Shown in pieces: positions 1-64,000 of a stretch of DNA of 64,000 nt (position 1 is its first letter; every line of letters begins with the position of its first letter). The position numbers and the translations under genes are program-made. The notes beneath the pieces were generated by a model. It was given only the letters and a program-made list of their open reading frames with translations, did no database searches and was not told the origin of the DNA. This stretch comes from Haloferax denitrificans ATCC 35960. GTDB lineage: Archaea; Halobacteriota; Halobacteria; Halobacteriales; Haloferacaceae. The DNA lies in NCBI RefSeq assembly GCF_000337795.1, contig NZ_AOLP01000004.1, positions 124,001-188,000 of the forward strand, in the 5' to 3' direction.

Positions 1-137
1 CGGTCGCTCGTCTGGCGACTGTTCTGAGGCTCCGCTCGCGGCGCGCCGAGAGTACGAGCGCGCCTCGTTCTGACAACTGAATTATATACTCGCCGGCAGT
101 ACGGCCACTTATCCGTCTCCGGCAGAGAGTACGCGGT

Positions 138-605
138 ATGACGATTGAAACCGGCGACTCCGTTTCGCTCGAATACGTTGGAAAGCTCCCCGACGGCACG
201 GTCTTCGACACGTCGCGTCAGGACGTGGCCGACGCCGAAGGACTCTCCGAGGCGCAGGGCGACCGCGACTACGAGCCGCTCGCGGTCGAAGTCGGCGCGG
301 GAACCGTCATCGAGGGGCTCGACGAGGCGCTCGTCGGCATGTCCGTCGGCGACGAAGAGAGCATCGAAATCCCGCCGGAGAAGGCCTACGGCGAGCACGA
401 CGAGGACCTCGTCCGCGAGCACGAGACCGAACAGCTCCGCGAGGTGCTCGGCGACGAGCCCGAGGAAGGCCTGTACGTCCAGACCCAGCAGGGCGGCCTC
501 GGCGAAATCGTCCACGCCGACGACGACGTGGTCCGCATCGACTTCAACCACGAACTCGCCGGCGAGACGCTCGTCTTCGACGTCGAAATCCTCGACGCGA
601 ACTGA
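138..605 (+). CDS. FKBP-type peptidyl-prolyl isomerase (SlyD-like)
   Basis: This 155-residue protein is a cytoplasmic prolyl isomerase and chaperone. The FKBP half runs from residue 1 to about 85 with the family signature VGAGTVIEGLDEALVGM, and is interrupted before the last strand by an insert-in-flap domain (about residues 86-130), the SlyD arrangement. It closes with VFDVEILDAN. The His/Cys-rich metal-binding tail of bacterial SlyD is absent, as is usual in archaea. A TATA-like ATTATATACT lies at 81-90. The family is clear; its clients cannot be inferred. Confidence 0.93.
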   Translation: MTIETGDSVSLEYVGKLPDGTVFDTSRQDVADAEGLSEAQGDRDYEPLAVEVGAGTVIEGLDEALVGMSVGDEESIEIPPEKAYGEHDEDLVREHETEQLREVLGDEPEEGLYVQTQQGGLGEIVHADDDVVRIDFNHELAGETLVFDVEILDAN

Positions 606-628
606 ACCGAGCCGACCTGAACTGAACT

Positions 629-660
629 GAGCCGCCGTCTCGCGGCTCGGTGCGTTTTTT
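629..660 (+). terminator. Hairpin plus T-run after FKBP gene
   Basis: A 7-bp GC stem (629-635 with 642-648, six-base loop) is followed by six T at 655-660, between two convergent genes. Archaeal termination needs mainly the T-run, so this is a good terminator candidate for the FKBP transcript. Confidence 0.6.
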
Positions 661-666
661 CTCCCG

Positions 667-1443
667 CTACTCGCGCCACCACGCGATAGCGTACACCGCT
701 CCTCCGACGAGAAGCAGGACCGCGCCGACGCCCGCGACGCCGAGGCCGACGACGAGCGCGGCCCCGAAGCCGAAGTCGTCGACGTGCGCGTAGGCGGTGA
801 TGCTGTAGAGCGTCCCCTCCTTCTCGACGAGCGCCGGGAGGCGGTCCACGAAGGCGTCGTTCACCCGCGGTCGGTAGCCGAAGTCGCCGTCCGAGGAGTT
901 CCGGAGGACGCCGTCGACCGTCTCTCTGGCCGCCGGCGAGAGGTTCGCGTAGCTGTACGCGCTCCGTTCGACGGTGGTGTTCGCAACACGCCCGAGCGTG
1001 GCGTTTCGAGCGGTGACGACCGAGCCGTTCTCTCGCACGCTGAACCGGTAGTACTGCTCGCGCTCGGCGTAGGCGTCGTGGACGTACGTGTTGTTCCGCG
1101 CTATCGCGCGGAGGTCGGCTTGCGCGCCCGCCGCCGTCGTCCGGGCGGTCCCGTTCCGCATCGCCGTCTCCAGCGTCTCGCGGGTCTCGTTCGGCGCGCG
1201 GTACTCGTCGGCCGAGTACCGGTGGCTCACCTGATGCACCGAAATCGAGACCGACCGGCCGTGACGGCGCACGATGGTCTCGACGTCCGAGTGGTTCGCC
1301 AGCGACACCGGCTCGGCCCGGTACGAATTCGAGACTTTCGGCGGTGGCGACGTCGCGTCCGCGAGCGCGGGCAGGTACACCGGTGCGGGGAGGCAGACGA
1401 GACCGACCACCGCGAGGAGGAAAGCGAGTTTCCGGAGACGCAT
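667..1443 (-). CDS. Hypothetical membrane-anchored extracytoplasmic protein
   Basis: The 258-residue product starts MRLRKLAFLLAVVGLVCL, an N-terminal signal or membrane segment, and ends with a glycine/valine-rich transmembrane helix (about residues 225-252) followed by a short WWRE tail. The middle part is polar, so the topology suggests an outward-facing domain with a C-terminal anchor. I do not recognise a family. The start at 1443 was chosen because it places the hydrophobic segment at the N-terminus; upstream residues in this frame look non-coding. It is convergent with the FKBP gene. Confidence 0.7.
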   Translation of the reverse strand: MRLRKLAFLLAVVGLVCLPAPVYLPALADATSPPPKVSNSYRAEPVSLANHSDVETIVRRHGRSVSISVHQVSHRYSADEYRAPNETRETLETAMRNGTARTTAAGAQADLRAIARNNTYVHDAYAEREQYYRFSVRENGSVVTARNATLGRVANTTVERSAYSYANLSPAARETVDGVLRNSSDGDFGYRPRVNDAFVDRLPALVEKEGTLYSITAYAHVDDFGFGAALVVGLGVAGVGAVLLLVGGAVYAIAWWRE

Positions 1444-1504
1444 TATCGGGCGTTCCGCCGAGTCGGGTAAGTGCTTTTTCCCCGGCTCGGGGGTTCGTCG
1501 GCCC

Positions 1505-2644
1505 CTACTCGTCCAGCGGCGGGTTCGCGTCGAGGCAGTCTTCGACCCGCTCGCGCTCCTCGCGGGCGGCGGCCAGCTCGTCTGCGACGACGCCACGCCG
1601 GAGGCGGTCGCGCTGGTCTTCGGTGAGTTCCGCGCGGGCGACCGCGGCGTCGCGGAGGCGGTCGTAGGACTCCTCGTACGTCAGTTCGTGGACTTCCCGG
1701 GCGCGGGCGACCGTCTCGGCGTCGGCGAATCGACTCACGACGGCGACGAGTTCCTTCGTCCGCCAGCGGAGTTCCGAGGCGGACGCCGGCGGCCACGACA
1801 CGGTCAGCGAGTCGGCGTCGAGCGTCTCCAGAAACCGTTTGTTCGTCCCGACGGCCGCGGAGAACCGCTTGGGGTCCTCGACGTAGTGGTCGAGCTTCGA
1901 CCGCGAGTAGCCGGCGTACTCGACGAGCGTCGGAATCGGCTCGTCGCCGATGGCGGCGGTTTCGAGGTACTCGCGCAGTCGCTCGGGGGGACTGGGCGTC
2001 TCGACCAGCGGGTACGACTCGGCGGCCGCCAGCCACCCGAGCAGTTCGCGGGCCGACGACTCGGCGCGGAACCGGTCGAACGCCTCGGTCACGGCGTCGT
2101 CGTACCGCTCGATGGGGTCGCGGAGTTCGTCCACCGGCGCGTCGATGTCGGCCTCGCCGAGTTCCCGCACGCGTTCGAGACGGTCGATTTCTTCGTCGAG
2201 TTCGTCCGCGCGCTCCCGGAGCCGCCGGCGGGCGCTCCGGTAGTCGTCTCTCGCCTCGTCCAGTTCGCCGAGGAGCGCCGCCTCCTCGCGGGCGGGGGCC
2301 AACTCGCGTCTGGCCTGCTCGAAGTCCGACGCCGACAGCGACGAGGTGATGCCGGTCGTGAGCGACTCGTTGGCGTCGATGAAGGCGTCGCTGTGGCGCA
2401 CGTCCGCGGGGACCTCCTCCAGCCGGTCCGACAGCGCCTCGCGGAACGCGACGTAGCCTTCGAGGTCGTCGGTCGCGCGCTCCTCGTATCGGTCGAGAAT
2501 CCCGGTCACGTCGCGGACGGCCGACGCGAGCGTTCGAAGCTCCTCGCGGCCGATTTCGTCGACCGCCTCGCGTCGGTCGCGGAGGGTTTCGGCCGCCGTG
2601 CGGAGCGCCGCCACGGGGTCGTCGGCGAGCGCGGCGTCAGCCAC
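1505..2644 (-). CDS. Haloarchaeal coiled-coil protein of unknown function
   Basis: The 379-residue acidic product is almost entirely helical. Long heptad-like runs rich in Glu, Arg, Ala and Leu occupy about residues 85-190 (for example ERADELDEEIDRLERV), with a more globular part at about 200-330. There is no signal peptide, membrane segment or catalytic motif. It looks like a conserved haloarchaeal protein with structural or scaffolding character, but I cannot assign a role. It lies upstream of the membrane protein at 667-1443 on the same strand with a 61-bp gap. Confidence 0.7.
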   Translation of the reverse strand: MADAALADDPVAALRTAAETLRDRREAVDEIGREELRTLASAVRDVTGILDRYEERATDDLEGYVAFREALSDRLEEVPADVRHSDAFIDANESLTTGITSSLSASDFEQARRELAPAREEAALLGELDEARDDYRSARRRLRERADELDEEIDRLERVRELGEADIDAPVDELRDPIERYDDAVTEAFDRFRAESSARELLGWLAAAESYPLVETPSPPERLREYLETAAIGDEPIPTLVEYAGYSRSKLDHYVEDPKRFSAAVGTNKRFLETLDADSLTVSWPPASASELRWRTKELVAVVSRFADAETVARAREVHELTYEESYDRLRDAAVARAELTEDQRDRLRRGVVADELAAAREERERVEDCLDANPPLDE

Positions 2645-2769
2645 GTCGCGGCACCTCGGGCGGGCGTTCCGTTCGCGGAATCGGTGTCATGCCCGACGAG
2701 TCGGTGCGCGAGGGTTGAAAACTTGATGCCCGCGGACGGCGGCGAGACGACCGCGAAGCCGAGAGGCCG

Positions 2770-3456
2770 TCAGCGACGGTCTCGGCCGGTCACCACGTCG
2801 AACGCGCAGGCGGCCGCGACCGCGAGCACGCAGAGCGCGACCGACGGCGCGAGGGAAAACAGGTCGACCGCGCCGGGGAACGCGGCCACGACGAGGAGCG
2901 AGACGGCGTAGTAGGCACCGGCGGCCGCGGCCGACGTGCGGGCCGGCGCGGCCCGCAGTCGTGGGAGCGCGAGCATCGCACAGAGCGCGACGCCGCCGGC
3001 GACGACGACAGAGCCGGCGAGTCCCGCGCCGACGAGGTCGGCCCGCGCGCCGAGGAACGTCCCGAGGCCGAGCGTCGCGTTCAGGTAGGCCGCCCGTCGG
3101 ACGAGGGCCCCGTAGCCCGCGTCGGGGCCGAGACCGAGTTCGCTGTCCTCGATGCGGTGCCACGGCGCACCGACGGAGACGGCGCCCAACCGGAGCGCGC
3201 CGATGGCGAGGCAGGCGGCAGACAGCGAGACGACGGCCGCGGTCGTGACCGCAACGGGCGTCGAGACGGTCATGAAGGCGACCCAGAGCATCGGAAGCGC
3301 GAGGAGCAGGTGCTGTCCGAGTCCGAAGTAGACCGTCGCGTCGAGCCACGCGTCAATGCCACCCTCGCCGTCGTCGCCGCGCTGTCGGCGTCGGTTCCGG
3401 CGGCGGCGTCGCGGCCGCGTTTCGCCGCCGCGGGACGACTCGTCTGTCGGTGCCAT
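2770..3456 (-). CDS. Multi-spanning membrane protein, unknown
   Basis: The 228-residue protein begins MAPTDESSRGGETRPRRRRR, a basic cytoplasmic tail, followed by about six hydrophobic segments from residue 40 to the end (for example LLLALPMLWVAFMTV and ALCVLAVAAACAFDVV). No transport or enzyme motif is visible. An open frame extends upstream, but that part antisenses the stress-protein gene and is not typical halophilic protein, so the start at 3456 is preferred. Confidence 0.65.
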   Translation of the reverse strand: MAPTDESSRGGETRPRRRRRNRRRQRGDDGEGGIDAWLDATVYFGLGQHLLLALPMLWVAFMTVSTPVAVTTAAVVSLSAACLAIGALRLGAVSVGAPWHRIEDSELGLGPDAGYGALVRRAAYLNATLGLGTFLGARADLVGAGLAGSVVVAGGVALCAMLALPRLRAAPARTSAAAAGAYYAVSLLVVAAFPGAVDLFSLAPSVALCVLAVAAACAFDVVTGRDRR

Positions 3457-3582
3457 GGTCGTCCCGTTGTGACTGCTGTCTGATAACTGTGTGGCGCGCC
3501 GGGGGTCGTGACGCCAGCGGCGGGCGGTCCGCGAACGCCGTCCGGCGAAAGGACTTACCGGCGACCGGGTGTATGATAAGCC

Positions 3583-4455
3583 ATGTACGAGCGCATCCTC
3601 CTGCCGGTCGACGAGAGCACGTCGTCGAGCGCGGTCCTCCACCACGCCAGCGAACTCGCCCACTGGGACGACGCGGAGATTCGACTGCTCTTCGTCGCCG
3701 ACACGACCCGCGACAGCGTCACCGTCGTCGACAACGACGTGGTCGACGCGCTCGAACGCGAGGGCGAGAGCGTCGTCGAGGAGGCGGCGGAGACGCTCAA
3801 GAACCTCGGCGTCGACTACTCGACGGACGTGGTGCAGGGCAACCCCGCGCCGACCATCGTCCAGTACGCCGAGGAGTACGACTACGACCTCATCGTGATG
3901 CCGACCCACGGGCGGGAGGGCATCTCCCGACAGCTTCGCGGGAGCGTCACGGAGAAGGTCGTCCGCCTGTCGGACCGGCCGGTGCTCACCGCCCGCATGA
4001 AGCCCGACGAGGAGCTGACGTTCCCCTACGAGCGCGTCCTCATCCCGACCGACGGCAGTCGCTCCGCGAGGCGGGCGACGAGCCACGGGCTCGAACTCGC
4101 CGCCGAACTCGACGCGACGGTCCACGTCCTCTCGGTCGTCGACGACTCCGCGCTCGGGTTCGACGTGCGGTCGATGCTCTCCGGCGAGGAGAGCGAACGC
4201 GGCGCGAACGAGGCGATTTCGCAGGTCGTCGAGGAGGCGAACGAACACGGCGTCACGAAGCTCGCCGAGACCATCGAGCACGGCTCGCCGAGCGCGGCGA
4301 TTCGAGAGTACGTCGCGGACAACGACATCCACGCGGTCGTCATGGGGACGACCGGGCGGAGCGGCGTCGACCGCATCCTCCTCGGGAGCGTCGCCGAGGA
4401 GACGGTCCGGAGCGCTCCGGTCCCCGTCATCACGGTGTCGCCCGACGAGGAGTAA
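3583..4455 (+). CDS. Tandem universal stress protein (UspA family)
   Basis: This 290-residue cytoplasmic protein carries two Usp domains (about residues 1-140 and 147-288). Each starts with a YERILLPVD or YERVLIPTD strand. The second ends with GRSGVDRILLGS, the G-x2-G-x9-G-S nucleotide loop of ATP-binding Usp proteins; the first keeps a similar GREGISRQLRGS. It is monocistronic. Such proteins are small-molecule or ATP-binding stress factors; the exact trigger is unknown. Confidence 0.92.
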   Translation: MYERILLPVDESTSSSAVLHHASELAHWDDAEIRLLFVADTTRDSVTVVDNDVVDALEREGESVVEEAAETLKNLGVDYSTDVVQGNPAPTIVQYAEEYDYDLIVMPTHGREGISRQLRGSVTEKVVRLSDRPVLTARMKPDEELTFPYERVLIPTDGSRSARRATSHGLELAAELDATVHVLSVVDDSALGFDVRSMLSGEESERGANEAISQVVEEANEHGVTKLAETIEHGSPSAAIREYVADNDIHAVVMGTTGRSGVDRILLGSVAEETVRSAPVPVITVSPDEE

Positions 4456-4474
4456 CTGGAGCGAGTCGGTAGCG

Positions 4475-4521
4475 ACCGCCCGCCTCGGGATGCGTGAGCG
4501 AGCACCCGCCCGCCTCGGGAT
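4475..4521. repeat. Pair of 16-bp direct repeats
   Basis: The sequence CCGCCCGCCTCGGGAT occurs at 4476-4491 and again at 4506-4521, a 30-bp period, in the gap between the stress-protein gene and the HTH_10 regulator. It may be a tandem duplication or a regulator binding site. Confidence 0.6.
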
Positions 4522-4622
4522 ACAGCTATTACCCGCGGGCGACGTATCGGCGCAGTAGCCGTGGTCGAACAGGACCGTCTCGGACGCCCGTCCAGCCCCG
4601 ACAGCCGGAGGTTCCGATAGCG

Positions 4623-5261
4623 ATGCTCCGCGCGACCATCCTCCTCGAACTGAACGAAGACTACGTGTTGTCGCACGTGAGCGACCTCGTCGACGGACCG
4701 GTCGTCGTGACGAACTGCGAGGTGCTCGGCGAGACCGACATCCGCTTCGTCGTCGACGCCGGGGAGCACCGCGACGAGATGGCCGACCGACTCGCCGCCA
4801 GCGAGGTCGTCCGCGACCTCGAACTCGTCGGCGACGACCAACTGCTCATCACCAAGCGGTCCTCCGGCGCGCTCCCTGTCATCCGCGAGAACCACGGGAT
4901 GCTCCAGCGGATGAGCCAGTTCTACGGGCGCTCGCGCGTCTTCGACGTGGTCGTGTTTCGGCGGGCCGACCTCAAGGCCATCATCTCCGGGCTCCGGTCG
5001 CTCGGCACCGTCGAACTCCGGCGGCTGAAACCCTTCGTCGGTCCGTCCACGCGGCTCTCGAAGCGGCAGGCCGAGGTCGTCGGCTACGCGCTCGAACGCG
5101 GCTACTACGACTGGCCGCGGGGCGTCACGGTCGAGGAAATCGCGGCGGCGTTCGAGGTGAGCAGGCCGACCGTGTTGGAACACCTCCGCCGGGCCGAAAA
5201 GAAACTCCTCAGCGACGCGCTCGCCGACGCGACGACGCCCGCGAACCCCGATAGCACTTGA
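4623..5261 (+). CDS. HTH_10 (bacterio-opsin activator type) transcription regulator
   Basis: The 212-residue protein has an N-terminal ligand-sensing region and a C-terminal DNA-binding domain (about residues 148-205), with LSKRQAEVVGYALERGYYDW followed by VTVEEIAAAFEVSRPTVLEH, the haloarchaeal Bat/HTH_10 helix-turn-helix. The ATG at 4623 fits the family start (MLRATILLEL); an in-frame upstream extension to 4494 is repetitive and unlikely coding. It sits 177 bp before the ABC importer operon on the same strand, so it is a plausible regulator of it (inference). Confidence 0.85.
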   Translation: MLRATILLELNEDYVLSHVSDLVDGPVVVTNCEVLGETDIRFVVDAGEHRDEMADRLAASEVVRDLELVGDDQLLITKRSSGALPVIRENHGMLQRMSQFYGRSRVFDVVVFRRADLKAIISGLRSLGTVELRRLKPFVGPSTRLSKRQAEVVGYALERGYYDWPRGVTVEEIAAAFEVSRPTVLEHLRRAEKKLLSDALADATTPANPDST

Positions 5262-5438
5262 CCGCGACCGACTCCGATACCGACCGGGTCGGCTCTCCGC
5301 GCACGCCGCGGGTCGGGTTTTAAGCGCCTAAGACACCTGAAACACGTCACCATTTTCGCGGAAACCAATATAAAGAGCCAACAGGGGTAGGCACTACTGA
5401 CGTGGCCTCTACCGGTGTACGTATTGTTTGCAATTACC

Positions 5439-6773
5439 ATGATAGATGGGAATCACTCTCGTGGTGGAGACGGGCGGCAAACGCGCGGGTCGTCGCGCCG
5501 GACGTTCCTCGCGGCGGTCGGGAGCGCGGCGGCGGTGACGACGGCGGGCTGTCTCGGTGGCGGTGGTGGCGGCGGCTCCAACGAGCCGATTCGATACCTC
5601 TCGGACCGCGGCGACTCGAAGGACGTGATGGACGAGATTATCGCCGAGTTCGAGGAGGAGACCGACCACACGGTCGAGATGATTTACACGGCCAAGGGGA
5701 CGTCCTCGGACGCCGAGATGCAGAAGATGGTCGCCGCGGGCAACCCGCCGGACCTGCTTTTCGACACCTCGACCGACGCGTATCGGCTCCAGCGCGACGG
5801 CGTCCTCGCGCCGGTCACGGGGGCCGTCCAAGATAACGACCTGCCCGACCCGGTCAACGTCGGCGGCGAGTCGTACTTCGCGGCCGCGATGGTCGAACCG
5901 CTCATGGGGTGGTACCGAAACGACGTGTACTCGGAGATGCCCGCGTCGTGGAGCGAGTGGGTCGAGGCCGCCGGTGAGGTGTCGGCCAACGAGTCGATGG
6001 AGGGCTACGTCATCCAGTCGGGGCAGACGAACAACGCCGACACCCAGATGACGCAGTACCTCTGGCAGAACGACGTGGAGATTTACGGCGGTCCCTCCGA
6101 CGGCATCGAGGTCAGACTCGACAACGACGACAACCGACAGGCGGCCGTCGAGACGTTCGAGTGGGTCCAGTCGATGGCCGAGTACTCGCCGAACGGCTCT
6201 GGGTGGGCGTGGGGCGACGCCATCGGCGCGCTCCAACAGGAGAACGCCGCGGCCATCGCCAGCGTCGGCGGCCTCCCCATCCTCACGATTCAGGCCAACC
6301 GCCCCGACCTCGTCGAGAACCTCAGTCCGATGCCGTTCCCCGTGCCGAGCGGGGCCGCACAGGACAAGTGGTGGTCGTACATGGAGGGCCACCTCGTCCG
6401 CAACGACGGCCAGAACACCGAGGGCGCACAGGCGTTCGTGGACTTCTTCACGAGTTCGTCGCGCTTCTTCGACTTCGTGCTCTCCGCGCCGCTGTTCCAG
6501 TTCCCGCCGACGCGGGAGCAACTCGACGCGCCCGAGGTGACCGAAAACGAGGTCATCCAACAGCACCCCGACGTGATGAACCTCGTCCGCGACAACTGGG
6601 ACGCCTTCACGAGCGTCCTCGCGACGGGTGACGACGGCGCGCCGAATATCGTCGCGGCCGACGCCTACAGCGAACAGCTCTTCGGACAGGCCGCGGACCA
6701 GCTTCTCGTCGGCGGGCTCACGCCCGACGAGACGGTCGACTGGCTGGCCGACAAGCTCCGCGGGTTGCAATGA
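5439..6773 (+). CDS. ABC importer solute-binding lipoprotein (sugar family 1)
   Basis: This 444-residue protein begins with a twin-arginine signal (SSRRTFLAAVGS) and a lipobox (TTAGC) followed by a glycine linker, so it is exported folded and lipid-anchored. The mature part has the family 1 solute-binding layout with an aromatic-rich C-terminal lobe. It is the first gene of an operon with ATGA-type overlap to the first permease. The start at 5439 puts the Arg pair at a normal distance; an ATG at 5415 would add eight residues. The substrate is not readable; the family takes sugars, polyols and glycerol-phosphate esters. Confidence 0.92.
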   Translation: MIDGNHSRGGDGRQTRGSSRRTFLAAVGSAAAVTTAGCLGGGGGGGSNEPIRYLSDRGDSKDVMDEIIAEFEEETDHTVEMIYTAKGTSSDAEMQKMVAAGNPPDLLFDTSTDAYRLQRDGVLAPVTGAVQDNDLPDPVNVGGESYFAAAMVEPLMGWYRNDVYSEMPASWSEWVEAAGEVSANESMEGYVIQSGQTNNADTQMTQYLWQNDVEIYGGPSDGIEVRLDNDDNRQAAVETFEWVQSMAEYSPNGSGWAWGDAIGALQQENAAAIASVGGLPILTIQANRPDLVENLSPMPFPVPSGAAQDKWWSYMEGHLVRNDGQNTEGAQAFVDFFTSSSRFFDFVLSAPLFQFPPTREQLDAPEVTENEVIQQHPDVMNLVRDNWDAFTSVLATGDDGAPNIVAADAYSEQLFGQAADQLLVGGLTPDETVDWLADKLRGLQ

Positions 6774-7699
6774 GTACGGCCCTCAAATCGCGGTTGGCGG
6801 CCGCCGGGTCGGCCCTCCGAGAGCGCGACGTGGACGGCACGACGCTCCTGTTGGCGGCGTGTTTCGTGCCGATGCTCGCGTTCTTCGTCGTGGTCTGGGT
6901 CATCCCCATCGTTTACGCGCTCGGGATGAGCCTGTTCGCGTCGCCCGTGCGGAACCCCGAGTTCGTCGGCCTCGGCAACTACGCCGAACTCCTCGGCAAC
7001 GGCGCGTTCTGGGGCTTCCTCTGGAACAGCGTCGTCTACGCGGTGGCGACGACGGGGCTGAGCCTCGTCATCGGGCTGGGCCTCGCGCTCGTCATCAATC
7101 AGCGCATCCGCGGCGGCGACGCCCTGCGGACGCTGATGATTTTCCCGTACCTCCTGCCGACGCTCGTTGTCATCTTCATGTGGAAGTTCATCCTCGACCC
7201 CAACATCGGGATTCTGAACCAGTTCCTCGTCGACGCCGGGCTCATCGACAAGCCCATCGCGTTCTTCTCGACCTTGGAGTTCGCCATGCCGGCGGTCGTC
7301 ATCACGAGCGTCTGGAAGTTCGCCAGCTTCGCCTTCTTCATCCTGCTCGCCCGATTGCAGGCCATCGACCCCGACCTCTACGAGCGGGCGAGGGTCGAGG
7401 GCGCGACGACGTGGCAGGCGTTCCGCGACATCACCTTCCCGCACCTCCGCGGCGCGATTCTCATCATCCTCCTCGTCAGGGGCATCTGGATGTTCAACAA
7501 GTTCGACATCATCTACCTCTCGACGCGGGGCGGCCCGCTCCAGCAGACGACGACGCTCCCGATTCGCGTCTACCAACTCGCGTTCAGCGAGGTGAACTTC
7601 GGCATGGCGACGGCGCTCGCCGGCGTCATGTTCTTCCTCCTCGCCGGCGTCGCGGTGGTCTACTTCCGGGCGTTCGCCCCGGAAAAGGAGGTGGCGTGA
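6770..7699 (+). CDS. ABC sugar-type permease, MalF/UgpA-like
   Basis: The 309-residue inner-membrane component has six predicted spans and the permease EAA loop ERARVEGATTWQAFRDITFP near residues 204-223, which docks on the ATPase. It overlaps the stop of the binding-protein gene by four bases (ATGA), showing translational coupling. It pairs with the permease at 7701. Confidence 0.93.
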   Translation: MSTALKSRLAAAGSALRERDVDGTTLLLAACFVPMLAFFVVVWVIPIVYALGMSLFASPVRNPEFVGLGNYAELLGNGAFWGFLWNSVVYAVATTGLSLVIGLGLALVINQRIRGGDALRTLMIFPYLLPTLVVIFMWKFILDPNIGILNQFLVDAGLIDKPIAFFSTLEFAMPAVVITSVWKFASFAFFILLARLQAIDPDLYERARVEGATTWQAFRDITFPHLRGAILIILLVRGIWMFNKFDIIYLSTRGGPLQQTTTLPIRVYQLAFSEVNFGMATALAGVMFFLLAGVAVVYFRAFAPEKEVA

Positions 7700-7700
7700 G

Positions 7701-8567
7701 ATGGCGACGTCTTCCGGTCGCGGCCTCGTCTCCCACGACACCCAGAAACGCCTCCAGCGAATCGCCGTCTACCTGACGGCGCTTCTCATCTCGGTGTTCA
7801 CCATCATCCCGGTGTACGTGATGGTGGTCATCGCCATCCAGTCGCCGGCGACGACGTTCGCCGGCGGGCGGGTGAACCTGTTGCCCACCGAGCCGTCGCT
7901 CCGGAACTTCCTCGTCCTCCTCGGGTCGACCGACACGGTCCGGTACTTCGTCAACAGTCTCGTGGTCACCCTCGGGTCGACCGTCCTCTCGACGACTATC
8001 GCGGTCGCGGCGGGCTACGGCCTGACGCGCTTCGACTTCACCGGGAAGTCGCTGGCGGCGCGGGCGGTGCTGTTCTCGTACATGTTCAGTCCCATCGTCC
8101 TCGCTATCCCGCTGTACGTCGTCTTCTCGACGCTCGGCCTCCTCAACAGCCACTTCGCACTCACCCTCGCGCTGACGGCCATCTCCGCGCCGTTCTGCAT
8201 CTGGCTGATGTGGCAGTACTTCCAGACCGTCCCCATCGCGCTCGAAGAGTCCGCGTGGGTCCGCGGCGCGAGCCGCTGGCGCACCGTCAGAGACGTGGTC
8301 CTGCCGGTGGCCCGACCCGGCTACATCTCCGCGGCCATCTTCGCGTTCGCCGTCGCGTGGAACGACTTCACCATGGCGCGCGTCGTGATGAGCCGCGACG
8401 AGATGTACACCATCACCGTCGGCGCGTCGCTGTTCTTGGACCGCGTCAGCATCGGCTGGGGCGAGACGATGGCCGTCTCGCTTCTCATCTCGATTCCGCC
8501 GTTCCTCATCGCACTGTTCCTGCAACGATACCTCCTCCAGGGCTTCAGCGTTGGAGGCCTCGAATAA
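7701..8567 (+). CDS. ABC sugar-type permease, MalG/UgpE-like
   Basis: The 288-residue second permease has six predicted spans and the EAA loop ALEESAWVRGASRWRTVRDV (about residues 181-200). It follows the first permease by one base and its stop overlaps the ATPase start. The C-terminus (LQRYLLQGFSVGGLE) is the usual MalG-type ending. Confidence 0.93.
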   Translation: MATSSGRGLVSHDTQKRLQRIAVYLTALLISVFTIIPVYVMVVIAIQSPATTFAGGRVNLLPTEPSLRNFLVLLGSTDTVRYFVNSLVVTLGSTVLSTTIAVAAGYGLTRFDFTGKSLAARAVLFSYMFSPIVLAIPLYVVFSTLGLLNSHFALTLALTAISAPFCIWLMWQYFQTVPIALEESAWVRGASRWRTVRDVVLPVARPGYISAAIFAFAVAWNDFTMARVVMSRDEMYTITVGASLFLDRVSIGWGETMAVSLLISIPPFLIALFLQRYLLQGFSVGGLE

Positions 8568-9718
8568 TGGCAACCAGCATCCACCTCGACACCGTCAGAA
8601 AGGAGTTTCGCACCCTCGGAAACACGCACGTCGCCGTCGACGACCTCAGCCTCGACATCCCCGAAGGCTCGTTTACGACCTTCGTCGGCCCCTCGGGTTG
8701 TGGAAAGACGACGACCCTGCGCATGTTGGCCGGACTGGAGACGCCCACCTCGGGCACCGTCTCGTTCGGCGACGAGGACGTGACCGACCTCCCGCCGCAG
8801 GAGCGCAACGTCTCGATGGTGTTCCAGTCCATCGCGCTCTACCCGCACATGTCCGTCCGCGAGAACATCGGCTACGGCCTGAAGATTCACGGCGTCCCGA
8901 AGGCAGAACGCGACGAGCGCATCGACGAGGCCGCCGAAGTCCTCCAAATCGAAGCGCAGTTGGAGAAGATGCCCGCCGAACTCTCCGGCGGCCAACAACA
9001 GCGCGTCGCCCTCGGCGGCGCGTTCGTGCAGGACCCCGACGTGCTGCTTCTGGACGAGCCGATGTCCGACCTCGACGCGAAGCTCAAGTCCGACCTCCGC
9101 GTCGAGATTCAGCGGCTCCACCAGGAACTCGACACCACCGTCGTCTACGTCACCCACGACCAGACCGAGGCGATGACGATGAGCGACCAGGTGGTCCTCC
9201 TGCGCGACGGCGAACTCGCGCAGGTCGACCCGCCGAAACAGCTGTTCGACTACCCGAACTCGGAGTACGTCGCGCAGTTCATCGGCATGCCCTCGACCAA
9301 CGTCGTCGACTGCGCGGTCGAGGAGCGAGACGGCGGGACCGCACTCGTCGGCCCCGGGTTCGCGCTTTCGCTCCCTGCCGGCGTCGACGTCTCGCCCGCC
9401 GGTCGCGTCAGACTCGGCATCAGGCCGCAGTATCTCGACGTGGGCTCCGCCGGGGCGTGTCGGCTCTCTGTCGACGTGGAAGTCGTCGAAACCCTCGGGA
9501 CCGAGTCCGTGGTCCACGGCCGCCTCGAAGACGGCACCCCCTTCGACGTGGTGAGCGACGCCGTCGACGACGCGGTCGCGGGCGACCGACTCGACGTGTC
9601 GTTCGACCTCGCCGACGCGTTCGTCTTCGGCGAGGACGGCGAGACGATTCTCTTCGGCTCCGAGCGGGCCGGCGAGCGCTCGTCGTCGCCCGCGGGGGCC
9701 GGGGGCGTCACTCCATGA
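8567..9718 (+). CDS. ABC ATPase, UgpC/MsmK/MalK type
   Basis: This 383-residue ATPase energises the importer. It shows Walker A GPSGCGKTT, Q-loop, signature LSGGQQQR, Walker B VLLLDEPMSDLD and H-loop VYVTHDQTEAMTM in the first 235 residues, then a C-terminal TOBE/OB regulatory domain (about 240-370) typical of carbohydrate importers. The ATG overlaps the preceding TAA. The frame is open far upstream, but that part antisenses or shadows the permease gene. Confidence 0.95.
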   Translation: MATSIHLDTVRKEFRTLGNTHVAVDDLSLDIPEGSFTTFVGPSGCGKTTTLRMLAGLETPTSGTVSFGDEDVTDLPPQERNVSMVFQSIALYPHMSVRENIGYGLKIHGVPKAERDERIDEAAEVLQIEAQLEKMPAELSGGQQQRVALGGAFVQDPDVLLLDEPMSDLDAKLKSDLRVEIQRLHQELDTTVVYVTHDQTEAMTMSDQVVLLRDGELAQVDPPKQLFDYPNSEYVAQFIGMPSTNVVDCAVEERDGGTALVGPGFALSLPAGVDVSPAGRVRLGIRPQYLDVGSAGACRLSVDVEVVETLGTESVVHGRLEDGTPFDVVSDAVDDAVAGDRLDVSFDLADAFVFGEDGETILFGSERAGERSSSPAGAGGVTP

Positions 9719-10983
9719 GCGGCGACAGCGCCGAGCGCGCCAAGAGCGCCGAAAGTGCCGAGACTACCGCGGACGCGACCGGCTCTGCGACCGCGTCGGC
9801 GACGTCCGGGCTCCCGCTCGACGGCGTGCGCGTGCTCGAACTCGGTCACATCATCGCCGGGCCGTTCTGTTCGATGCTCCTCGCCGACCTCGGCGCGGAC
9901 GTCATCAAGGTCGAACACCCGAAGGGCGGCGACCTCATCCGCGGGTCGTCGCCGGTCGGAAACAGCTCGTTCAACTACGTCAACCGGGACAAGCGGAGCA
10001 TCACGCTCGACCTCAAGTCCGACGCGGCGCTCGACGCGTTCTTCGACCTGCTCGACGAGACCGACGTGGTCGTCGAGAACTACGCGCCGGGCACCGCCGA
10101 GCGACTGGGCATCGGCTACGAGCAGTTGAAAGAGACGCATCCGGACCTCGTCTACTGCTCCATCAAGGGATTCAACCCCGGTCCCTACGAGTCGTACCCC
10201 GCGCTCGACCCCATCGCCGAGGCGCTGTCGGGGCTGATGAGCGTCACCGGTCACGAGGGGATGCCCCCGGTCCGGTCGGGCACGAGCATCGCCGATATGG
10301 CCGCGTCGTTCTACGGCGCGATAGCCGTCCTCGGGGCGCTGTACCGACGCGACCGGACCGGCGAGGGGTCGAAGGTGACCGCGCCGCTGTTCGAGTCCAC
10401 CGTCTCGATGATGGGCTACTGGCTCGCGTACACCGAAGCCTACGACGACGTGCCGGGGCCGATGGGCGCGTCGCACCCCAACTGGGCACCCTACGACGTG
10501 TTCGAGACGGCCGACGACGAGTGGGTGTTCATCGGTCCCTCCGGCGAGCGTCAATGGACGGCGCTCTGCGAGGCGCTCGGTCTCGACCTCCACGAGGACG
10601 AGCGGTTCAACACGCTCCCGGACCGCCGGGAGAACCTCGACGAACTCATGGACCTGCTCCGCGCCGAGTGCGAGACGCTTCCCGCGGCCGACCTCGTCGC
10701 CGGCCTGCGCGAGGTCGGCGTCCCCGTCGCCAAGGTGAACTCGATGGACGAGGTCGCCGCCGACCCCCACCTGCGGGCGACCGACTTCTTCACCGAGGTC
10801 GAGACCGCCGAGGGAACGTCGCGGTCCGTCAGCGTCCCGCGGTTCCCGGTCGTCGCCAGCGGCTTCGGCCGACCCGAATCGACCGACCCGCCGAAGCTCG
10901 GCGAACACACCGAGGCGATTCTCTCGTCGCTCGGCTACGACGACGCCGACATCGACGCGCTCCGGCGCGTGGGAGGGGTCTGA
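9715..10983 (+). CDS. CaiB/BaiF family (class III) CoA-transferase
   Basis: The 422-residue cytoplasmic enzyme moves CoA between carboxylic acids. After a low-complexity acidic N-tail of about 30 residues, family III features follow: LDGVRVLELGHIIAGPFCSM, LADLGADVIKVEHPKGGD, an NRDKRSITLDL segment, and the Asp of NSSFNYVNRDK/ENYAPGT region expected to carry catalysis. It overlaps the ATPase gene by four bases, so the imported compound probably becomes or serves as a CoA-activated acid (inference). Donor and acceptor are not predictable. Confidence 0.9.
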   Translation: MSGDSAERAKSAESAETTADATGSATASATSGLPLDGVRVLELGHIIAGPFCSMLLADLGADVIKVEHPKGGDLIRGSSPVGNSSFNYVNRDKRSITLDLKSDAALDAFFDLLDETDVVVENYAPGTAERLGIGYEQLKETHPDLVYCSIKGFNPGPYESYPALDPIAEALSGLMSVTGHEGMPPVRSGTSIADMAASFYGAIAVLGALYRRDRTGEGSKVTAPLFESTVSMMGYWLAYTEAYDDVPGPMGASHPNWAPYDVFETADDEWVFIGPSGERQWTALCEALGLDLHEDERFNTLPDRRENLDELMDLLRAECETLPAADLVAGLREVGVPVAKVNSMDEVAADPHLRATDFFTEVETAEGTSRSVSVPRFPVVASGFGRPESTDPPKLGEHTEAILSSLGYDDADIDALRRVGGV

Positions 10984-12072
10984 ATGGCGGCCGCGGAGCC
11001 GGTCCTCCTCGACGTGACCTGCCGCGAGGGCGAACAGCGCCCCGGCGCGTCCTACACGACGGGCCAGAAAGTCGCGGCCGTCCGCGCCCTCGACGACCTC
11101 GGCGTCGACTACGTGCAGGTCGGCTTCCCGATTGCGGGCGCACAGACCGGCGAGGTCTGTGACGCCGTCGACGTGGAGACGAAGCTCACGGGCATCGCCC
11201 GCGCCGTTCCCAAGGACGTCGAGGCCGCGGTCGACGCCGGCGTCGACGTCATCGACGTGTTCGCGCCGACCAGCGAGCGCCAGCGGACCGGACTGCTCGG
11301 GAAAGACGAGGACGAACTGCGCTCGCTCGTCTGCGAGACGGTCGATGCCGCGATCGAGACCGGGCTTGAGGTCCACTTCACCGCGATGGACGGCTTCCGG
11401 ACCAACCCCGCGTTCCTCGGCGACCTGTTCGGCTCGATAGACGCGACGTACCTCACTATCGCGGACACCGTGGGCTCGAAGACGCCGTTCGAGGTGTCGT
11501 CGTTCCTCCACGACCTCGACGCCGACCCGACCCGCCTCGGGGTCCACTTCCACGACGACCTCGGCGTCGCCACGGCCAACGCGCTCACCGCGGTCGCTCA
11601 CGACGTGCAGAAGGTGGACGTATCGGTCGCCGGTATCGGCGAGCGCGCCGGCAACGTCCCCGTCGAGGAGTTCGTCGTCGCGGCCGAGACGAGCCGGGCC
11701 GTGAACCGCCCCGCGCTCGACCCCTCGACGCTCATCCCCCGGGCGAACGACGTGCTGACGGCGCTCGGGGAGTCGGTGCCGGCGGAGAAATCGGTGCTCG
11801 GCGCGGACGTGTTCTCTCACGAGTCCGGGCTCCACACGGCGGCGATGCTCGACGACCCGGCGACGTTCGAGCCGTTCGACCCGGCCGTCTTCGGTGGGTC
11901 GCGAACGCTCTACTTCGGCCCGCAGAGCGGGACCGGCGCGGCCCGACGGCTCTTGGAGCGGGTCGGCGACGACCCCGACGAAACGAAGGTCGCAGCGCTC
12001 GTCGAGACGCTCCGGTCGCTTGACGAACCGGTACCGACCGACGAGGCGCTGGACATCGCCCGGCGGCTCTGA
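10984..12072 (+). CDS. LeuA/homocitrate-synthase-like or HMG-CoA-lyase-like enzyme
   Basis: The 362-residue TIM-barrel enzyme belongs to the DRE/HMGL superfamily. Visible motifs are LDVTCREGEQRPG, HFHDDLGVATAN (metal-binding His pair) and GIGERAGNVPVEE, plus the helical lid motif SHESGLHTAAML. It lacks the C-terminal allosteric domain of 2-isopropylmalate synthase (about 500 residues), so it resembles homocitrate or re-citrate synthases. Its ATG directly abuts the CoA-transferase stop. Claisen condensation of acetyl-CoA with a 2-oxoacid, or the reverse cleavage, would fit the CoA-transferase neighbour. Leucine biosynthesis seems unlikely in this context. Confidence 0.85.
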   Translation: MAAAEPVLLDVTCREGEQRPGASYTTGQKVAAVRALDDLGVDYVQVGFPIAGAQTGEVCDAVDVETKLTGIARAVPKDVEAAVDAGVDVIDVFAPTSERQRTGLLGKDEDELRSLVCETVDAAIETGLEVHFTAMDGFRTNPAFLGDLFGSIDATYLTIADTVGSKTPFEVSSFLHDLDADPTRLGVHFHDDLGVATANALTAVAHDVQKVDVSVAGIGERAGNVPVEEFVVAAETSRAVNRPALDPSTLIPRANDVLTALGESVPAEKSVLGADVFSHESGLHTAAMLDDPATFEPFDPAVFGGSRTLYFGPQSGTGAARRLLERVGDDPDETKVAALVETLRSLDEPVPTDEALDIARRL

Positions 12073-12135
12073 ATCGGCGCTGTCTCACCGCCCAGTCGGT
12101 GCTCGGTCGGCGCTGATCCGGCACCGAATCGGCGT

Positions 12136-12855
12136 TCAGTACTCGGTCCCTTTTCTCGCGCGCTGGCCGGCGTCGATGGGGTGTTTCTCTTTTCGGACGT
12201 TGGTCACGAGGTCCGCGGCGTCGTAGATGTAGGTCGGTTCGTCGTGGCTCCCGGTCAACACGAGTTCGAGGTTCTCGGGCTTTCGCTCCACGAGGTCGAG
12301 CACGTCGGCCTCGTCGAGCAGTCCCATCGCCACCGCGTAGAGGAGTTCGTCGATGATGAGGAGGTGGACGCCGTCCTCCGGCGGGCCGTCGAGGTCGAGC
12401 GGTTCCGAGAGGTCGGCGTCGGACGCGGCGTCGACGAGTTCGCGCGCCCGGTCGAGGCCGGCGGCGACCTGCGCCTCGTGGTCGGCGTCGTCGCTCCCGT
12501 CGGCCATCCCGGCCCAGCCGTAGTGACCGAGGTTCTCGAAGGAGAACCCGGGCATCGCCGCGATGGCGTTGTACTCCCCGCGGACGGCCTCGACGGAGTC
12601 CGCGCCGCCCTTCAGGAACTGGAGCATATGGACGCGGTAGCCGTGGCCGGCGGCGCGGAAGCCCATGCCCATCGCGGCCGTGGTCTTCCCCTTGCCGTCG
12701 CCCCACCACACCTGCACGAGGCCGAAGTCGTCGGGCGCGGCGGGTTCGATGGCGGCCGCTTCGGGGCGGACGCCGCGACCCGGTGTGTTCGACCGGACCG
12801 AGTCGGGGGTGGTCTCGTCGCCTGTCTCGTGGGTTCCGTCGGGTTCGTCGGTCAT
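12136..12855 (-). CDS. cobO: Cob(I)yrinic acid a,c-diamide adenosyltransferase
   Basis: This 239-residue CobA/CobO/BtuR enzyme transfers the 5-deoxyadenosyl group from ATP to reduced corrinoid. It has the altered P-loop GDGKGKTTAAMGMGFRAAG and the family blocks VHMLQFLKGG and LLIIDELLYA. An acidic tail of about 45 residues precedes the domain. It lies 165 bp downstream of cbiA on the same strand, consistent with a late cobalamin block. Confidence 0.93.
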   Translation of the reverse strand: MTDEPDGTHETGDETTPDSVRSNTPGRGVRPEAAAIEPAAPDDFGLVQVWWGDGKGKTTAAMGMGFRAAGHGYRVHMLQFLKGGADSVEAVRGEYNAIAAMPGFSFENLGHYGWAGMADGSDDADHEAQVAAGLDRARELVDAASDADLSEPLDLDGPPEDGVHLLIIDELLYAVAMGLLDEADVLDLVERKPENLELVLTGSHDEPTYIYDAADLVTNVRKEKHPIDAGQRARKGTEY

Positions 12856-13020
12856 CGTAGTGGGTTCGAAGTCGGTGTCGCAGTCGGGTCGGCGCGGACC
12901 GCACCGGTCCGTTCCGCCCCGCGTTGGTCTGTCGTCGGTCGGTGCTTGTCGCGGCTTCGTATATAGGAGTTCGCCGCTTGCGCGCTCTTGTGGCTTTGCG
13001 TCCTCGCGCCCTCGTCGCGC

Positions 13021-14349
13021 TCAGTCAGTCAGCCGCGAGACGAAGCGGTCGAACGCCCCGCTCTCGGGGTGGACGTGGGCGTAGGTGCCGAGGGTTCGGT
13101 ACTCGGTGAGACCCTCGCGGCCGTCGATGCCGGTCCCGCGCTCCACGTCGAAGGCGAACCGGGCGTCCGTCGCCGGGTCCGCCGACGAGTAGTGGAACTC
13201 GTGGCCGCGGAGCGTCTCGCCCGCGTCGGCTGTCAGCGTCCCGTCGGTCGCGCTGAGTTCGACGTGGTCGAGCGCCTGATAGCGCTCTTGCATCGTCACG
13301 TCGGCGGGGAGGACACCCGCCATCGCGTGGGTGTCGCCGTCGGTCGTCGTCAGCGACTCGGCGAGCGCCATGAGGCCGCCGCACTCGCCGAACACCGGGA
13401 GGCCGTCGGCCGCGCGGTCGGCGAGCGCGGAGAGCGTCGGCGACGACGCGAGGTCCGCGGCGAACCGCTCGGGGTAGCCGCCGGGGAGGTAGACGCCGTC
13501 GCAGTCCGGGAGGCCGTCGCCGGCGACCGGCGAGAAGTACGAGACGGTCCCGAGCGTCTCCAACCGCTCCAGCGTCGAGGGGTAGACGAAACAGAACGCC
13601 TCGTCGCGGGCGACGGCGACCGTCGGACCGCCCGAATCCGTAGCTTGGGCTGGCTCGGCTCGAATGCCCGCGTCGAACGCCTCGGCGTCCCAGTCGGGTT
13701 CCCGTGCCACTTCCGCGAGCGCGTCGGCGCGAATCCCGTCGGCCGCGGCGTCGAGCGCCTCGTCGGACAGGGGGGCCTCGTCGCCGAGGTGGAGGCCGAG
13801 GTGGCGCTCGGGGATTTCGAGGTCGTCGCTCGGCGGGATTCGACCGAGATACGGCAGTTCCTCGGGGAGCGCGTCGCGGATGCCCTCGGCGTGGCGGCCG
13901 CCGTGGGCGCGGGAGGCGATGACGCCGGCCACGTCGGCGTCGATGCCCATCCGGTCCGCGTAGGTCCGAAAGCCGTAGGCCGTCGCCGCGACGCTTTGCA
14001 TCCCGGCTCTCGCGTCCGCGACGAGGACGACGGGGAGGTCGAGGAGGGCGGCGACGCGCGCGGTCGAGGTGTCGCCGTCGTACAGGCCCATCATGCCCTC
14101 GACGACGCAGATGTCGCCCTCGCCGCGGGCGTAGGTCCGGCGCATGCCGTCGTCGCCTTCGAGCCACGGGTCGAGACTCCGCGACGGTTTCCCGACGACT
14201 GCGGCGTGGTGCGAGGGGTCGATGAAGTCGGGGCCGGCCTTGGCGGGTTGGACCTCGTACCCCTCGCGTTCGAGCGCGCGGCACACCGCGAGCGTCGTGA
14301 CCGTCTTCCCGACGCCGGAGGCCGTGCCGGCGACGACGACGCCTCTCAT
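13021..14349 (-). CDS. cbiA: Cobyrinic acid a,c-diamide synthase
   Basis: The 442-residue CbiA/CobB enzyme amidates the a and c side chains of cobyrinate using glutamine and ATP. The N-terminal dethiobiotin-synthetase-like domain has GTASGVGKTVTTLAVCRAL, and the C-terminal class I glutaminase has the nucleophile Cys in VFGECGGLMALAE, with the partner His in the LRGHEFHYS block. Length matches the family. It precedes cobO. Confidence 0.94.
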   Translation of the reverse strand: MRGVVVAGTASGVGKTVTTLAVCRALEREGYEVQPAKAGPDFIDPSHHAAVVGKPSRSLDPWLEGDDGMRRTYARGEGDICVVEGMMGLYDGDTSTARVAALLDLPVVLVADARAGMQSVAATAYGFRTYADRMGIDADVAGVIASRAHGGRHAEGIRDALPEELPYLGRIPPSDDLEIPERHLGLHLGDEAPLSDEALDAAADGIRADALAEVAREPDWDAEAFDAGIRAEPAQATDSGGPTVAVARDEAFCFVYPSTLERLETLGTVSYFSPVAGDGLPDCDGVYLPGGYPERFAADLASSPTLSALADRAADGLPVFGECGGLMALAESLTTTDGDTHAMAGVLPADVTMQERYQALDHVELSATDGTLTADAGETLRGHEFHYSSADPATDARFAFDVERGTGIDGREGLTEYRTLGTYAHVHPESGAFDRFVSRLTD

Positions 14350-14510
14350 CTCGCCACCGCGGTCCGCGTCGCGGACGGCGCGTCCGTCGGGTCGCTCGCG
14401 AGTCGAGACGGGTGTTCGGCAGTCATGTCAACAAGTGCGTTTTCAGTAGTCAAAGTTGTATTGGGTTCGGCCGGGTCGCCGCCGGCACCGTTCGGCGACT
14501 CGCGTCTCGC

Positions 14511-15521
14511 TCAGTTCCAGAGGTCGTACATGTCGTCTTCGACGCCGTCGGCGTGGTGGGTTCCGTCGTAGACGACGCCCGGGGCCGGCGCGCTCGAATC
14601 CGCGCCACCGCTCGCGTTCGTTCCGTCTCCCGCCGCTTCGACGGTTCCGACGACCGTCGCCTCGATACCCTCGGCGTCGAGCGCGTCGAGCGCGTCGTCG
14701 GCCTCGTCCTCGGGGACCGCCGCGAGGAGCGCGCCGGAGCCGAGAATCCGCATCGGGTCGACGCCCATCGCGTCGCAGAGCGCCCGCGTCTCGGGGCGGA
14801 CGGGCACGTCGTCGCCGTCGACCTCGATGCGGACCTCGGAGGCGCAGGCGAGTTCGACCAGTCCGTTGAGGACGCCGCCCTCGGTCGGGTCGTGCATCGC
14901 GGTCGCGACCGGCGCGAGCACCGCCGACTCGGGGAGGACGCTGATGTCGTCGAAGAAGCCCGCGGCGCGGTCGACCGTCTCGGCGTCGACGCCCGCCGCG
15001 TCGAGGTCGGCGCGGAAGTCGGTGGCGAGGACCGCGGTGCCCTCGACGCCGGCTCCTTTGGTGAGAATCACCGCGTCGCCGGGTTCCGCGCCGCTCGTCG
15101 GGACGTACCGGTCGGTCGGTCCCATGCAGGTGAGAGAAAGGAGCGGCCGCGAGAGCCCGGCGACCGTTTCGGTGTGGCCGCCGATGATGCTGATACCGAG
15201 TCTGCTGGCCTCCGAGTCGAGCTGTGCGGTGATGTCGTCGAGGAGGTCCACGTCCGGTTCGGGGAGAAGGACGGTGCTCACGAGCCACTCGGGGACGCCC
15301 CCGCAGGCGGCCACGTCGTTGCTGGCGATGGCGACGCCGAGCGTGCCGATGCGCTCGGCGGCGAGCGAGATGGGGTCGGTGCTGACGACCATCGTCCCCT
15401 CGCCGGTGGCGACGGCGGCGGCGTCCTCGCCGTAGCCGGCCCCGACGAGCAGGTCGTCGTTGGGTGCCCCCGTCCGCGAGAAGACGTAGCGGTCGAGGTC
15501 CGCAGGTGAGAGTTTGCCCAT
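14511..15521 (-). CDS. AIR-synthase-like (HypE/ThiL-related) protein
   Basis: This 336-residue protein belongs to the PurM/AIR synthase superfamily of ATP-dependent enzymes. It shows GAGYGEDAAAVATGEGTMVV near the N-terminus, VSTDPIS, a FGVPEWL-like CGGVPEWLV segment, GGHTE and a Gly-rich C-terminal lobe. It most resembles archaeal HypE-related proteins annotated as AIR synthase-related; no hydrogenase genes are nearby, so a HypE role is doubtful. ATG at 15521 starts MGKLSPADLDRYV. It is divergent from the aminotransferase gene. Confidence 0.75.
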   Translation of the reverse strand: MGKLSPADLDRYVFSRTGAPNDDLLVGAGYGEDAAAVATGEGTMVVSTDPISLAAERIGTLGVAIASNDVAACGGVPEWLVSTVLLPEPDVDLLDDITAQLDSEASRLGISIIGGHTETVAGLSRPLLSLTCMGPTDRYVPTSGAEPGDAVILTKGAGVEGTAVLATDFRADLDAAGVDAETVDRAAGFFDDISVLPESAVLAPVATAMHDPTEGGVLNGLVELACASEVRIEVDGDDVPVRPETRALCDAMGVDPMRILGSGALLAAVPEDEADDALDALDAEGIEATVVGTVEAAGDGTNASGGADSSAPAPGVVYDGTHHADGVEDDMYDLWN

Positions 15522-15639
15522 ACACGTGGCTGACGGCGAGGGCGCTTTTGTGCCTTCCCGTCCGCCGCCGGCGCGGACGGTCGCACCCCTCGGCCGCGGA
15601 TGCCGTACTGCTAAGACGCTCTGTTCGCAACGGCAATCC

Positions 15640-16686
15640 ATGCTGATGACACCCGGCCCCACGGCCGTCCCGCCGCGGGTCCGCGACCGACTGAGCGACC
15701 CGATGCCGAACCCAGACATCGAGCAGTCCTTCTTCGACACCTACGACGGGGTCTGCGAGAAACTCGGGCGCGTCTACGACACCGACGACGACGTGGTCGT
15801 CATGGGCGGCGAGGGAATCCTCGGCCTCGAAGCCGCCATCGCCTCCACGGTCGCCCCCGGCGACGACGTGCTCTGCGTCTCGAACGGCCTCTACGGCGAC
15901 GGCTTCGCCGACTTCGTCGAGAGCTACGGCGGCGAGCCGACGCTCGTCGGTGCCGACTACACCGACCCGCTCGACGTGGCCGGCGTCGAAGCCGCGCTCG
16001 ACGACGGCGAGTTCGACGTCGCCACGATGGTCCACTGCGAGACGCCGACGGGCACGCTCAACGACATCGCGCCGGTGCTCGAACTCTGCCACGACCACGG
16101 CGTGCTGACTATCGTCGACGCCGTCTCCTCGCTCGGCGGGACGCCCGTCCCGAGCGAGCACATCGACATCAACCTCGGCGCGTCCCAGAAGGCGTTTAGC
16201 TCGCCGCCGGGGCTGACGACGGCCGCCGTCAGCGACCGCGCGTGGGAGGTCGTCGAGGAGCGCGACCCCGACTCCCTCTACACGAACCTCCTCCCGTGGC
16301 GCGACACGAGCGAGGGCTTCCCGTACACCCACCTCGGCGCGAACGTCGCCGCCCTCGACGAGTCGCTGTCGATGCTCCTCGAAGAGGGACTCGACGCCGT
16401 CTACGAGCGCCACGAGGCGGCCGCCGCGCACTGCCGCGAGCGCGGGGCCGACCTCGGTCTCGACCGCTACCCCGACGCCGACCGGAGCGCCCCGACGGTG
16501 ACGGCGTTCCACCTCCCCGGCGAGGCGAAACGCGTCCAATCGGAACTCGAAGCCGACCACGACATCGTCCTCGCCACCGGGCTCGCCGACCTCGCCGACG
16601 ATATCCTGCGCGTCGGCCACATGGGCTACAACGCCGACGTGGAGAAGGTCGACCGCGTGATGGACGCGCTCTCGTCCGTCGTCTGA
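15640..16686 (+). CDS. Class V aminotransferase (alanine-glyoxylate/serine-pyruvate type)
   Basis: The 348-residue PLP enzyme begins MLMTPGPTAVPPRV, the family start. It has IVDAVSSLGG (Asp binding the pyridine nitrogen) and GASQKAFSSPPGL, where Lys is the Schiff-base residue. The C-terminal small domain ends LRVGHMGYNADVEKV. It probably transaminates glyoxylate or pyruvate with a small amino acid donor. It is monocistronic, and the 119-bp gap to the divergent AIR-like gene holds both promoters. Confidence 0.9.
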   Translation: MLMTPGPTAVPPRVRDRLSDPMPNPDIEQSFFDTYDGVCEKLGRVYDTDDDVVVMGGEGILGLEAAIASTVAPGDDVLCVSNGLYGDGFADFVESYGGEPTLVGADYTDPLDVAGVEAALDDGEFDVATMVHCETPTGTLNDIAPVLELCHDHGVLTIVDAVSSLGGTPVPSEHIDINLGASQKAFSSPPGLTTAAVSDRAWEVVEERDPDSLYTNLLPWRDTSEGFPYTHLGANVAALDESLSMLLEEGLDAVYERHEAAAAHCRERGADLGLDRYPDADRSAPTVTAFHLPGEAKRVQSELEADHDIVLATGLADLADDILRVGHMGYNADVEKVDRVMDALSSVV

Positions 16687-16706
16687 GACCGGCATCTCGT
16701 CTACGT

Positions 16707-16794
16707 CCGACCGGCGTTCCATCTGCGGCTGACTGGCGTTCCGTCTGCGGCTGACTGGCGTTCCGTCTGCGGCCGACCGGCGTTCCGTCTGCGG
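16707..16794. repeat. Four tandem copies of a 22-bp unit
   Basis: Units start at 16707, 16729, 16751 and 16773, consensus C(C/T)GAC(C/T)GGCGTTCC then (A/G)TCTGCGG. Units two and three are identical; a degraded fifth unit precedes at 16685. The array fills the gap after the aminotransferase gene. No spacers, so it is a minisatellite rather than CRISPR. Confidence 0.9.
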
Positions 16795-16847
16795 CCGGCC
16801 GCCGTCTGGGCTGTCAACGCTTTTGCCCGACGCCGACGACAGTCCCG

Positions 16848-17489
16848 ATGAGAACAACCGTGACCGAGACGAGCGATTCGGCGGGAGGGCGACGGCGGCG
16901 ACCGGACGACGGAATCAGATACGCAATCGTCGCCGTGTTCCTGACGGGACTCCGCCGCCGTAACCCGGCCGCGATGGTGAACGCCGCGTTCGCGCTCGCG
17001 GGCACGTACCTCCCCGACGCCTTCGAGCGACTGGTCGGAGTCGAGTTCCGCCCGTGGCAACGCGTCTACGTCGAGTCGGCCATGCTGACCCACTCGGTCG
17101 GGATGCTCGGTCCCTACGACGACGTGTGGTGGTGGGACCACCTGACTCACGCCCACTCCGCGACGATTCTCGGCGGGGTCGTTCACGTGCTCTCCCGTCG
17201 CCGCGGCCGCGACCCCTCGACCCGTGTGCTCGCGGTCGTCGTCTGCGCCGGTGTGCTTTGGGAACTCGCCGAGTACGCCATCCACCGCGGGGCCGACGCG
17301 CTCGGTATCAACCCCGTGCTCGTCTCCTACGGCCGAACCGACACCGCGCTCGACCTCCTGTTTAACCTCGTCGGCGCGGCGCTCGTCGTCCTGTTCGGCG
17401 ACCGCGCCCTGACGAATCTCGTCCCACCGACGGAGGCGGAGGAGGAAACGGGTTCGGGACCCCCCGACTCGGTCCCGCGCGGTCGATAG
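16848..17489 (+). CDS. Integral membrane protein (DUF2238/YjdF-like)
   Basis: The 213-residue protein has four or five hydrophobic segments and the notable stretch DDVWWWDHLTHAHSATILGG, with several His and Trp near the membrane face, then VLWELAEYAIHRG and DTALDLLFNLVGA. This His/Glu/Asp pattern resembles DUF2238 (YjdF-like) membrane proteins. The function is unknown. Basic residues at about 15-20 precede the first span. Confidence 0.7.
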   Translation: MRTTVTETSDSAGGRRRRPDDGIRYAIVAVFLTGLRRRNPAAMVNAAFALAGTYLPDAFERLVGVEFRPWQRVYVESAMLTHSVGMLGPYDDVWWWDHLTHAHSATILGGVVHVLSRRRGRDPSTRVLAVVVCAGVLWELAEYAIHRGADALGINPVLVSYGRTDTALDLLFNLVGAALVVLFGDRALTNLVPPTEAEEETGSGPPDSVPRGR

Positions 17490-17627
17490 CGGGCGGGTCA
17501 ACTGGTCGCGTCGCAAGCGGAAACTGATCCGGCACTCCCGTCGTGTCAATAAACTAGTAGCCAACTGCCCGAAAATCCACCATGTGATTTCGTGATGATG
17601 GGGTGGTCCCGACGGAGCGTCGGGTGA

Positions 17628-17861
17628 CGAGACAGTACGAGTGATTCAAGCCGCACAGCGGACCCACGCGGCGATGGAGAACGGACAACGACCCGGCGCA
17701 GAGTGCTTCAGGGACTCGGCGCTGTCGGGCTCGGCAGTTCCTTCGCAGGGCTCGGTACGGCACGCTCTGGTGCGGGCGCATCTCCATCAACAACCACGCC
17801 AGTAGTATCAGCTAGCTGTTTAAATCATCGAAGTATCGTACTTATTATGATTTCTTCATAG
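17628..17861 (+). pseudogene. Beheaded Tat signal fragment of a lost secreted protein
   Basis: The frame open from 17628 to TAG at 17859-17861 has no ATG or GTG start, yet encodes TTTRRRVLQGLGAVGLGSSF followed by a Ser/Thr-rich linker, a textbook haloarchaeal twin-arginine signal. The coding sense is lost after about 45 more residues. The likely history is truncation of a secreted protein gene by the mobile element next door. Which protein it was cannot be told. Confidence 0.6.
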
Positions 17862-18414
17862 ACGATAAGCGGGACGGGAACAGGTACCTGTCCCACGTCT
17901 CACGGTCGGAAAACGCATCAATCCGGTCAGCGACGACGTCCACGCCGTACAACAGCGTCACCGCACCAGGGCCGTACCTCCCAGCAAGCAAGCGCAACGA
18001 CGAGTAACTTCGCTTCGGGTAGCGTCTCCCTCGCCGTAGATTCGACGCACCTGCGACGCTGACAACGCCCGTGGGTCCGGTTTGCTGGCCTCCCGGCCGA
18101 ACTCTTTGCGGGCCTCTGAAAGTGGATTGTACTTCGCGTACTTCCGACCCTTCACGAACCGTACCCGCTCTTGCGACGTGCAGATGTTCGGGCTCCGACC
18201 GGTCAGTCGATAGTTCCTCGTCAACTATATCGAGAACCGCGGGACAGCGTTCGAACTCCCGCGGCTGTTGGTCTAACTCGGACAGTGGTTCGAGCAATGC
18301 ATCGGCCCATGCAGTTCCCGATACGTCTGAACCAACTTCGCTAACCTCGTCCGGTGGTCACGACGGCACTTTCTGTCCGACCACCCGAGTTTGTATCGAT
18401 TTGAAAACATTCAT
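17845..18414 (-). pseudogene. Frame-broken remnant, unrecognised
   Basis: Reading on the minus strand from ATG 18414, one frame gives an acidic stretch (ALLEPLSELDQQPREFERCP), interrupted by TGA at 18358-18360; a second frame then reads KYAKYNPLSEARKEFGREAS; the first frame resumes with VVADRIDAFSDRETWDRYLF before TAA at 17845. The halophilic-looking segments alternate between frames, so this is probably a decayed gene with at least two shifts. I cannot name the family. Confidence 0.4.
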
Positions 18415-18506
18415 GGGTAGTTGATATATCCGTCTTCGACATCCTCTCCCCCCACTCCTCAGGTTCCTCACTTCGAGACCGACGAGGTCGGCGAAGAACT
18501 GCTTGG

Positions 18507-18695
18507 ATGCGTTATTTTATCAACCATCTGATTGAATTTCAGACGTTCAAAATGAAGGTCGACCGTGTCCACAACTCACAGGTGAGCAGTCGTCTGCGCG
18601 TCCGCCGGTGGCTTGTCGTGTTCGTTCAGTACTGTAACTCTCAGCGACCACATCAATCGCAGGACGGTCGAACGCCAGCTCGGGAGGTTACTTAG
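18507..18695 (+). pseudogene. C-terminal remnant of a DDE integrase-core transposase
   Basis: The last 27 residues, ending FVQYCNSQRPHQSQDGRTPA, match the C-terminal hallmark (YNxxRPHQxLxGRTPAE) of IS3/IS481-type rve transposases. No DDE catalytic residues precede it, so only the tail survives. It marks the region 17490-18903 as an insertion scar next to the galactose cluster. Confidence 0.7.
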
Positions 18696-18903
18696 GCGTG
18701 CCTTTCGGTGTCTGAGCACTGGCTGATACCCGACAATCGAGTCCTGTCGCACCAAGCCTGCCGTCACAAATTTCGGACCCATCGCCCGTACTTATGTACC
18801 ACTGCGAGAGACAGTCGTGCGAACATATGCACGGCTCAACTGTAGGTCTGGATGCCCCCGACATCGAACGCGAGACCCGGTCGCAAACCGCCGGGGGGCG
18901 TCG

Positions 18904-19860
18904 ATGACGGCCGAGCTCGTCACGTTCGGCGAGACGATGATTCGGCTGAGCCCGCCGGAGGGCGAGCGAATCGAGACCGCCCAGTCCCTCGAATTCCGGA
19001 CCGCCGGTGCGGAAAGCAACGTCGCGGTCGCCGCCTCCCGTCTCGGATGCTCCGCCGCGTGGCTCTCGAAGCTTCCGGACTCGCCGCTCGGTCGGCGCGT
19101 CACCACGGAACTCCGGACGCACGGCGTCGAGCCGTACGTACGCTGGGACGACGACGCTCGCCAAGGGGCGTACTACATCGAACAGGGGCGCTCGCCGCGT
19201 CCGACGAACGTCATATACGACCGCGCCGACGCGGCAGTCACGACCGCGCGGCCGGACGAACTCGCTGTCGAAGCCGTGGAAGACGCGGCAGTGTTCTACA
19301 CGAGCGGCATCACGCCGGCGCTCTCCGAGACGCTTCGGGAGACGACCGGCGAGCTTCTGCAAACGGCGACCGAGGCGGGGACGACGACCGCGTTCGACCT
19401 CAACTACCGGTCGAAGCTCTGGTCGCCGTCCGACGCACGCGACGCGTGCGAATCGCTCTTCCCCGAGGTCGACGTCCTCGTCGCCGCGGAGCGAGACATC
19501 CGCACCGTTCTGGGACTCGACGGCGACGCGTCGACGCTCGCATCGGAGTTGGCCGCCGACTTCGGTTTCGAGACGGTCGTGGTCACGCGCGGGGAAGACG
19601 GCGCACTCGCACGACACGACGGAACGGTGGCCGAGCAACCGGTCTTCGAGACGGACACGGTCGACGCCATCGGGACCGGCGACGCGTTCGTCGGGGCGTT
19701 CTTGTCGCGGCTCATCGCGGGCGAATCAGTCGAGACAGCGCTCGCCTACGGCGCGGCGACCGCCGCGCTCAAACGAACGATTCACGGCGACCTCGCCGTC
19801 GTGACGCCTGACGAAGTCGAACGCGTCCTCCGAGGAGGCGACGCCGGAATCGACCGATAA
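18904..19860 (+). CDS. kdgK: 2-keto-3-deoxygluconate/galactonate kinase (PfkB)
   Basis: This 318-residue ribokinase-family sugar kinase phosphorylates KDG/KDGal at C6. It has the PfkB N-terminal [20 protein letters not shown], substrate loop [16 protein letters not shown] and the C-terminal ATP/anion-hole motif [20 protein letters not shown] with the catalytic Asp. ATG at 18904 matches the family start; upstream in-frame sequence belongs to the insertion scar. With the genes to 23860 it makes a galactose DeLey-Doudoroff set, as known in Haloferax volcanii. Confidence 0.92.
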
Positions 19861-19945
19861 CTCTCTCCTTCGCCGACCGTTTCGGATTCGCCGCGCGGCC
19901 CGCGCTGAGACGGCCATCTCCGAACTTCCGAGAGGCGGGTGTGCG

Positions 19946-20593
19946 TCAGTCGCGGCGCGCGCGTTCGACCGCTTCGACGAAGGAACGCGCGTTGGTCTCG
20001 ATGGTCGCAAAATCGCCGCGCGAGACGGCGTCGTTGTCTACGATTGCGCTTCCGACACCGACGGCAGTCGCTCCGGCATCGAAGAACTCGCCGACGTTGT
20101 CGAGGCTCACGCCACCCGTCGGAACCGTCGGGATGTGTCCGAGCGGCCCGCCCAGTGCGGAGACGAACCCGGGGCCGAGCGTTCCGGCCGGGAACACCTT
20201 CACCATCTCGGCACCGGCCTCGTAGGCGTCGACCGCCTCGGTCGGTGTCGCGATACCGACCATCGAAGGGGCACCGTATCTGTTACCGGTCCGGATGACT
20301 CCCTCGTCGAACGTCGGCGTGACCAAGTACTCCGCACCTGCGAGCAGTGCCGCGCGAGCGGTTTCACTGTCGAGGACGGTTCCCGCGCCGATGGTGACCT
20401 CGTCCGCCGTGAACGACGCGGACACGTCGCGGAGCATGTCGAGGACGCCGTCCGTGTTCGCGGTGATTTCGACGGTCGAGACGCCGCCGCGCGTGAGCGC
20501 TTCGACGGTTTCGATGGCCGTGTCGGCGTCGGTTCCGCGGATGATGGCGATGAGGCCAGTCTCCCGAATGCGGCGTGCTGGGTGTTGGCTCAT
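19946..20593 (-). CDS. KDPG/KDPGal aldolase (class I)
   Basis: The 215-residue TIM-barrel aldolase cleaves 2-keto-3-deoxy-6-phospho-sugar acid to pyruvate and glyceraldehyde 3-phosphate. Motifs: LIAIIRGTDADTAIETVEAL, IGAGTVLDSE, LVTPTFDEGV and AEMVKVFPAGTLGP, where Lys of VKVFPA is the Schiff-base residue. It is convergent with kdgK and follows the dehydrogenase gene on the minus strand. Context favours the galactonate-derived substrate. Confidence 0.92.
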   Translation of the reverse strand: MSQHPARRIRETGLIAIIRGTDADTAIETVEALTRGGVSTVEITANTDGVLDMLRDVSASFTADEVTIGAGTVLDSETARAALLAGAEYLVTPTFDEGVIRTGNRYGAPSMVGIATPTEAVDAYEAGAEMVKVFPAGTLGPGFVSALGGPLGHIPTVPTGGVSLDNVGEFFDAGATAVGVGSAIVDNDAVSRGDFATIETNARSFVEAVERARRD

Positions 20594-20674
20594 ACTAGCT
20601 ACTCTCCGACGAGCGGTTTAAACGCGGTGGTCGACCCGTCCCGCGACACCGTCTCGACCCGTCGAGCGGACGGC

Positions 20675-21748
20675 TCAGTCGAGCGTGACCGCGCGGCCGG
20701 ACTCACCTGCTTCGTAGATGGCCTCGATGAGTCGCATATCGAGGACGCCGTGTTCGCCGTCGGGACCGATTGGCGCGTCGGTCAAGATGCGGTCTGCGGC
20801 GTAGTCGAACAGCTCGGTCATCTGATTGACCTGCGGGGTGTCGAGCGTGACCGAAACGTCGCCGCGCGTCACTCGAATCTCGGTCTCCATGTGGAAGGCA
20901 GGCTCGACGAGAATTTCGCCTTTGGTTCCGACGATGCGGAGGCTGGTCGTCGCCTGGGCGTTTTGACTGGCGGTCGCCGCCAGGTACGTTCCGTCGTCGA
21001 ACTCCACCATGAACGAGGCGTGCTCGTCGGGCACCTGTTCGAACGCGTCGTGAGACGATTGCATGAACGCCTGCGCGGCAACCGGGTCGGAATCGAGCAG
21101 GAACCGACAGGTGTTGAGCGGGTAGATGCCGATGTCGGTGACGGTCGCCCCCGGCCCCGCCAGTTCGGGGTCGAGTCGCCACTGATTCGGGTCGGAAATC
21201 AGTTCGAGCATCGCTTGCGAGTTCGTCCCGATTGCGTGGACCGGGTCGCCGATGACGCCGTCTCGAATCAGCTTTCGCGCGCGTCGAATCGCGGGTTCGG
21301 TGTGCATCCGGTAGCCGACGATAAGCGGAACGCCCGCCTCGTCGCACGCATCGACCATCGCCTGCCCGCGTTCACTACTCGCTTCGATCGGTTTCTCGCA
21401 GAGGACGGCCTTGCCCAACTCGGCGGCCGTCCGCGCGTACGGGAGATGAAGCGCGTTGGGCGAGCAGATGTATACCGCGTCGTAGGCGTCGGCGGCTTCG
21501 CCGGCGTGGAACTCGTCGTACGAGAGACCGTGTGTCGCCGTTTCGACGCCGGCCGCAACCCGTTTCGCCTTCTCGGAGGTACTACTGACGGTGACGGTCG
21601 TCTCGCACAGCTCCGACGCGCCGATAGCCGGAATCGCTTGGTCGACGGTCCACCACCCGAGCCCGATGACTGCGATGCGGACCGTCCCGTCGGAAACCCG
21701 TTGCCAGTTACGGCGCTCGAAATCATCGAGGAACGCTTCTAACGACAT
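20675..21748 (-). CDS. Gfo/Idh/MocA sugar dehydrogenase, probably galactose dehydrogenase
   Basis: The 357-residue NAD(P)-dependent enzyme has a Rossmann fold after an N-tail (VRIAVIGLGWWTVDQAIPAI) and the family motif AVLCEKPIEAS with the catalytic Lys of the EKP triplet; the C-terminal domain has the YPLNTCRFLL and GTKGEILVEPAF blocks. In haloarchaea members of this family oxidise D-galactose or D-xylose to the aldonate or lactone. Placement next to KDPGal aldolase and galactonate dehydratase favours galactose. It is divergent from the dehydratase with a 119-bp shared promoter gap. Confidence 0.85.
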   Translation of the reverse strand: MSLEAFLDDFERRNWQRVSDGTVRIAVIGLGWWTVDQAIPAIGASELCETTVTVSSTSEKAKRVAAGVETATHGLSYDEFHAGEAADAYDAVYICSPNALHLPYARTAAELGKAVLCEKPIEASSERGQAMVDACDEAGVPLIVGYRMHTEPAIRRARKLIRDGVIGDPVHAIGTNSQAMLELISDPNQWRLDPELAGPGATVTDIGIYPLNTCRFLLDSDPVAAQAFMQSSHDAFEQVPDEHASFMVEFDDGTYLAATASQNAQATTSLRIVGTKGEILVEPAFHMETEIRVTRGDVSVTLDTPQVNQMTELFDYAADRILTDAPIGPDGEHGVLDMRLIEAIYEAGESGRAVTLD

Positions 21749-21867
21749 ACGAGTTGCACATGGCGGACGAGTCGTATAACATCGAGGGTTCGGGAGTCGT
21801 GGCCGAGATTACAGTCCGAGAGAAAGATTTTTCGAGAGACACCCCAACGTACGCGTAACGAATATCC

Positions 21868-23022
21868 ATGACCAAGATTACGGAGTACGAGCTGTTCGAG
21901 GTGCCACCGCGATGGCTGTTTCTCAAGTTGGAGACGACCGACGGCGTCGTCGGCTGGGGCGAACCGGTCGTAGAGGGACGCGCTCACAGCGTCAGGGCCG
22001 CCGTCGAGGAACTGATGGACAACTACATCCTCGGAACGGACCCCGCGGCGATAGAAGACCACTGGCAAGCGATGTACCGGGGTGGCTTCTATCGCGGCGG
22101 TCCGGTGTTGATGAGCGCAATCGCGGGCATCGACCAAGCGCTGTGGGACATCAAAGGGAAACGCTTCGGAGCACCGGTCCACGAACTGCTCGGCGGTGCG
22201 ACGCGGGACCGAATGCGCGTCTATCAGTGGATTGGCGGGGACCGCCCCTCCGAGGTCGCCGAACAGGCCGAACTGAAAGTCGAGGCCGGACTGACCGCCG
22301 TGAAGATGAACGCCACGGCGGAGCTCGAACGGATTGACACGCCCGCGTCGGTCCAAGCGGCAGTCAATCGACTCGAAGAGGTCAGAGAGGCCGTTGGCCC
22401 AGAAATCGACATCGGCGTCGACTTCCACGGGCGCGTCTCGAAGCCCATGGCGAAGCGGCTGGCGAAGGCGCTCGAACCGTACGAGCCGATGTTCATCGAA
22501 GAGCCCGTCCTCCCCGAACACAACGACGTGCTCCCGGAAATCGCACAGCACACGACGATTCCGATCGCGACGGGCGAGCGAATGTACTCGCGCTGGGACT
22601 TCAAGCAGGTGTTCGAAAACGGCGCGGTCGATCTGATTCAGCCGGACCTCAGCCACGCGGGCGGCATTACCGAAGTCAAAAAAATCGCGGCGATGGCCGA
22701 GGCGTACGACGTCGCGCTCGCACCACACTGTCCGCTCGGCCCGATTGCGCTCGCCTCGTGCCTCCAAGTTGACACCTGTTCCCCCAACGCGCTCATCCAA
22801 GAACAGAGCCTCAACATCCACTACAACCAGCGGAACGACGTGCTCGACTATCTCGAAGACAAGAGCGCGTTCGAGTACGAAGACGGCTACGTCGCGGTTC
22901 CTGACGAACCCGGGCTCGGGATACAGATGGACGAACAGTACATCAGAAAGCAGGCCGAACGCCCGGTCAACTGGCACAACCCCGTGTGGCGTCACGAAGA
23001 CGGTAGCGTCGCCGAGTGGTGA
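21868..23022 (+). CDS. Galactonate dehydratase (mandelate racemase/enolase family)
   Basis: This 384-residue enzyme dehydrates aldonate to 2-keto-3-deoxy-aldonate. It has an N-terminal capping domain (about 1-115) and a TIM barrel with metal ligands in DIGVDFHGRV, FIEEPVLPEH and IATGERMYSRW, and the catalytic His in VALAPHCPLGPIALASCLQV, very like bacterial DgoD. The pathway therefore runs galactose to galactonate to KDGal to KDPGal to pyruvate and G3P. Confidence 0.92.
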   Translation: MTKITEYELFEVPPRWLFLKLETTDGVVGWGEPVVEGRAHSVRAAVEELMDNYILGTDPAAIEDHWQAMYRGGFYRGGPVLMSAIAGIDQALWDIKGKRFGAPVHELLGGATRDRMRVYQWIGGDRPSEVAEQAELKVEAGLTAVKMNATAELERIDTPASVQAAVNRLEEVREAVGPEIDIGVDFHGRVSKPMAKRLAKALEPYEPMFIEEPVLPEHNDVLPEIAQHTTIPIATGERMYSRWDFKQVFENGAVDLIQPDLSHAGGITEVKKIAAMAEAYDVALAPHCPLGPIALASCLQVDTCSPNALIQEQSLNIHYNQRNDVLDYLEDKSAFEYEDGYVAVPDEPGLGIQMDEQYIRKQAERPVNWHNPVWRHEDGSVAEW

Positions 23023-23042
23023 CCGGCCGCCGCGAGTCGTTC

Positions 23043-23057
23043 ACTAACCGTTAACAA
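23043..23057 (+). promoter_or_regulatory. Candidate IclR operator 1
   Basis: CTAACCGTTAACAAC lies 33-47 bp before the IclR start; a near copy, CTAACCGTGAACAAT, is at 23997-24011 downstream of the gene. The core GTTAAC is palindromic. Position over the TATA region (CTTATTT at about 23056-23062) suggests autoregulation, but this is only inference from two copies. Confidence 0.35.
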
Positions 23058-23089
23058 CTTATTTGTACGTCGGTCGAGTGTCGGAGGGT

Positions 23090-23860
23090 ATGCCCACCGC
23101 AGACGACTACGGAATCAAGGCGACGATGACGAGCCATCGAATCCTCGATACGATACGGAGTCGCGACCGGCCGACGTTGACAGAGATCGCTCGGGCACTC
23201 GACCTCTCGAAACCGGCAGTCCACAAGCACCTTGCGACGCTCGAAACGCTGGGCTACGTCATGCGACGTGACGGGGGGTACGAAATCGGACTCGAACTCG
23301 TGAGTTTCGGCGTCTACGCGAGGCGACGCCAGCGGATATACGAGGTCGCGCGGCCACGGGTGGTCGAACTGGCCAACACCATGCGAGAGCAGGTCTGTTT
23401 GGTCGTTCCGGGACAGGGTAGCGAGTGGAACTGCCTCTACGTGTTCACGGCCGTGCCAGCGGATGTAGACACCCCGGACCAAGAAGGAGAGATACGACCA
23501 TTGCACGCGACAGCGGCCGGGAAGGTAATCCTCGCCAATATGGACAAAGACGAGGTCGCGGAGTTTCTCGACCACGACTCGCTCTCCTCGGAGACTGCGA
23601 ATACGATTACCGAACGCAACGAATTGAAGTCCAAGCTCCAGGCGATTCGCGACCAGGGAGTCGCATACGACAGACAGGAGCAATCGGATGACTATCGCGG
23701 CGTCGCCGCACCAGTCCTCGACGACGATGGTCGCCCGCTGGGTGCGATTGAAGTCCTCGGCCCCCCTCCGAGAATGAGCGGAAAGCGTCTCGAAGAGGAC
23801 ACCGTCGGCTTGGTCGTCAGCGGAGCGAGGGACGTAGAGAATAAACTCTCGATCGACTGA
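23090..23860 (+). CDS. IclR-family transcriptional regulator of the sugar cluster
   Basis: The 256-residue protein has an N-terminal winged helix (about 1-75; ILDTIRSRDRPTLTEIARAL and SKPAVHKHLATLETLGYV) and a C-terminal IclR ligand domain (LHATAAGKVILANM, DDYRGVAAPVLDDDGRPLGA). The start at 23090 is preceded by GGAGG; an upstream ATG at 23063 lies in the promoter. It is immediately downstream of the dehydratase and most likely controls the galactose genes. Confidence 0.9.
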   Translation: MPTADDYGIKATMTSHRILDTIRSRDRPTLTEIARALDLSKPAVHKHLATLETLGYVMRRDGGYEIGLELVSFGVYARRRQRIYEVARPRVVELANTMREQVCLVVPGQGSEWNCLYVFTAVPADVDTPDQEGEIRPLHATAAGKVILANMDKDEVAEFLDHDSLSSETANTITERNELKSKLQAIRDQGVAYDRQEQSDDYRGVAAPVLDDDGRPLGAIEVLGPPPRMSGKRLEEDTVGLVVSGARDVENKLSID

Positions 23861-24804
23861 TGGGTTTTCCATTAGTTAACACCGCTCGGTACGGGAAGTA
23901 GAACTACGGATGCGGAGACTCGCGAGTGTATGCATAATATCCGTGATTGAAACGGCGGTGGATAGAGAGTCGGGCCGTGGTCCGAGAGGATGTTTTCTAA
24001 CCGTGAACAATAGTGGGCTATTTTTGCGCTTGGGACTGTGGGTTGCCCGGGAGCGGGACGGAACCTAATTACAAACATAGGTCTGTAATGATTTGCTGTG
24101 AATTCGGCATCGAACCCGTGAACCGAGGGGCAATTTCGACAGGTCGTTTGACGCAGTACTATTGTACTTCTCACACTTTACTATCGTCGCCACACGCGTG
24201 GCCTCGCACCCCAAGAATTATGTAACGGTCGACTCGCATGGGGCGGGTGTGGACCACGTTTCGATGAGATTTCGCTCGACGTAGGCAAGCCGACCGGTTA
24301 TCCTAACCGAACGGCTCAATCCAGATAGCCGTCGATACCAACGAGAAACACAGCGTCTGAGAGACCGTACTTCTCCGAGAGTCGGGAGAGAAACAGAGCG
24401 GTTTACCGATGCCATGTCGTCCAAGCAGTTCGACATCAAGAATCAGGTTCATCTCGCTCATTATTGTATTATATAGACAATACTCTTTGCCATTGATTTT
24501 GACAGCAGTCTCGCCGACCTGTTTTACAACATATGCGAATAGTAATTCGGATTTGGTGTGCAATCTTCTCTATTTGATGTCGACCGAACCATATACTTCG
24601 TCGTTCACGGGGAAAATTAGGATATTCGGCCGGGAATCACAAGCGACTCTTCCCTCTCGCTCAGTACACTCTGTAGTGCATGTCTCCCGATTAATATTTC
24701 TCGGGGAACTACAATCAGATGACACGACTTCCGAGAAACTCGGGGTCAACGTAGGGTAGTCGGGAGTCGGCTCATCACCGAGCAGACTCCACAAAGCGGT
24801 CGTT
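23861..24804. other. AT-rich gap without a convincing gene
   Basis: This 944-bp stretch is clearly more AT-rich than its surroundings, especially 24440-24730. Open frames such as 24303-24563 (minus, 86 codons) and 24570-24794 (minus, 74 codons) lack halophilic composition, recognisable motifs and start signals. It contains the palindrome at 24069-24088 and the second CTAACCGT motif. It may be decayed DNA left between the sugar cluster and the phosphate operon. Confidence 0.6.
24069..24088. promoter_or_regulatory. TTACA-N10-TGTAA palindrome (copy A)
   Basis: TTACAAACATAGGTCTGTAA is a 5-10-5 inverted repeat. It matches two sites in the aromatic control region (58123-58142 and 58212-58231) not only in the arms but also in the CATA and G of the spacer. 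No intact gene begins next to it here. Confidence 0.6.
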
Positions 24805-25889
24805 TCAGGCGCTCTGCGTATTCTCCGCGGACTCGCTCCCGCCTTCGCTCTCGCGGGTCGGTCGCTCGTCCATGCTGTGCGTACGGACCGCCGTTCGGAG
24901 ACCGACCTCGGCGACGTTGCCGGCGTGTTCGGCCGTCCGTTCGAGCGCGTGGAGCGCGTGGGCGAACCGGTAATCGACGTCGGCGTCCGGGTTCGACTCC
25001 TCGAACAGTCGTCGCTCGACCTCCCCGACGCCCTCGCGGACCCGGTCTCTGGCCGTCAGCGCCTCCCGCGCCGCGTCGGGGTCCTCGCCGTCGAGCGCGA
25101 CCTGCACCGCGGCGTCGAGCGCCTCGGGGACGAGCTCGGCGAGTTCGGACACCTCGTCGGCGACCGCGGGGGAAGCGGGTCGGGGACCGCCGACGCGACG
25201 GCGGCGATTCGCTCGGCGTGGTCGGCGACGCGCTCTAACTCGCGGGCCGCGGTGTGGAGGCGGAACAGCTCCGGGCGCGTCTCGCCGAGGGCGTCCACCT
25301 CGTCGAGGCGGTCGAGCCCGCGGGTGAAGTGCCGGTCGACCATCGCGAAGAGTCGGTCGGCGCGGTCGTCGCGCTCCGCGAAACCGTCGAGGGGGGCGGC
25401 ACCGGTGAGCGCGGCGGTCGCGTCGCGGTGCATCGAGACGGCGACGAACTGGAGCTGTCGGACCGACTGGCGGATGGAGACCTCGTTCGCGTCGAGGACG
25501 TTCCGCACCGTGACCGACGCGTCCGACTCCTCCGTGATGGTCACGCCGACGAGGTTCCGGGCGACTCGCCTGACGGCCTGTCGCTGTGCGGCGTCGAACG
25601 TCCCGTCGGCCTCGACGACGACCTGTTTCGACCCGGCGGCGTACGCCGCCCGGAGCGTCTGTTCGAGGGCGTCGCCCCCGCCGTCCGCGTCGCGTTCGCC
25701 GACGGTCACCGTGAACTGCATCGACGAGTCGTCCTCGCACTCGGGTGCCTGTATGACGAGCATCCCGTCGAGGTGCGTGTGGAGGTTGACGACGGTGCCG
25801 GCGGTGATTCCCTCGCCGTCCGCCCACTCTCTGGGGAGCGAGACCGTGAACGTCCCGTTGCTGACCTGCTGTATCTTGCGTGTCTCCAT
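24805..25889 (-). pseudogene. phoU: PhoU-type phosphate regulator with AbrB domain, frameshifted
   Basis: The first frame (25889 downward) encodes an AbrB/SpoVT domain (METRKIQQVSNGTFTVSLPR, residues 1-50) and most of a PhoU helical bundle. It loses sense after AAVASAVPDPLPP, while another frame continues the PhoU bundle as PAVADEVSELAELVPEALDA through to TGA at 24805. The switch falls on five C (minus strand; 25168-25172). One extra base restores a full protein of about 361 residues. Either a real inactivating indel or a homopolymer base-call error. It closes the pst operon, where PhoU normally restrains Pst transport. Confidence 0.85.
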
Positions 25890-26130
25890 TGTGTTGGGTG
25901 TCTGAAATCGTGTTGTCTTCGTGCCAGTTCCGCGATAGCGCCGACCCCGCCGCAGGGAGTGATTCGACTGACGAAAAGCGAGCGTCGCCGCCGACTGTCC
26001 GGCTTCGACGGCCGCAGGTCGTCGAGAACCGTCGTCACGTCGGGAAGTCGAAGTCGGCGTCGTCAGCGCGGGGACGCTCGGCGCGGGTCGGCGTCGGCTT
26101 GGGCCGGCTCGGGTCGGGGTCGAACCCGAA

Positions 26131-27078
26131 CTACCCGAACTTGCCGCTGATGTAGTCCTCGACGCGCTGGCTCTGGGGGTCCTCGAACACCTGGTCGGTG
26201 TCGCCGTACTCGACGAGTTCGCCGCCGGTGAGGAACACCGCCGTCTGGTCCGAGATGCGCGCCGCCTGCTGCATGTTGTGGGTGACGATGACGACCGTGT
26301 AGTCCTCCGCGAGGTCGTGGACGAGGTCCTCGATTTTCGAGGTCGCGATGGGGTCGAGCGCCGACGCCGGCTCGTCCATGAGGAGCACCTCGGGGTCGGT
26401 CGCCAGTGCGCGGGCGATGCAGAGCCGCTGTTGCTGGCCGCCGGAGAGGCCGAGGGCGTTGTCGTCGAGTCGGTCCTGCACCTCGTCCCACAGCGCCGCC
26501 TGTCGGAGGGAGCGCTCGACGAGTTCGTCGACCGCGTCGTCGTCGCTCCGGCCGAGCAGGTTGGCGAGCAGGCCGGTGTCGAGGTCGCCGTGCTTCCGCG
26601 GCCCGTAGGAGATGTTGTCGGCGATGCTCTTCGGGAACGGGTTCGGCGACTGGAACACCATGCCGACGCGCTTGCGAAGTTCCACGAGGTTGACGCCCTC
26701 CTGGTAGATTTCCTCGCCTTCGAGCCGGACCGAGCCGTCGATGCTCGCGGCCTTGATGCGGTCGTTCATCCGGTTGAGACACCGGAGGAACGTCGATTTC
26801 CCACAGCCCGAGGGGCCGATGAGCGCCGTGACGCTGTTCTCGGGAATCTCCATGGAGACGCCCTTCAGCGCGTGGTCGTCGCCGTAGTACACGTCGAGGT
26901 CGGACACCGAGAGCTTCGCGTCGCCCTCGAACTCGTGTTCGACCCACGCGTCGCGGGTCCGCTCGCGCGTCTCGCCGCTCGTGACTTCGAGCGGCTGGTC
27001 GGTGCCGGCGCTCACGCCGTCGGGTTCGCTGTCCGTCGTCGTCTGTCCGTCGTCCGCCGTCTGTCTGGTTTCACTCAT
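26131..27078 (-). CDS. pstB: Phosphate ABC transporter ATPase
   Basis: The 315-residue ATPase drives high-affinity phosphate uptake. It has Walker [20 protein letters not shown], signature [15 protein letters not shown], Walker [21 protein letters not shown] and the PstB-typical [20 protein letters not shown]. An acidic tail of about 50 residues precedes the domain. It begins two bases after pstA stops. Confidence 0.96.
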
Positions 27079-27080
27079 GG

Positions 27081-28703
27081 TTACTCGTGCTGTAGTTTAC
27101 TCCGGAAGTAGTACCGCGTCGCGATGCCGATTGCGTAGAAGCCCAAGACGACCACGAGCAGGATGAGCGCCGTCGCCCACCGGAACTCGTCGATAGCGCC
27201 GATGTTCGACGACTGCCCGACGCCCGCGGTGATAAGCGAGTAAAGCTGGTAGGGAAGCGCCGACGTCGCCCGCATCAGTTCGGGGTTGGTCACGAACGGC
27301 GGGGCAAGCGAGAACTGGAAGCCGCCGACCACGTCGACCGTCTGACTGCCCGGCGGGGCGACGCTCCCCGACATCGTCAGGAGAATCGGGGCGGTCTCGC
27401 CCGCGATGCGGCCGACGCCGAGGATGATACCCGTGACGATGCCCGGAAGCGCCGCCGGGAGGACGATGCTCCGAATCGTCTGCCACTTCGTGACGCCGAG
27501 GGCGGCGCTCGCGTCGCGGTACTCGTCGGGGACCGCCAGCATCGACTCCCGGCTCGTGATGACGACGAGCGGGAGGAGCATGAAGCCGAGCGTGAGCATC
27601 CCCGCGAGAAGCGACTTCTGGTTGCCGAGCCGGGGGACGAGGAACGCCAGTCCGAACAGCCCGAAGACGATGCTGGGCGTGCTCCACAGGCCGTTGGTGG
27701 CGACTTCGACGACCTGCGTGAAGCGCCCGCGGTCGGCGTACTCGGTGATGAAGACGGCCGCGCCGACGCCCAGCGGGACGGCGAACAGCACCGCCCCGAT
27801 GACGAGCCAAATCGTGCCCGCGATGGCCGGGAGGACGCCGTTCACGTCGTTGAGGAGCGCGACGCCGTTCATCACGAACGGCCACGAGAGTGGAAGCGAG
27901 AACGTCACGCCGACGAGCGTCACTTCGGGGCCCGCACCCGCGCCGAACGCGAGACCGTTGAACAGCCCCGGCAGACCCTTCAGGACCGTGAACGCGACGA
28001 GGAGGAACAGCACCGCGATGATGGAGAGGGCGTTCAGATAGACGAGGACGTACGCGCCGATGTGGCGGCCGCGCGCGCCGAACCCGCCGTAGGCCTTCGC
28101 GGCGGCCCAGCCGACGAGCAGGGAACAGAATCCCGTCAGGACGGGAATCGTGAACTCGGCGTTGAACGACGCCTGCTGTTCCCACCCGAGGTCCCACACC
28201 CACGACGGGCCGATGACGCCGGTGAGGAAGACGATGCCGGCGAACGCGGCGAGCGCGCCCGCGGGGAGCGTCGAGCCGATGTCTTCGCGGGGGAGCGCGC
28301 TCATCGCGAACGCGGCTCCACCGGTGACGAGCGACGCGACGACCCACCCGGCCGTCCCGAGCCCGAGCGTCTGCGAGGCGACCAGTCCGCCGACGACGAA
28401 CCAGACGAGCGCGAACGCGCCCGAGGCGACCAGTCCGGCGGTCGGTCTGGGGTCGGTGGCGACGTAGCCGAGTCGAGAGCCGACGCCGAAGCCGACGACG
28501 GCGAGGCCGAGGAGGACTAACAGCCCGCCGAGGAGCGCGACCATCGGCACGCCCGCGATGGGGTCGGTGATGGTCACGAGTTCGAACATCGCCGCGAGCG
28601 AGAGGGCGAAAAGCACCGCCGCAAGCCCCACCGCGCCGGCGGCGACCGCCTCGGTCTCGGTGGTGTCTTCGCTGACGAGCGTGGATTCGGTCGCGCCCGC
28701 CAT
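27081..28703 (-). CDS. pstA: Phosphate ABC permease PstA, N-terminally extended
   Basis: The 540-residue permease is nearly twice the usual PstA length (about 290). The C-terminal 280 residues hold the PstA core with the EAA loop [20 protein letters not shown], while the first 230 residues add about six extra membrane spans (for example [19 protein letters not shown]). The ATG overlaps the pstC stop. The extension is seen in haloarchaeal PstA proteins, its role unknown to me. Confidence 0.93.
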
Positions 28704-29836
28704 TATTCGGCACCTCCGAGCTTCTGGCGCATGCGCGCCTCGATGTACTGCGACCCGATGCTGAGGAACAGCACCGTGACGAACAGGATGACGCCCGCGA
28801 CGAACAGCGCGGAGAGCTGGAGGCCGTCGGCGTCGCCGTAGTTCGCCGCGATGAGCGACGTGAGCGTGTCGTTACCGTAAAAGACGTTGTACAGCGGCTT
28901 CGTGAGGCCCGGACTGCCGCGGAGCATCACGGTCGCGGCCATCGTCTCGCCGATGGCGCGGCCCACGCCGAGGAGGACCGCGGCCGAGACGCCCGAAAAG
29001 GCCGCCGGCAGGGTGATGGAGGTCATCGTCTGCCAGTCGGTCGTGCCGAGGGCGAGCGAGCCGCTTTTCATCGATTCGGGGACGCTGTTGAGCGCGTCTT
29101 CGGCGACCGAGACGACCGTCGGGAGCGCCATCAGCCCGACGACGATACCGACGAAGAGGTACGTGCCCTGCCCGACGATGTCGAACTGGTCGGCCGCCCA
29201 CGGGCTGAGGATGGTGAAGCCGATGAAGCCGTAGACGATGGAGGGGATGCCCGCCAGAATCTCGACGCCCGGCTTGACGACCTCGCGGACGGTCTTCGGC
29301 GCGATTTCGCTGAGGAAGAGCGCCGCGGCCACGCCCAGCGGGGCGGCGACGGCCGTCGCGATGATAGTGACGAGCACCGTCCCGTGAATCATCGGGACGA
29401 GCGAGTACCGAATCGGCGGCGTCACCGGACTCCAGCGCGTCTCGATGAAGAGCCGCAGGCCCGGAATCGGGATGCCGAAGACGTTCACGGTCGCGTACTG
29501 CACGGTCGGCCACGCCTCCGCGAAGATGAAGACGAGGATGAGCCCGAGGACGAGGATGGTCGAGACCGTCGTCGTCAGCGTGAGCACGCGCGCTGTCAAT
29601 TCTTGGTGTCTGAGCCAGCCGTAGCCCGTCGCGACGAGGAACACCGCGAACGGGACGGCCGTCAGCGACGAGACGGCCAGAAAGCCCGCGAACGCCGCGA
29701 GGAGCGACACCGCCGCGACCGTGACCGTGACGAGCGCGTCCGGCGGCGTCTCGTCGACGAAGTCGCGACCGCGCCGGAGCCCTCGCCGAGCCGCCGCTCG
29801 GAGGCCGGCACCGTCGGAGTTTGGAAGTACGTTCAT
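28703..29836 (-). CDS. pstC: Phosphate ABC permease PstC
   Basis: The 377-residue permease pairs with PstA. It has about eight hydrophobic segments and the EAA loop VPESMKSGSLALGTTDWQTM near residues 262-281, followed by VGRAIGETMAATVMLRGSPG, the conserved PstC/PstA signature. It follows pstS by 62 bp and overlaps pstA. Confidence 0.95.
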   Translation of the reverse strand: MNVLPNSDGAGLRAAARRGLRRGRDFVDETPPDALVTVTVAAVSLLAAFAGFLAVSSLTAVPFAVFLVATGYGWLRHQELTARVLTLTTTVSTILVLGLILVFIFAEAWPTVQYATVNVFGIPIPGLRLFIETRWSPVTPPIRYSLVPMIHGTVLVTIIATAVAAPLGVAAALFLSEIAPKTVREVVKPGVEILAGIPSIVYGFIGFTILSPWAADQFDIVGQGTYLFVGIVVGLMALPTVVSVAEDALNSVPESMKSGSLALGTTDWQTMTSITLPAAFSGVSAAVLLGVGRAIGETMAATVMLRGSPGLTKPLYNVFYGNDTLTSLIAANYGDADGLQLSALFVAGVILFVTVLFLSIGSQYIEARMRQKLGGAE

Positions 29837-29898
29837 GATTGGAGCGTCGATGAATGGAAAGAACGAGGTTCAGGAACCGCTACCGCGTCCGAGTCGCG

Positions 29899-31092
29899 TT
29901 ACGCTTGGCTCGGGAGCTTGTCCTTCTCGGCCTGAAGGTCCTTGTCAGGCAGTGGGATGTAGTTGTTGTCCTCGACGAACAGCTTCTGACCGAACGTGGT
30001 CAGGAACATGTTCATGAACGCGGCCTCGCGCATGTCCGTCCCGCTCGGGGTGTCCTCCGTGATGGTCGTGTACTGGTGGAGGTCGCGGTTCAGCGGGTAG
30101 TCGCTGTCGAAGATAGTGTGCTCCGCGCTCTTGTCCGGCGCGTAGAGCGTGCCCTCGAAGTCGATACCGACGGGGATGACTTCCGGACCGGTGAACGCGA
30201 GTGCCATGTACGCGATGGCACCGTCGTTCTGCTGGACGACGGTCGCGACCTGCTGGTTCTGACCCTTGCGGGTGTCGACGCCCTCCATCGAGGCGTCGGC
30301 GCTCCCGAGCATGTTGAGGCGGAACGAGGTGTCCGTCCCGGAGCCTTCCGCGCGGCCGACCACGTAGATCTCCTGGTCGTGACCGCCGACTTCGCTCCAG
30401 TTGGTAATCTCGTTCTGGTAGATTTGGCGGACTTCCTCGCCGGTGAGCTCCGTGACACCCGCGTCGTGGACGTCCTTCGAGACGACGACGGGCTGGCCGT
30501 CGCGGCCGAGGACGTGGTCCACGTAGTTCGCGTCGCGCTCGTCTTCGCTGATGCCGAGTTCGGCCGTAATCGGACCCGACGAGTTACCGATGTCGACGAG
30601 ACCGTCGCGGACGGACTTACAGCCCGTCCCGGAGTGGCTCAGGCCGATGGACGTTGCGAACGCGGGGTTCGCCTGCGTCTCGGTCGGCTCGAAGCCGTAG
30701 AGGGACGCGAAGTAGTCGGCCAGGCGCATGTCCGGTGCGCCGAGTTCGTCCCAGCCGGGGACGGTAGATTCGTCGCTCGAACCCCAGTACTCGCCGTCGC
30801 TCGGCGGCGCGTTGGAGTTCCAGTAGGAGCTCCCTTTGTTCGCGATGGGATACACCGTCGACGAGCCCTCGGCGGTGAGCATCTGCGGCGCGCTCGATTC
30901 GCTCGTCTCCTCGGGGGTCGACGTCGTGGTCTCCGGAGCGTCAGTCCCCTCGTCTTCGGTCGCCGGCGCGTCGGTCTCGGAGTTCGACTGTCCCGAACAA
31001 CCCGCGAGCCCCGCGACGCCCGCCGCACTCGACGCGACGAGGAACTGCCGACGTGATACGCTGCCTGCCAACTTCTTGGAATCTTGCGCCAT
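29899..31092 (-). CDS. pstS: Phosphate-binding lipoprotein PstS
   Basis: The 397-residue binding protein has a twin-arginine signal and lipobox (SRRQFLVASSAAGVAGLAGC), a Thr/Glu-rich linker, then the phosphate-binding fold with LTAEGSSTVYPIANKGSSYW, DIGNSSGPI and VGRAEGSGTDTSFRLNM, the Ser/Gly anion contacts of PstS. ATG at 31092; the GTG one codon earlier is less likely given a TATA element 24 nt upstream. First gene of the pst operon. Confidence 0.95.
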   Translation of the reverse strand: MAQDSKKLAGSVSRRQFLVASSAAGVAGLAGCSGQSNSETDAPATEDEGTDAPETTTSTPEETSESSAPQMLTAEGSSTVYPIANKGSSYWNSNAPPSDGEYWGSSDESTVPGWDELGAPDMRLADYFASLYGFEPTETQANPAFATSIGLSHSGTGCKSVRDGLVDIGNSSGPITAELGISEDERDANYVDHVLGRDGQPVVVSKDVHDAGVTELTGEEVRQIYQNEITNWSEVGGHDQEIYVVGRAEGSGTDTSFRLNMLGSADASMEGVDTRKGQNQQVATVVQQNDGAIAYMALAFTGPEVIPVGIDFEGTLYAPDKSAEHTIFDSDYPLNRDLHQYTTITEDTPSGTDMREAAFMNMFLTTFGQKLFVEDNNYIPLPDKDLQAEKDKLPSQA

Positions 31093-31109
31093 CACGTGGT
31101 CAGACCCGG

Positions 31110-31135
31110 TTTTAAATAAAATGCGTTTATAATAC
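31110..31135 (-). promoter_or_regulatory. pst operon promoter
   Basis: Reading the minus strand, TTTATTTAAAAC (31110-31121) is centred about 24 nt before the pstS ATG, the spacing for a leaderless transcript, with a further AT-rich element TTATAAACG just upstream. The 185-bp gap to the divergent gene at 31278 is otherwise AT-rich and probably carries phosphate-responsive sites that I cannot define. Confidence 0.6.
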
Positions 31136-31277
31136 CACTTTAGTTCTATCAGAGTTCAACGTAACACTAAGAGACGAAATAGTTCGATATTAGCGCACAC
31201 ATCAGTACCGAGGACTATATACCCGAACGTAATCGAGACGACAGAAAATATAACGGGTCCCGAGATACGTACGGACG

Positions 31278-32273
31278 ATGGCTCAGAAGGACGGAACCAC
31301 AGGCTCCGAACGTATCATCGGTCTGTCGAAATCCGACGCGGCCGACCGCGTCGTGGACGCGGACGAGTCCCGAGACCCCGACACCGTTCGGGCGGTGCTC
31401 AGTCACGTGACCGAAGACGGCGCGGTGACGGCCGACGGCGTCGACTCGGCGGTCACGGACACGTCGATGATTCTGTCGACCGCGGAGACGCGCGTCGAAC
31501 TCGCGTCCATCGACCTCGACGACGCCCGCGAGGCCGCCGGCGACGACGCGGCCGTCGGTGCCGTGCGGTCCCGTCTCGACGTGTTCGAGGCGACGGTTAC
31601 GAACGCGAGCGAGCGGGTCGCGTCGCTCGGCGAGGAGCTACAGGGGCTCTCCGACTGGCGCGACGACCCCCGGTCCGTCTACGACATCGTGCTCGGACTC
31701 CGCGAGGTCGCCTCCGAGTCGCAGGCGCTCACCGCGCACGCGGACGACATACAACTCGACATCGAGGAGTTCGAACGGTGGCTCTCGAACCACGACGTTC
31801 GCGTGCGCGGGCTCGACGGCGACGTGGCGGCGCTCGAACAGTCGCTCGACGGACTCGCCGACCGGGTCGAGGCCGTCGCCGACGCGGAGAGGTCCGACGA
31901 CGGCGCCGACGCCGCCGAGGACGCTGACGGCGACCGCGCGACCGAGTGGTGCAACGCCGCGCTCCGGGTCCGCGTCTCCGCCCTATTGGTCGAGGACGTG
32001 CGGGCCGAACTCGCCGACCTCCGGGAACTGGCTCCCGAGTCTGACGCGGAGACCGACGGTCTCGACGATGCCGCCGCCGACCTCGACGACCTCGACGCCC
32101 GCGTACAGCGACTCCGCGAGCGCCTCGACGAACTCGCCCGACCCCCGTGGACCGACGAGTACGGGGCGCGAATCGAGTCGTTCGAGGAGACGCTCGCCGC
32201 GTTCGAACCGCCGGTGTCGTGGGGCGCGGTGCAGGCCGAACTCGACGACGCTCGGGCCGGCGATGACGGGTGA
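31278..32273 (+). CDS. Acidic coiled-coil protein, divergent from pst
   Basis: The 331-residue protein is very acidic and mostly helical, with two coiled-coil regions (about residues 95-215 and 245-315). It starts with SERIIGLSKSDAADRVVDAD, followed by repeated SDxxxV-like helical motifs. Similar haloarchaeal proteins are sometimes labelled halo transducer protein; no membrane span or signalling domain is visible. TATA-like AAAATATA lies at 31255-31262. Role unknown; its head-to-head position with pstS may mean phosphate co-regulation. Confidence 0.7.
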   Translation: MAQKDGTTGSERIIGLSKSDAADRVVDADESRDPDTVRAVLSHVTEDGAVTADGVDSAVTDTSMILSTAETRVELASIDLDDAREAAGDDAAVGAVRSRLDVFEATVTNASERVASLGEELQGLSDWRDDPRSVYDIVLGLREVASESQALTAHADDIQLDIEEFERWLSNHDVRVRGLDGDVAALEQSLDGLADRVEAVADAERSDDGADAAEDADGDRATEWCNAALRVRVSALLVEDVRAELADLRELAPESDAETDGLDDAAADLDDLDARVQRLRERLDELARPPWTDEYGARIESFEETLAAFEPPVSWGAVQAELDDARAGDDG

Positions 32274-32285
32274 GTGGAGGCCCGC

Positions 32286-35200
32286 TCACTCCAAGAGCAG
32301 AACCGAGGGGAGGCGGTCGGGGCTGTCCAGTCGTAACAGCGAGTAGACGACGCCGGAGAGACCGTGGAAGAACATCGGGTTCGCGAAGGTTTCGGTGTGT
32401 CCGGTCATCGAAAGCTCGCCGTGAGCGGCCCTCCGGGTGAGGCTCCGACGGGCCAGTTCAGTCGCGTGCGACTCGTCGAGGGGGCCGCGGCGCGCGCCGA
32501 CGAGGAGCGACTCGACCCGCCCGAAGTTTCCGCAACAGAGGTGGTCCATGTTCGACGGTTCGGCACGGGCGGTCTCCGAGAGCGCGTCAATCGCGGTGTC
32601 GCGGAGGTCGCGGTCGTCGAGCGTGTCCGCGATGCCGAGCCGGGCGAGCGCCATTCCCGACCGCCCGTGGCACCACTTATCGTCGTAACTCCGGTCATCG
32701 TGGGATTTCGCCCAGTTGTTCCGGCTCGGGTCGTACAGCGACGATTCGAAGGCGAGCGCCTCGCGCGCCGCGTCCGAGAACCGCCCGTCCCCCGTCGCCT
32801 CGGCGAGTCGAGCGAGCGCGTAGCCGATTCCGGACGCACCGTGTGAAAACCCCGTGAGCGGCGGGTCGTCGTCGGCAGTCCGCCACACTCGGTAGCCGTT
32901 TTCGAGCGCGCGGCCATCGAGGAGGCGCTCCCCGCACGCGACCGCTCGGTCGAGGACGGACTCGTCGCCGTGCCGCTCGTAGTACGCGAGGAGGCCGAGC
33001 AGCGTCCCGGCGGAACCCTCCAGCACGTCGAACGTCTCGTCGTTCGCCACGTGGGACTCCGTGACGGTCTCCGCTGCCGAGCGCGCGGCGCGGCGGTACT
33101 CGTCGGCGTCGAGGAGTTCCGAGACGACCGTGAGCGTGTAGACGACCGACCCGACCCCGAGCATCCCGCCCAAGTTCGGCGGCGGGCCGCCGTCTCCGAT
33201 GGCGGAGAGCACGGGCGATAAGACCTCCTCCGCCACGGTTCGATAGCGCGCCTCGCCCGTGGTTTCGAAGAGCGCCGCGGCCGCGAGGGCGATGCCGCCG
33301 CGTCCGTGGTACAGCGAGAAGTCCGTCGGGTAGAGGTCGATGCCCGTCTTCGTCGGCGAGATAGATACCCAGGCGTCGCCGTCCGGCGTCTCGATACCGG
33401 CGTCCAGAACCTCCTCGAACAACGCCCTCGCGGTCGAATCGAACGCGTCGGCCGATATGTCGGGCTCCGGTGCCGGACCCGGAACCTGCGGCCCGAAGGC
33501 GTACTGCAGTAGCCACGCTTGGCGGTCGCGGTCGTCGTCGCTCATCGAGTCGACCCGCTGTCGGCATCGGTCGTACCCGGGGGTATCGACCTCAACGGGG
33601 AGTTCGTCCCCGTCGTGGACGACCGTGCCGCTCGTCGGCGACGAGGCGAACCGCGGGAAGTCACGGCGGCGGAGCGCCCGCCGTTCGGCCGCATACAGCG
33701 GCCAGTACTCGTCGGCGTCGATTCGGCCGTCGAAGAAGGGCACGGCGAGCTTTTCGTACTCGACCGAGAGGCGAGCCCCGTCTCGAAGCGGGTCGCGCGC
33801 GGCCGCCGACCGGAGAATCGAGCCGTACCGGGCCGTCGCCCGGTACACCAACCGGTTTTCGATACCATCGACGAGGTCGCAAGGCAACACGTCGCCGAAG
33901 AACGCGCCGTCTTCGCGCAACGAGCGGATGGCGTCGTAGGCTTCGGTAAACCCCTCGACGAGCGGCTCGGTGTACGAAACCGGCGGGTGGTCGCGCTCCG
34001 CGGTGCTCGCGGTGTTCGTGGTCAGGTTGACTTCCGGTCGAACCTCCGTTACCGTCATGACGTCCGTGTTCGCCGCTTCGATACCGGGTTTGGAGACGTC
34101 TTTGAACCCCCGTTCGCTCGAACTACCGAACCCGGCGTGCGGAACGCCGGCGTCGTCGTCGCTCGGGGTGCGCGGATCGCCGACCGACCACGGTGCCAAC
34201 AGCGTCGCGAGTACCGTGCTGTGGGCGACCGTGGACACTTCCGTCGGTGTCGGCATGGCCGCCGGGTCAACGTGGGGGTGGAAGACCGTCTCGCCGTCAA
34301 CGACCATCGGACTCTCGCCGTCCACGAGGAGGTTCTCGTACTGGCAGTCGGTCACGTTGAGCGCGTACGCGACGCAGGTGAGGACGCCCGCCTGCTCGTA
34401 GTACCGCCGAACCGCGTCCTCGTCGGCCAAGTCGTCGTACGCTATCGGTTCCATCCACCCGTAGCCGTCTCTGGGAAGGTACTCCGGCGGCCGAAAGGTC
34501 GCGACCGACGTGTGGTCGCTCACTCGTTCGAGCACCTCGTACAGGGCCACGCCGCCGCCGACGCCTCTCGGTTTGTAGATGACGTCGGCCGACCCGAACG
34601 AGACGCGGACGGGGATTCGGCCCCTCGCGTGCGCGTCCGTCGAGAGCGGTTCGAGCGCGGTCACCGAGCCGTCGATACCGAACCGCTCTCTGAGCGCGGG
34701 GGTGTCGTCGCGAATCCGCCGGCAGAGTTCGGAGACCGCGTCGCCCCAGTTGTCGATGATGACGGCGATTTGTCGGGCGAGAACGGGGTACTCGACGCAG
34801 AGGTTGGACACCCCGTGTGCGAACATCGCGTCGATGAACTCCTCGTAGTACTCCGTCGGTGGGTCGTCGAACTCGTCGGGGTCGGCAGCGGCGAGTTCGG
34901 GGTCGAAGTGCTCTACGAAGCTCTTGAACTCGACGTACAGCGGCCGGACGCAGAGCGCGTGAAACCGCCTGGTTAGTCCCTCGACCAACGGTTCCAACGA
35001 CTTGTCCGGAACGGAGAGCGTGCCGAGCCGGCTCCGCGCGAACTCGCTGAACCCGGTCAAAAGCTCACGGAACGGAACATCGTCCGGCGTGCTTGAGTAG
35101 CGTGTCGGGTCGGAAGCTCGGAGATACTCGATTAGCTCTTCGACCGTCTCGAGCCACGCCGGGAGCGGCTCGTCGCTCGGCCACAACGTGGCCGCGGATT

Positions 35201-35435
35201 GCGTTTCGACGTCCGCCCGCCGGATTCCGTCGGCCGCCAGCCGCTCAGCGAACTGTTCCTCGTCGGCGAAGAGGCCCTCCCACTCGTCCAGAACCGCGTT
35301 CGGAGATATCTCGGGGTCGGGACCGGGGTCGTTCGGTGGCCCGTCGAGACGCTCGTGGAGCGTCCGGGCGCGACCGGCGATTTCGCGACGTTGTCGTTGT
35401 GTGAACACCATCTCGTCAGCTGTCGATGTCGTCAT
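32286..35435 (-). CDS. lanM: Class II lanthipeptide synthetase LanM
   Basis: This 1049-residue bifunctional enzyme would dehydrate Ser/Thr in a precursor and join Cys to make thioether rings. The dehydratase (DUF4135, about 150-620) shows VIYKPRG (Lys288), DCQYENLL (363-370) and VVDGETVFHP; the LanC cyclase (about 720-1045) shows GFSHGASGIGYALARL, KWCHGRSG (Cys922), HLCCGNFG (Cys967, Cys968) and FFHGLSG. Cys922, Cys967 and Cys968 should bind zinc; the usual Cys-His pair is Cys-Cys here. The start at 35435 (MTTSTADEMVF) excludes a poor-quality upstream extension. It lies 113 bp after the precursor gene. Confidence 0.95.
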   Translation of the reverse strand: MTTSTADEMVFTQRQRREIAGRARTLHERLDGPPNDPGPDPEISPNAVLDEWEGLFADEEQFAERLAADGIRRADVETQSAATLWPSDEPLPAWLETVEELIEYLRASDPTRYSSTPDDVPFRELLTGFSEFARSRLGTLSVPDKSLEPLVEGLTRRFHALCVRPLYVEFKSFVEHFDPELAAADPDEFDDPPTEYYEEFIDAMFAHGVSNLCVEYPVLARQIAVIIDNWGDAVSELCRRIRDDTPALRERFGIDGSVTALEPLSTDAHARGRIPVRVSFGSADVIYKPRGVGGGVALYEVLERVSDHTSVATFRPPEYLPRDGYGWMEPIAYDDLADEDAVRRYYEQAGVLTCVAYALNVTDCQYENLLVDGESPMVVDGETVFHPHVDPAAMPTPTEVSTVAHSTVLATLLAPWSVGDPRTPSDDDAGVPHAGFGSSSERGFKDVSKPGIEAANTDVMTVTEVRPEVNLTTNTASTAERDHPPVSYTEPLVEGFTEAYDAIRSLREDGAFFGDVLPCDLVDGIENRLVYRATARYGSILRSAAARDPLRDGARLSVEYEKLAVPFFDGRIDADEYWPLYAAERRALRRRDFPRFASSPTSGTVVHDGDELPVEVDTPGYDRCRQRVDSMSDDDRDRQAWLLQYAFGPQVPGPAPEPDISADAFDSTARALFEEVLDAGIETPDGDAWVSISPTKTGIDLYPTDFSLYHGRGGIALAAAALFETTGEARYRTVAEEVLSPVLSAIGDGGPPPNLGGMLGVGSVVYTLTVVSELLDADEYRRAARSAAETVTESHVANDETFDVLEGSAGTLLGLLAYYERHGDESVLDRAVACGERLLDGRALENGYRVWRTADDDPPLTGFSHGASGIGYALARLAEATGDGRFSDAAREALAFESSLYDPSRNNWAKSHDDRSYDDKWCHGRSGMALARLGIADTLDDRDLRDTAIDALSETARAEPSNMDHLCCGNFGRVESLLVGARRGPLDESHATELARRSLTRRAAHGELSMTGHTETFANPMFFHGLSGVVYSLLRLDSPDRLPSVLLLE

Positions 35436-35492
35436 AGTAGGTGTGAATCGGTACGCTACGGGGTGAATCGGAGAGCATCTGCAGGCCGTCGG

Positions 35493-35498
35493 AAAAAA
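35493..35498 (-). terminator. T-run between lanA and lanM
   Basis: On the minus strand six T (GGTTTTTTCC) follow 51 bp after the precursor stop. It could partly terminate transcription, giving much precursor mRNA and less lanM readthrough, a common arrangement in lanthipeptide clusters. Weak evidence: short run without a strong hairpin. Confidence 0.35.
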
Positions 35499-35548
35499 CC
35501 GATGTCCCTCTCCGCGGTCGAGCGGCGCGGAGAAGGCTCGGAGACACC

Positions 35549-35728
35549 TCAGTTGGTGGTGTCGCAGCAGGGGAGCTTCGAGGCCGTGTGACACGGGAGG
35601 TAGCACGACGCCGTCCCGGTGCTGTCGTGGGACATCTCGAACTTGTCTGAGATGATCGACCCGAAGAGGCCGTCGTAGTGCGATTTGTCAACAGTACGTG
35701 CAATATTGATGTCCAATGCTACTGACAT
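35549..35728 (-). CDS. Putative lanthipeptide precursor peptide LanA
   Basis: The 59-residue peptide starts MSVALDINIARTVDKSHYDG, an acidic leader-like half, and ends in a Ser/Thr/Cys-rich core: Ser36, Thr37, Thr39, Ser41, Cys42, Cys46, Thr48, Ser50, Cys54, Cys55, Thr57 and Thr58. Four Cys in 14 residues is exceptional in haloarchaea, and they sit downstream of dehydratable residues as thioether rings need. There is no GG/GA cleavage motif in the middle. ATG at 35728 is preferred to a TTG at 35731 because a TATA box lies 28 nt upstream. It precedes lanM on the same strand. Confidence 0.82.
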   Translation of the reverse strand: MSVALDINIARTVDKSHYDGLFGSIISDKFEMSHDSTGTASCYLPCHTASKLPCCDTTN

Positions 35729-35750
35729 CAAAATGTATATCTGGCCGACT

Positions 35751-35761
35751 TGTTATAAATC
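35751..35761 (-). promoter_or_regulatory. TATA box for the precursor gene
   Basis: GATTTATAACA (minus strand) is centred about 28 nt before the precursor ATG, correct for a leaderless transcript. A second similar element, GAATTTATAACC, lies 20 bp further upstream at 35773-35784. The precursor therefore has its own promoter, separate from the exporter genes. Confidence 0.65.
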
Positions 35762-35839
35762 TAATGGCAATTGGTTATAAATTCAGCTCGTGCTGTCGCT
35801 GGGGAGAGCGGGACGGCACCCCGAACGGTGGACGACCGC

Positions 35840-36679
35840 TCAGTAGTGTCCCATGACGCCCCGGCGCCGAGCGACTCGCGAGCAGTACTTGAAAACGACG
35901 TATCCGCAGACGAGATAACCGACGCCGACTCCGAGGAGCACGGACAGTTCCCCGGCCGAGAACTCCCACAGCCGAACCCCCCGGCGCATCGATTGCTGGA
36001 GGAGCGCAGAGCCCTGAACGAGCGGCAGCAACCGAAGGAGCGGCACGTCCGCCGTCGGTGCCCCAACGAGGCCGACCATCGCGAACTGCATGAGGTTCGA
36101 AACCGCCCCGATTCGCTTGTAGATGAGCGCGAGCCCCGCGAACACGAACCCGATTCCGACGACCGAAAGTAGCGCCGCGAGTACGACGGGGACGATAGTG
36201 AGCAGGTCGACCGAGAGCGTTCGGCCCGTGGTCACCAGCATGAGAACGAGGATGAGCCCCCCGATGGCCATGCTCTGAATCACGTTGGAGGCCGCTTTCA
36301 GGAGCATGATACGCCCGAACCCGAACGGGGACATATACAGCTGTTCGAGGGTTCCCCACTGGGACTCCTGCGTGACGTTCCCGGAGAGACCGGAGTAGGC
36401 GCCCTGTGCCATCGTCCAGAGGAACCAGCCGACGATGACGCCATTGAGTGTCGAATCGAGCGATTGTGGAGACCCGCCGATTCCGCCGACGACCGCTTGT
36501 CCGCCGAAGAAGACGATGGCGAAGAACACGTACATCGTCGCCACGTTGATGGCGAAGTTCACTCGGTACCGGAGCATCACGGTGAACTGCTTTCTGACGA
36601 TCTCCCAGAGGAGTCGGCCGAAGCCAGCAAGCGTGGTCTCGCTACCGGGACTGGTCGAATGCGCTGTCTCCGAACTCAT
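35840..36679 (-). CDS. ABC-2 type permease of the lanthipeptide cluster
   Basis: The 279-residue membrane protein has six predicted spans (for example FAINVATMYVFFAIVFFG, GGLILVLMLVTTG and LSVLLGVGVGYLVCGYVVF) and the ABC-2 pattern with a soluble loop between spans two and three (TQESQWGTLEQLYMSPFG). Its ATG overlaps the ATPase stop (ATGA), so the two are co-translated. It ends 111 bp before the precursor start. It would export the peptide or protect the producer; it has no protease domain. Confidence 0.88.
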   Translation of the reverse strand: MSSETAHSTSPGSETTLAGFGRLLWEIVRKQFTVMLRYRVNFAINVATMYVFFAIVFFGGQAVVGGIGGSPQSLDSTLNGVIVGWFLWTMAQGAYSGLSGNVTQESQWGTLEQLYMSPFGFGRIMLLKAASNVIQSMAIGGLILVLMLVTTGRTLSVDLLTIVPVVLAALLSVVGIGFVFAGLALIYKRIGAVSNLMQFAMVGLVGAPTADVPLLRLLPLVQGSALLQQSMRRGVRLWEFSAGELSVLLGVGVGYLVCGYVVFKYCSRVARRRGVMGHY

Positions 36680-37734
36680 GTCTGCGTGTCCATCCGCTGT
36701 GAACGGTCGGACTCGAGCGGGCCCTCGGAAGGCTCGTTCGTCAGTTGGATGAATACCTCCTCGAGGTCGGGTTCTACCGAGGTGAACGACTCGACGTCGC
36801 ACCCGGCCTCGCGCAGGCCGTCGACGAGACGGTAAAACTCGTCGCCGCCGACGCGGACCGAAAACTGGGTCGAACCGCCCCTCGTCTCGAACGAATCCGC
36901 GTCGAACTGAGCCGAGAGACGCCGGCGGATCTCCTGTGGGAGCGTTCCGTCGACCACGATTCGATACGACTGAATGTCGAACACGTCGAGGAGGTTCGAG
37001 ACGCTCCGGTCGGTGACGACTTCGCCGTCGTTCATCACCACGACCCGGTCGCAGATGTCCTCGATGACGTCCATGTCGTGGCTCGACAGGAGGAGCGTCG
37101 TCCCTCGGTCCGTGACGAGGCGTCGAAGCTCCTCGCGCAGTTCGAGCGAACTCTCGACGTCGAGTCCGAGCGTCGGCTCGTCCAGAAGGACGACATCGGC
37201 GTCCCTCGCGAGCGTACACGCGAGCGAGACTTTCTGTTTTTCGCCCCGCGAGAGTTCTCTGACGGTCGAATCGGCTTTGTCCGTGAGCCCGAACTTATCG
37301 AGTAACTCCCGTTGTCGCCGCTCCGTTCGCCGCGTCGATTCTCCGGCGAGCGCCGCGAAAAACCGCATGTTCTCCCGCACCGTCAGCCGCCAGTAGACGT
37401 TCCGTGCGCCCTCTAACATCGCCCCGATATGTCGATACGCGCGCTCCGGTTCGTCGTGGATGTCGGTTCCGTGAACCCGGACGGTACCGCCCGTGGGGAC
37501 GATGAGCCCGAGTACCGATTTAATCGTGGTCGTCTTCCCGGCCCCGTTGGGTCCGAGTAGCCCGACGGCAGTGCCTCGCTCGATGTCGAAGTCGACTCGC
37601 TCGACCGCCGTAACCGACCCGTCGCTCCCCTCGTACTGCTTGTGGAGGTCCGATACGGAGAGGACGGTCGCTTCGGTATCGGTGGAGGGCTCGGCTTCGT
37701 CAGCGCGTACTGACGAATCGTGTACGTCTCCCAT
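36676..37734 (-). CDS. ABC ATPase of the lanthipeptide cluster
   Basis: The 352-residue CcmA-type ATPase has Walker A GLLGPNGAGKTTTIKSVLGL, signature ELSRGEKQKVSLACTLARDA and Walker B VVLLDEPTLGLDVESSLELR, followed by a C-terminal domain of about 90 residues. The class serves ABC-2 exporters such as LanFEG immunity pumps and drug exporters. No C39 peptidase domain is attached. ATG at 37734 follows a GTG one codon upstream; TATA-like ATTTATTATAG lies about 31 nt before it. Confidence 0.9.
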   Translation of the reverse strand: MGDVHDSSVRADEAEPSTDTEATVLSVSDLHKQYEGSDGSVTAVERVDFDIERGTAVGLLGPNGAGKTTTIKSVLGLIVPTGGTVRVHGTDIHDEPERAYRHIGAMLEGARNVYWRLTVRENMRFFAALAGESTRRTERRQRELLDKFGLTDKADSTVRELSRGEKQKVSLACTLARDADVVLLDEPTLGLDVESSLELREELRRLVTDRGTTLLLSSHDMDVIEDICDRVVVMNDGEVVTDRSVSNLLDVFDIQSYRIVVDGTLPQEIRRRLSAQFDADSFETRGGSTQFSVRVGGDEFYRLVDGLREAGCDVESFTSVEPDLEEVFIQLTNEPSEGPLESDRSQRMDTQT

Positions 37735-37758
37735 CACGTCAGTTCGTGACGACGGTCT

Positions 37759-37788
37759 ACTATAATAAATTGTTGGCTGTTAAACAAT
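37759..37788 (-). promoter_or_regulatory. Promoter and palindrome before the exporter genes
   Basis: The minus-strand TATA-like element ATTTATTATAG (37759-37769) is flanked upstream by an inverted repeat ATTGTT-N8-AACAAT (37769-37788). The repeat abuts the TATA/BRE position, where a repressor would block TBP/TFB loading. It is the only clear palindrome in the lanthipeptide cluster. Confidence 0.45.
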
Positions 37789-38006
37789 AACAAGAGCCCC
37801 GAAGGGTCACGCAGTCGTCCGGCTTTTGAGGTGTGTCCTCAGTTCCGAGCCGGACGAGCGCCTCGGAACTGTCTGTTCGCACCGTCTCTCCGTGAGTCGG
37901 TGAATTTGTGAACGGAGCCGGACCACGAAATATCATATCCACTACGTAAATCGCGTTCAGCGAACGTACATATGTGTTCGGTCCCTCGGTCTAACTGCGA
38001 ACACCA

Positions 38007-38609
38007 ATGTCAGACTACGAACTTGACCCCCTCCCGTACGAGTACGACGCCCTTGAACCCCACATCTCCGAGCAGGTGCTGACGTGGCATCACGACACCC
38101 ACCATCAGGGCTACGTCAACGGCTGGAACGCGGCCGAGGAGACTCTCGCTGACAACCGCGAAGCAGGCGAGTTCGGCTCGTCCGCCGGCGCGCTCCGCAA
38201 CGTCACCCACAACGGCTCGGGACACATTCTGCACGACCTGTTCTGGCAGAACATGTCGCCGGAAGGCGGCGACGAGCCCGAGGGCGCGCTCGCAGAGCGC
38301 ATCGCGGAGGACTTCGGCTCCTACGAGGCGTGGAAGGGCGAATTCGAAGCGGCGGCCGGCGCGGCCGGCGGCTGGGCGCTCTTGGTGTACGACTCGTTCT
38401 CGAACCAGCTTCGGAACGTCGTCGTCGACAAGCACGACCAGGGCGCGCTCTGGGGCTCTCACCCGATTCTCGCGCTGGACGTCTGGGAGCACTCGTACTA
38501 CCACGACTACGGCCCGGCCCGCGGCGACTTCGTCTCCGCGTTCTTCGAGGTCGTCGACTGGGAAGAACCGTCGGCCCGCTACGACCAGGCCGTCGAACTC
38601 TTCGAGTAA
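38007..38609 (+). CDS. sod: Superoxide dismutase (Mn/Fe)
   Basis: The 200-residue enzyme dismutates superoxide. Metal ligands are visible in HISEQVLTWHHDTHHQGYVN, then GSGHILHDLFWQNM and LDVWEHSYYHDYG (Asp and His). Length and all ligands are normal, with MnSOD-like residues as in other haloarchaea. Monocistronic; a ATATG-rich promoter region lies at about 37965. Confidence 0.96.
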   Translation: MSDYELDPLPYEYDALEPHISEQVLTWHHDTHHQGYVNGWNAAEETLADNREAGEFGSSAGALRNVTHNGSGHILHDLFWQNMSPEGGDEPEGALAERIAEDFGSYEAWKGEFEAAAGAAGGWALLVYDSFSNQLRNVVVDKHDQGALWGSHPILALDVWEHSYYHDYGPARGDFVSAFFEVVDWEEPSARYDQAVELFE

Positions 38610-38674
38610 CGCCGCGTAGCGCAGACGAACGACGCGCTTCCCGCGCGACCACCACAGGTTACCGTAAACGGGTG

Positions 38675-38710
38675 CCCCACCGAGGGCATCTGGTGGGGTG
38701 GGTTCACCCC
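38675..38710 (+). other. Two mutually exclusive GC hairpins
   Basis: Stem one pairs CCCCACC (38675-38681) with GGTGGGG (38692-38698). Stem two pairs GGGGTG (38695-38700) with CACCCC (38705-38710). They share bases 38695-38698, so only one can form. The site is after sod and about 150 bp before the small gene at 38857. It could be a terminator of sod or a structured leader; no T-run follows. Confidence 0.45.
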
Positions 38711-38856
38711 GCCTGACCGGCACCCTTCTGCCGAACGTCCGACGTATCTCCCGGCGAGCGGTGCGATTGGGTGCGACCGGGTGCGACCGGGCGCGCTCGA
38801 AAACCCACTTTGTTTCAATCAAAGTTCATAACTACTCGGAAGCGAATGTCCGGGTT

Positions 38857-39039
38857 ATGAGCAACCCACCGTGGACCGCCGAATTCGCCGCGCTGAAGTC
38901 CGAATGCGCCGTCGAACTCGCCTCGCTACTGGAGGAATATCCACAGCCGGTCGTCTACGAGGTGATGAGCGAGATGCTCCGCCGCGAGATGCGCGACCAG
39001 TTCGCCGTCTCGTTCGCCGAGTCGAAACTGGAGGAGTAG
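38857..39039 (+). CDS. Small haloarchaeal protein, 60 residues
   Basis: The product begins MSNPPWTAEFAALKSECAVE and is acidic and helical, ending SFAESKLEE. The composition is typically halophilic and an AT-rich promoter segment lies about 25-35 bp upstream. No family recognised. An upstream in-frame extension to 38698 is arginine-rich and rejected. Confidence 0.7.
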   Translation: MSNPPWTAEFAALKSECAVELASLLEEYPQPVVYEVMSEMLRREMRDQFAVSFAESKLEE

Positions 39040-39100
39040 ACGTCGAACGCCGTCACGTCGGTCGGTTCCGGGCCCGGTCAACGCGACGACGCCCACCACG

Positions 39101-39988
39101 TCAGTCGGCGTTCACGAGGAAGACGCCGACAGCGAGAACAGTGCCCCCGCCGAGGAGTTCGAGGCCGACCGGCTCGCTCAAGACGACGGCGCCGAGCAGG
39201 ATGCCGACGACCGGCTGGGCGAAAAAGAAGACGCCGACGGCGCTCGCGTCCGCGTACTCCATGCCTTTGTACCAGCAGTACCACGCGGCCGCGGTGCTCA
39301 GGAGACCGAGGTAGAGCACCGCGCCCACGACCGGAAGCGAGGGCGAAATCGAGTCGAACGCCGCCGGGTCGAGATAGAACTCCACCGGGACCAGCGCCCC
39401 GAACAGGGGCACCGACAGCACCGTCGCGTAGGTCGCGGTTTCGAGCGCCGAGTACCGCCGGATGAGCGGCTTCGCGAACACCGAAAAGGCGGCGAAACAG
39501 AGCGACGAGAACAGGAGCAACGCGACGCCCGAGACGCTCCCGCCGGCGAGCGCGGCCGCGTCGTACTGCCCCGAGAGGACGACGAGCGTCCCGAGCGTCG
39601 CCAGCGCCGTCCCGACCGACTTCCGGCGCGTGAGGGGTTCGCCGAGCGCCGTCACCCCCAGCGCGAGCATGAACACCGGCGTCAGGACGGTCAAAAGCGA
39701 GCCCTGACTCGCGTTCGTCAGGTCGGTGCCCACGAACTGGGTCGAAAGCGCCGCGGTCAGCCAGACGGCGAGCGCCGCGAACCGTCGCCACTCGTTTCGG
39801 TCGAACGACCGGGCGGGCGTGGTCGCTCGCACGGCGACGTAGAGGACGCCCGCGCCGAGTGCGACGCGCAGGAAGGCGAGCGTCAGCGGCGGAATCGACC
39901 GGAATCCCCACTTGCTGACGACGTACATTCCGCCCCAGATGCCCGCCGCGAGGAGGGGAGCGGCGGCGAGGAGTCGGTCGCGGTCCAT
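39101..39988 (-). CDS. EamA/DMT-family transporter
   Basis: The 295-residue protein has ten predicted spans in two EamA repeats (about 5-140 and 150-290). Repeat starts show AAGIWGGMYVVSKWGFRSIP, and repeat two has AAWYCWYKGMEYADASAVGV with the FFAQPVVGILLGAVVLSEPV block. Likely an exporter of amino acids or other metabolites; the substrate is open. It is convergent with the small gene at 38857. Confidence 0.9.
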   Translation of the reverse strand: MDRDRLLAAAPLLAAGIWGGMYVVSKWGFRSIPPLTLAFLRVALGAGVLYVAVRATTPARSFDRNEWRRFAALAVWLTAALSTQFVGTDLTNASQGSLLTVLTPVFMLALGVTALGEPLTRRKSVGTALATLGTLVVLSGQYDAAALAGGSVSGVALLLFSSLCFAAFSVFAKPLIRRYSALETATYATVLSVPLFGALVPVEFYLDPAAFDSISPSLPVVGAVLYLGLLSTAAAWYCWYKGMEYADASAVGVFFFAQPVVGILLGAVVLSEPVGLELLGGGTVLAVGVFLVNAD

Positions 39989-40161
39989 CGCCGAGGCACA
40001 CGAACCGAGACACTAAGAGCGAGGGGAATCCGGAATCGACTGCGGCGAGGCGACGCCGCGGGGCGCGCCGAGCGTCGTGCCACCCGGCCGCACGTAATCC
40101 AGAGGAATACAAAATATCCGCTTTGCCGAGGTTCTTTATCGAGTGCGCTAGTACATGAGAC

Positions 40162-40746
40162 ATGGCAGACGTAATCGTCATCGGCGGCGGTCCCGCTGGT
40201 CTGACAACCGCCCTCTTCACCGCCAAGAACGGTCTCTCCACGACGGTCTTCGACACCGACAAGACGTGGATGCACAAGGCGCATCTGTTCAACTACCCCG
40301 GAATCGGCTCCATCGACGGCACGGACTACATGGAGACGCTCCGCACGCAGGTCGACCACTTCGCCGCGGAACGCCATCAGGGCGAGGAAGTCACCGACGT
40401 GAGCGACAGCGACGACGGGTTCGTGGTCACGACCGACGACGACGAGTACGAGGCCGACTACGTCGTGCTCGCCACGGGCGCGAACCGCGACCTCGCCGAG
40501 GCGCTCGGCTGTGCGTTCGACGACGACCTCGTCGACGTGGACGTGACGATGGAGACGAGCGTCGAAGGCGCCTACGCCACGGGCGCGATGGTCCGCGCCG
40601 AGGAGTGGCAGGCCGTCATCTCCGCCGGCGACGGCGCGGCCGCCGCCCTCAACATCCTCTCGACCGAGAAGGGCGAACACTACCACGACTTCGACGTGCC
40701 CGCCGACGCCGAGTCCACCTTCGGCTCGCTCGTCGACGAGGTCTAA
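40162..40746 (+). CDS. Half-size thioredoxin-reductase-like flavoprotein
   Basis: The 194-residue protein starts with an FAD-binding Rossmann motif VIGGGPAGLTTALFTAKNG and contains YVVLATGAN and a C-terminal GAYATGAMVRAEEWQAVISAGDGAAAAL block, the FAD domain of TrxB. The NAD(P)H domain and the CxxC redox pair of TrxB (about 310 residues) are missing; the two FAD halves join directly. All FAD motifs are intact and the gene is not decayed, so it may be a stand-alone FAD enzyme or partner-dependent reductase. Confidence 0.82.
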   Translation: MADVIVIGGGPAGLTTALFTAKNGLSTTVFDTDKTWMHKAHLFNYPGIGSIDGTDYMETLRTQVDHFAAERHQGEEVTDVSDSDDGFVVTTDDDEYEADYVVLATGANRDLAEALGCAFDDDLVDVDVTMETSVEGAYATGAMVRAEEWQAVISAGDGAAAALNILSTEKGEHYHDFDVPADAESTFGSLVDEV

Positions 40747-40757
40747 TCCACGCATCC

Positions 40758-40795
40758 GGTCGCGTCTCGACCGCGACCACGCACGCTCGTTTTTT
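40758..40795 (+). terminator. Hairpin and T-run after the flavoprotein gene
   Basis: GGTCGCG (40758-40764) pairs with CGCGACC (40772-40778), followed by six T at 40790-40795, between convergent genes. Confidence 0.55.
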
Positions 40796-40827
40796 CGTCG
40801 CCGCCCCCCCGAGACCCGTCTGTCCGG

Positions 40828-41550
40828 TCAGTCGAGTCGCTCGATGAACGAGTCGATAACCCGGATTTCGTCGTCGTTGATAGCGTGGCCAAGTCCCTCG
40901 TACAGCCGACTCGTCGCGTCGGCCCCGAGCGCCGAGAAGGCTCGGGCCGACGCCTCGACTCGGTCGGCATCGACGCGGGGGTCGTCGCGGCCGCCTCCGA
41001 AGAAGACCGGTGTGCCGTCGAGGTCGCCGTCGCTGACGTGACCGTCGTGGTCGCCATCGCTGTCGTCGCCGTCGTTGCCGACGCGACCGTCGGTTCGAGT
41101 CCCGAGGTCGGGTCCGAGAAGACTCCCCGAGAGGGAAACGAGGCCGCCGTATCGGCGGGGGTTTCGAAGCGCGAACTCGGCGGCGAGGCACGCGCCCTGC
41201 GAGAACCCGAAGAAGACGACTCGTTCGGGGGGAACCCCGGCGTCTGCGGCGATGTCGAGCGCGGCCGACACCCGGCCGAGCGCGGAGGTGAGCCACGGTT
41301 CGTTTCGCTCGATGGGACTGGCGGCCGGGGCCGGATACCACGAACTCCCGGCGGCCTGCGGCGCGAGGTACATCGCGCCGCGGTGGAGGAACTCGTCGAC
41401 GAGCGTGAGGACGTGCCGCGCTTTCGACCCGCGACCGTGGAGCATGACGACGGCCGCGTCGGCGACCTGCGGCGGCGCGCCGGCCGTCGCAATCTCCTGT
41501 CCCTCGTGGGGGTCGGTCGCGGACGCGGGCGCAGTCGGGCGGGGTGACAT
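40828..41550 (-). CDS. Alpha/beta hydrolase (carboxylesterase, MhqD-like)
   Basis: The 240-residue serine hydrolase has VVMLHGRGSKARHVLTL, the nucleophile elbow GFSQGACLAAEFAL (Ser), Asp in GGGRDDPRVDADR and His in YEGLGHAINDDEI. A very acidic Asp/Gly insert lies at about residues 155-180. Its ATG overlaps the stop of the ring-cleaving dioxygenase gene, so the two are one operon. In bacteria this family partners such dioxygenases in quinone detoxification. Confidence 0.88.
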   Translation of the reverse strand: MSPRPTAPASATDPHEGQEIATAGAPPQVADAAVVMLHGRGSKARHVLTLVDEFLHRGAMYLAPQAAGSSWYPAPAASPIERNEPWLTSALGRVSAALDIAADAGVPPERVVFFGFSQGACLAAEFALRNPRRYGGLVSLSGSLLGPDLGTRTDGRVGNDGDDSDGDHDGHVSDGDLDGTPVFFGGGRDDPRVDADRVEASARAFSALGADATSRLYEGLGHAINDDEIRVIDSFIERLD

Positions 41551-42530
41551 CAGTTCGACCCGTTGTCTCTATTTGCTCCGTCCTCGTCCCCACTCTCGAC
41601 GCCAGCCGGCAGGTCCAGCGGACGCAGTTGGCTCTCTATCATCTCGCGGTCCTCCTCCAACCACGGCGGCAGGTACAGCGACTCCCCGAGCGTCTCCACG
41701 TCCACGTCGAAGGTGAGCCCGGGACCGTCGGTCGCGAGTTCGAACAGGATGCCGCCCGGTTCGCGGACGTACAGCGAGTGAAACACGTGTCTGTCTTTCA
41801 CCCGCGACACGTCGTAGCCGCGCTCGCGGAACAGGTCGTGCCACTCGTACAACTGGGATTCGTCGTCGACGCGGACCGCGACGTGGTGGATGCTCCCCGC
41901 GCCCTCGCGGCCGAACTCGCCGTCCCGGTCGAGGAGGTCGACGACGGTCGCCCGGTCGCCCGGCGCTCGGTAGCGGACGCGGTCGCCCTCCTGTGCGACG
42001 AGGTCGAACCCGAGCGTGTCGAGCACGCTGGCGGTCACGAAGGGGTTCGTCGAGTGGAGCGTGACCCCGTGAATGCCGCGAATCGCGCGCTCGGCGGGGA
42101 CCGGACCGTCGCCCCACGGGTCGACCGACGACTCGCCGGTGACGAGTTCGAGGTCGGTCCCGTCGGGGTCGGAAAACCGGATGGCCGTTTCGTCGAACCG
42201 CTCGAACGGGCCGTCGACTTGGACGCCGTGGTCGGCGAGGCGGTCGGCCCAGTAGTCGACGGCGTCGGGCGGAATCACCAGCGATGCGGTCCGAATCTGC
42301 GGCGTCCCGGGACGTCCCGGCTCCTCGGCGGGGTACGGGAAGAACGTCAGGGCCGTCCCGGGCGACCCGGTCTCGTCGCCGTAAAACAGGTGGCGCGTGA
42401 ATTTCTCGTTGAAGTTCACCGTCTGCTTGACGAGGCGCAGGCCGAGCGTCGTCGCGTAGAAGTCGACGTTCGCCTGCGCGTCGCGGACGATTCCCGTGAC
42501 GTGGTGGATTCCGGCGGTGTCTGTGAGCAT
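41550..42530 (-). CDS. VOC ring-cleaving dioxygenase (MhqO-like)
   Basis: The 326-residue protein carries two vicinal-oxygen-chelate modules (about 5-150 and 160-310). The first starts GIHHVTGIVRDAQANVDFYA, a metal-binding His; the second has IRGIHGVTLHSTN and IHHVAVRVDDESQLYEW; a Glu ligand is expected in PGGILFELATDGPG. This is the MhqO/YdfO-type extradiol dioxygenase pattern, acting on hydroquinones or catechols. Confidence 0.9.
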   Translation of the reverse strand: MLTDTAGIHHVTGIVRDAQANVDFYATTLGLRLVKQTVNFNEKFTRHLFYGDETGSPGTALTFFPYPAEEPGRPGTPQIRTASLVIPPDAVDYWADRLADHGVQVDGPFERFDETAIRFSDPDGTDLELVTGESSVDPWGDGPVPAERAIRGIHGVTLHSTNPFVTASVLDTLGFDLVAQEGDRVRYRAPGDRATVVDLLDRDGEFGREGAGSIHHVAVRVDDESQLYEWHDLFRERGYDVSRVKDRHVFHSLYVREPGGILFELATDGPGLTFDVDVETLGESLYLPPWLEEDREMIESQLRPLDLPAGVESGDEDGANRDNGSN

Positions 42531-42615
42531 CGAGTTGGGCGTGTCTGTTTGAACGATGGGCGGGTGCGGCGGGATGGTTCGGCGGCGGAGGCGTGTCGGT
42601 GGCGGCGATGTCGCG

Positions 42616-43368
42616 TCAGCGACCGATGGTCCCCTGTCGGGTGACGGGCGCGTCGGGGTCTATCAGGAACGCGACCACGGTGGCGTCCTCGTCGGCGGTG
42701 AGCGTCAGGCCGGCGTCGTCGACGAGCAGGCCGCTTTCGGTCTTCCCGAAGCGCGTGCCCGCGGCGTCGACGACGCCGTCGAACACGTAGAAGTACGCGT
42801 CCCGACCTTCGATTTCGGGGAGGTCGGCGCTCGACCCGGCGTCGAGGCGGAGGTCGAAGAGGTCCACTTCGTTGCGGACGAAAAGCGGCGCGTCGGACCC
42901 CTCGGGGCCGAACAGATGCCGCCACTCGCCCTCGACGGGGGCGTCGATGGGTTCGTGTTGGACGTTCGGCTCCAGCCCGAGGCTGTGTGGCCGGACGAAC
43001 ATCTGGAGCATGCGGAGCGGCGGGTCGTCCGCGCGGGTGAACTCCTCGTGCCAGAACGTCTCGCCCGCGTTCATCACCATCAGGTGGTCGGCGTCGGTGA
43101 CGAGGTCGTTGCCGTCTTGGTCGCCGTGGCGCATCACGCCGGCTGGCACCCACGAGATGATCTCCTCGTCGCGGTGGGGGTGCATCGCGATGTGCGTGTC
43201 GGGGTCCATGAACGACTCGACGATGGTCGCGAGCGGGCCGTAGCCGTGGTCCGCGTGGTCCGGGAGGGCGCGGCCGGGGAAGTTGAAGTAGGTCCGGAAC
43301 TTCCCCTGATTCTGGGAGACGTCGGTTCGCTCCGCCTTGTAGAGCTTCGTCTCGGAGCCGACTTTCAT
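42616..43368 (-). CDS. Pirin-family protein
   Basis: The 250-residue bicupin has the pirin metal site in DTHIAMHPHRDEEIISWVPA (His pair) with later His in HQDGNDLVTDADHLMV and FWHEEFTRAD. Pirins of this kind are often quercetinase-like or quinone-stress proteins. It is upstream of the dioxygenase and hydrolase genes on the same strand (85-bp gap), together resembling an Mhq-type quinone-stress set. Confidence 0.9.
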   Translation of the reverse strand: MKVGSETKLYKAERTDVSQNQGKFRTYFNFPGRALPDHADHGYGPLATIVESFMDPDTHIAMHPHRDEEIISWVPAGVMRHGDQDGNDLVTDADHLMVMNAGETFWHEEFTRADDPPLRMLQMFVRPHSLGLEPNVQHEPIDAPVEGEWRHLFGPEGSDAPLFVRNEVDLFDLRLDAGSSADLPEIEGRDAYFYVFDGVVDAAGTRFGKTESGLLVDDAGLTLTADEDATVVAFLIDPDAPVTRQGTIGR

Positions 43369-43577
43369 TACGTGCGCACCTACGCGTCGAATCTATATAC
43401 CTTCTCGGCGACGTGACCGAAAGCAGGTGACGTCGGTGTCACCGGGCTCGGGAGTCGGGACCGTTGTCGAATGACCGGCCGCGAGTCGGCGGGACTCACG
43501 AGACGGCGAGGGTCCGGTTCCGCGTCGACCGCTCAGTGACAACGGTTTTGTTCGTGACAGCCGACAGGGTAGTCGAC

Positions 43578-43799
43578 ATGGAGACGAGTCGGTTGACGCC
43601 ACGGCAAAGCTGGCTGTTCGTCGTCCTGAGCGGTATCGTCGCGGCGGGAGTGGTCTACGTGTTCGGCCCGGCCGACGCTGGCGTCCTCGCGTCGGTGGCG
43701 GCCGGGGGCGTGGTCAGTCTCATGTTCGCGGTCGGCTACGCGGTCTCGAACGAGCGGTTGAAACAGGCGCTCCTCGATTTGCTGTCGCTTCTCCCCTGA
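43578..43799 (+). CDS. Small two-span membrane protein
   Basis: The 73-residue product METSRLTPRQSWLFVVLSGI has two hydrophobic helices (about 12-32 and 38-56) and an amphipathic C-terminus. No family recognised. The ATG at 43578 excludes an upstream extension that is unlike halophilic coding sequence. Confidence 0.65.
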   Translation: METSRLTPRQSWLFVVLSGIVAAGVVYVFGPADAGVLASVAAGGVVSLMFAVGYAVSNERLKQALLDLLSLLP

Positions 43800-43839
43800 G
43801 TTCGCCCCCGGCTCGACCGACTCTGAACGACCCACGGCG

Positions 43840-44529
43840 TCACCAGCCTTGCCGCAGTACGAAGGCGGCGTGCCCGAACACGGCCAGCAGGAAGGGAACC
43901 GAACCGGCGGGCCAGACGACGACCGTGCCGAGCGGAATCGCCCCGAAAAAGAGCGCGGTCACGGCGAACCGAACCCACACCCAATCGGCCGATTTCGGCG
44001 TCGAATCCGCGGAAATCGAAACGTCGTACTGACGGAGCGTCTCACGAAATCGCGGTTCGAACTCGTCCGAGACGAGAAACATCGAGGGCTTGTTGACGAA
44101 CGGTTTCCCGTAGAACAACCGGACCGCAGTCTGGTCTCCGAGCGTCACGAACCGGGCAGATTCGACGTCCGCGAGCGACGTGGTCACGTCCTCGTCGCTC
44201 CGAAACAGCGAGGGGTCGCCCATGTGGTAGGTGCTTTCGAGCTCGCCGGCGTCCCCGTCGACCGTGACGCTCATGCGGACGAACCGCTCCGAACTCTGGA
44301 GGACTGCCGTCAGTATCACCGCGCAGTACATACTGTACACGAACGGGCCGCTGTCACCGGCGAGCGCCCCGAAAATCAGTAACGCGAGGGGAGCAACGGC
44401 GAACACGCCCCACCACAACACGCGGCCGAAGTCGACGCCGTTGAACGCGATTCGCATCGGGAGACCCCGGAGTCCACGTACCGCCGCGGTCCACGCTATC
44501 TCGGGTTCGGTCTCGTTGGAATCGCTCAC
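43840..44529 (-). CDS. Membrane protein of unknown function
   Basis: The 229-residue product has two spans at about residues 38-78, a soluble mostly beta domain (about 85-180, with VDGDAGELESTYHMGDPSLF) and two C-terminal spans. The layout resembles PH-like membrane proteins of archaea, but the match is only by general shape. Convergent with the small membrane protein at 43578. Confidence 0.65.
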   Translation of the reverse strand: MSDSNETEPEIAWTAAVRGLRGLPMRIAFNGVDFGRVLWWGVFAVAPLALLIFGALAGDSGPFVYSMYCAVILTAVLQSSERFVRMSVTVDGDAGELESTYHMGDPSLFRSDEDVTTSLADVESARFVTLGDQTAVRLFYGKPFVNKPSMFLVSDEFEPRFRETLRQYDVSISADSTPKSADWVWVRFAVTALFFGAIPLGTVVVWPAGSVPFLLAVFGHAAFVLRQGW

Positions 44530-45056
44530 TCGTCATCGGATTGCGAGCGCGCCGGTTTCATCCCTGCGGTGCTCTCCGAGGCGTCGCTTCCGCGACCGTA
44601 GTTCGTCCGGCACTCTGCGCGTTTTCAATTCTGTTTTTCTGATACATCTTACATAATATTGTGTTTTAGATGAGTTCTGTGAAACGTCGACTGACTCCTC
44701 CACACACGCGAACTGGTGCTCATACTCCGCGATATTTTAGGAAATAAGCCGTTTATCGGTTGAATATCAGCGGATACCATCTGGGCGGAACGCTCTCGAC
44801 CGCGACGGAGAGTCTCTCGCTGTCATCGACGAGCGACACAATTTTCGACAGATGATAGTTCAAAAATCCAGCGGTAGAACGCTCCTGTCTGGAATTTTCG
44901 TATCGGTTGTATATCCGGTTGGAGATAACCCCGCTCAGACACTATTGCTCTAAATATACACTACTAACTTAACGGCTCAGATACTCATTGTGTCGGTGGT
45001 TCGGCCGCGTCGGGCCGGGCCGCCGCTTCGTCCGAGGGGGGACCGTTCGAAGCCGA
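44530..45056. other. AT-rich gap, no gene seen
   Basis: From 44630 to 44985 the DNA is AT-rich with many stops in all frames. I see no tRNA-like structure, no coding bias and no clear inverted repeat; it may include the decayed flank of the truncated SDR gene. Confidence 0.5.
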
Positions 45057-45317
45057 TTAGGGCTGGACCTGGTCGAGGGGGCGGATGAGGACTTCGTTGA
45101 TGTCGACGCGTGCGGGTTGGGTGACGACGAACGTAATCGTTCGTGCGATGTCCTCGGGCGCGAGCGCGTCCATCGTGCCGACGTAGTCCTTGACGTTCTT
45201 CTGGACCTCGTCGTCGGGGATGTGGTCGAGCAGTTCCGTGTCGACCGCCCCCGGCTCAATCGACGAGACGTGGATGCCCGCTTCGGCCACGTCGAGTCGG
45301 AGCGAGTCGCTGAACAT
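45057..45317 (-). pseudogene. Truncated SDR, C-terminal third only
   Basis: The 86-codon frame begins MFSDSLRLDVAEAGIHVSSI and reads EPGAVDTELLDHIPDDEVQK, DALAPEDIARTITFVVTQP, the C-terminal part of an SDR after the YxxxK helix. The Rossmann N-terminus and catalytic residues are missing; the DNA beyond 45318 is unrelated AT-rich sequence. A deletion remnant. Confidence 0.8.
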
Positions 45318-45586
45318 CTTTTCCGTCCAGTTCCGAACCGAATTCTTCTGACATCACCTGTTAATAGTCAGCTTACTGGCTTCGCAGTTATGCTATCTGG
45401 AATGGGTGTTTAAGTACCCCAGTTCCCGAGCGGCTCGTTCCCCGGCGGTACCTGCAGTGGCGGTACGGTGGCCCGGACCAGAAAACTCGGCTCCCGCGGT
45501 CGGTACGAGTACCGAGTTGCGGTCACCTCTCGAAGAAAGGCCAAAACCGACCGCCTCGGAGCCGTGCGGCGCTCGTCAGCGGAGCG

Positions 45587-45880
45587 TCACTGTTCGACAG
45601 CGTTCGAGTAGTCTCGGGTCCACAGGACGGCAGACACGCAGAGAAACGGTAGCCCGTACACCGCGCTCACTGCGACCATCATCTGGAGCGGGTGCGTCCG
45701 CGGTAGTACCGCCCAGACGACTCCGACGACACCCAGCAGGCCGACTGCCTCGTAGGTCGCCCGTCGCCACGCCGACGCTCGCGCTGTGGTTCGCGTCGGT
45801 GTCGCCTCGCCGCCCTCGAGCGATTTCGACGGCGGACTAACGGTCCGTCCGTCTCGAACACATCGACATCCTACTGACAT
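45587..45880 (-). CDS. Small membrane protein, hypothetical
   Basis: The 97-residue product has a basic N-terminal part and two hydrophobic segments (EAVGLLGVVGVVWAVLP and MMVAVSAVYGLPFLCVSAVL), ending WTRDYSNAVEQ. Possibly translated from a later start because the first 35 residues are not acidic. No family recognised; coding status moderate. Confidence 0.5.
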   Translation of the reverse strand: MSVGCRCVRDGRTVSPPSKSLEGGEATPTRTTARASAWRRATYEAVGLLGVVGVVWAVLPRTHPLQMMVAVSAVYGLPFLCVSAVLWTRDYSNAVEQ

Positions 45881-46297
45881 ACTCGTATTGAGGGCTTCGA
45901 CCGGTATGGTTGCAGTGCTATACGGAAAGCATGGTTACGTAGTCCGCTCGCTCGATTCGACGCCGCGAGCCATCGCCCCCTCGGTGACGCGACAAAAGCC
46001 ATATCGAGAGCCGAGTGATATGTGTGTGATTACGGACATATGGCGGCGGTCGTGCCTGAATTAAAACCGCCGTGCGCGCCGTTCCCGGTGAGTGGTCTGC
46101 CAATCGTACGAGGCGAAATGTCATTTAAATACGTTCGCAACGACGAACCGCTACGCGGGACACCTCGCGCGGACGACCGACCTCGAAACCAGATGTCGGT
46201 CTCGGGTTGTCGAACCAGACCCGCACTTCGGGCCACCACACTCGCGCGAACACGCACGAGCGGGTGGTTTTAGGTACCTCTGGAACGAGCGTTCGGT
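45881..46297. other. Gap without an identifiable gene
   Basis: This 417-bp stretch contains only short frames of unhalophilic composition. A promoter for the gene at 46298 should lie at its end (TTTTAGGTAC at 46267-46276). Nothing else recognised. Confidence 0.5.
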
Positions 46298-46639
46298 ATG
46301 TCGTTCGAATCCGACCTTGAAGCGACTGCCGAGGCCGCAGACGACCTCCCCGATGCGGAGGACATCGTACAGGACCGCGACGAGATTCCGATTCGGGAAC
46401 TGTTCGATTCGGCGTTCATGACTTCCTACACCGACTTCGACAGCTTCGACGAGATGGTCGAGGCCAGTCCGTCGGACGCGACCACCGCCGACGACCTGTC
46501 GCTGGTTCCGGACGGGACGTGGGACGAGTTCGTCGCCGAGACGACGGCGTTCGACGACGAAAAGGAGATGGTGTTCGCGGTCCGCGACCACTGGGTCGCA
46601 GAACAACTCGGGCTCGACGAGTCGCTGTCCAGTCAGTAG
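46298..46639 (+). CDS. Acidic haloarchaeal protein, 113 residues
   Basis: The product MSFESDLEATAEAADDLPDA is extremely acidic with a central DSAFMTSYTDFDSFDEMVEA and a C-terminal FAVRDHWVAEQLGL helix. Such small DUF-type proteins are common in haloarchaea; function unknown. It overlaps the 3-prime end of the convergent monooxygenase gene by seven bases. Confidence 0.75.
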   Translation: MSFESDLEATAEAADDLPDAEDIVQDRDEIPIRELFDSAFMTSYTDFDSFDEMVEASPSDATTADDLSLVPDGTWDEFVAETTAFDDEKEMVFAVRDHWVAEQLGLDESLSSQ

Positions 46640-47862
46640 TTCCCGGTCGTGACAATCGGCGGCGGCGTGTGGGGACCGTACGGCGCGTCGTCGAGATACT
46701 CGCCGGCCGGCTCGAAGTACGCGGCGAGCGACGCCGCGGCCTCTTTTCGGAGCACCGTCACCGGGTCGTCGCCCTGCAGATAGTCGAGGGCCTGACCCGC
46801 GGCGTCGAGGTTGTACTCCGCCGCCTTCTCGCGGCGAGCGGCGAACAGCTCCACCTCGTCGCGGGCGACCGCGTCGCTGTGCGCCCGGTAGCCGACCGCG
46901 ATAGCGGACGCCGCCTCGTCCGCGTCGGCGACCCCGGAGTTCATTCCCCGCGCGCCGAACGGTGCGAGCAGGTGCGCCGCCTCGCCCACCAAGAGAACGC
47001 GGCGATGCTCGTCGACGAAGCTGTCGGCCATCACCTGCAGGAACCGATAGGTGGACACCCACTCGATGTTGTCCGCGTACCTCTCACCCATGACCGCCGC
47101 GACGAATTCCCGCATCCGCTCGTCGCTGGTGAGCTCTTCGGGGTCGTCTCCCTCGATGCACTGGATGTCGAGCCGCCAGCCGCCGGTAAACGGGACGAGG
47201 AGGACGTTCCGGTCGCCGACGGCCGGGTCAGCGTAGTGAAACAGCCGCTCGAACGGGAGCGGGTCGTCTTCGACCTCGTCGACGTCGGCGATGATAAAGG
47301 AGTTCTCCGACTGGTCGCCTTCGAACTGTGCGCCGATTTCCGACCGGGCGGTCGACCCCCCGCCGTCGGCTCCGACGAGATACGGCGTCTCCCACGTCTG
47401 TCCGTCCGCCGTCTCGACGCGGACGCCGTCGGGACTCGATTCGACGGTCTCGACCGCCGCGTCCCAGTGGATGTCGATGCCGGCTTCGGCGAGCGCCTCG
47501 TGCATGTACGCCTCGGTCGTCACCTGCGGAATGCTCGTGAAATGGGGGATGTCGCCCGACCCGCCGGGGCTGTCGTACGTCCGCGAGAACACCTCCCTGC
47601 CGTGATAGAGCGTCCGCCGAGTCGGCCAGACGAGACCCTCCTCGACGAGGCCCGTCCCGAGTCCGGGATGCACGCGTTCGAGGGTTCGGAGCGTCGCACC
47701 GTGCACGTAAATCGCCCGACTCCCCGAGCGGTCGCGGTCTTCGGACTCCGCTTCGACAATCGTGACGGGCACCCCGCGGGCGTGTAGCGCGAGCGCCGTG
47801 GTCATGCCGACGGGGCCGGCTCCCGCGACTAACACTGGTGATTCCGTGTCATCGTTCGTCAT
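46633..47862 (-). CDS. FAD-dependent aromatic monooxygenase (PHBH/MhpA type)
   Basis: The 409-residue flavin hydroxylase has the GxGxxG dinucleotide motif VLVAGAGPVGMTTALALHAR, the DG-like LVGADGGGSTAR and VLLVGEAAHLLAPFGARGMN, where the normal GD motif Asp is Glu. Class A monooxygenases add OH to aromatic acids or their CoA esters. Beside an aryl-CoA ligase and thioesterase in the same island, it could hydroxylate an aryl-CoA on the way to gentisate (inference). Confidence 0.88.
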   Translation of the reverse strand: MTNDDTESPVLVAGAGPVGMTTALALHARGVPVTIVEAESEDRDRSGSRAIYVHGATLRTLERVHPGLGTGLVEEGLVWPTRRTLYHGREVFSRTYDSPGGSGDIPHFTSIPQVTTEAYMHEALAEAGIDIHWDAAVETVESSPDGVRVETADGQTWETPYLVGADGGGSTARSEIGAQFEGDQSENSFIIADVDEVEDDPLPFERLFHYADPAVGDRNVLLVPFTGGWRLDIQCIEGDDPEELTSDERMREFVAAVMGERYADNIEWVSTYRFLQVMADSFVDEHRRVLLVGEAAHLLAPFGARGMNSGVADADEAASAIAVGYRAHSDAVARDEVELFAARREKAAEYNLDAAGQALDYLQGDDPVTVLRKEAAASLAAYFEPAGEYLDDAPYGPHTPPPIVTTGNY

Positions 47863-48077
47863 AGATAATATGATATCACGATACGACTGGCATATACGTT
47901 GTGGTCAGCGCAGTCATCCCCGTCGGCGGACGGGTGGTCCGACGGCGTACTCACCGGGTCGCACGTCGCGTTCAACTGACCGCTCGTCACGAGACCGGTC
48001 ACCGACTCGTCTTGTGGTCGTTGGCGGTTCCGCGCGCACGAGAAAACGTTATAACGGTTGCCCAATCTTAATGAACT

Positions 48078-48803
48078 ATGTTAACAGTGGCCGATCTCCG
48101 CAAGGAATTCGGTGGATTAGTCGCGGTCGACGATGTGAACTTCGAAATCGGCTCCGGGGAAATCGTCGGGCTCATCGGCCCGAACGGGGCCGGCAAGACC
48201 ACGTTGTTCAACAGCATCACGGGCGTTCTCCAGCCGGAAAACGGGTCGCAAGTCACGTTCGACGGGACCGACATCGTGGCGCTGGAGACCCACGACATCG
48301 CACGGCGGGGCCTGGTTCGGACGTTCCAAATCGTCCGCGTCTTCGACGAGATGACCGTCTTCGAGAACGTGATGACGGGCGCGCTGTTCGGCACCGACGA
48401 GTCGATTTCACAGGAAGAGGCCGAAGAGCGCGCCCACGACGCGCTGGCGTTCATCGGCCTCACGGAGAAAGCGGAGCTGACGACCGGCAACCTCCCAATC
48501 GCACAGAAAAAGCAACTTGAACTGGCGCGCGCGCTCGCCTCTCGGCCGAACTTACTGCTCTTAGACGAAATCGCGAGCGGGCTCACGCCCGGCGAGATAG
48601 CCGACCTCACCGACACGATACGGCGACTCCGCGACGAACGCGGTATCTCCGTCTTCTGGATCGAACACATCATGGACGCCATCATGGGCGTCGCAGACCG
48701 AATTATCGTCCTGAACAGCGGGCGGAAGCTCGCGGAGGGGACGCCCGCCGAAATCCGGGACAATCAGGCCGTCGTCGAGGCCTACCTGGGGGACGAAGCA
48801 TGA
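48078..48803 (+). CDS. livG: Branched-chain-type ABC ATPase LivG
   Basis: The 241-residue ATPase has Walker A GLIGPNGAGKTTLFNSITGV, LivG-type long insert LVRTFQIVRVFDEMTVFENV, signature-like LPIAQKKQLELARAL and Walker B LLLLDEIASGLTPGEIADL. It is translationally coupled to livF (ATGA overlap). Together with the genes at 49686-52949 it makes an importer, by context for aromatic acids rather than leucine. Confidence 0.93.
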   Translation: MLTVADLRKEFGGLVAVDDVNFEIGSGEIVGLIGPNGAGKTTLFNSITGVLQPENGSQVTFDGTDIVALETHDIARRGLVRTFQIVRVFDEMTVFENVMTGALFGTDESISQEEAEERAHDALAFIGLTEKAELTTGNLPIAQKKQLELARALASRPNLLLLDEIASGLTPGEIADLTDTIRRLRDERGISVFWIEHIMDAIMGVADRIIVLNSGRKLAEGTPAEIRDNQAVVEAYLGDEA

Positions 48804-49492
48804 TCGAAGTCGACGAGATAGACGTGTCCTACGGCAACATTCAGGTGCTGTGGGACCTCTCGTTCACCGTCTCCGAAGACGACCGCGTGGTGTCTATCGT
48901 CGGCCCCAACGGCGCGGGGAAATCGACGCTCCTTCGGGTCATGTCGGGTCTCCACCCGGTCGACGACGGCCGCGTGACCGCGTGGGGCGACGACGTGGCG
49001 GGCCTGGAGCCCTCCGATATCGTCAAGCGCGGGTTCGTCCACGTCTCCGAGGAGCGGAACCTGTTCGGCGACATGAGCGTCCGCGAGAACCTTGAGATGG
49101 GCGCGTACACCCAGCGGGGGTCGCTCGACGAGACGATGCAGGAGGTGTTCGAGCTCTTCCCGATTCTCGAAGAGCGACAGGACCAGCGTGCGGCCTCGAT
49201 GAGCGGGGGCCAACAGCAGATGCTCGCTATCGGTCGCGGACTGATGGCGAGGCCGAAGATTCTGGCGCTCGACGAACCCTCGGAGGGGCTCGCGCCGAAG
49301 ATAACGAACCGGGTGTTCGAGAAAATCGAGGAAATCAGCGATAACGTGACCGTGCTCCTCGTCGAACAGCACGTCCACAAGGCGCTGGGGCTGGCCGACC
49401 GGGCGTACCTCCTGGAGAACGGCGAGATAATCACGGAAGACACGGGGCCGTCGCTCTTGGAGTCCGACCACATCAAAGAGGCGTACCTGTAG
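48800..49492 (+). CDS. livF: Branched-chain-type ABC ATPase LivF
   Basis: The 230-residue second ATPase has Walker A SIVGPNGAGKSTLLRVMSGL, signature MSGGQQQMLAIGRGLMARPK and Walker B ILALDEPSEGLAPKITNRVF, all typical LivF. It overlaps livG by four bases and runs toward the convergent livM gene. Confidence 0.94.
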   Translation: MIEVDEIDVSYGNIQVLWDLSFTVSEDDRVVSIVGPNGAGKSTLLRVMSGLHPVDDGRVTAWGDDVAGLEPSDIVKRGFVHVSEERNLFGDMSVRENLEMGAYTQRGSLDETMQEVFELFPILEERQDQRAASMSGGQQQMLAIGRGLMARPKILALDEPSEGLAPKITNRVFEKIEEISDNVTVLLVEQHVHKALGLADRAYLLENGEIITEDTGPSLLESDHIKEAYL

Positions 49493-49650
49493 CGCTGACG
49501 TGTAGCGCCGACGCGGTTCTGGTTCTCACGGGACGGTCGCTTCTCTGCGGGCTGTCGGGCTGTCACTCTCGGTCGTTGGAGAGGTGAGCCGTCGCTGTAG
49601 TGGTGTGAGAATCGACGGCCCGCGTTAGAATGAAAACAGGAAGGAAACGT

Positions 49651-49686
49651 CCGAGTCCGAGTCCGAGTCCGAGTCCGAGTCCGAGT
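49651..49686. repeat. Six tandem CCGAGT hexamers
   Basis: Six exact copies of CCGAGT run from 49651 to 49686, the last overlapping the first base of the livM stop complement. Slippage there would not change livM unless the stop itself is altered. Located in the convergent gap between livF and livM. Confidence 0.9.
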
Positions 49687-50711
49687 CAGCGGCTTTCGAC
49701 GTCCGTGCCACCCCCCTCCGGTTCGTCGGTGAGACCGAGGTCGCTCAGCACGTCTCGGGCGGAGCGAACGACGCCCTGTCGGAAGTAGAGGAACAACACG
49801 ATGAGGAGCGCGCCGAAGATGGCGGACCGCCACGTCTGGAGGCTCTGGGCCGAACTCAGGAACTCCTCGATACCGACGATGATGGTCGCGCCGACGATGG
49901 GCCCCATCGTGGTCCGCAGGCCGCCGACGACGAGGACGATGAGGACGATGACGTCGACGGCGATGAAGGTGAAGCCACCGGGGAGGATGTACCCCGACTC
50001 GCGGGCGAAGAACGCGCCGACCAAGCCGATGAGGAAGGCGGCGACGAACCCCGCGATGGTCTTGTACCGGACGACGTCGATGCCGATGGACTCGGCCGCG
50101 ACCTCGTCTTCCCTGATGGCGTCGAACGCGATGCCGTACTTCGAGTGGACGAGCCGGAGGTAAAACCCGAGCGTCGCCACGAGCAGGAGCAACACGAGGT
50201 AGTAGAGCACGAGCTTCGTCTCGATGCCGACCGCGTCGGCGACGACCTCGAGGCCGAAGTACTCGTACGGGAATCCGGTCGACCCGCCGGTGATGCCCCG
50301 CGCGCCGACGAATATCTCGCTGAACACGAGTTGGAGGTTCAGCGTGAGAATGGAGATGAGGACGACGGTGAAGTTGCGTTTGGCGGAGACGTAACTGACG
50401 AGGAGGCCGATGAGACCGCACGCCAGCGCCGCCACGGGGAGCGTGACCCACGCGGAGATGGCCAACGCGTCGGCCAAAATCGCCGTCGTGTAGGCGCCGA
50501 ACCCCGCCAGCCCGCCCATGAACAGGAACAGTTGGTCCGTGTGTCCGAAGACGATGTTGAGCGCGACCGCGAACAGCGCGATGAGCAGGAGGTGGGCGAG
50601 GACGCTCTCGTAGTAACTGCTCCCGAGGACCGCGAGCGGTGCGAGCGCGAACACGACCGCCACGATGGCGACGTTTCGCACCTCGGTGCCGAGCGACGGT
50701 CTGGAACTCAT
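49686..50711 (-). CDS. livM: ABC permease LivM
   Basis: The 341-residue permease has about nine hydrophobic segments, the LivM motif GLEVVADAVGIETKLVLYYL region and VHSKYGIAFDAIREDEVAAE (permease loop touching the ATPase), and GGLRTTMGPIVGATIIVGIE. It overlaps the livH stop by four bases. Confidence 0.92.
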   Translation of the reverse strand: MSSRPSLGTEVRNVAIVAVVFALAPLAVLGSSYYESVLAHLLLIALFAVALNIVFGHTDQLFLFMGGLAGFGAYTTAILADALAISAWVTLPVAALACGLIGLLVSYVSAKRNFTVVLISILTLNLQLVFSEIFVGARGITGGSTGFPYEYFGLEVVADAVGIETKLVLYYLVLLLLVATLGFYLRLVHSKYGIAFDAIREDEVAAESIGIDVVRYKTIAGFVAAFLIGLVGAFFARESGYILPGGFTFIAVDVIVLIVLVVGGLRTTMGPIVGATIIVGIEEFLSSAQSLQTWRSAIFGALLIVLFLYFRQGVVRSARDVLSDLGLTDEPEGGGTDVESR

Positions 50712-51577
50712 GATATCGCCTCCGGCCGGGCGAGGAGCACGACGATGGCGGTCGCGAACAGGATGATGGTCGCGACGTACGACCCGACGAAGAAGTTGGC
50801 GAACTGGTTGACGAGCCCGAGGAAGACCCCGGCGCTAATCGCGCCGACGAGGCTCCGGACGCCGCCGACGATGGAGATGATGAGCGCGAACGTCGTGAAC
50901 TCGAACCCGTTCGACACCGCGACCGCGGAGCCGGCGGCGAACACCAGCCCGCCGAGTCCGGCCACCGCGGCCGAGAGGACGAAGATGAGCGTCCGAATGC
51001 GCCGCGGGTTGACCCCGACGAGACGCGCGCCGCGTTCGTCCTGAAACACGGTCCGGGTGGCCTTCCCGAGGAACGTGCCGCGTAAGAACCCGAACAGGAC
51101 CGCGAGAACGACGGTGCCGATGGCGACGATGATGAGCGAACTCCCAGTGAGCGTCGCGCCGCCGACGGAGACGGTGCCCACGTCTAACGGGAGCGTGTAC
51201 CGCGACGGGAAGTAGTTGATGAGGACGCCGTCGAGGAAGACGGTCAACCCGAGCGTCGTGAAGATGCCGAGGAGGATGCGTTCCTCGCCGTCCGACCGGT
51301 AGACGAGCGAGAGAATCGTCCGGTCGACGACCAGTCCGAACAGCGCGACCACGACGAGTGCGACCGCGCCGGCGACGACGAGACCCATCCCGCTGTTGAC
51401 GACGAGGGTCGCGACGAGCACCGCGAGGACGGCGAACGTGCCGATAGCGAGGTTGAGCACCTCGCCGAGGCCGAACACGAGGGTGATGCCCACGCCGAGC
51501 AGGGCGAGGAACACGCCGAAGGCGAGGCCGTCCATGGCGACGCCGAGGAGCGTGCTCGCCGTCACCATACGGGACAC
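50708..51577 (-). CDS. livH: ABC permease LivH
   Basis: The 289-residue permease has eight or nine spans, GVGITLVFGLGEVLNLAIGT near the N-terminus, TRTVFQDERGARLVGVNPRR (ATPase-contact loop) and SIVGGVRSLVGAISAGVFLG at the end, the LivH pattern. It is coupled to livM and lies 76 bp downstream of the binding-protein gene. Confidence 0.93.
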   Translation of the reverse strand: MSRMVTASTLLGVAMDGLAFGVFLALLGVGITLVFGLGEVLNLAIGTFAVLAVLVATLVVNSGMGLVVAGAVALVVVALFGLVVDRTILSLVYRSDGEERILLGIFTTLGLTVFLDGVLINYFPSRYTLPLDVGTVSVGGATLTGSSLIIVAIGTVVLAVLFGFLRGTFLGKATRTVFQDERGARLVGVNPRRIRTLIFVLSAAVAGLGGLVFAAGSAVAVSNGFEFTTFALIISIVGGVRSLVGAISAGVFLGLVNQFANFFVGSYVATIILFATAIVVLLARPEAIS

Positions 51578-51653
51578 CTCCCGTCCCGAGTCGTCGTCGC
51601 TCCGCTCCGAGCGGCGAATCGGGCGACGGCGGTACCCCGACCGAATCGCGCCA

Positions 51654-52949
51654 TCATTGGTCGGCGGGGAGTGCGGGCAGTGCGTCGGTCCGGAACTGCT
51701 CTTCGAAGCCGAAGTTCCCCTCGGGGAAGTACGACGGCGCTTCCGACGTCAGTTGGCTGTATATCTGCACCTGATTTTTCAGCTCGCCGTTCTCCGTGTA
51801 CTCGATGGGGTTCGCGAACAGCGTGTCGAACCTGATGTTCCGAATGGCGTCGGCGATGGCCGTCGAGTCCGTCGAACCGGCGTCTTCGATGGCCTGCGCC
51901 AGCATCTTCCCCGAGACGTAGCCGTACGCGGTGTGGGTGTCGAACTGGTTCCCCGTCGACTCGCCGAAGCGCCGCGCCACTTCCGCGAACTCGTCGCTGT
52001 ACACGTCGGTGTTGTGCACGTGAGTGAACCCGCCTTCGAAGGCGAGGTCGCCGAGCGCGCCCGCGATGACGCCCGGCGGGAAGCTCGGGCCGGTGACGAC
52101 CTCCGGCGAGTACCCGAGTTCGTTCAACTGGCCCGCGATGCTGAGCGACCCCGGCGGGTGGCCCGTCGCCACCATCATTTCGAGGTCCTGCGGATATCGC
52201 CGGATGAACGACCTGAAGTCGCTCGCGCCGACCGGCGCGGCCTGCACGTTCACGTCCACGTCGAAGTGCTGTTGAATCCCCGCCTCGACGGAGCGGCCCC
52301 ACGCGTAGTCACCGATGATTGCGCCGACGTTCGAGTAGCCGGCCTCGGCGACGAGGCTCGCCTGCGCTTGCATCGTCGTGGCCGCCGGAAGCAACCCGAC
52401 TCGGAACGTGTAGGTCGTCTCCGGGGTGATTGCTTGGTTCGTCCCGGACATGTGGAGGAGCATCGGAACTTCGAGCTCCTGTGCGGTGCGTGCGGTTCGG
52501 ATACCGACGTCTGACGAGACGGGACCGACCGTCGCCACCGCGTTCTCCTGTTCGACGAATCGGCGGAAGATAGTGTCGGCCTGTCCGGCGTCGCTCTGTG
52601 TGTCCGACTCGACGATTTCCAACTGTCGGCCCAAGACGCCGCCGTCGGCGTTGACCTCCTGCACGGCGAACGCGAGCCCGGCGCGGTGGGCGTTCCCCCA
52701 CGGGGTGAACGACCCCGAAAGCGGCTGGAGCGAACCGATGACGATGGACTCGCCGGAGCCGCCCCCGGAACTGTCGGTCTGCCCCGTCGTCCCGCCGCCT
52801 CCGGTTTCGCCTTCAGTGGTCCCTGCCCCGTCGTCCGTGCCGGACCCGCCACCGGCACATCCCGCCAGCAGTCCGACGCCCGCAACACCGCTCAGTTTCA
52901 CGAAGTTCCGTCTGCGAATTGGGTTTTTCCCGACCATGAATGTCATCAT
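51654..52949 (-). CDS. LivK/AmiC-type solute-binding lipoprotein
   Basis: The 431-residue protein has a twin-arginine signal IRRRNFVKLSGVAGVGLLAG followed by the lipobox Cys and a Gly/Thr-rich linker. The Peripla_BP_6 fold is seen in IVIGSLQPLSGSFTPWGNAH and VATVGPVSSDVGIRTARTA. It delivers ligand to LivHM. Members of this family bind branched-chain amino acids, amides or aromatic acids; the neighbouring genes favour an aromatic acid. First gene of the minus-strand operon. Confidence 0.92.
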   Translation of the reverse strand: MMTFMVGKNPIRRRNFVKLSGVAGVGLLAGCAGGGSGTDDGAGTTEGETGGGGTTGQTDSSGGGSGESIVIGSLQPLSGSFTPWGNAHRAGLAFAVQEVNADGGVLGRQLEIVESDTQSDAGQADTIFRRFVEQENAVATVGPVSSDVGIRTARTAQELEVPMLLHMSGTNQAITPETTYTFRVGLLPAATTMQAQASLVAEAGYSNVGAIIGDYAWGRSVEAGIQQHFDVDVNVQAAPVGASDFRSFIRRYPQDLEMMVATGHPPGSLSIAGQLNELGYSPEVVTGPSFPPGVIAGALGDLAFEGGFTHVHNTDVYSDEFAEVARRFGESTGNQFDTHTAYGYVSGKMLAQAIEDAGSTDSTAIADAIRNIRFDTLFANPIEYTENGELKNQVQIYSQLTSEAPSYFPEGNFGFEEQFRTDALPALPADQ

Positions 52950-53161
52950 TGATTAGTGGGGTTAAATAACTTTGTGGTGTGTTGTCGTCCGCCTAGACTG
53001 GCTGACACCTCTGCGGTCGCTTGCCAGCGAACGGTGGGTACGGCGGGAGACACGGTAGATATGTTGTCGGTCGATGGTGAACGTATCTGACCGCGCGCCC
53101 ACGCGAGAGCGAGTGCGTCGGACAGAGCACTTATTACTTCGTTTGCGTGACTTACTGTTCG

Positions 53162-53623
53162 ATGTCACAACGCTACTACGAAGACATCCCGGTCGGAGAG
53201 GTTCTCGACCTCGGCACCTACACGGCCGACCGAACCGAACTCCTGCGATTCGCCGAGCGCTACGACCCACAGCCGATTCACGCCGACCCGGTGGTCGCAG
53301 AGGAGACGATGTACGGCGGCATCATCGCCAGCGGCTGGCACACCGCGGGGTCGTGCATGCGCTTGCTGGTAGACGGATTCCTCGCAGAGACGGCGACGCT
53401 GGGGTCGTTCGGACTCGAAGAACTCCGTTGGAAGACGCCCGTCTATCCGGGCGACACCATCCGCGCGGAGGCCCGAATACTGGAGAAGACCGAGTCGACC
53501 AGCCGCGGCGACAGGGGGTACATCACGACCGAAGTCGAAGCGACGAACGGGGCCGACGAGGAGGTCATCTACTGGCGGGCGACGAACATCTTCCTGACGA
53601 GGCCGACCGACACCTCCCGGTGA
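53162..53623 (+). CDS. MaoC-like (R)-enoyl-CoA hydratase
   Basis: The 153-residue hotdog protein starts MSQRYYEDIPVGEVLDLGTY and has the hydratase Asp/His motif YDPQPIHADPVVAEETMYGG, followed by ASGWHTAGSCMRLLVDGF. It hydrates enoyl-CoA esters in a beta-oxidation-like step. TATA-like CTTATTAC lies about 30 bp upstream. Divergent from the binding-protein gene. Confidence 0.88.
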   Translation: MSQRYYEDIPVGEVLDLGTYTADRTELLRFAERYDPQPIHADPVVAEETMYGGIIASGWHTAGSCMRLLVDGFLAETATLGSFGLEELRWKTPVYPGDTIRAEARILEKTESTSRGDRGYITTEVEATNGADEEVIYWRATNIFLTRPTDTSR

Positions 53624-53682
53624 TACGCCACGTCCTTGCCGACATCTGAACCCTATTGTACACCGATAGTAAATCATCTTCC

Positions 53683-54528
53683 ATGCGAGTTATAGACAGC
53701 CACCAACTCCGCTTCGGCGAGATGGCCGGCCCGCTCGTCCACGGGGCGAAGTTCTTCGATTGGCAACTGATATCGACGCAGGCGTTCGCCCGAGAAGTCG
53801 GCTACCCGTTCGAGCGACTGGTCGGGGACGGTGCGATTCCCTACGCGCCCGTCGGCGTCGATACGACCGTCTATCGGTATCCCGCCTTCGGCGAGACGGT
53901 CTCGGTCGACGTCGAGGCGACCCGCGTCGGCGACTCCAGTCTCGAACTGGTGTACGAGACGACCGACGGCGACGGCGAGCCGCTCTCGACGGCGCGGATG
54001 ACCCACGTGACGATTGCCCCCGAAGGGGGTGCGCTCTCGCTCCCGGCAGACGTCAAACAAACGCTGGCCGACCACCGGGTCGACCGGACGGTCGACGTCG
54101 GCCCCGGTGACGACCCCGAGAGCGACCCGAATCGGTATCCCACGTTCGAGGAGTCGTTCAGCGTGAACGCGCCGCACATCGAGTCGTCCGAACTCGCGTA
54201 CTTCGAGGAGTACCCGCGGTTCGCCGATGTCGCGCTGGAGTCGTTTCTCGCGGCGAGCGGGGTGCGCTTGGCCGAGATATCGGGCGACCGACAGCCGTAC
54301 CGCATCCGCGACTGGCACTGGGAGTTCAAATCGCCCGTCCGATTCAACTCGGAACTCGCGGTCGAAAGCGACGTTCGGGCGGTCGACGACGACGCGATTC
54401 GAGTCGAACACGCGTTCCGAACCGAGGGTACCGTTCGGATATCCGGCGTCACCGAGTACGGGTGTTTCGACCGAGCGGGGAACCCCACGACGTTCACCCC
54501 CGAGATGCTGGCTCCCTTCGAAGGCTAG
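53683..54528 (+). CDS. Double-hotdog acyl-CoA thioesterase
   Basis: The 281-residue protein has two 4HBT-type hotdog units (about 10-125 and 155-275); the second has the family Asp-like start FEEYPRFADVALESFLAASG. The sequence resembles 4-hydroxybenzoyl-CoA-type thioesterases, and the first half (FFDWQLISTQAFAREVGYPF) is a related degenerate unit. In haloarchaea a thioesterase releases gentisate from gentisyl-CoA, which would suit this cluster. It follows the MaoC gene by 59 bp. Confidence 0.75.
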   Translation: MRVIDSHQLRFGEMAGPLVHGAKFFDWQLISTQAFAREVGYPFERLVGDGAIPYAPVGVDTTVYRYPAFGETVSVDVEATRVGDSSLELVYETTDGDGEPLSTARMTHVTIAPEGGALSLPADVKQTLADHRVDRTVDVGPGDDPESDPNRYPTFEESFSVNAPHIESSELAYFEEYPRFADVALESFLAASGVRLAEISGDRQPYRIRDWHWEFKSPVRFNSELAVESDVRAVDDDAIRVEHAFRTEGTVRISGVTEYGCFDRAGNPTTFTPEMLAPFEG

Positions 54529-54667
54529 CGAAATCACCCGTCGCCGTGCCGCTCGTCGGTATTCTCGCGTTAATCGCTCCGTCGTCGGGTTCCCTCAGTA
54601 TACAGGCGGTTATTACTGAACACACCGCAAGATATTTCGTGATTAATATTGATTATACAGCCAGCCC

Positions 54668-56308
54668 ATGCAAGAGAAGATACCCGAGTCGTACCTACCA
54701 GACGTGGGACCGAGCCTCGTTCACGCGTTACCGGAGCTCCACTACCCGGAGCACGTCAACGTGGTTACCGAACTGGTCGACCGTCACGTTTCGGAGGGTC
54801 GGGGGGACAACGTCGCCATCCGGTTCGAAGACGAGGAGCTGACGTACGCCGAACTGCAACGGCAGGTCAACCGCCTCGGGAACGGCCTCGTGAATCTGGG
54901 CGTCGAGCCCGGTGACCGCGTGGTCGTTCGGTTCACGAACCGCCCCGAGGCAATCGTCTCCTGTCTCGCCGCCCAGAAAATCGGCGCGGTGGCGCTCCCC
55001 TCGATGAAACTGCTCCGCGCGGCCGAGCTCGTCCACATCATCAACAACGCCGAGGCCTCGACGGTCGTCGTCTACGACGCGCTTCTCGACGAAATCGACG
55101 AGGCGCTCCCGCGGACCGACACGGTCGAGAACGTCGTCGTCGTCGAGCGAAACGGCGTCGAACACGACCACACGGACTACGACGAGCTGACCGCCGGGGC
55201 CGACGACGACCTCGACGCCTACCAGACGACCCGCGACGACCTCGCGCTCATGCTCTACACCTCCGGGACGACGGGCGAACCCAAGGGGGCGACACACACG
55301 CACAGACAGGTGCTGGCGACCGCGGACAGCTACGCCCGGTACTGTCTCAACCCCACCGAAGACGACGTGTTCGGCGGGAATCCGCCGCTCCCCTTCGCCT
55401 ACGGCTACGGCGACTTGGTGACGATGCCGCTCCGGTTCGGCGCGACCACGAGCCTCGTCGAGAACGCGTCTCCCGGCGACCTGCTTCAGGCCGTCGAAGA
55501 CCACGGAATCACGATTATCTGCTCGATACCGACCGCGTACAACCAGATTCTTCAGAAGCACCCCGAAGGCCCTGAGAAGTACGACACCTCGTCGCTCCGG
55601 ATGGCAATCAGCGCCGGCGAGCCCCTGACGCCGAGCACGTTCAACAAGTTCAAAGACAGCTACGGCGTGGAGATTTACGACGGTATCGGCACCACGGAGA
55701 TGCTCCACATCTTCGTGAGCCACCGGGAGGGCCAGGACATCGACCCCGGAGCGACGGGTTACCCGGTCCCCGGCTACGAGTGTAAGGTCATCGACCCCGA
55801 CACCGGCGAGGAGCTTCCGCGCGGCGAGGCGGGTCTGCTCGCGGTTCGCGGGCCGACCGGCATCTCGTACTGGAACCGCCCGGAGAAACAGGAGAACGCG
55901 CTCGTCGACGGCTGGAGTCTCCCCGGCGACATCTACATCCACCGCGAGGACGGCCGCCTCGAATACAAGGCCCGAGAGGACGACCTCATCATCTCCAGCG
56001 GCTACAACATCCCCGGCCCGGAAGTCGAAGCAGTGCTACAGGAGCTCGACGAGGTGTCCGAGGTCGCCGTCGTCGGCGCGCCCGACGAGGAACGCGGACA
56101 GGTGGTCAAGGCATTCGTCATCCTCGCAGACGGGTTCGACGCGAGCGACGAGCTGACCGAGTCGCTCCAGAACCACGTCAAGAACACGCTCGCGCCGTAC
56201 AAGTACCCGCGTCGCGTCGAGTACGTCGACGAGCTTCCGCGGACCGAGACCGGCAAAATTCAGCGCGTGAAGCTCCGGGAACGCGAGCGCCAGCGGCAGG
56301 AAGCCTGA
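54668..56308 (+). CDS. Aryl/acyl-CoA ligase (benzoate-CoA ligase type)
   Basis: The 546-residue adenylating enzyme has A3 motif LYTSGTTGEPKGATHTHRQV, A5 YDGIGTTEML, A7/A8 GDIYIHREDGRLEYKAREDD and A10 PRTETGKIQR with the catalytic Lys. The GNPPLPFAYGYGDL and IISSGYNIPGPEVEAVLQE stretches are like benzoate, 2-aminobenzoate and 4-hydroxybenzoate CoA ligases. TATA-like GATTAATATT is centred 23 nt upstream (leaderless). It would activate the imported acid. Confidence 0.9.
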   Translation: MQEKIPESYLPDVGPSLVHALPELHYPEHVNVVTELVDRHVSEGRGDNVAIRFEDEELTYAELQRQVNRLGNGLVNLGVEPGDRVVVRFTNRPEAIVSCLAAQKIGAVALPSMKLLRAAELVHIINNAEASTVVVYDALLDEIDEALPRTDTVENVVVVERNGVEHDHTDYDELTAGADDDLDAYQTTRDDLALMLYTSGTTGEPKGATHTHRQVLATADSYARYCLNPTEDDVFGGNPPLPFAYGYGDLVTMPLRFGATTSLVENASPGDLLQAVEDHGITIICSIPTAYNQILQKHPEGPEKYDTSSLRMAISAGEPLTPSTFNKFKDSYGVEIYDGIGTTEMLHIFVSHREGQDIDPGATGYPVPGYECKVIDPDTGEELPRGEAGLLAVRGPTGISYWNRPEKQENALVDGWSLPGDIYIHREDGRLEYKAREDDLIISSGYNIPGPEVEAVLQELDEVSEVAVVGAPDEERGQVVKAFVILADGFDASDELTESLQNHVKNTLAPYKYPRRVEYVDELPRTETGKIQRVKLRERERQRQEA

Positions 56309-56378
56309 GAATCGGACGATCTGACGGTGAGTCGTCGGGGCAGTTTCGCCCCGGGAGAATTCGGTCGAAGTCGAACGA

Positions 56379-57158
56379 CTACCGCCGGATGTAGCCGCCG
56401 TCGACGTGAACCGTCTCGCCGGTAATCCAGCTTGCGGCGTCGCTCGCGAGGAACACCACCGCGTTGGCGACTTCTTGGGGGCGGCCGACCCGTTCGAGCG
56501 CGTACGACTGCCCCAGTTTCTCCCGGTACTTCTCGACGAACGCCTTGGTCGACGGCGTCTCGACGGTCCCCGGACAGACGCAGTTGACGCGGACGCCGGA
56601 GCCGCCGACCTCCTTGGACATCGTCTTCGTGAACGAGCGGTTCGCGGCCTTCGCCGCGCCGTACACCGCCAGTCCGGGGTCGTTCCCCCGGTAGGACGAA
56701 CTCGCGTAGTTGATGACGACGCCGTCGCCGCGCTCGACCATTCCGGGGAGGGCCGCGTGCGTGCAGTTGAGCGTCCCGTACAGCGAGACGCCGAGCTTCT
56801 CGTCCCAGTCGGCCGGCTCCGAGTCGAGGAACTTCTCGACGCCCGCCACCCCGGCGTTGTTGACGAGGACGTCGAGCGAGCCGAACGCTTCGACGGTCGC
56901 TTCGACCATCGCCACCGCCGCGTCGTACTCCGAGACGTCGGTTTCGAGGCCGACCGCGCGGACGCCGTGCGCGTCCGCGACCCGCTCCGCGACCGCCTCC
57001 GCGCCCGCGCCGTCGATGTCGGCGACGACGACGTTCGCTCCGAGGGCGGCGAAGGCCTCGGCGACGGCCTCGCCGATGCCCTGTGCGGCGCCGGTCACGC
57101 AGGCGGTTCGCCCCTCGAAGTCGAAGCTGTCTCTGATGTCCGGCGAGTCGGTGCTCAC
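56379..57158 (-). CDS. SDR-family 3-hydroxyacyl-CoA-type dehydrogenase
   Basis: The 259-residue SDR has the NAD motif [27 protein letters not shown] and the catalytic Ser-Tyr-Lys in [20 protein letters not shown]. The C-terminal [10 protein letters not shown] is typical. Four bases separate it from the enoyl-CoA hydratase stop, so the two form an operon, likely successive beta-oxidation steps. Confidence 0.9.
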
Positions 57159-57162
57159 GGCG

Positions 57163-57984
57163 TTACTTCCCCTCGAATTCCGGTTGCTCGTCGCTTCCGA
57201 AGGCGTCGATTGCCTTCGCGTAGTCGTCGGACTGCGCGAGGGCGGGCCACGCGTGGCTGGCGTATTCGATGCCGGCGTCGTAGCCGACGTTGCGCGTGAT
57301 GTTGACCGCCTGTTTGATAGAGCGGACCGCGAGCGGCGGTTTGCTCGCGAGCTTCGACACCAGCTCGTCGACGCGTTCGTCGAGTTCGTCGGCGTCGGCG
57401 ACGACGTCCGTCAGGATGCCGCTCTCGGCGGCTTCGGCGGCGCTGAGTCGGTCGCCGGTCATGGTGATTTCCTTGGCTCGGCTGGCACCGACCATCGTGG
57501 TCAGCCGTTGCGCCGCGGCACCGCCGGGGAGGACGCCGAAGTTCACTTCGGGCTGGCCGAACGAGGCGGCCTCGACGGCGAATCGGAAGTCCGACGACAT
57601 CACGATTTCGAACCCGCCGCCGAGACAGAGCCCGTCGACGGCGGCGACGACGGGCGCATCGTACTCTTCGAAGGCCGCACACATCTCACAGAAGAGGTCG
57701 GGGACGCGCTTTTTCTGGTGGTACGTCGAGAAGTCGCTCATCTCGCCGACGTCTAACCCCGAACAGAACGCCTTGTCGCCCGCGGAATCCACGATGACGG
57801 CCCTGACTGCGATGCCATCGGCCTCGTCGTCCAGCGCCTGGAAGGCGTCGAAGGCGTCGATGAGGTCGTGTTGCATCTGGATGTTAATCGCGTTCATCGC
57901 CTTCGGGCGGTCGAGCGTGATACGCCCCAGTCCGGTCTCTTCGTCGAACGACCAGTCGATGGTCTCGAAGTCGGTGTCTGACAT
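57163..57984 (-). CDS. Enoyl-CoA hydratase/isomerase family protein
   Basis: The 273-residue crotonase-fold protein has the oxyanion-hole segments [11 protein letters not shown] and [20 protein letters not shown], and [19 protein letters not shown], where one catalytic Glu position (PEVNFG) is kept and GAAAQRL replaces the usual GGTQRL. It heads the operon whose upstream region 57985-58422 is loaded with palindromes. Confidence 0.9.
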
Positions 57985-58051
57985 CGACTGTCATTTCCCT
58001 AGCGGGCTATTAATACTTAACGACGCGCACCCCCGCGTTCACGGCCGGCCT

Positions 58052-58069
58052 GTATACAGAACCGTATAC
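58052..58069. promoter_or_regulatory. GTATAC-N6-GTATAC operator (copy 1)
   Basis: GTATACAGAACCGTATAC, about 70 bp upstream of the enoyl-CoA hydratase start. The arms are direct and palindromic at once. A second copy at 58285-58302 has the same 12-bp centre spacing and the shared core GTATACAGnnnCGTATAC. Confidence 0.65.
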
Positions 58070-58122
58070 GACTCGTCGGTCGGCGCGCCACGCCGCGTGA
58101 CGCCGGCTGTGGTGCCCAACTA

Positions 58123-58142
58123 TTACAGACATATGGCTGTAA
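58123..58142. promoter_or_regulatory. TTACA-N10-TGTAA operator (copy B)
   Basis: TTACAGACATATGGCTGTAA, inverted repeat in the hydratase upstream region; same architecture and CATA spacer as 24069-24088 and 58212-58231. Confidence 0.7.
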
Positions 58143-58211
58143 TGTCTTCTCGTAGAGACCGTCACCGAGTTCGACCGAATCGGCTTCGGACCGCATCGGA
58201 CACACCACCAA

Positions 58212-58231
58212 TTACAGTCATACGGTTGTAA
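58212..58231. promoter_or_regulatory. TTACA-N10-TGTAA operator (copy C)
   Basis: TTACAGTCATACGGTTGTAA, 89 bp from copy B. Together with copy A it gives the consensus TTACAnnCATAnGnnTGTAA. Confidence 0.7.
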
Positions 58232-58284
58232 CTACCCTCGGAGGTACTTTCTCGAACGACCGTGATGAACTCCGGTCCAGAGCT

Positions 58285-58302
58285 GTATACAGGTACGTAT
58301 AC
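58285..58302. promoter_or_regulatory. GTATAC-N6-GTATAC operator (copy 2)
   Basis: GTATACAGGTACGTATAC. The gap 57985-58422 contains no credible gene; besides the four sites and the hydratase promoter I see only non-halophilic short frames. Confidence 0.65.
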
Positions 58303-58422
58303 ACTGCCGTCGTTCGAGCGCCACGGTGGGGACTCGATGGGACGGTAATCTCGTCGTGGCGTTCGAGAAGCGACTGCTCGAAGGTCGGTATCGCCGGCCA
58401 AAAACGGACGAAAGAATGGGTT

Positions 58423-58707
58423 TCAGGGGCCGCAGTTCGACCGAAGCTTCAGGTCCGACCGCGCTTTTGCGACGCAGGTCAGGACGTAGCCTTCCTCTTT
58501 TTCGGACTCCGAGAGGAACATCGCCTCCACTTGATCGACCTCGCCTTCGACGACTCGGAGGGCCGAACAGACGCCGCAGACGCCCATTCGGCACTGGTAC
58601 GGAAGGTCGATTCCGACCTCTTCGGCGGCCTCCAACACCGGCCGGTCGTCGGGAACCTGGATGGTGCGCCCTTCGTCGACGAACTCGACTTCGTAGTATT
58701 CGACCAT
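58423..58707 (-). CDS. Plant-type 2Fe-2S ferredoxin
   Basis: The 94-residue electron carrier has cluster ligands Cys39, Cys44, Cys47 (YQCRMGVCGVCSAL) and Cys78 (LTCVAK). It starts two bases after the GNAT gene stops. In the Paa system electrons come from PaaE, which fuses a flavin reductase to this kind of ferredoxin; here the ferredoxin is free-standing, so it probably feeds the epoxidase at 59327-61880 from another reductase. Confidence 0.92.
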   Translation of the reverse strand: MVEYYEVEFVDEGRTIQVPDDRPVLEAAEEVGIDLPYQCRMGVCGVCSALRVVEGEVDQVEAMFLSESEKEEGYVLTCVAKARSDLKLRSNCGP

Positions 58708-58708
58708 G

Positions 58709-59194
58709 TTAGAGGCGTTCTTCGTAGACGAGTTCGACGGGGTCCAGCCCGTGGGACTCCAGCATCTTCGCGGCGGTGTCGTCGTCCGCTAACACGTCGA
58801 TTCGGTAGTAGTCGACCGCCCGCGGCTCCTGTTTGAACCACACGGCCGCCGCGTCGAGTAACTCGCCGGCGACGCCCGCGCCGCGGTGTTCCTCGCGCAC
58901 GAAGAGGCCGTGGATGTATCCGTGGTTCGCGAGTCGAAAAATCGGATGGTCGCCCATCACGCGGGCTTCGAGGACGCCGACGGGGTCGTCCTCGCCGTCG
59001 ACCTCGGCCAAGAGCACGGTGCCGTACTTCGAATCGACGAGCTGGTTCTCGAAGTAGCGGAGCCAGCGTTCGTCGGCCTGGTCGCTGTGGCCGTATCGGT
59101 CGTCGAACCGCGAGAGATGATCTGTGAATCCGTGCCAGAGCTCCAGTATGTCGCTTCCATCTTCGTTTTCAGCGTGACGTGTCTGAATACCCAT
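58709..59194 (-). CDS. GNAT-family acetyltransferase
   Basis: The 161-residue N-acetyltransferase shows the acetyl-CoA pyrophosphate loop LFVREEHRGAGVAGELLDAA and the C-terminal YYRIDVLADDDTAAKMLESH helix. The substrate is unknown. Its place between the ferredoxin and the epoxidase operon suggests co-regulation, perhaps modifying a pathway component. Confidence 0.88.
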   Translation of the reverse strand: MGIQTRHAENEDGSDILELWHGFTDHLSRFDDRYGHSDQADERWLRYFENQLVDSKYGTVLLAEVDGEDDPVGVLEARVMGDHPIFRLANHGYIHGLFVREEHRGAGVAGELLDAAAVWFKQEPRAVDYYRIDVLADDDTAAKMLESHGLDPVELVYEERL

Positions 59195-59326
59195 ACAACC
59201 GATACTGGAGCCGACTGCCTAAAATATTCGTATCGAACTATATGTCGAGTTACATTACGGCCGGCGCGTCGCTCGGGTCGGGGGTGGGACAGAGAAACAT
59301 TCATAACGTTCGACTCTAATTGTTTG

Positions 59327-60268
59327 ATGAGTTCGATTAGACAAGCCATGCCAACGGAAAAACAATTTAAGAACCAGCTACAGAACGGTCGGATGATCGA
59401 AGACGTGTCGGAGATGACCGAGGGGTACAAGAAGGCGCTGAAGGCGACCCTCAAGGTCTCGGCGGACACCGAACTCATGAGTGCGCCCGCGTACTACGAG
59501 ATGTCGATGAACGCGCCGACGCTCGACTCGCGTGCGTCGTGCATCAGCGTCATCCAAGACGAACTCGGCCACGGTCACATCGCCTACCGACTGCTCGAAG
59601 ACCTCGGCGAGGACCGCGAAGAGCTCATCTACGAGCGCGAGCCCCACGAGTTCCGCAACACCTACGGCTTCGACCAGCACCTCGAAACGTTCGCCGAACT
59701 CGTGAGCGCTCACGGGATGTTCGACCGCGCGGGGATGGTGCTCCTGAGCGACATCGAGGCGAACACCTCGTACGCCCCGTGGAAACGCGCGCTCCGGAAG
59801 GTCGGCAAAGAAGAGCAGTTCCACCTCCGCCACGGCGAAACGTGGATGCGCCGGCTGGTCAACAACTCCGAGAAGACGAAACAGCGCGTGCAGGACGCGG
59901 TCGACTGGATGTTCCCGATGGGAATCGAGTGGTTCGGCATGCCGGACGGCAAGAAGCACAACACCGACCAACTCGACTACCGCATCAAGGGGAAGACCAA
60001 CGACGAACTCCGACAGGAGTGGATGAGCCACACCGTCCCCCTCGCGAACGAACTGGACCTCGACGTGCCCGCGCACTTCGACGACGAGGCCGAGGAGTAC
60101 GTCCTCGAATACGACATGCCGGTCGCGTTCGACGCCGACAACAAGGAGTGGCGCTTCGACGAGCCTATCGGCTGGGACGACGTCCTCGACCGATGGCGCT
60201 CGCGCGGCCCCGCCAACGAGAAGTACGTCAACATGCTCCAGTCCGGCAAGTTAGAGGTGAAAGTGTAG
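59327..60268 (+). CDS. paaA: Phenylacetyl-CoA epoxidase catalytic subunit PaaA-like
   Basis: The product of 313 residues (306 if started at ATG 59348) is a ferritin-like di-iron oxygenase subunit. Metal-ligand motifs are SVIQDELGHGHIAYRLLEDL and KEEQFHLRHGETWMRRL, and WMFPMGIEWFG is PaaA-like. It would epoxidise the aromatic ring of an aryl-CoA with O2. ATG 59327 is chosen because TTCATAACG (59300-59308) lies at the TATA distance for a leaderless transcript. It heads a five-gene operon. Confidence 0.88.
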   Translation: MSSIRQAMPTEKQFKNQLQNGRMIEDVSEMTEGYKKALKATLKVSADTELMSAPAYYEMSMNAPTLDSRASCISVIQDELGHGHIAYRLLEDLGEDREELIYEREPHEFRNTYGFDQHLETFAELVSAHGMFDRAGMVLLSDIEANTSYAPWKRALRKVGKEEQFHLRHGETWMRRLVNNSEKTKQRVQDAVDWMFPMGIEWFGMPDGKKHNTDQLDYRIKGKTNDELRQEWMSHTVPLANELDLDVPAHFDDEAEEYVLEYDMPVAFDADNKEWRFDEPIGWDDVLDRWRSRGPANEKYVNMLQSGKLEVKV

Positions 60269-60269
60269 T

Positions 60270-60644
60270 ATGAGCGCGAACACCGCAGGCACCGGAACGG
60301 CCGGATTCAGCATCGGACCCGAAGAGGACGCCGACGAGTTCGAACAGGAGCTCTGGGCGACCGTCGACGAGGTGCCCGACCCGCACATCCCGGTCAGTCT
60401 GGTCGACATGGCGATGATTTACGACATCGAGGTCGACGCCGGCGAGGTCACCGTCACGATGACCTACCCCTGTATGGGCTGTCCGGCCTACGACATGATT
60501 CAGGACGACGTCCGCGCCGTCCTTCGGACCGTCCGCGGCGTCACCGACGTCACCATCGAGGTGACGTGGGACCCCGTCTGGTCGAAAGACATGCTCACCG
60601 ACCGCGCGCGAGAAGAACTGCGAGACGCAGGAATCGGCTTATGA
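60270..60644 (+). CDS. paaD: PaaD N-terminal half: MIP18/DUF59 protein
   Basis: The 124-residue protein is the DUF59 (MIP18) domain seen at the N-terminus of bacterial PaaD, with DPHIPVSLVDMAMIYDIEV and the CxxC-containing PCMGCPAYDMIQDDVRAVL. PaaD is thought to help mature the epoxidase metal site. The zinc-ribbon half of PaaD is a separate gene at 61617. It overlaps paaB by four bases. Confidence 0.88.
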   Translation: MSANTAGTGTAGFSIGPEEDADEFEQELWATVDEVPDPHIPVSLVDMAMIYDIEVDAGEVTVTMTYPCMGCPAYDMIQDDVRAVLRTVRGVTDVTIEVTWDPVWSKDMLTDRAREELRDAGIGL

Positions 60645-60844
60645 AGTACCACGTATTCACCCGCAACAGATCCGGAGACGACATGATACACGCAGGAACC
60701 GTTCAGGCGGACTCGGACCGCCTCGCGCGAATCTACGCCCACCGAACGTACGACGAGGAAGACTGGGACTTCATGGGCGTCGTCCGCGAGGAGGACCTCC
60801 TCGAAGTCAACGAAGAACCCATCAGCAGTCGAGGTGTCGCATGA
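60641..60844 (+). CDS. paaB: Phenylacetyl-CoA epoxidase subunit PaaB-like
   Basis: The 67-residue protein MKYHVFTRNRSGDDMIHAG has the PaaB pattern (AGTVQADSDRLARIYAHRTY and short C-tail) but is shorter than the bacterial protein (about 95). PaaB bridges the PaaAC complex and is essential for it. ATG at 60641 overlaps the previous stop; four-base overlap with paaC follows. Confidence 0.82.
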   Translation: MKYHVFTRNRSGDDMIHAGTVQADSDRLARIYAHRTYDEEDWDFMGVVREEDLLEVNEEPISSRGVA

Positions 60845-61620
60845 GCGCAGACGCCGAGAGTCGCTGGCCTGCGGTCGCCCGCGACTACGTGCAGGCCATC
60901 GCCGACACGAAGTTACTCCTCGGCCAGCGCTACGGGGAGTGGATGCTGAAGGGACCGAACCTCGAAGACGACATCTCCGGCGCGTCCAACGGGCAGGACG
61001 AAATCGGGCAGGTCCGACAGCTGTTCCGCCTGCTGGAAAAGCAGGGCGTCGACCGCGACTGGCTCGAAACCGACCGCGAGCCGGCGGAGTACGCCAACGC
61101 CCAGCCGCTGGACGAGGAGGCCGAGGCGTGGCCGACGTTCATGGTTCAGGTGGCCCTCTCCGACCGGGCCGCGTGGCTCCTGCTCGACGCCATCCGACAC
61201 GAGGACTTCACCGGCATGGTCCAGAAGATGGGCGAAGACGAGTACTTCCATCTCGAACACCACGACGCTCGCCTCGAAACGCTGGCGGTCGACCAGCCCG
61301 AGGCGGTCGAGGCCGCTCTCGAACGCTACTTCCCGGGCATCCTCGCGTTCATCGGTCCCGCGACCTACGGCGCGGGCGAGGACCCGCTCGTCGAGGCGGA
61401 CTTCACCGACCGCGCGGTCGCCGAGATTCGCGGGGCGTTCCGCGAGCACTACGTGGACCTGTTCGCGGGGACCGACGTCACCGTCCCCGCGCTGACGGAC
61501 GACGTGCCGGACCCCGACGAGTGGGACGAGAAACGACGCCGGAGCGGCGACGGTCACATCGACCAGCGCGTCGCCGACCAACTGCAGGGCGTCACGAACA
61601 GGGAGTACGTCATCGAATGA
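60841..61620 (+). CDS. paaC: Phenylacetyl-CoA epoxidase structural subunit PaaC-like
   Basis: The 259-residue ferritin-like subunit shows DYVQAIADTKLLLGQRYGEW and the residual metal-helix motif KMGEDEYFHLEHHDARLETL. In PaaAC heterodimers PaaC is the non-catalytic partner that positions PaaA. Overlaps both neighbours by four bases. Confidence 0.9.
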   Translation: MSADAESRWPAVARDYVQAIADTKLLLGQRYGEWMLKGPNLEDDISGASNGQDEIGQVRQLFRLLEKQGVDRDWLETDREPAEYANAQPLDEEAEAWPTFMVQVALSDRAAWLLLDAIRHEDFTGMVQKMGEDEYFHLEHHDARLETLAVDQPEAVEAALERYFPGILAFIGPATYGAGEDPLVEADFTDRAVAEIRGAFREHYVDLFAGTDVTVPALTDDVPDPDEWDEKRRRSGDGHIDQRVADQLQGVTNREYVIE

Positions 61621-61880
61621 GTTCCACCGAGTCGTTCGGCGGCGGGAGCGGCGGCGCATCGGACCGCGGAGCCGACACGGACGACGGCGACGGTGACGGC
61701 AACCCACCAGAGGCCGTCTGCCCGTTCTGCGGCTCCGGCGACACCGAACGAGAGTCGAGATTCGGCGGCGAAGTCTCGAAGAGCCAGTACTACTGCAACG
61801 GCTGTCGAACCGTCTTCGAGCGCATCAAGTACGACGGCGCGATTCCGTCGACCGGCCGCGACCGAGACGGCACGCGCTGA
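61617..61880 (+). CDS. PaaD C-terminal half: zinc ribbon protein
   Basis: The 87-residue protein has an acidic, Gly-rich N-tail of about 30 residues and a zinc ribbon CPFCGSGDTE with YYCNGCRTVFERIKYDG, which corresponds to the C-terminal ribbon of bacterial PaaD (CP.CGS...C..C...F.YFK). It ends the epoxidase operon with ATGA coupling to paaC. The split of PaaD around paaB-paaC is the unusual point. Confidence 0.85.
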   Translation: MSSTESFGGGSGGASDRGADTDDGDGDGNPPEAVCPFCGSGDTERESRFGGEVSKSQYYCNGCRTVFERIKYDGAIPSTGRDRDGTR

Positions 61881-61916
61881 ACCGGAGCGCGCCCGTTCGA
61901 CCTCGTCCTATCCGAC

Positions 61917-62348
61917 TTATCCGAGCTTTCGAAAGTCCCACGAGACGGTTCGCTCGGGCGTCAGCGCGATTTTGACGCGCTCGTGACCGCTCGCGTCCGG
62001 GATGGACTTCACGGTGCCGAACAGCGCGCGCTCGATGTCCGCCACCTGTTCTGGGTCGTCGACGACGGCGGCCGGACCGCGCCATTGGACGCCGCGATGC
62101 TCGGCGTATTCCGATTCCCCGGCGTCGACGACCGCCGCGGCGACGCCCGTCGACCTGATGTTTTCGACCTTGACCGAGTCCGCGTCGGTCTCGAAACAGA
62201 GGCGACCGTCGACGACCGCGGCGGCGACCGGCACGACGTGCGGCAGGCCGTCCGGACCGACGGTGGCGACGCGAGCGACCGGCGCTTCCTCGATGAGCGC
62301 TACCTGCTCCGCCCGGGAGAGAGCGATTCTGTCGTAGTTCCGAACCAT
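61917..62348 (-). CDS. Pyridoxamine-5-phosphate-oxidase-like FMN protein
   Basis: The 143-residue split-barrel protein has AEQVALIEEAPVARVATVGP and LPHVVPVAAAVVDGRLCFET, typical of FMN- or F420-binding PNPOx-like proteins. It ends WDFRKLG. It follows the acyl-CoA dehydrogenase gene by nine bases on the same strand. May be a flavin reductase partner, but no substrate can be inferred. Confidence 0.85.
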   Translation of the reverse strand: MVRNYDRIALSRAEQVALIEEAPVARVATVGPDGLPHVVPVAAAVVDGRLCFETDADSVKVENIRSTGVAAAVVDAGESEYAEHRGVQWRGPAAVVDDPEQVADIERALFGTVKSIPDASGHERVKIALTPERTVSWDFRKLG

Positions 62349-62357
62349 GGGCGACGC

Positions 62358-63512
62358 TCAGAGCCCCAGCGCCGCGCTCGCCACCGTGGTCTTTTGAATC
62401 TCGGTGGTGCCGCCGATAATCGCGAGGATGCGGGCGTCGCGGTAGTACCGTTCGAGGGGGTAGTCCGTCCGGTAGCCCTTCCCGCCGTACACCTGCATGG
62501 CGTTTCGGGCACAGAACTCCGCGGCCTCGCTCGCCGTGAACTTCGCCCGCGACGACACGCGGGTGTCCCCCTCTCCGTCGGCGATGCGGACCGCGGAGTC
62601 GTAGACGAGACTGCGGGCCGATTCGAGTCGGGAGTCCATCTCCGCGACGAGCACCTGTACGGCCTGATACTCGCCGACGGCCTTGCCACCCTGTCGCCGG
62701 TCGCCGGCGTACGCGACCGCCTCGTCGAACGCGGCGCGGCCGATTCCACAGCCGATGGCCCCGAGTCCCGTCCGGGCCATGTCGATAGTGCCCATCGCGA
62801 TGCGGAAGCCCTGACCGACGGCTCCCAAGAGCGCGTCCGCGTCGACCGCGACGTCATCGAACGTCGAATCGCCGGTGACGTGCCCGTGCATGCCGAGGTA
62901 CTCCCCTCGCTCGAACGAGAACCCGTCGACCTCGTCGGGGCTGGGGACGAGAAAGACGCTCACGCCGTGGGAGTCCTCGGGCTGTGGCCGTTTCCGCGCG
63001 ACGACGAGATGGACGTCGGCGACGCCCGCGTTCGTCCCGAACGACTTCTCTCCGGAGATTCGGTAGCCGGTGTCGGTCGCCTCGGCGACCGTCCCGAGTT
63101 CCGTCGGCGACGACCCCGCGCCGGGTTCGGTCAACAGCATCGACCCGACGGCGTCGCCGGCGACCATGTCGGGAAGCAGTCGTTCGCGCTGTGCGTCGGT
63201 GCCGAAGTTCAACACGGGGAGCATCGCGAACGTGTGGCCCTGAATCGTCTCCGCCACCGCGCCGCTCTCCTCGGCGATGCGCTCTATCGCGAGGCAGTAC
63301 GAGAGGAAGTCGCCGCCGAGGCCGCCGTACTCCTCGGGAACGAGAATCCCCAGCAGTCCGGCGTCGCCCGCGGCCTCGACGACGTCGCGGGGGAACTCTC
63401 GACTTCGCTCGATTTCTTCGGCGCGAGGGGCGACCGACTCCGTCGCAAACGTTTCCGCGCGGTCCAGCACGTCGTGGTGCTCCTCGGAGAGAGCACGCTC
63501 CAGTAACGTCAT
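62358..63512 (-). CDS. Acyl-CoA dehydrogenase
   Basis: The 384-residue flavoenzyme has the N-terminal helical domain, FAD-binding LLTEPGAGSSPTELGTVAEA and the C-terminal MQVYGGKGYRTDYPLERYY. It should oxidise an acyl-CoA to the enoyl-CoA for the hydratases of the island. By eye, the SCAD-type catalytic Glu in the YEGT motif is replaced (IIGGTTEIQ). ATG at 63512 (MTLLERALSEEHHDVL) excludes a non-coding extension. Confidence 0.92.
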   Translation of the reverse strand: MTLLERALSEEHHDVLDRAETFATESVAPRAEEIERSREFPRDVVEAAGDAGLLGILVPEEYGGLGGDFLSYCLAIERIAEESGAVAETIQGHTFAMLPVLNFGTDAQRERLLPDMVAGDAVGSMLLTEPGAGSSPTELGTVAEATDTGYRISGEKSFGTNAGVADVHLVVARKRPQPEDSHGVSVFLVPSPDEVDGFSFERGEYLGMHGHVTGDSTFDDVAVDADALLGAVGQGFRIAMGTIDMARTGLGAIGCGIGRAAFDEAVAYAGDRRQGGKAVGEYQAVQVLVAEMDSRLESARSLVYDSAVRIADGEGDTRVSSRAKFTASEAAEFCARNAMQVYGGKGYRTDYPLERYYRDARILAIIGGTTEIQKTTVASAALGL

Positions 63513-63568
63513 ACCCTCCCCTCGTGTGTCGAGGACCTTATCTGTAACGCGAAACGGCGACCGCTCGG

Positions 63569-64000
63569 TCAGCGGTCGACGCCGTCGAACGACCGAGCGT
63601 CGCCCCTGACGTATCTGTCCGGCCCGACAGCGACCCGTTCGGCCAGCCCGCGGTCGGCGGCGAACGCCAGATGCGCGGCGGCCTCGCCGGCCCCCATCTT
63701 CGCGTGGATACCGCGCATCTCGCCGAACAGCGAGCGCGCGACGGCCCACGGAGTCACCCCGTCACCGTCCCGGTCGGGGAGCTCCGCGACGGCGGTTCGG
63801 ACCCGCTCGGTGTGGTGGGAGCGAATCGCGTCGATTCGGTCGAAGAGCTCGACCGACGAGCCGTGGCCGGGGAACGCGACCGGCTGGGCGTCGGCCTCGC
63901 GGGCGCGCTCTCGAATTCGGTCGAGCGTGTCGAGGTACGTCGCGAGCGCGTCGGTCAGTCTGGTGTCGGTGCCGCCGACGTTCGGCGTGTACGTCGGGAG
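63569..64000 (-). CDS. MBL-fold hydrolase, C-terminal part
   Basis: The frame enters from beyond the window edge and gives 143 residues starting LPTYTPNVGGTDTRLTDALA. It shows VAFPGHGSSVELFDRIDAIR, the metallo-beta-lactamase GH motif, and a helical tail with VTPWAVARSLFGEMR and GAGEAAAHLAFAADRGL. The family includes thioesterase-like and glyoxalase II-type hydrolases; the metal motif HxHxDH is outside the window. Stop at 63569, 56 bp from the dehydrogenase start. Confidence 0.85.
   Translation of the reverse strand, partial: LPTYTPNVGGTDTRLTDALATYLDTLDRIRERAREADAQPVAFPGHGSSVELFDRIDAIRSHHTERVRTAVAELPDRDGDGVTPWAVARSLFGEMRGIHAKMGAGEAAAHLAFAADRGLAERVAVGPDRYVRGDARSFDGVDR

What the first reader, a model, noticed from the sequence alone, without database searches (positions are those of the whole stretch)
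32286..37734. Archaeal class II lanthipeptide biosynthetic cluster
Four minus-strand genes fit a lanthipeptide pathway: ABC-2 ATPase and permease (coupled by ATGA), a 59-residue Cys-rich precursor with its own TATA box, and a full-length LanM with both dehydratase and cyclase motifs. Lanthipeptides are classically bacterial; I recall LanM-like enzymes being noted in a few haloarchaea, but the product from this arrangement appears uncharacterised to me. A halophilic, S-layer cell without a bacterial wall implies a target other than lipid II.
Basis: partly seen in the sequence, partly recalled or inferred. Interest (0 to 1): 0.92.

Follow-up and report, generated by a model that had tools for sequence, protein, structure and literature searches.

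The report
Known haloarchaeal lanthipeptide (ciblan) gene cluster
A salt-loving archaeon carries a compact four-gene set that makes and exports a small sulfur-bridged peptide, and published work on what is almost certainly this same cluster has already reported the peptide (ciblan A2), so the find is real but not new.

Summary
On the minus strand lie an ABC ATPase, an ATGA-coupled ABC-2-type permease, a 59-aa precursor (LanA) with a conserved TATA box, and a full-length LanM (1049 aa from ATG 35435). LanM scores 630.6 bits against TIGR03897 (cut-off 304). All genes are under purifying selection. The 5.65-kb cassette is absent from the orthologous site in four congeners.

The claim that the product is uncharacterised does not hold. 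Archaeal class II lanthipeptides were isolated in 2023 and 2025. The 2025 paper expressed BGC cib2 of Haloferax denitrificans DSM 4425 and obtained ciblan A2, with anti-haloarchaeal extract activity and increased motility. The window genome matches H. denitrificans ATCC 35960 in contig number (21) and GC, and has a single lanM. The NMR topology of ciblan A1 (Ser2-Cys6, Cys7-Thr9, one Dhb) fits only ASKLPCCDTTN, the precursor's C-terminus.

Remaining points of interest: the core is a two-unit repeat (TASCYLPCH-TASK-LPCC-DTTN; three units in Natrinema gari), and ciblan covers only the last unit although the first is equally conserved. The kinase motif is DxQ instead of DxH, and the zinc motif is CCG. 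The genome has no detectable C39 peptidase, so the leader protease is unknown.

The parts
32286..35435 (-). lanM: class II lanthipeptide synthetase, 1049 aa, ATG start; N-terminal lipid-kinase-like dehydratase plus C-terminal LanC-like cyclase
   Evidence: TIGR03897 630.6 bits; DUF4135 + LANC_like; AlphaFold model best matches LicM2 6st5 and CylM 5dzt
35549..35728 (-). lanA: 59-aa lanthipeptide precursor (leader about residues 1-38, core about 39-59)
   Evidence: conserved next to lanM in six genomes; dN/dS 0.04-0.19
35588..35614 (-). core repeat 1, residues 39-47 TASCYLPCH (not covered by the published ciblan)
   Evidence: T39 A40 S41 C42 L44 P45 C46 invariant in six precursors
35552..35584 (-). 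predicted ciblan segment, residues 49-59 ASKLPCCDTTN (rings S50-C54 and C55-T57, Dhb at T58)
   Evidence: only LanA-like place matching the Ser2-Cys6/Cys7-Thr9 spacing of ciblan A1
35752..35759 (-). TATA-box-like TTTATAAC, 23 nt before the lanA ATG; predicts a leaderless transcript
   Evidence: conserved position in six genomes
35480..35548 (-). lanA-lanM spacer with GC-rich hairpin followed by a T6 run; possible partial terminator or processing site (weak)
   Evidence: hairpin in three Haloferax species, but z-score only -1.33
35840..36679 (-). ABC-2-type permease (279 aa)
   Evidence: Pfam ABC2_membrane_3 only weak (E 0.042), relative in L046 5e-6; AlphaFold model (pLDDT 80) matches KpsM/Wzm/TarG permeases
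36676..37734 (-). ABC transporter ATPase, DrrA-like (352 aa from ATG 37734; GTG 37737 also possible)
   Evidence: ABC_tran 1.9e-31; ATGA overlap with permease
32280..37929 (.). extent of the cassette missing at the orthologous site of four congeners
   Evidence: flank alignments

Best explanation
This is a minimal haloarchaeal class II lanthipeptide cluster, very probably BGC cib2 of Haloferax denitrificans (ATCC 35960, which I recall as the same strain as DSM 4425). LanM binds the LanA leader, phosphorylates and eliminates Ser/Thr in the core (N-terminal domain), and adds Cys thiols to the dehydro-residues at its zinc site (C-terminal domain). A protease encoded outside the cluster removes the leader and, in the published product, also the first core repeat, leaving a 10-11 residue bicyclic peptide, (A)SKLPCCDTTN with S-C and C-T thioether rings and one Dhb (ciblan A2). 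The ABC pair exports the peptide or protects the producer. The peptide acts on haloarchaea (antagonism and motility/shape), not on bacterial lipid II. Shown here: genes, families, conservation, cassette boundaries, the fit of sequence to published topology. Shown in the literature: ciblan A1/A2 from cib BGCs. Inferred: strain identity, residues of the mature peptide, transporter role, protease.
For: LanM family, catalytic and zinc motifs and fold. Precursor conserved beside lanM in six genomes of four families, with a monophyletic LanM clade (100/99 support) matching core type. Purifying selection; between this window and G132 the core differs in 13 of 22 codons but in one residue. Genome of 21 contigs, 3,825,973 bp, window GC 66.1% against H. 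denitrificans ATCC 35960: 21 contigs, 66.27% GC; and the same-species genome G001 (about 30 contigs, 3.8 Mb) against H. sulfurifontis: 29 contigs, 3.82 Mb (PMC3404096). Single lanM in the genome. Ciblan A1 topology Ser2-Cys6, Cys7-Thr9, Dhb; A2 b5/b8 and z2 (PMC12144867) fit only ASKLPCCDTTN-type cores among LanA-like ORFs. Transporter pair next to lanM in most archaeal LanM loci examined. Same arrangement on H. gibbonsii plasmid pHG2.
Against: The ciblan sequences are in figures or supplements I could not read, and no held paper prints the core. Assembled length differs slightly from the published one (3,825,973 against 3,848,468 bp). Strain equivalence ATCC 35960 = DSM 4425 is from memory; no paper confirmed it. 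The kinase DxH histidine (CylM His349) is Gln here, and CylM-H349A is impaired; but LarM of H. larsenii, whose larlan product was isolated, also has Gln.
Confidence: 0.85

Rival explanations
1. The repeated core is a genuine multi-unit array: each TAS(C/K)xLPC unit is modified, and native processing yields more than one ring peptide, or one longer peptide containing both units, of which ciblan is only the C-terminal fragment seen in a heterologous host.
For: Repeat 1 is as conserved as repeat 2 in six precursors; Natrinema gari has three units, the last two identical in TASKHLPC protein sequence but differing at synonymous sites; another archaeal precursor has CSWT repeats (L077). Host-dependent proteolysis is documented for archaeal lanthipeptides (PMC12144867).
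Against: Published ciblan products begin inside the second unit; repeat 1 could instead serve as a spacer or recognition element. No mass data here.
Confidence: 0.25
2. The window is a different Haloferax strain with the same precursor, so the cluster is a close homologue of cib2 rather than cib2 itself.
For: H. prahovense and H. gibbonsii carry the same cluster with an identical core; the genome name is withheld.
Against: Contig count of exactly 21 and a sister same-species genome with about 30 contigs match H. denitrificans and H. sulfurifontis.
Confidence: 0.15
3. The genes are present but silent or decayed: a relic with no product.
For: Patchy presence: 3 of 15 genus genomes hold this cluster, and the same-species genome G001 lacks it within a 21-kb gap. 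Some archaeal lanthipeptides were not seen in wild-type extracts.
Against: All frames intact, dN/dS well below 1 in all four genes, conserved promoter spacing.
Confidence: 0.05
4. The ABC pair is an immunity pump (LanFEG-like) rather than the exporter.
For: No C39 peptidase domain in the pair or detected in the genome; small ABC-2 permease without peptidase, as in LanFEG-type immunity transporters (general knowledge); DrrA-like ATPase.
Against: No other dedicated exporter in the cassette; the fold is also that of polymer exporters.
Confidence: 0.4

Closest known systems
Ciblans A1/A2, BGCs cib1 (Haladaptatus cibarius) and cib2 (H. denitrificans DSM 4425), PMC12144867
   Same: Same host species by assembly statistics; single LanM; precursor C-terminus matches the Ser2-Cys6/Cys7-Thr9/Dhb topology
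   Different: None demonstrated; published product accounts for only the second core repeat
Archalans, medlans, larlans (Halorussus, H. mediterranei, H. larsenii), PMC10105419 and PMC12144867
   Same: Archaeal class II LanM, short LanA with D-K-x-x-Y/F-D-x-x-F type leader
   Different: LanM about 46-55% identical; unrelated core sequences
Bacterial class II systems (CylM, LicM2)
   Same: Fold and two-domain LanM
   Different: About 17-20% identity in the structural alignment; archaeal Gln in DxH and Cys in CHG; no LanT with C39 peptidase
ProcM-type CCG LanMs of cyanobacteria
   Same: CCG zinc motif in the cyclase (PMC12328550)
   Different: One adjacent precursor here instead of many dispersed ones

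Membership tests
Class II lanthipeptide synthetase (LanM) | One protein with DUF4135 dehydratase and LanC-like cyclase, above the curated TIGR03897 cut-off | tested here: met
   630.6 bits against cut-off 304, residues 140-1039; both Pfam domains
Class II lanthipeptide synthetase (LanM) | Kinase residues equivalent to CylM K274, D347, N352, D364 | tested here: met
   K288, D363, N368, D380 by alignment; all invariant in A1
Class II lanthipeptide synthetase (LanM) | DxH catalytic histidine (CylM H349) | tested here: not met
   DCQ (Q365); 15 of 30 archaeal LanMs have Gln. CylM-H349A keeps slow activity and the LarM locus, with a known product, has Gln, so this is a variation, not exclusion
Class II lanthipeptide synthetase (LanM) | Three zinc ligands in the cyclase | tested here: met
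   C922 plus C967-C968 (CCG variant of CHG) and a LanC-like barrel
Lanthipeptide precursor (LanA) | Short ORF beside lanM with conserved leader and Ser/Thr+Cys core | tested here: met
Ciblan family | Ser-Cys (i,i+4), Cys-Thr (i,i+2) rings and Dhb | tested here: inconclusive
   sequence permits exactly this in ASKLPCCDTTN; rings cannot be seen from DNA; published precursor text not readable
Canonical bacterial class II export | LanT with C39 peptidase | tested here: not met
   no PF03412 match in the genome
Lanthipeptide | Lan/MeLan thioethers in the mature peptide | not testable with these tools
   needs mass spectrometry or NMR

The most novel reading that the evidence does not exclude
The precursor is a tandem-repeat, multi-unit lanthipeptide substrate: each TAS(C/K)xLPC unit becomes a ring, and native proteolysis releases a second product (or a larger multi-ring peptide) from the N-terminal unit that the published ciblan work did not account for.
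Probability: 0.25. Interest if true: 0.5.

Novelty: already known. Interest (0 to 1): 0.3.

Why it matters
It ties a raw-sequence observation to a chemically characterised archaeal peptide family and corrects the idea that this is unexplored. What is still open is useful: why an equally conserved first core repeat is absent from the known product, which protease outside the cluster matures the peptide, how the kinase works with Gln in place of the DxH histidine, and what the archaeal target is.

Tried and rejected
1. LanM in viral contigs: none, so no virus link. 2. C39 peptidase and subtilisin-like S8/halolysin as leader protease: neither found in the genome. 3. Literature search for the core letters: no text match; figures and supplements not available. 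4. Orphan second precursor or second lanM in the genome: only one each. 5. lanA-lanM hairpin as an attenuator: folding z-score only -1.33, kept as a weak remark. 6. Target-site duplications at the cassette edges: no exact repeat of 9 bp or more reported, so no mobile-element signature. 7. The 1106-aa LanM start at GTG 35606: rejected because it runs through lanA.

Full report
What is there. Reading the minus strand, the window holds an ABC ATPase (36676-37734/37737), a permease (35840-36679) whose ATG overlaps the ATPase stop as ATGA, a 59-residue ORF (35549-35728) and a long ORF ending at 32286. The long ORF's real start is ATG 35435 (1049 aa). It matches TIGR03897 LanM at 630.6 bits against a curated cut-off of 304, with DUF4135 and LANC_like domains. 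Its AlphaFold model (pLDDT 79) has LicM2 (6st5) and CylM (5dzt) as best solved matches. The permease is almost invisible to Pfam, but its model matches KpsM/Wzm/TarG ABC-2 permeases.

Precursor. The 59-aa ORF has relatives of 98, 97, 64, 61 and 44% identity immediately upstream of lanM in five other genomes. A search of 391 genomes of the class finds strong matches only in those six, in four families. The LanMs of the six form one clade with 100/99 support, so enzyme and core type travel together. LanM dN/dS is 0.10-0.17 and lanA 0.04-0.19. Between this window and G132 (LanM 59% identical) the last 22 codons differ at 13 codons but at one amino acid. A TTTATAAC box ends 23 nt before the ATG, and T/A boxes sit 23-25 nt upstream in all six, as expected for a leaderless haloarchaeal transcript (established knowledge).

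Locus. In four congeners the flanking ORF (31278-32273) and the superoxide dismutase gene (38007-38609) are adjacent with about 110-125 bp between them. Homology stops at 32279 and resumes at 37930, so the cassette is about 5.65 kb. The same arrangement lies on plasmid pHG2 of H. gibbonsii, where LanM is annotated but lanA is only a hypothetical protein. The same-species genome G001 lacks window 19441-40778 altogether.

Identity and prior knowledge. The genome has 21 contigs and 3,825,973 bp, and the window is 66.1% GC. Lynch et al. 2012 give 21 contigs and 66.27% GC for H. denitrificans ATCC 35960 and 29 contigs for H. sulfurifontis (PMC3404096), matching this genome and G001. PMC12144867 (2025) expressed BGC cib2 from H. 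denitrificans DSM 4425 in H. volcanii and obtained ciblan A2; cib1 of Haladaptatus cibarius gave ciblan A1, whose NMR shows Ser2-Cys6, Cys7-Thr9 and one Dhb, with b6/b9 in A1 and b5/b8 in A2. A scan of small ORFs near all the LanM loci finds the pattern S...CC.T close to the C-terminus of a LanA-like ORF only in the window, its two congeners and G132. It corresponds to ASKLPCCDTTN, and removing the first Ala gives exactly b5/b8. Since the genome has one lanM, the cluster in the window is very probably cib2. Crude cib2 extract was anti-haloarchaeal; the cib2 strain was more motile, with rod-shaped cells and raised flgA1 expression. Archalan alpha acted on haloarchaea and not significantly on the bacteria tested (PMC10105419).

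Mechanism. By homology to CylM (PMC4550811) LanM phosphorylates Ser/Thr and eliminates phosphate, then its zinc site activates Cys. K288, D363, N368 and D380 are present; the DxH His is Gln365, shared by 15 of 30 archaeal LanMs, including the H. larsenii LarM locus whose larlan product is known. The zinc motif is CCG, a feature linked to relaxed specificity in ProcM-like enzymes (PMC12328550); 26 of 30 archaeal LanMs have it (my count). No C39 peptidase or S8 protease was detected, so leader removal needs another host protease, in line with the published suggestion of proteases outside the clusters. The ABC pair is found near most archaeal lanM genes examined; whether it exports or protects is not decided.

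What is left open. The core is a repeat: TASCYLPCH-TASK-LPCC-DTTN, and three units in Natrinema gari, whose last two TASKHLPC units are the same protein sequence with synonymous differences. Ciblan covers only the last unit, yet the first is equally conserved. Either it is a spacer or recognition element removed with the leader, or a second product exists. This is the one point on which the finding could still yield something new.

Noticed in passing
window 19441-40778: This 21.3-kb stretch (KDPG aldolase, GFO/IDH oxidoreductase, PhoU and pst phosphate transport operon, the lanthipeptide cassette, sod, EamA transporter) is missing in the same-species genome G001, where the flanks join cleanly.
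   Followed up: partly
window 38007-38609: Superoxide dismutase gene with a second copy on another contig of the same genome (G000:C11, 97% identical); duplicated or fragmented sod copies recur across the genus.
   Followed up: no
L136 (H. gibbonsii pHG2) 4806-17296: The sod - lanthipeptide - pst block is plasmid-borne in H. gibbonsii, suggesting the window lies on a megaplasmid.
   Followed up: partly
L077 8636 (archaeon QS_1_68_20): Precursor-like ORF ending in CSWTCSWTCSWTSTY: another tandem-repeat core in an archaeal LanA; the same MAG carries four LanM loci.
   Followed up: no
window 34341-34343 (LanM residue 365) and homologues: Half of the archaeal LanMs examined replace the kinase DxH histidine by Gln.
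   Followed up: partly
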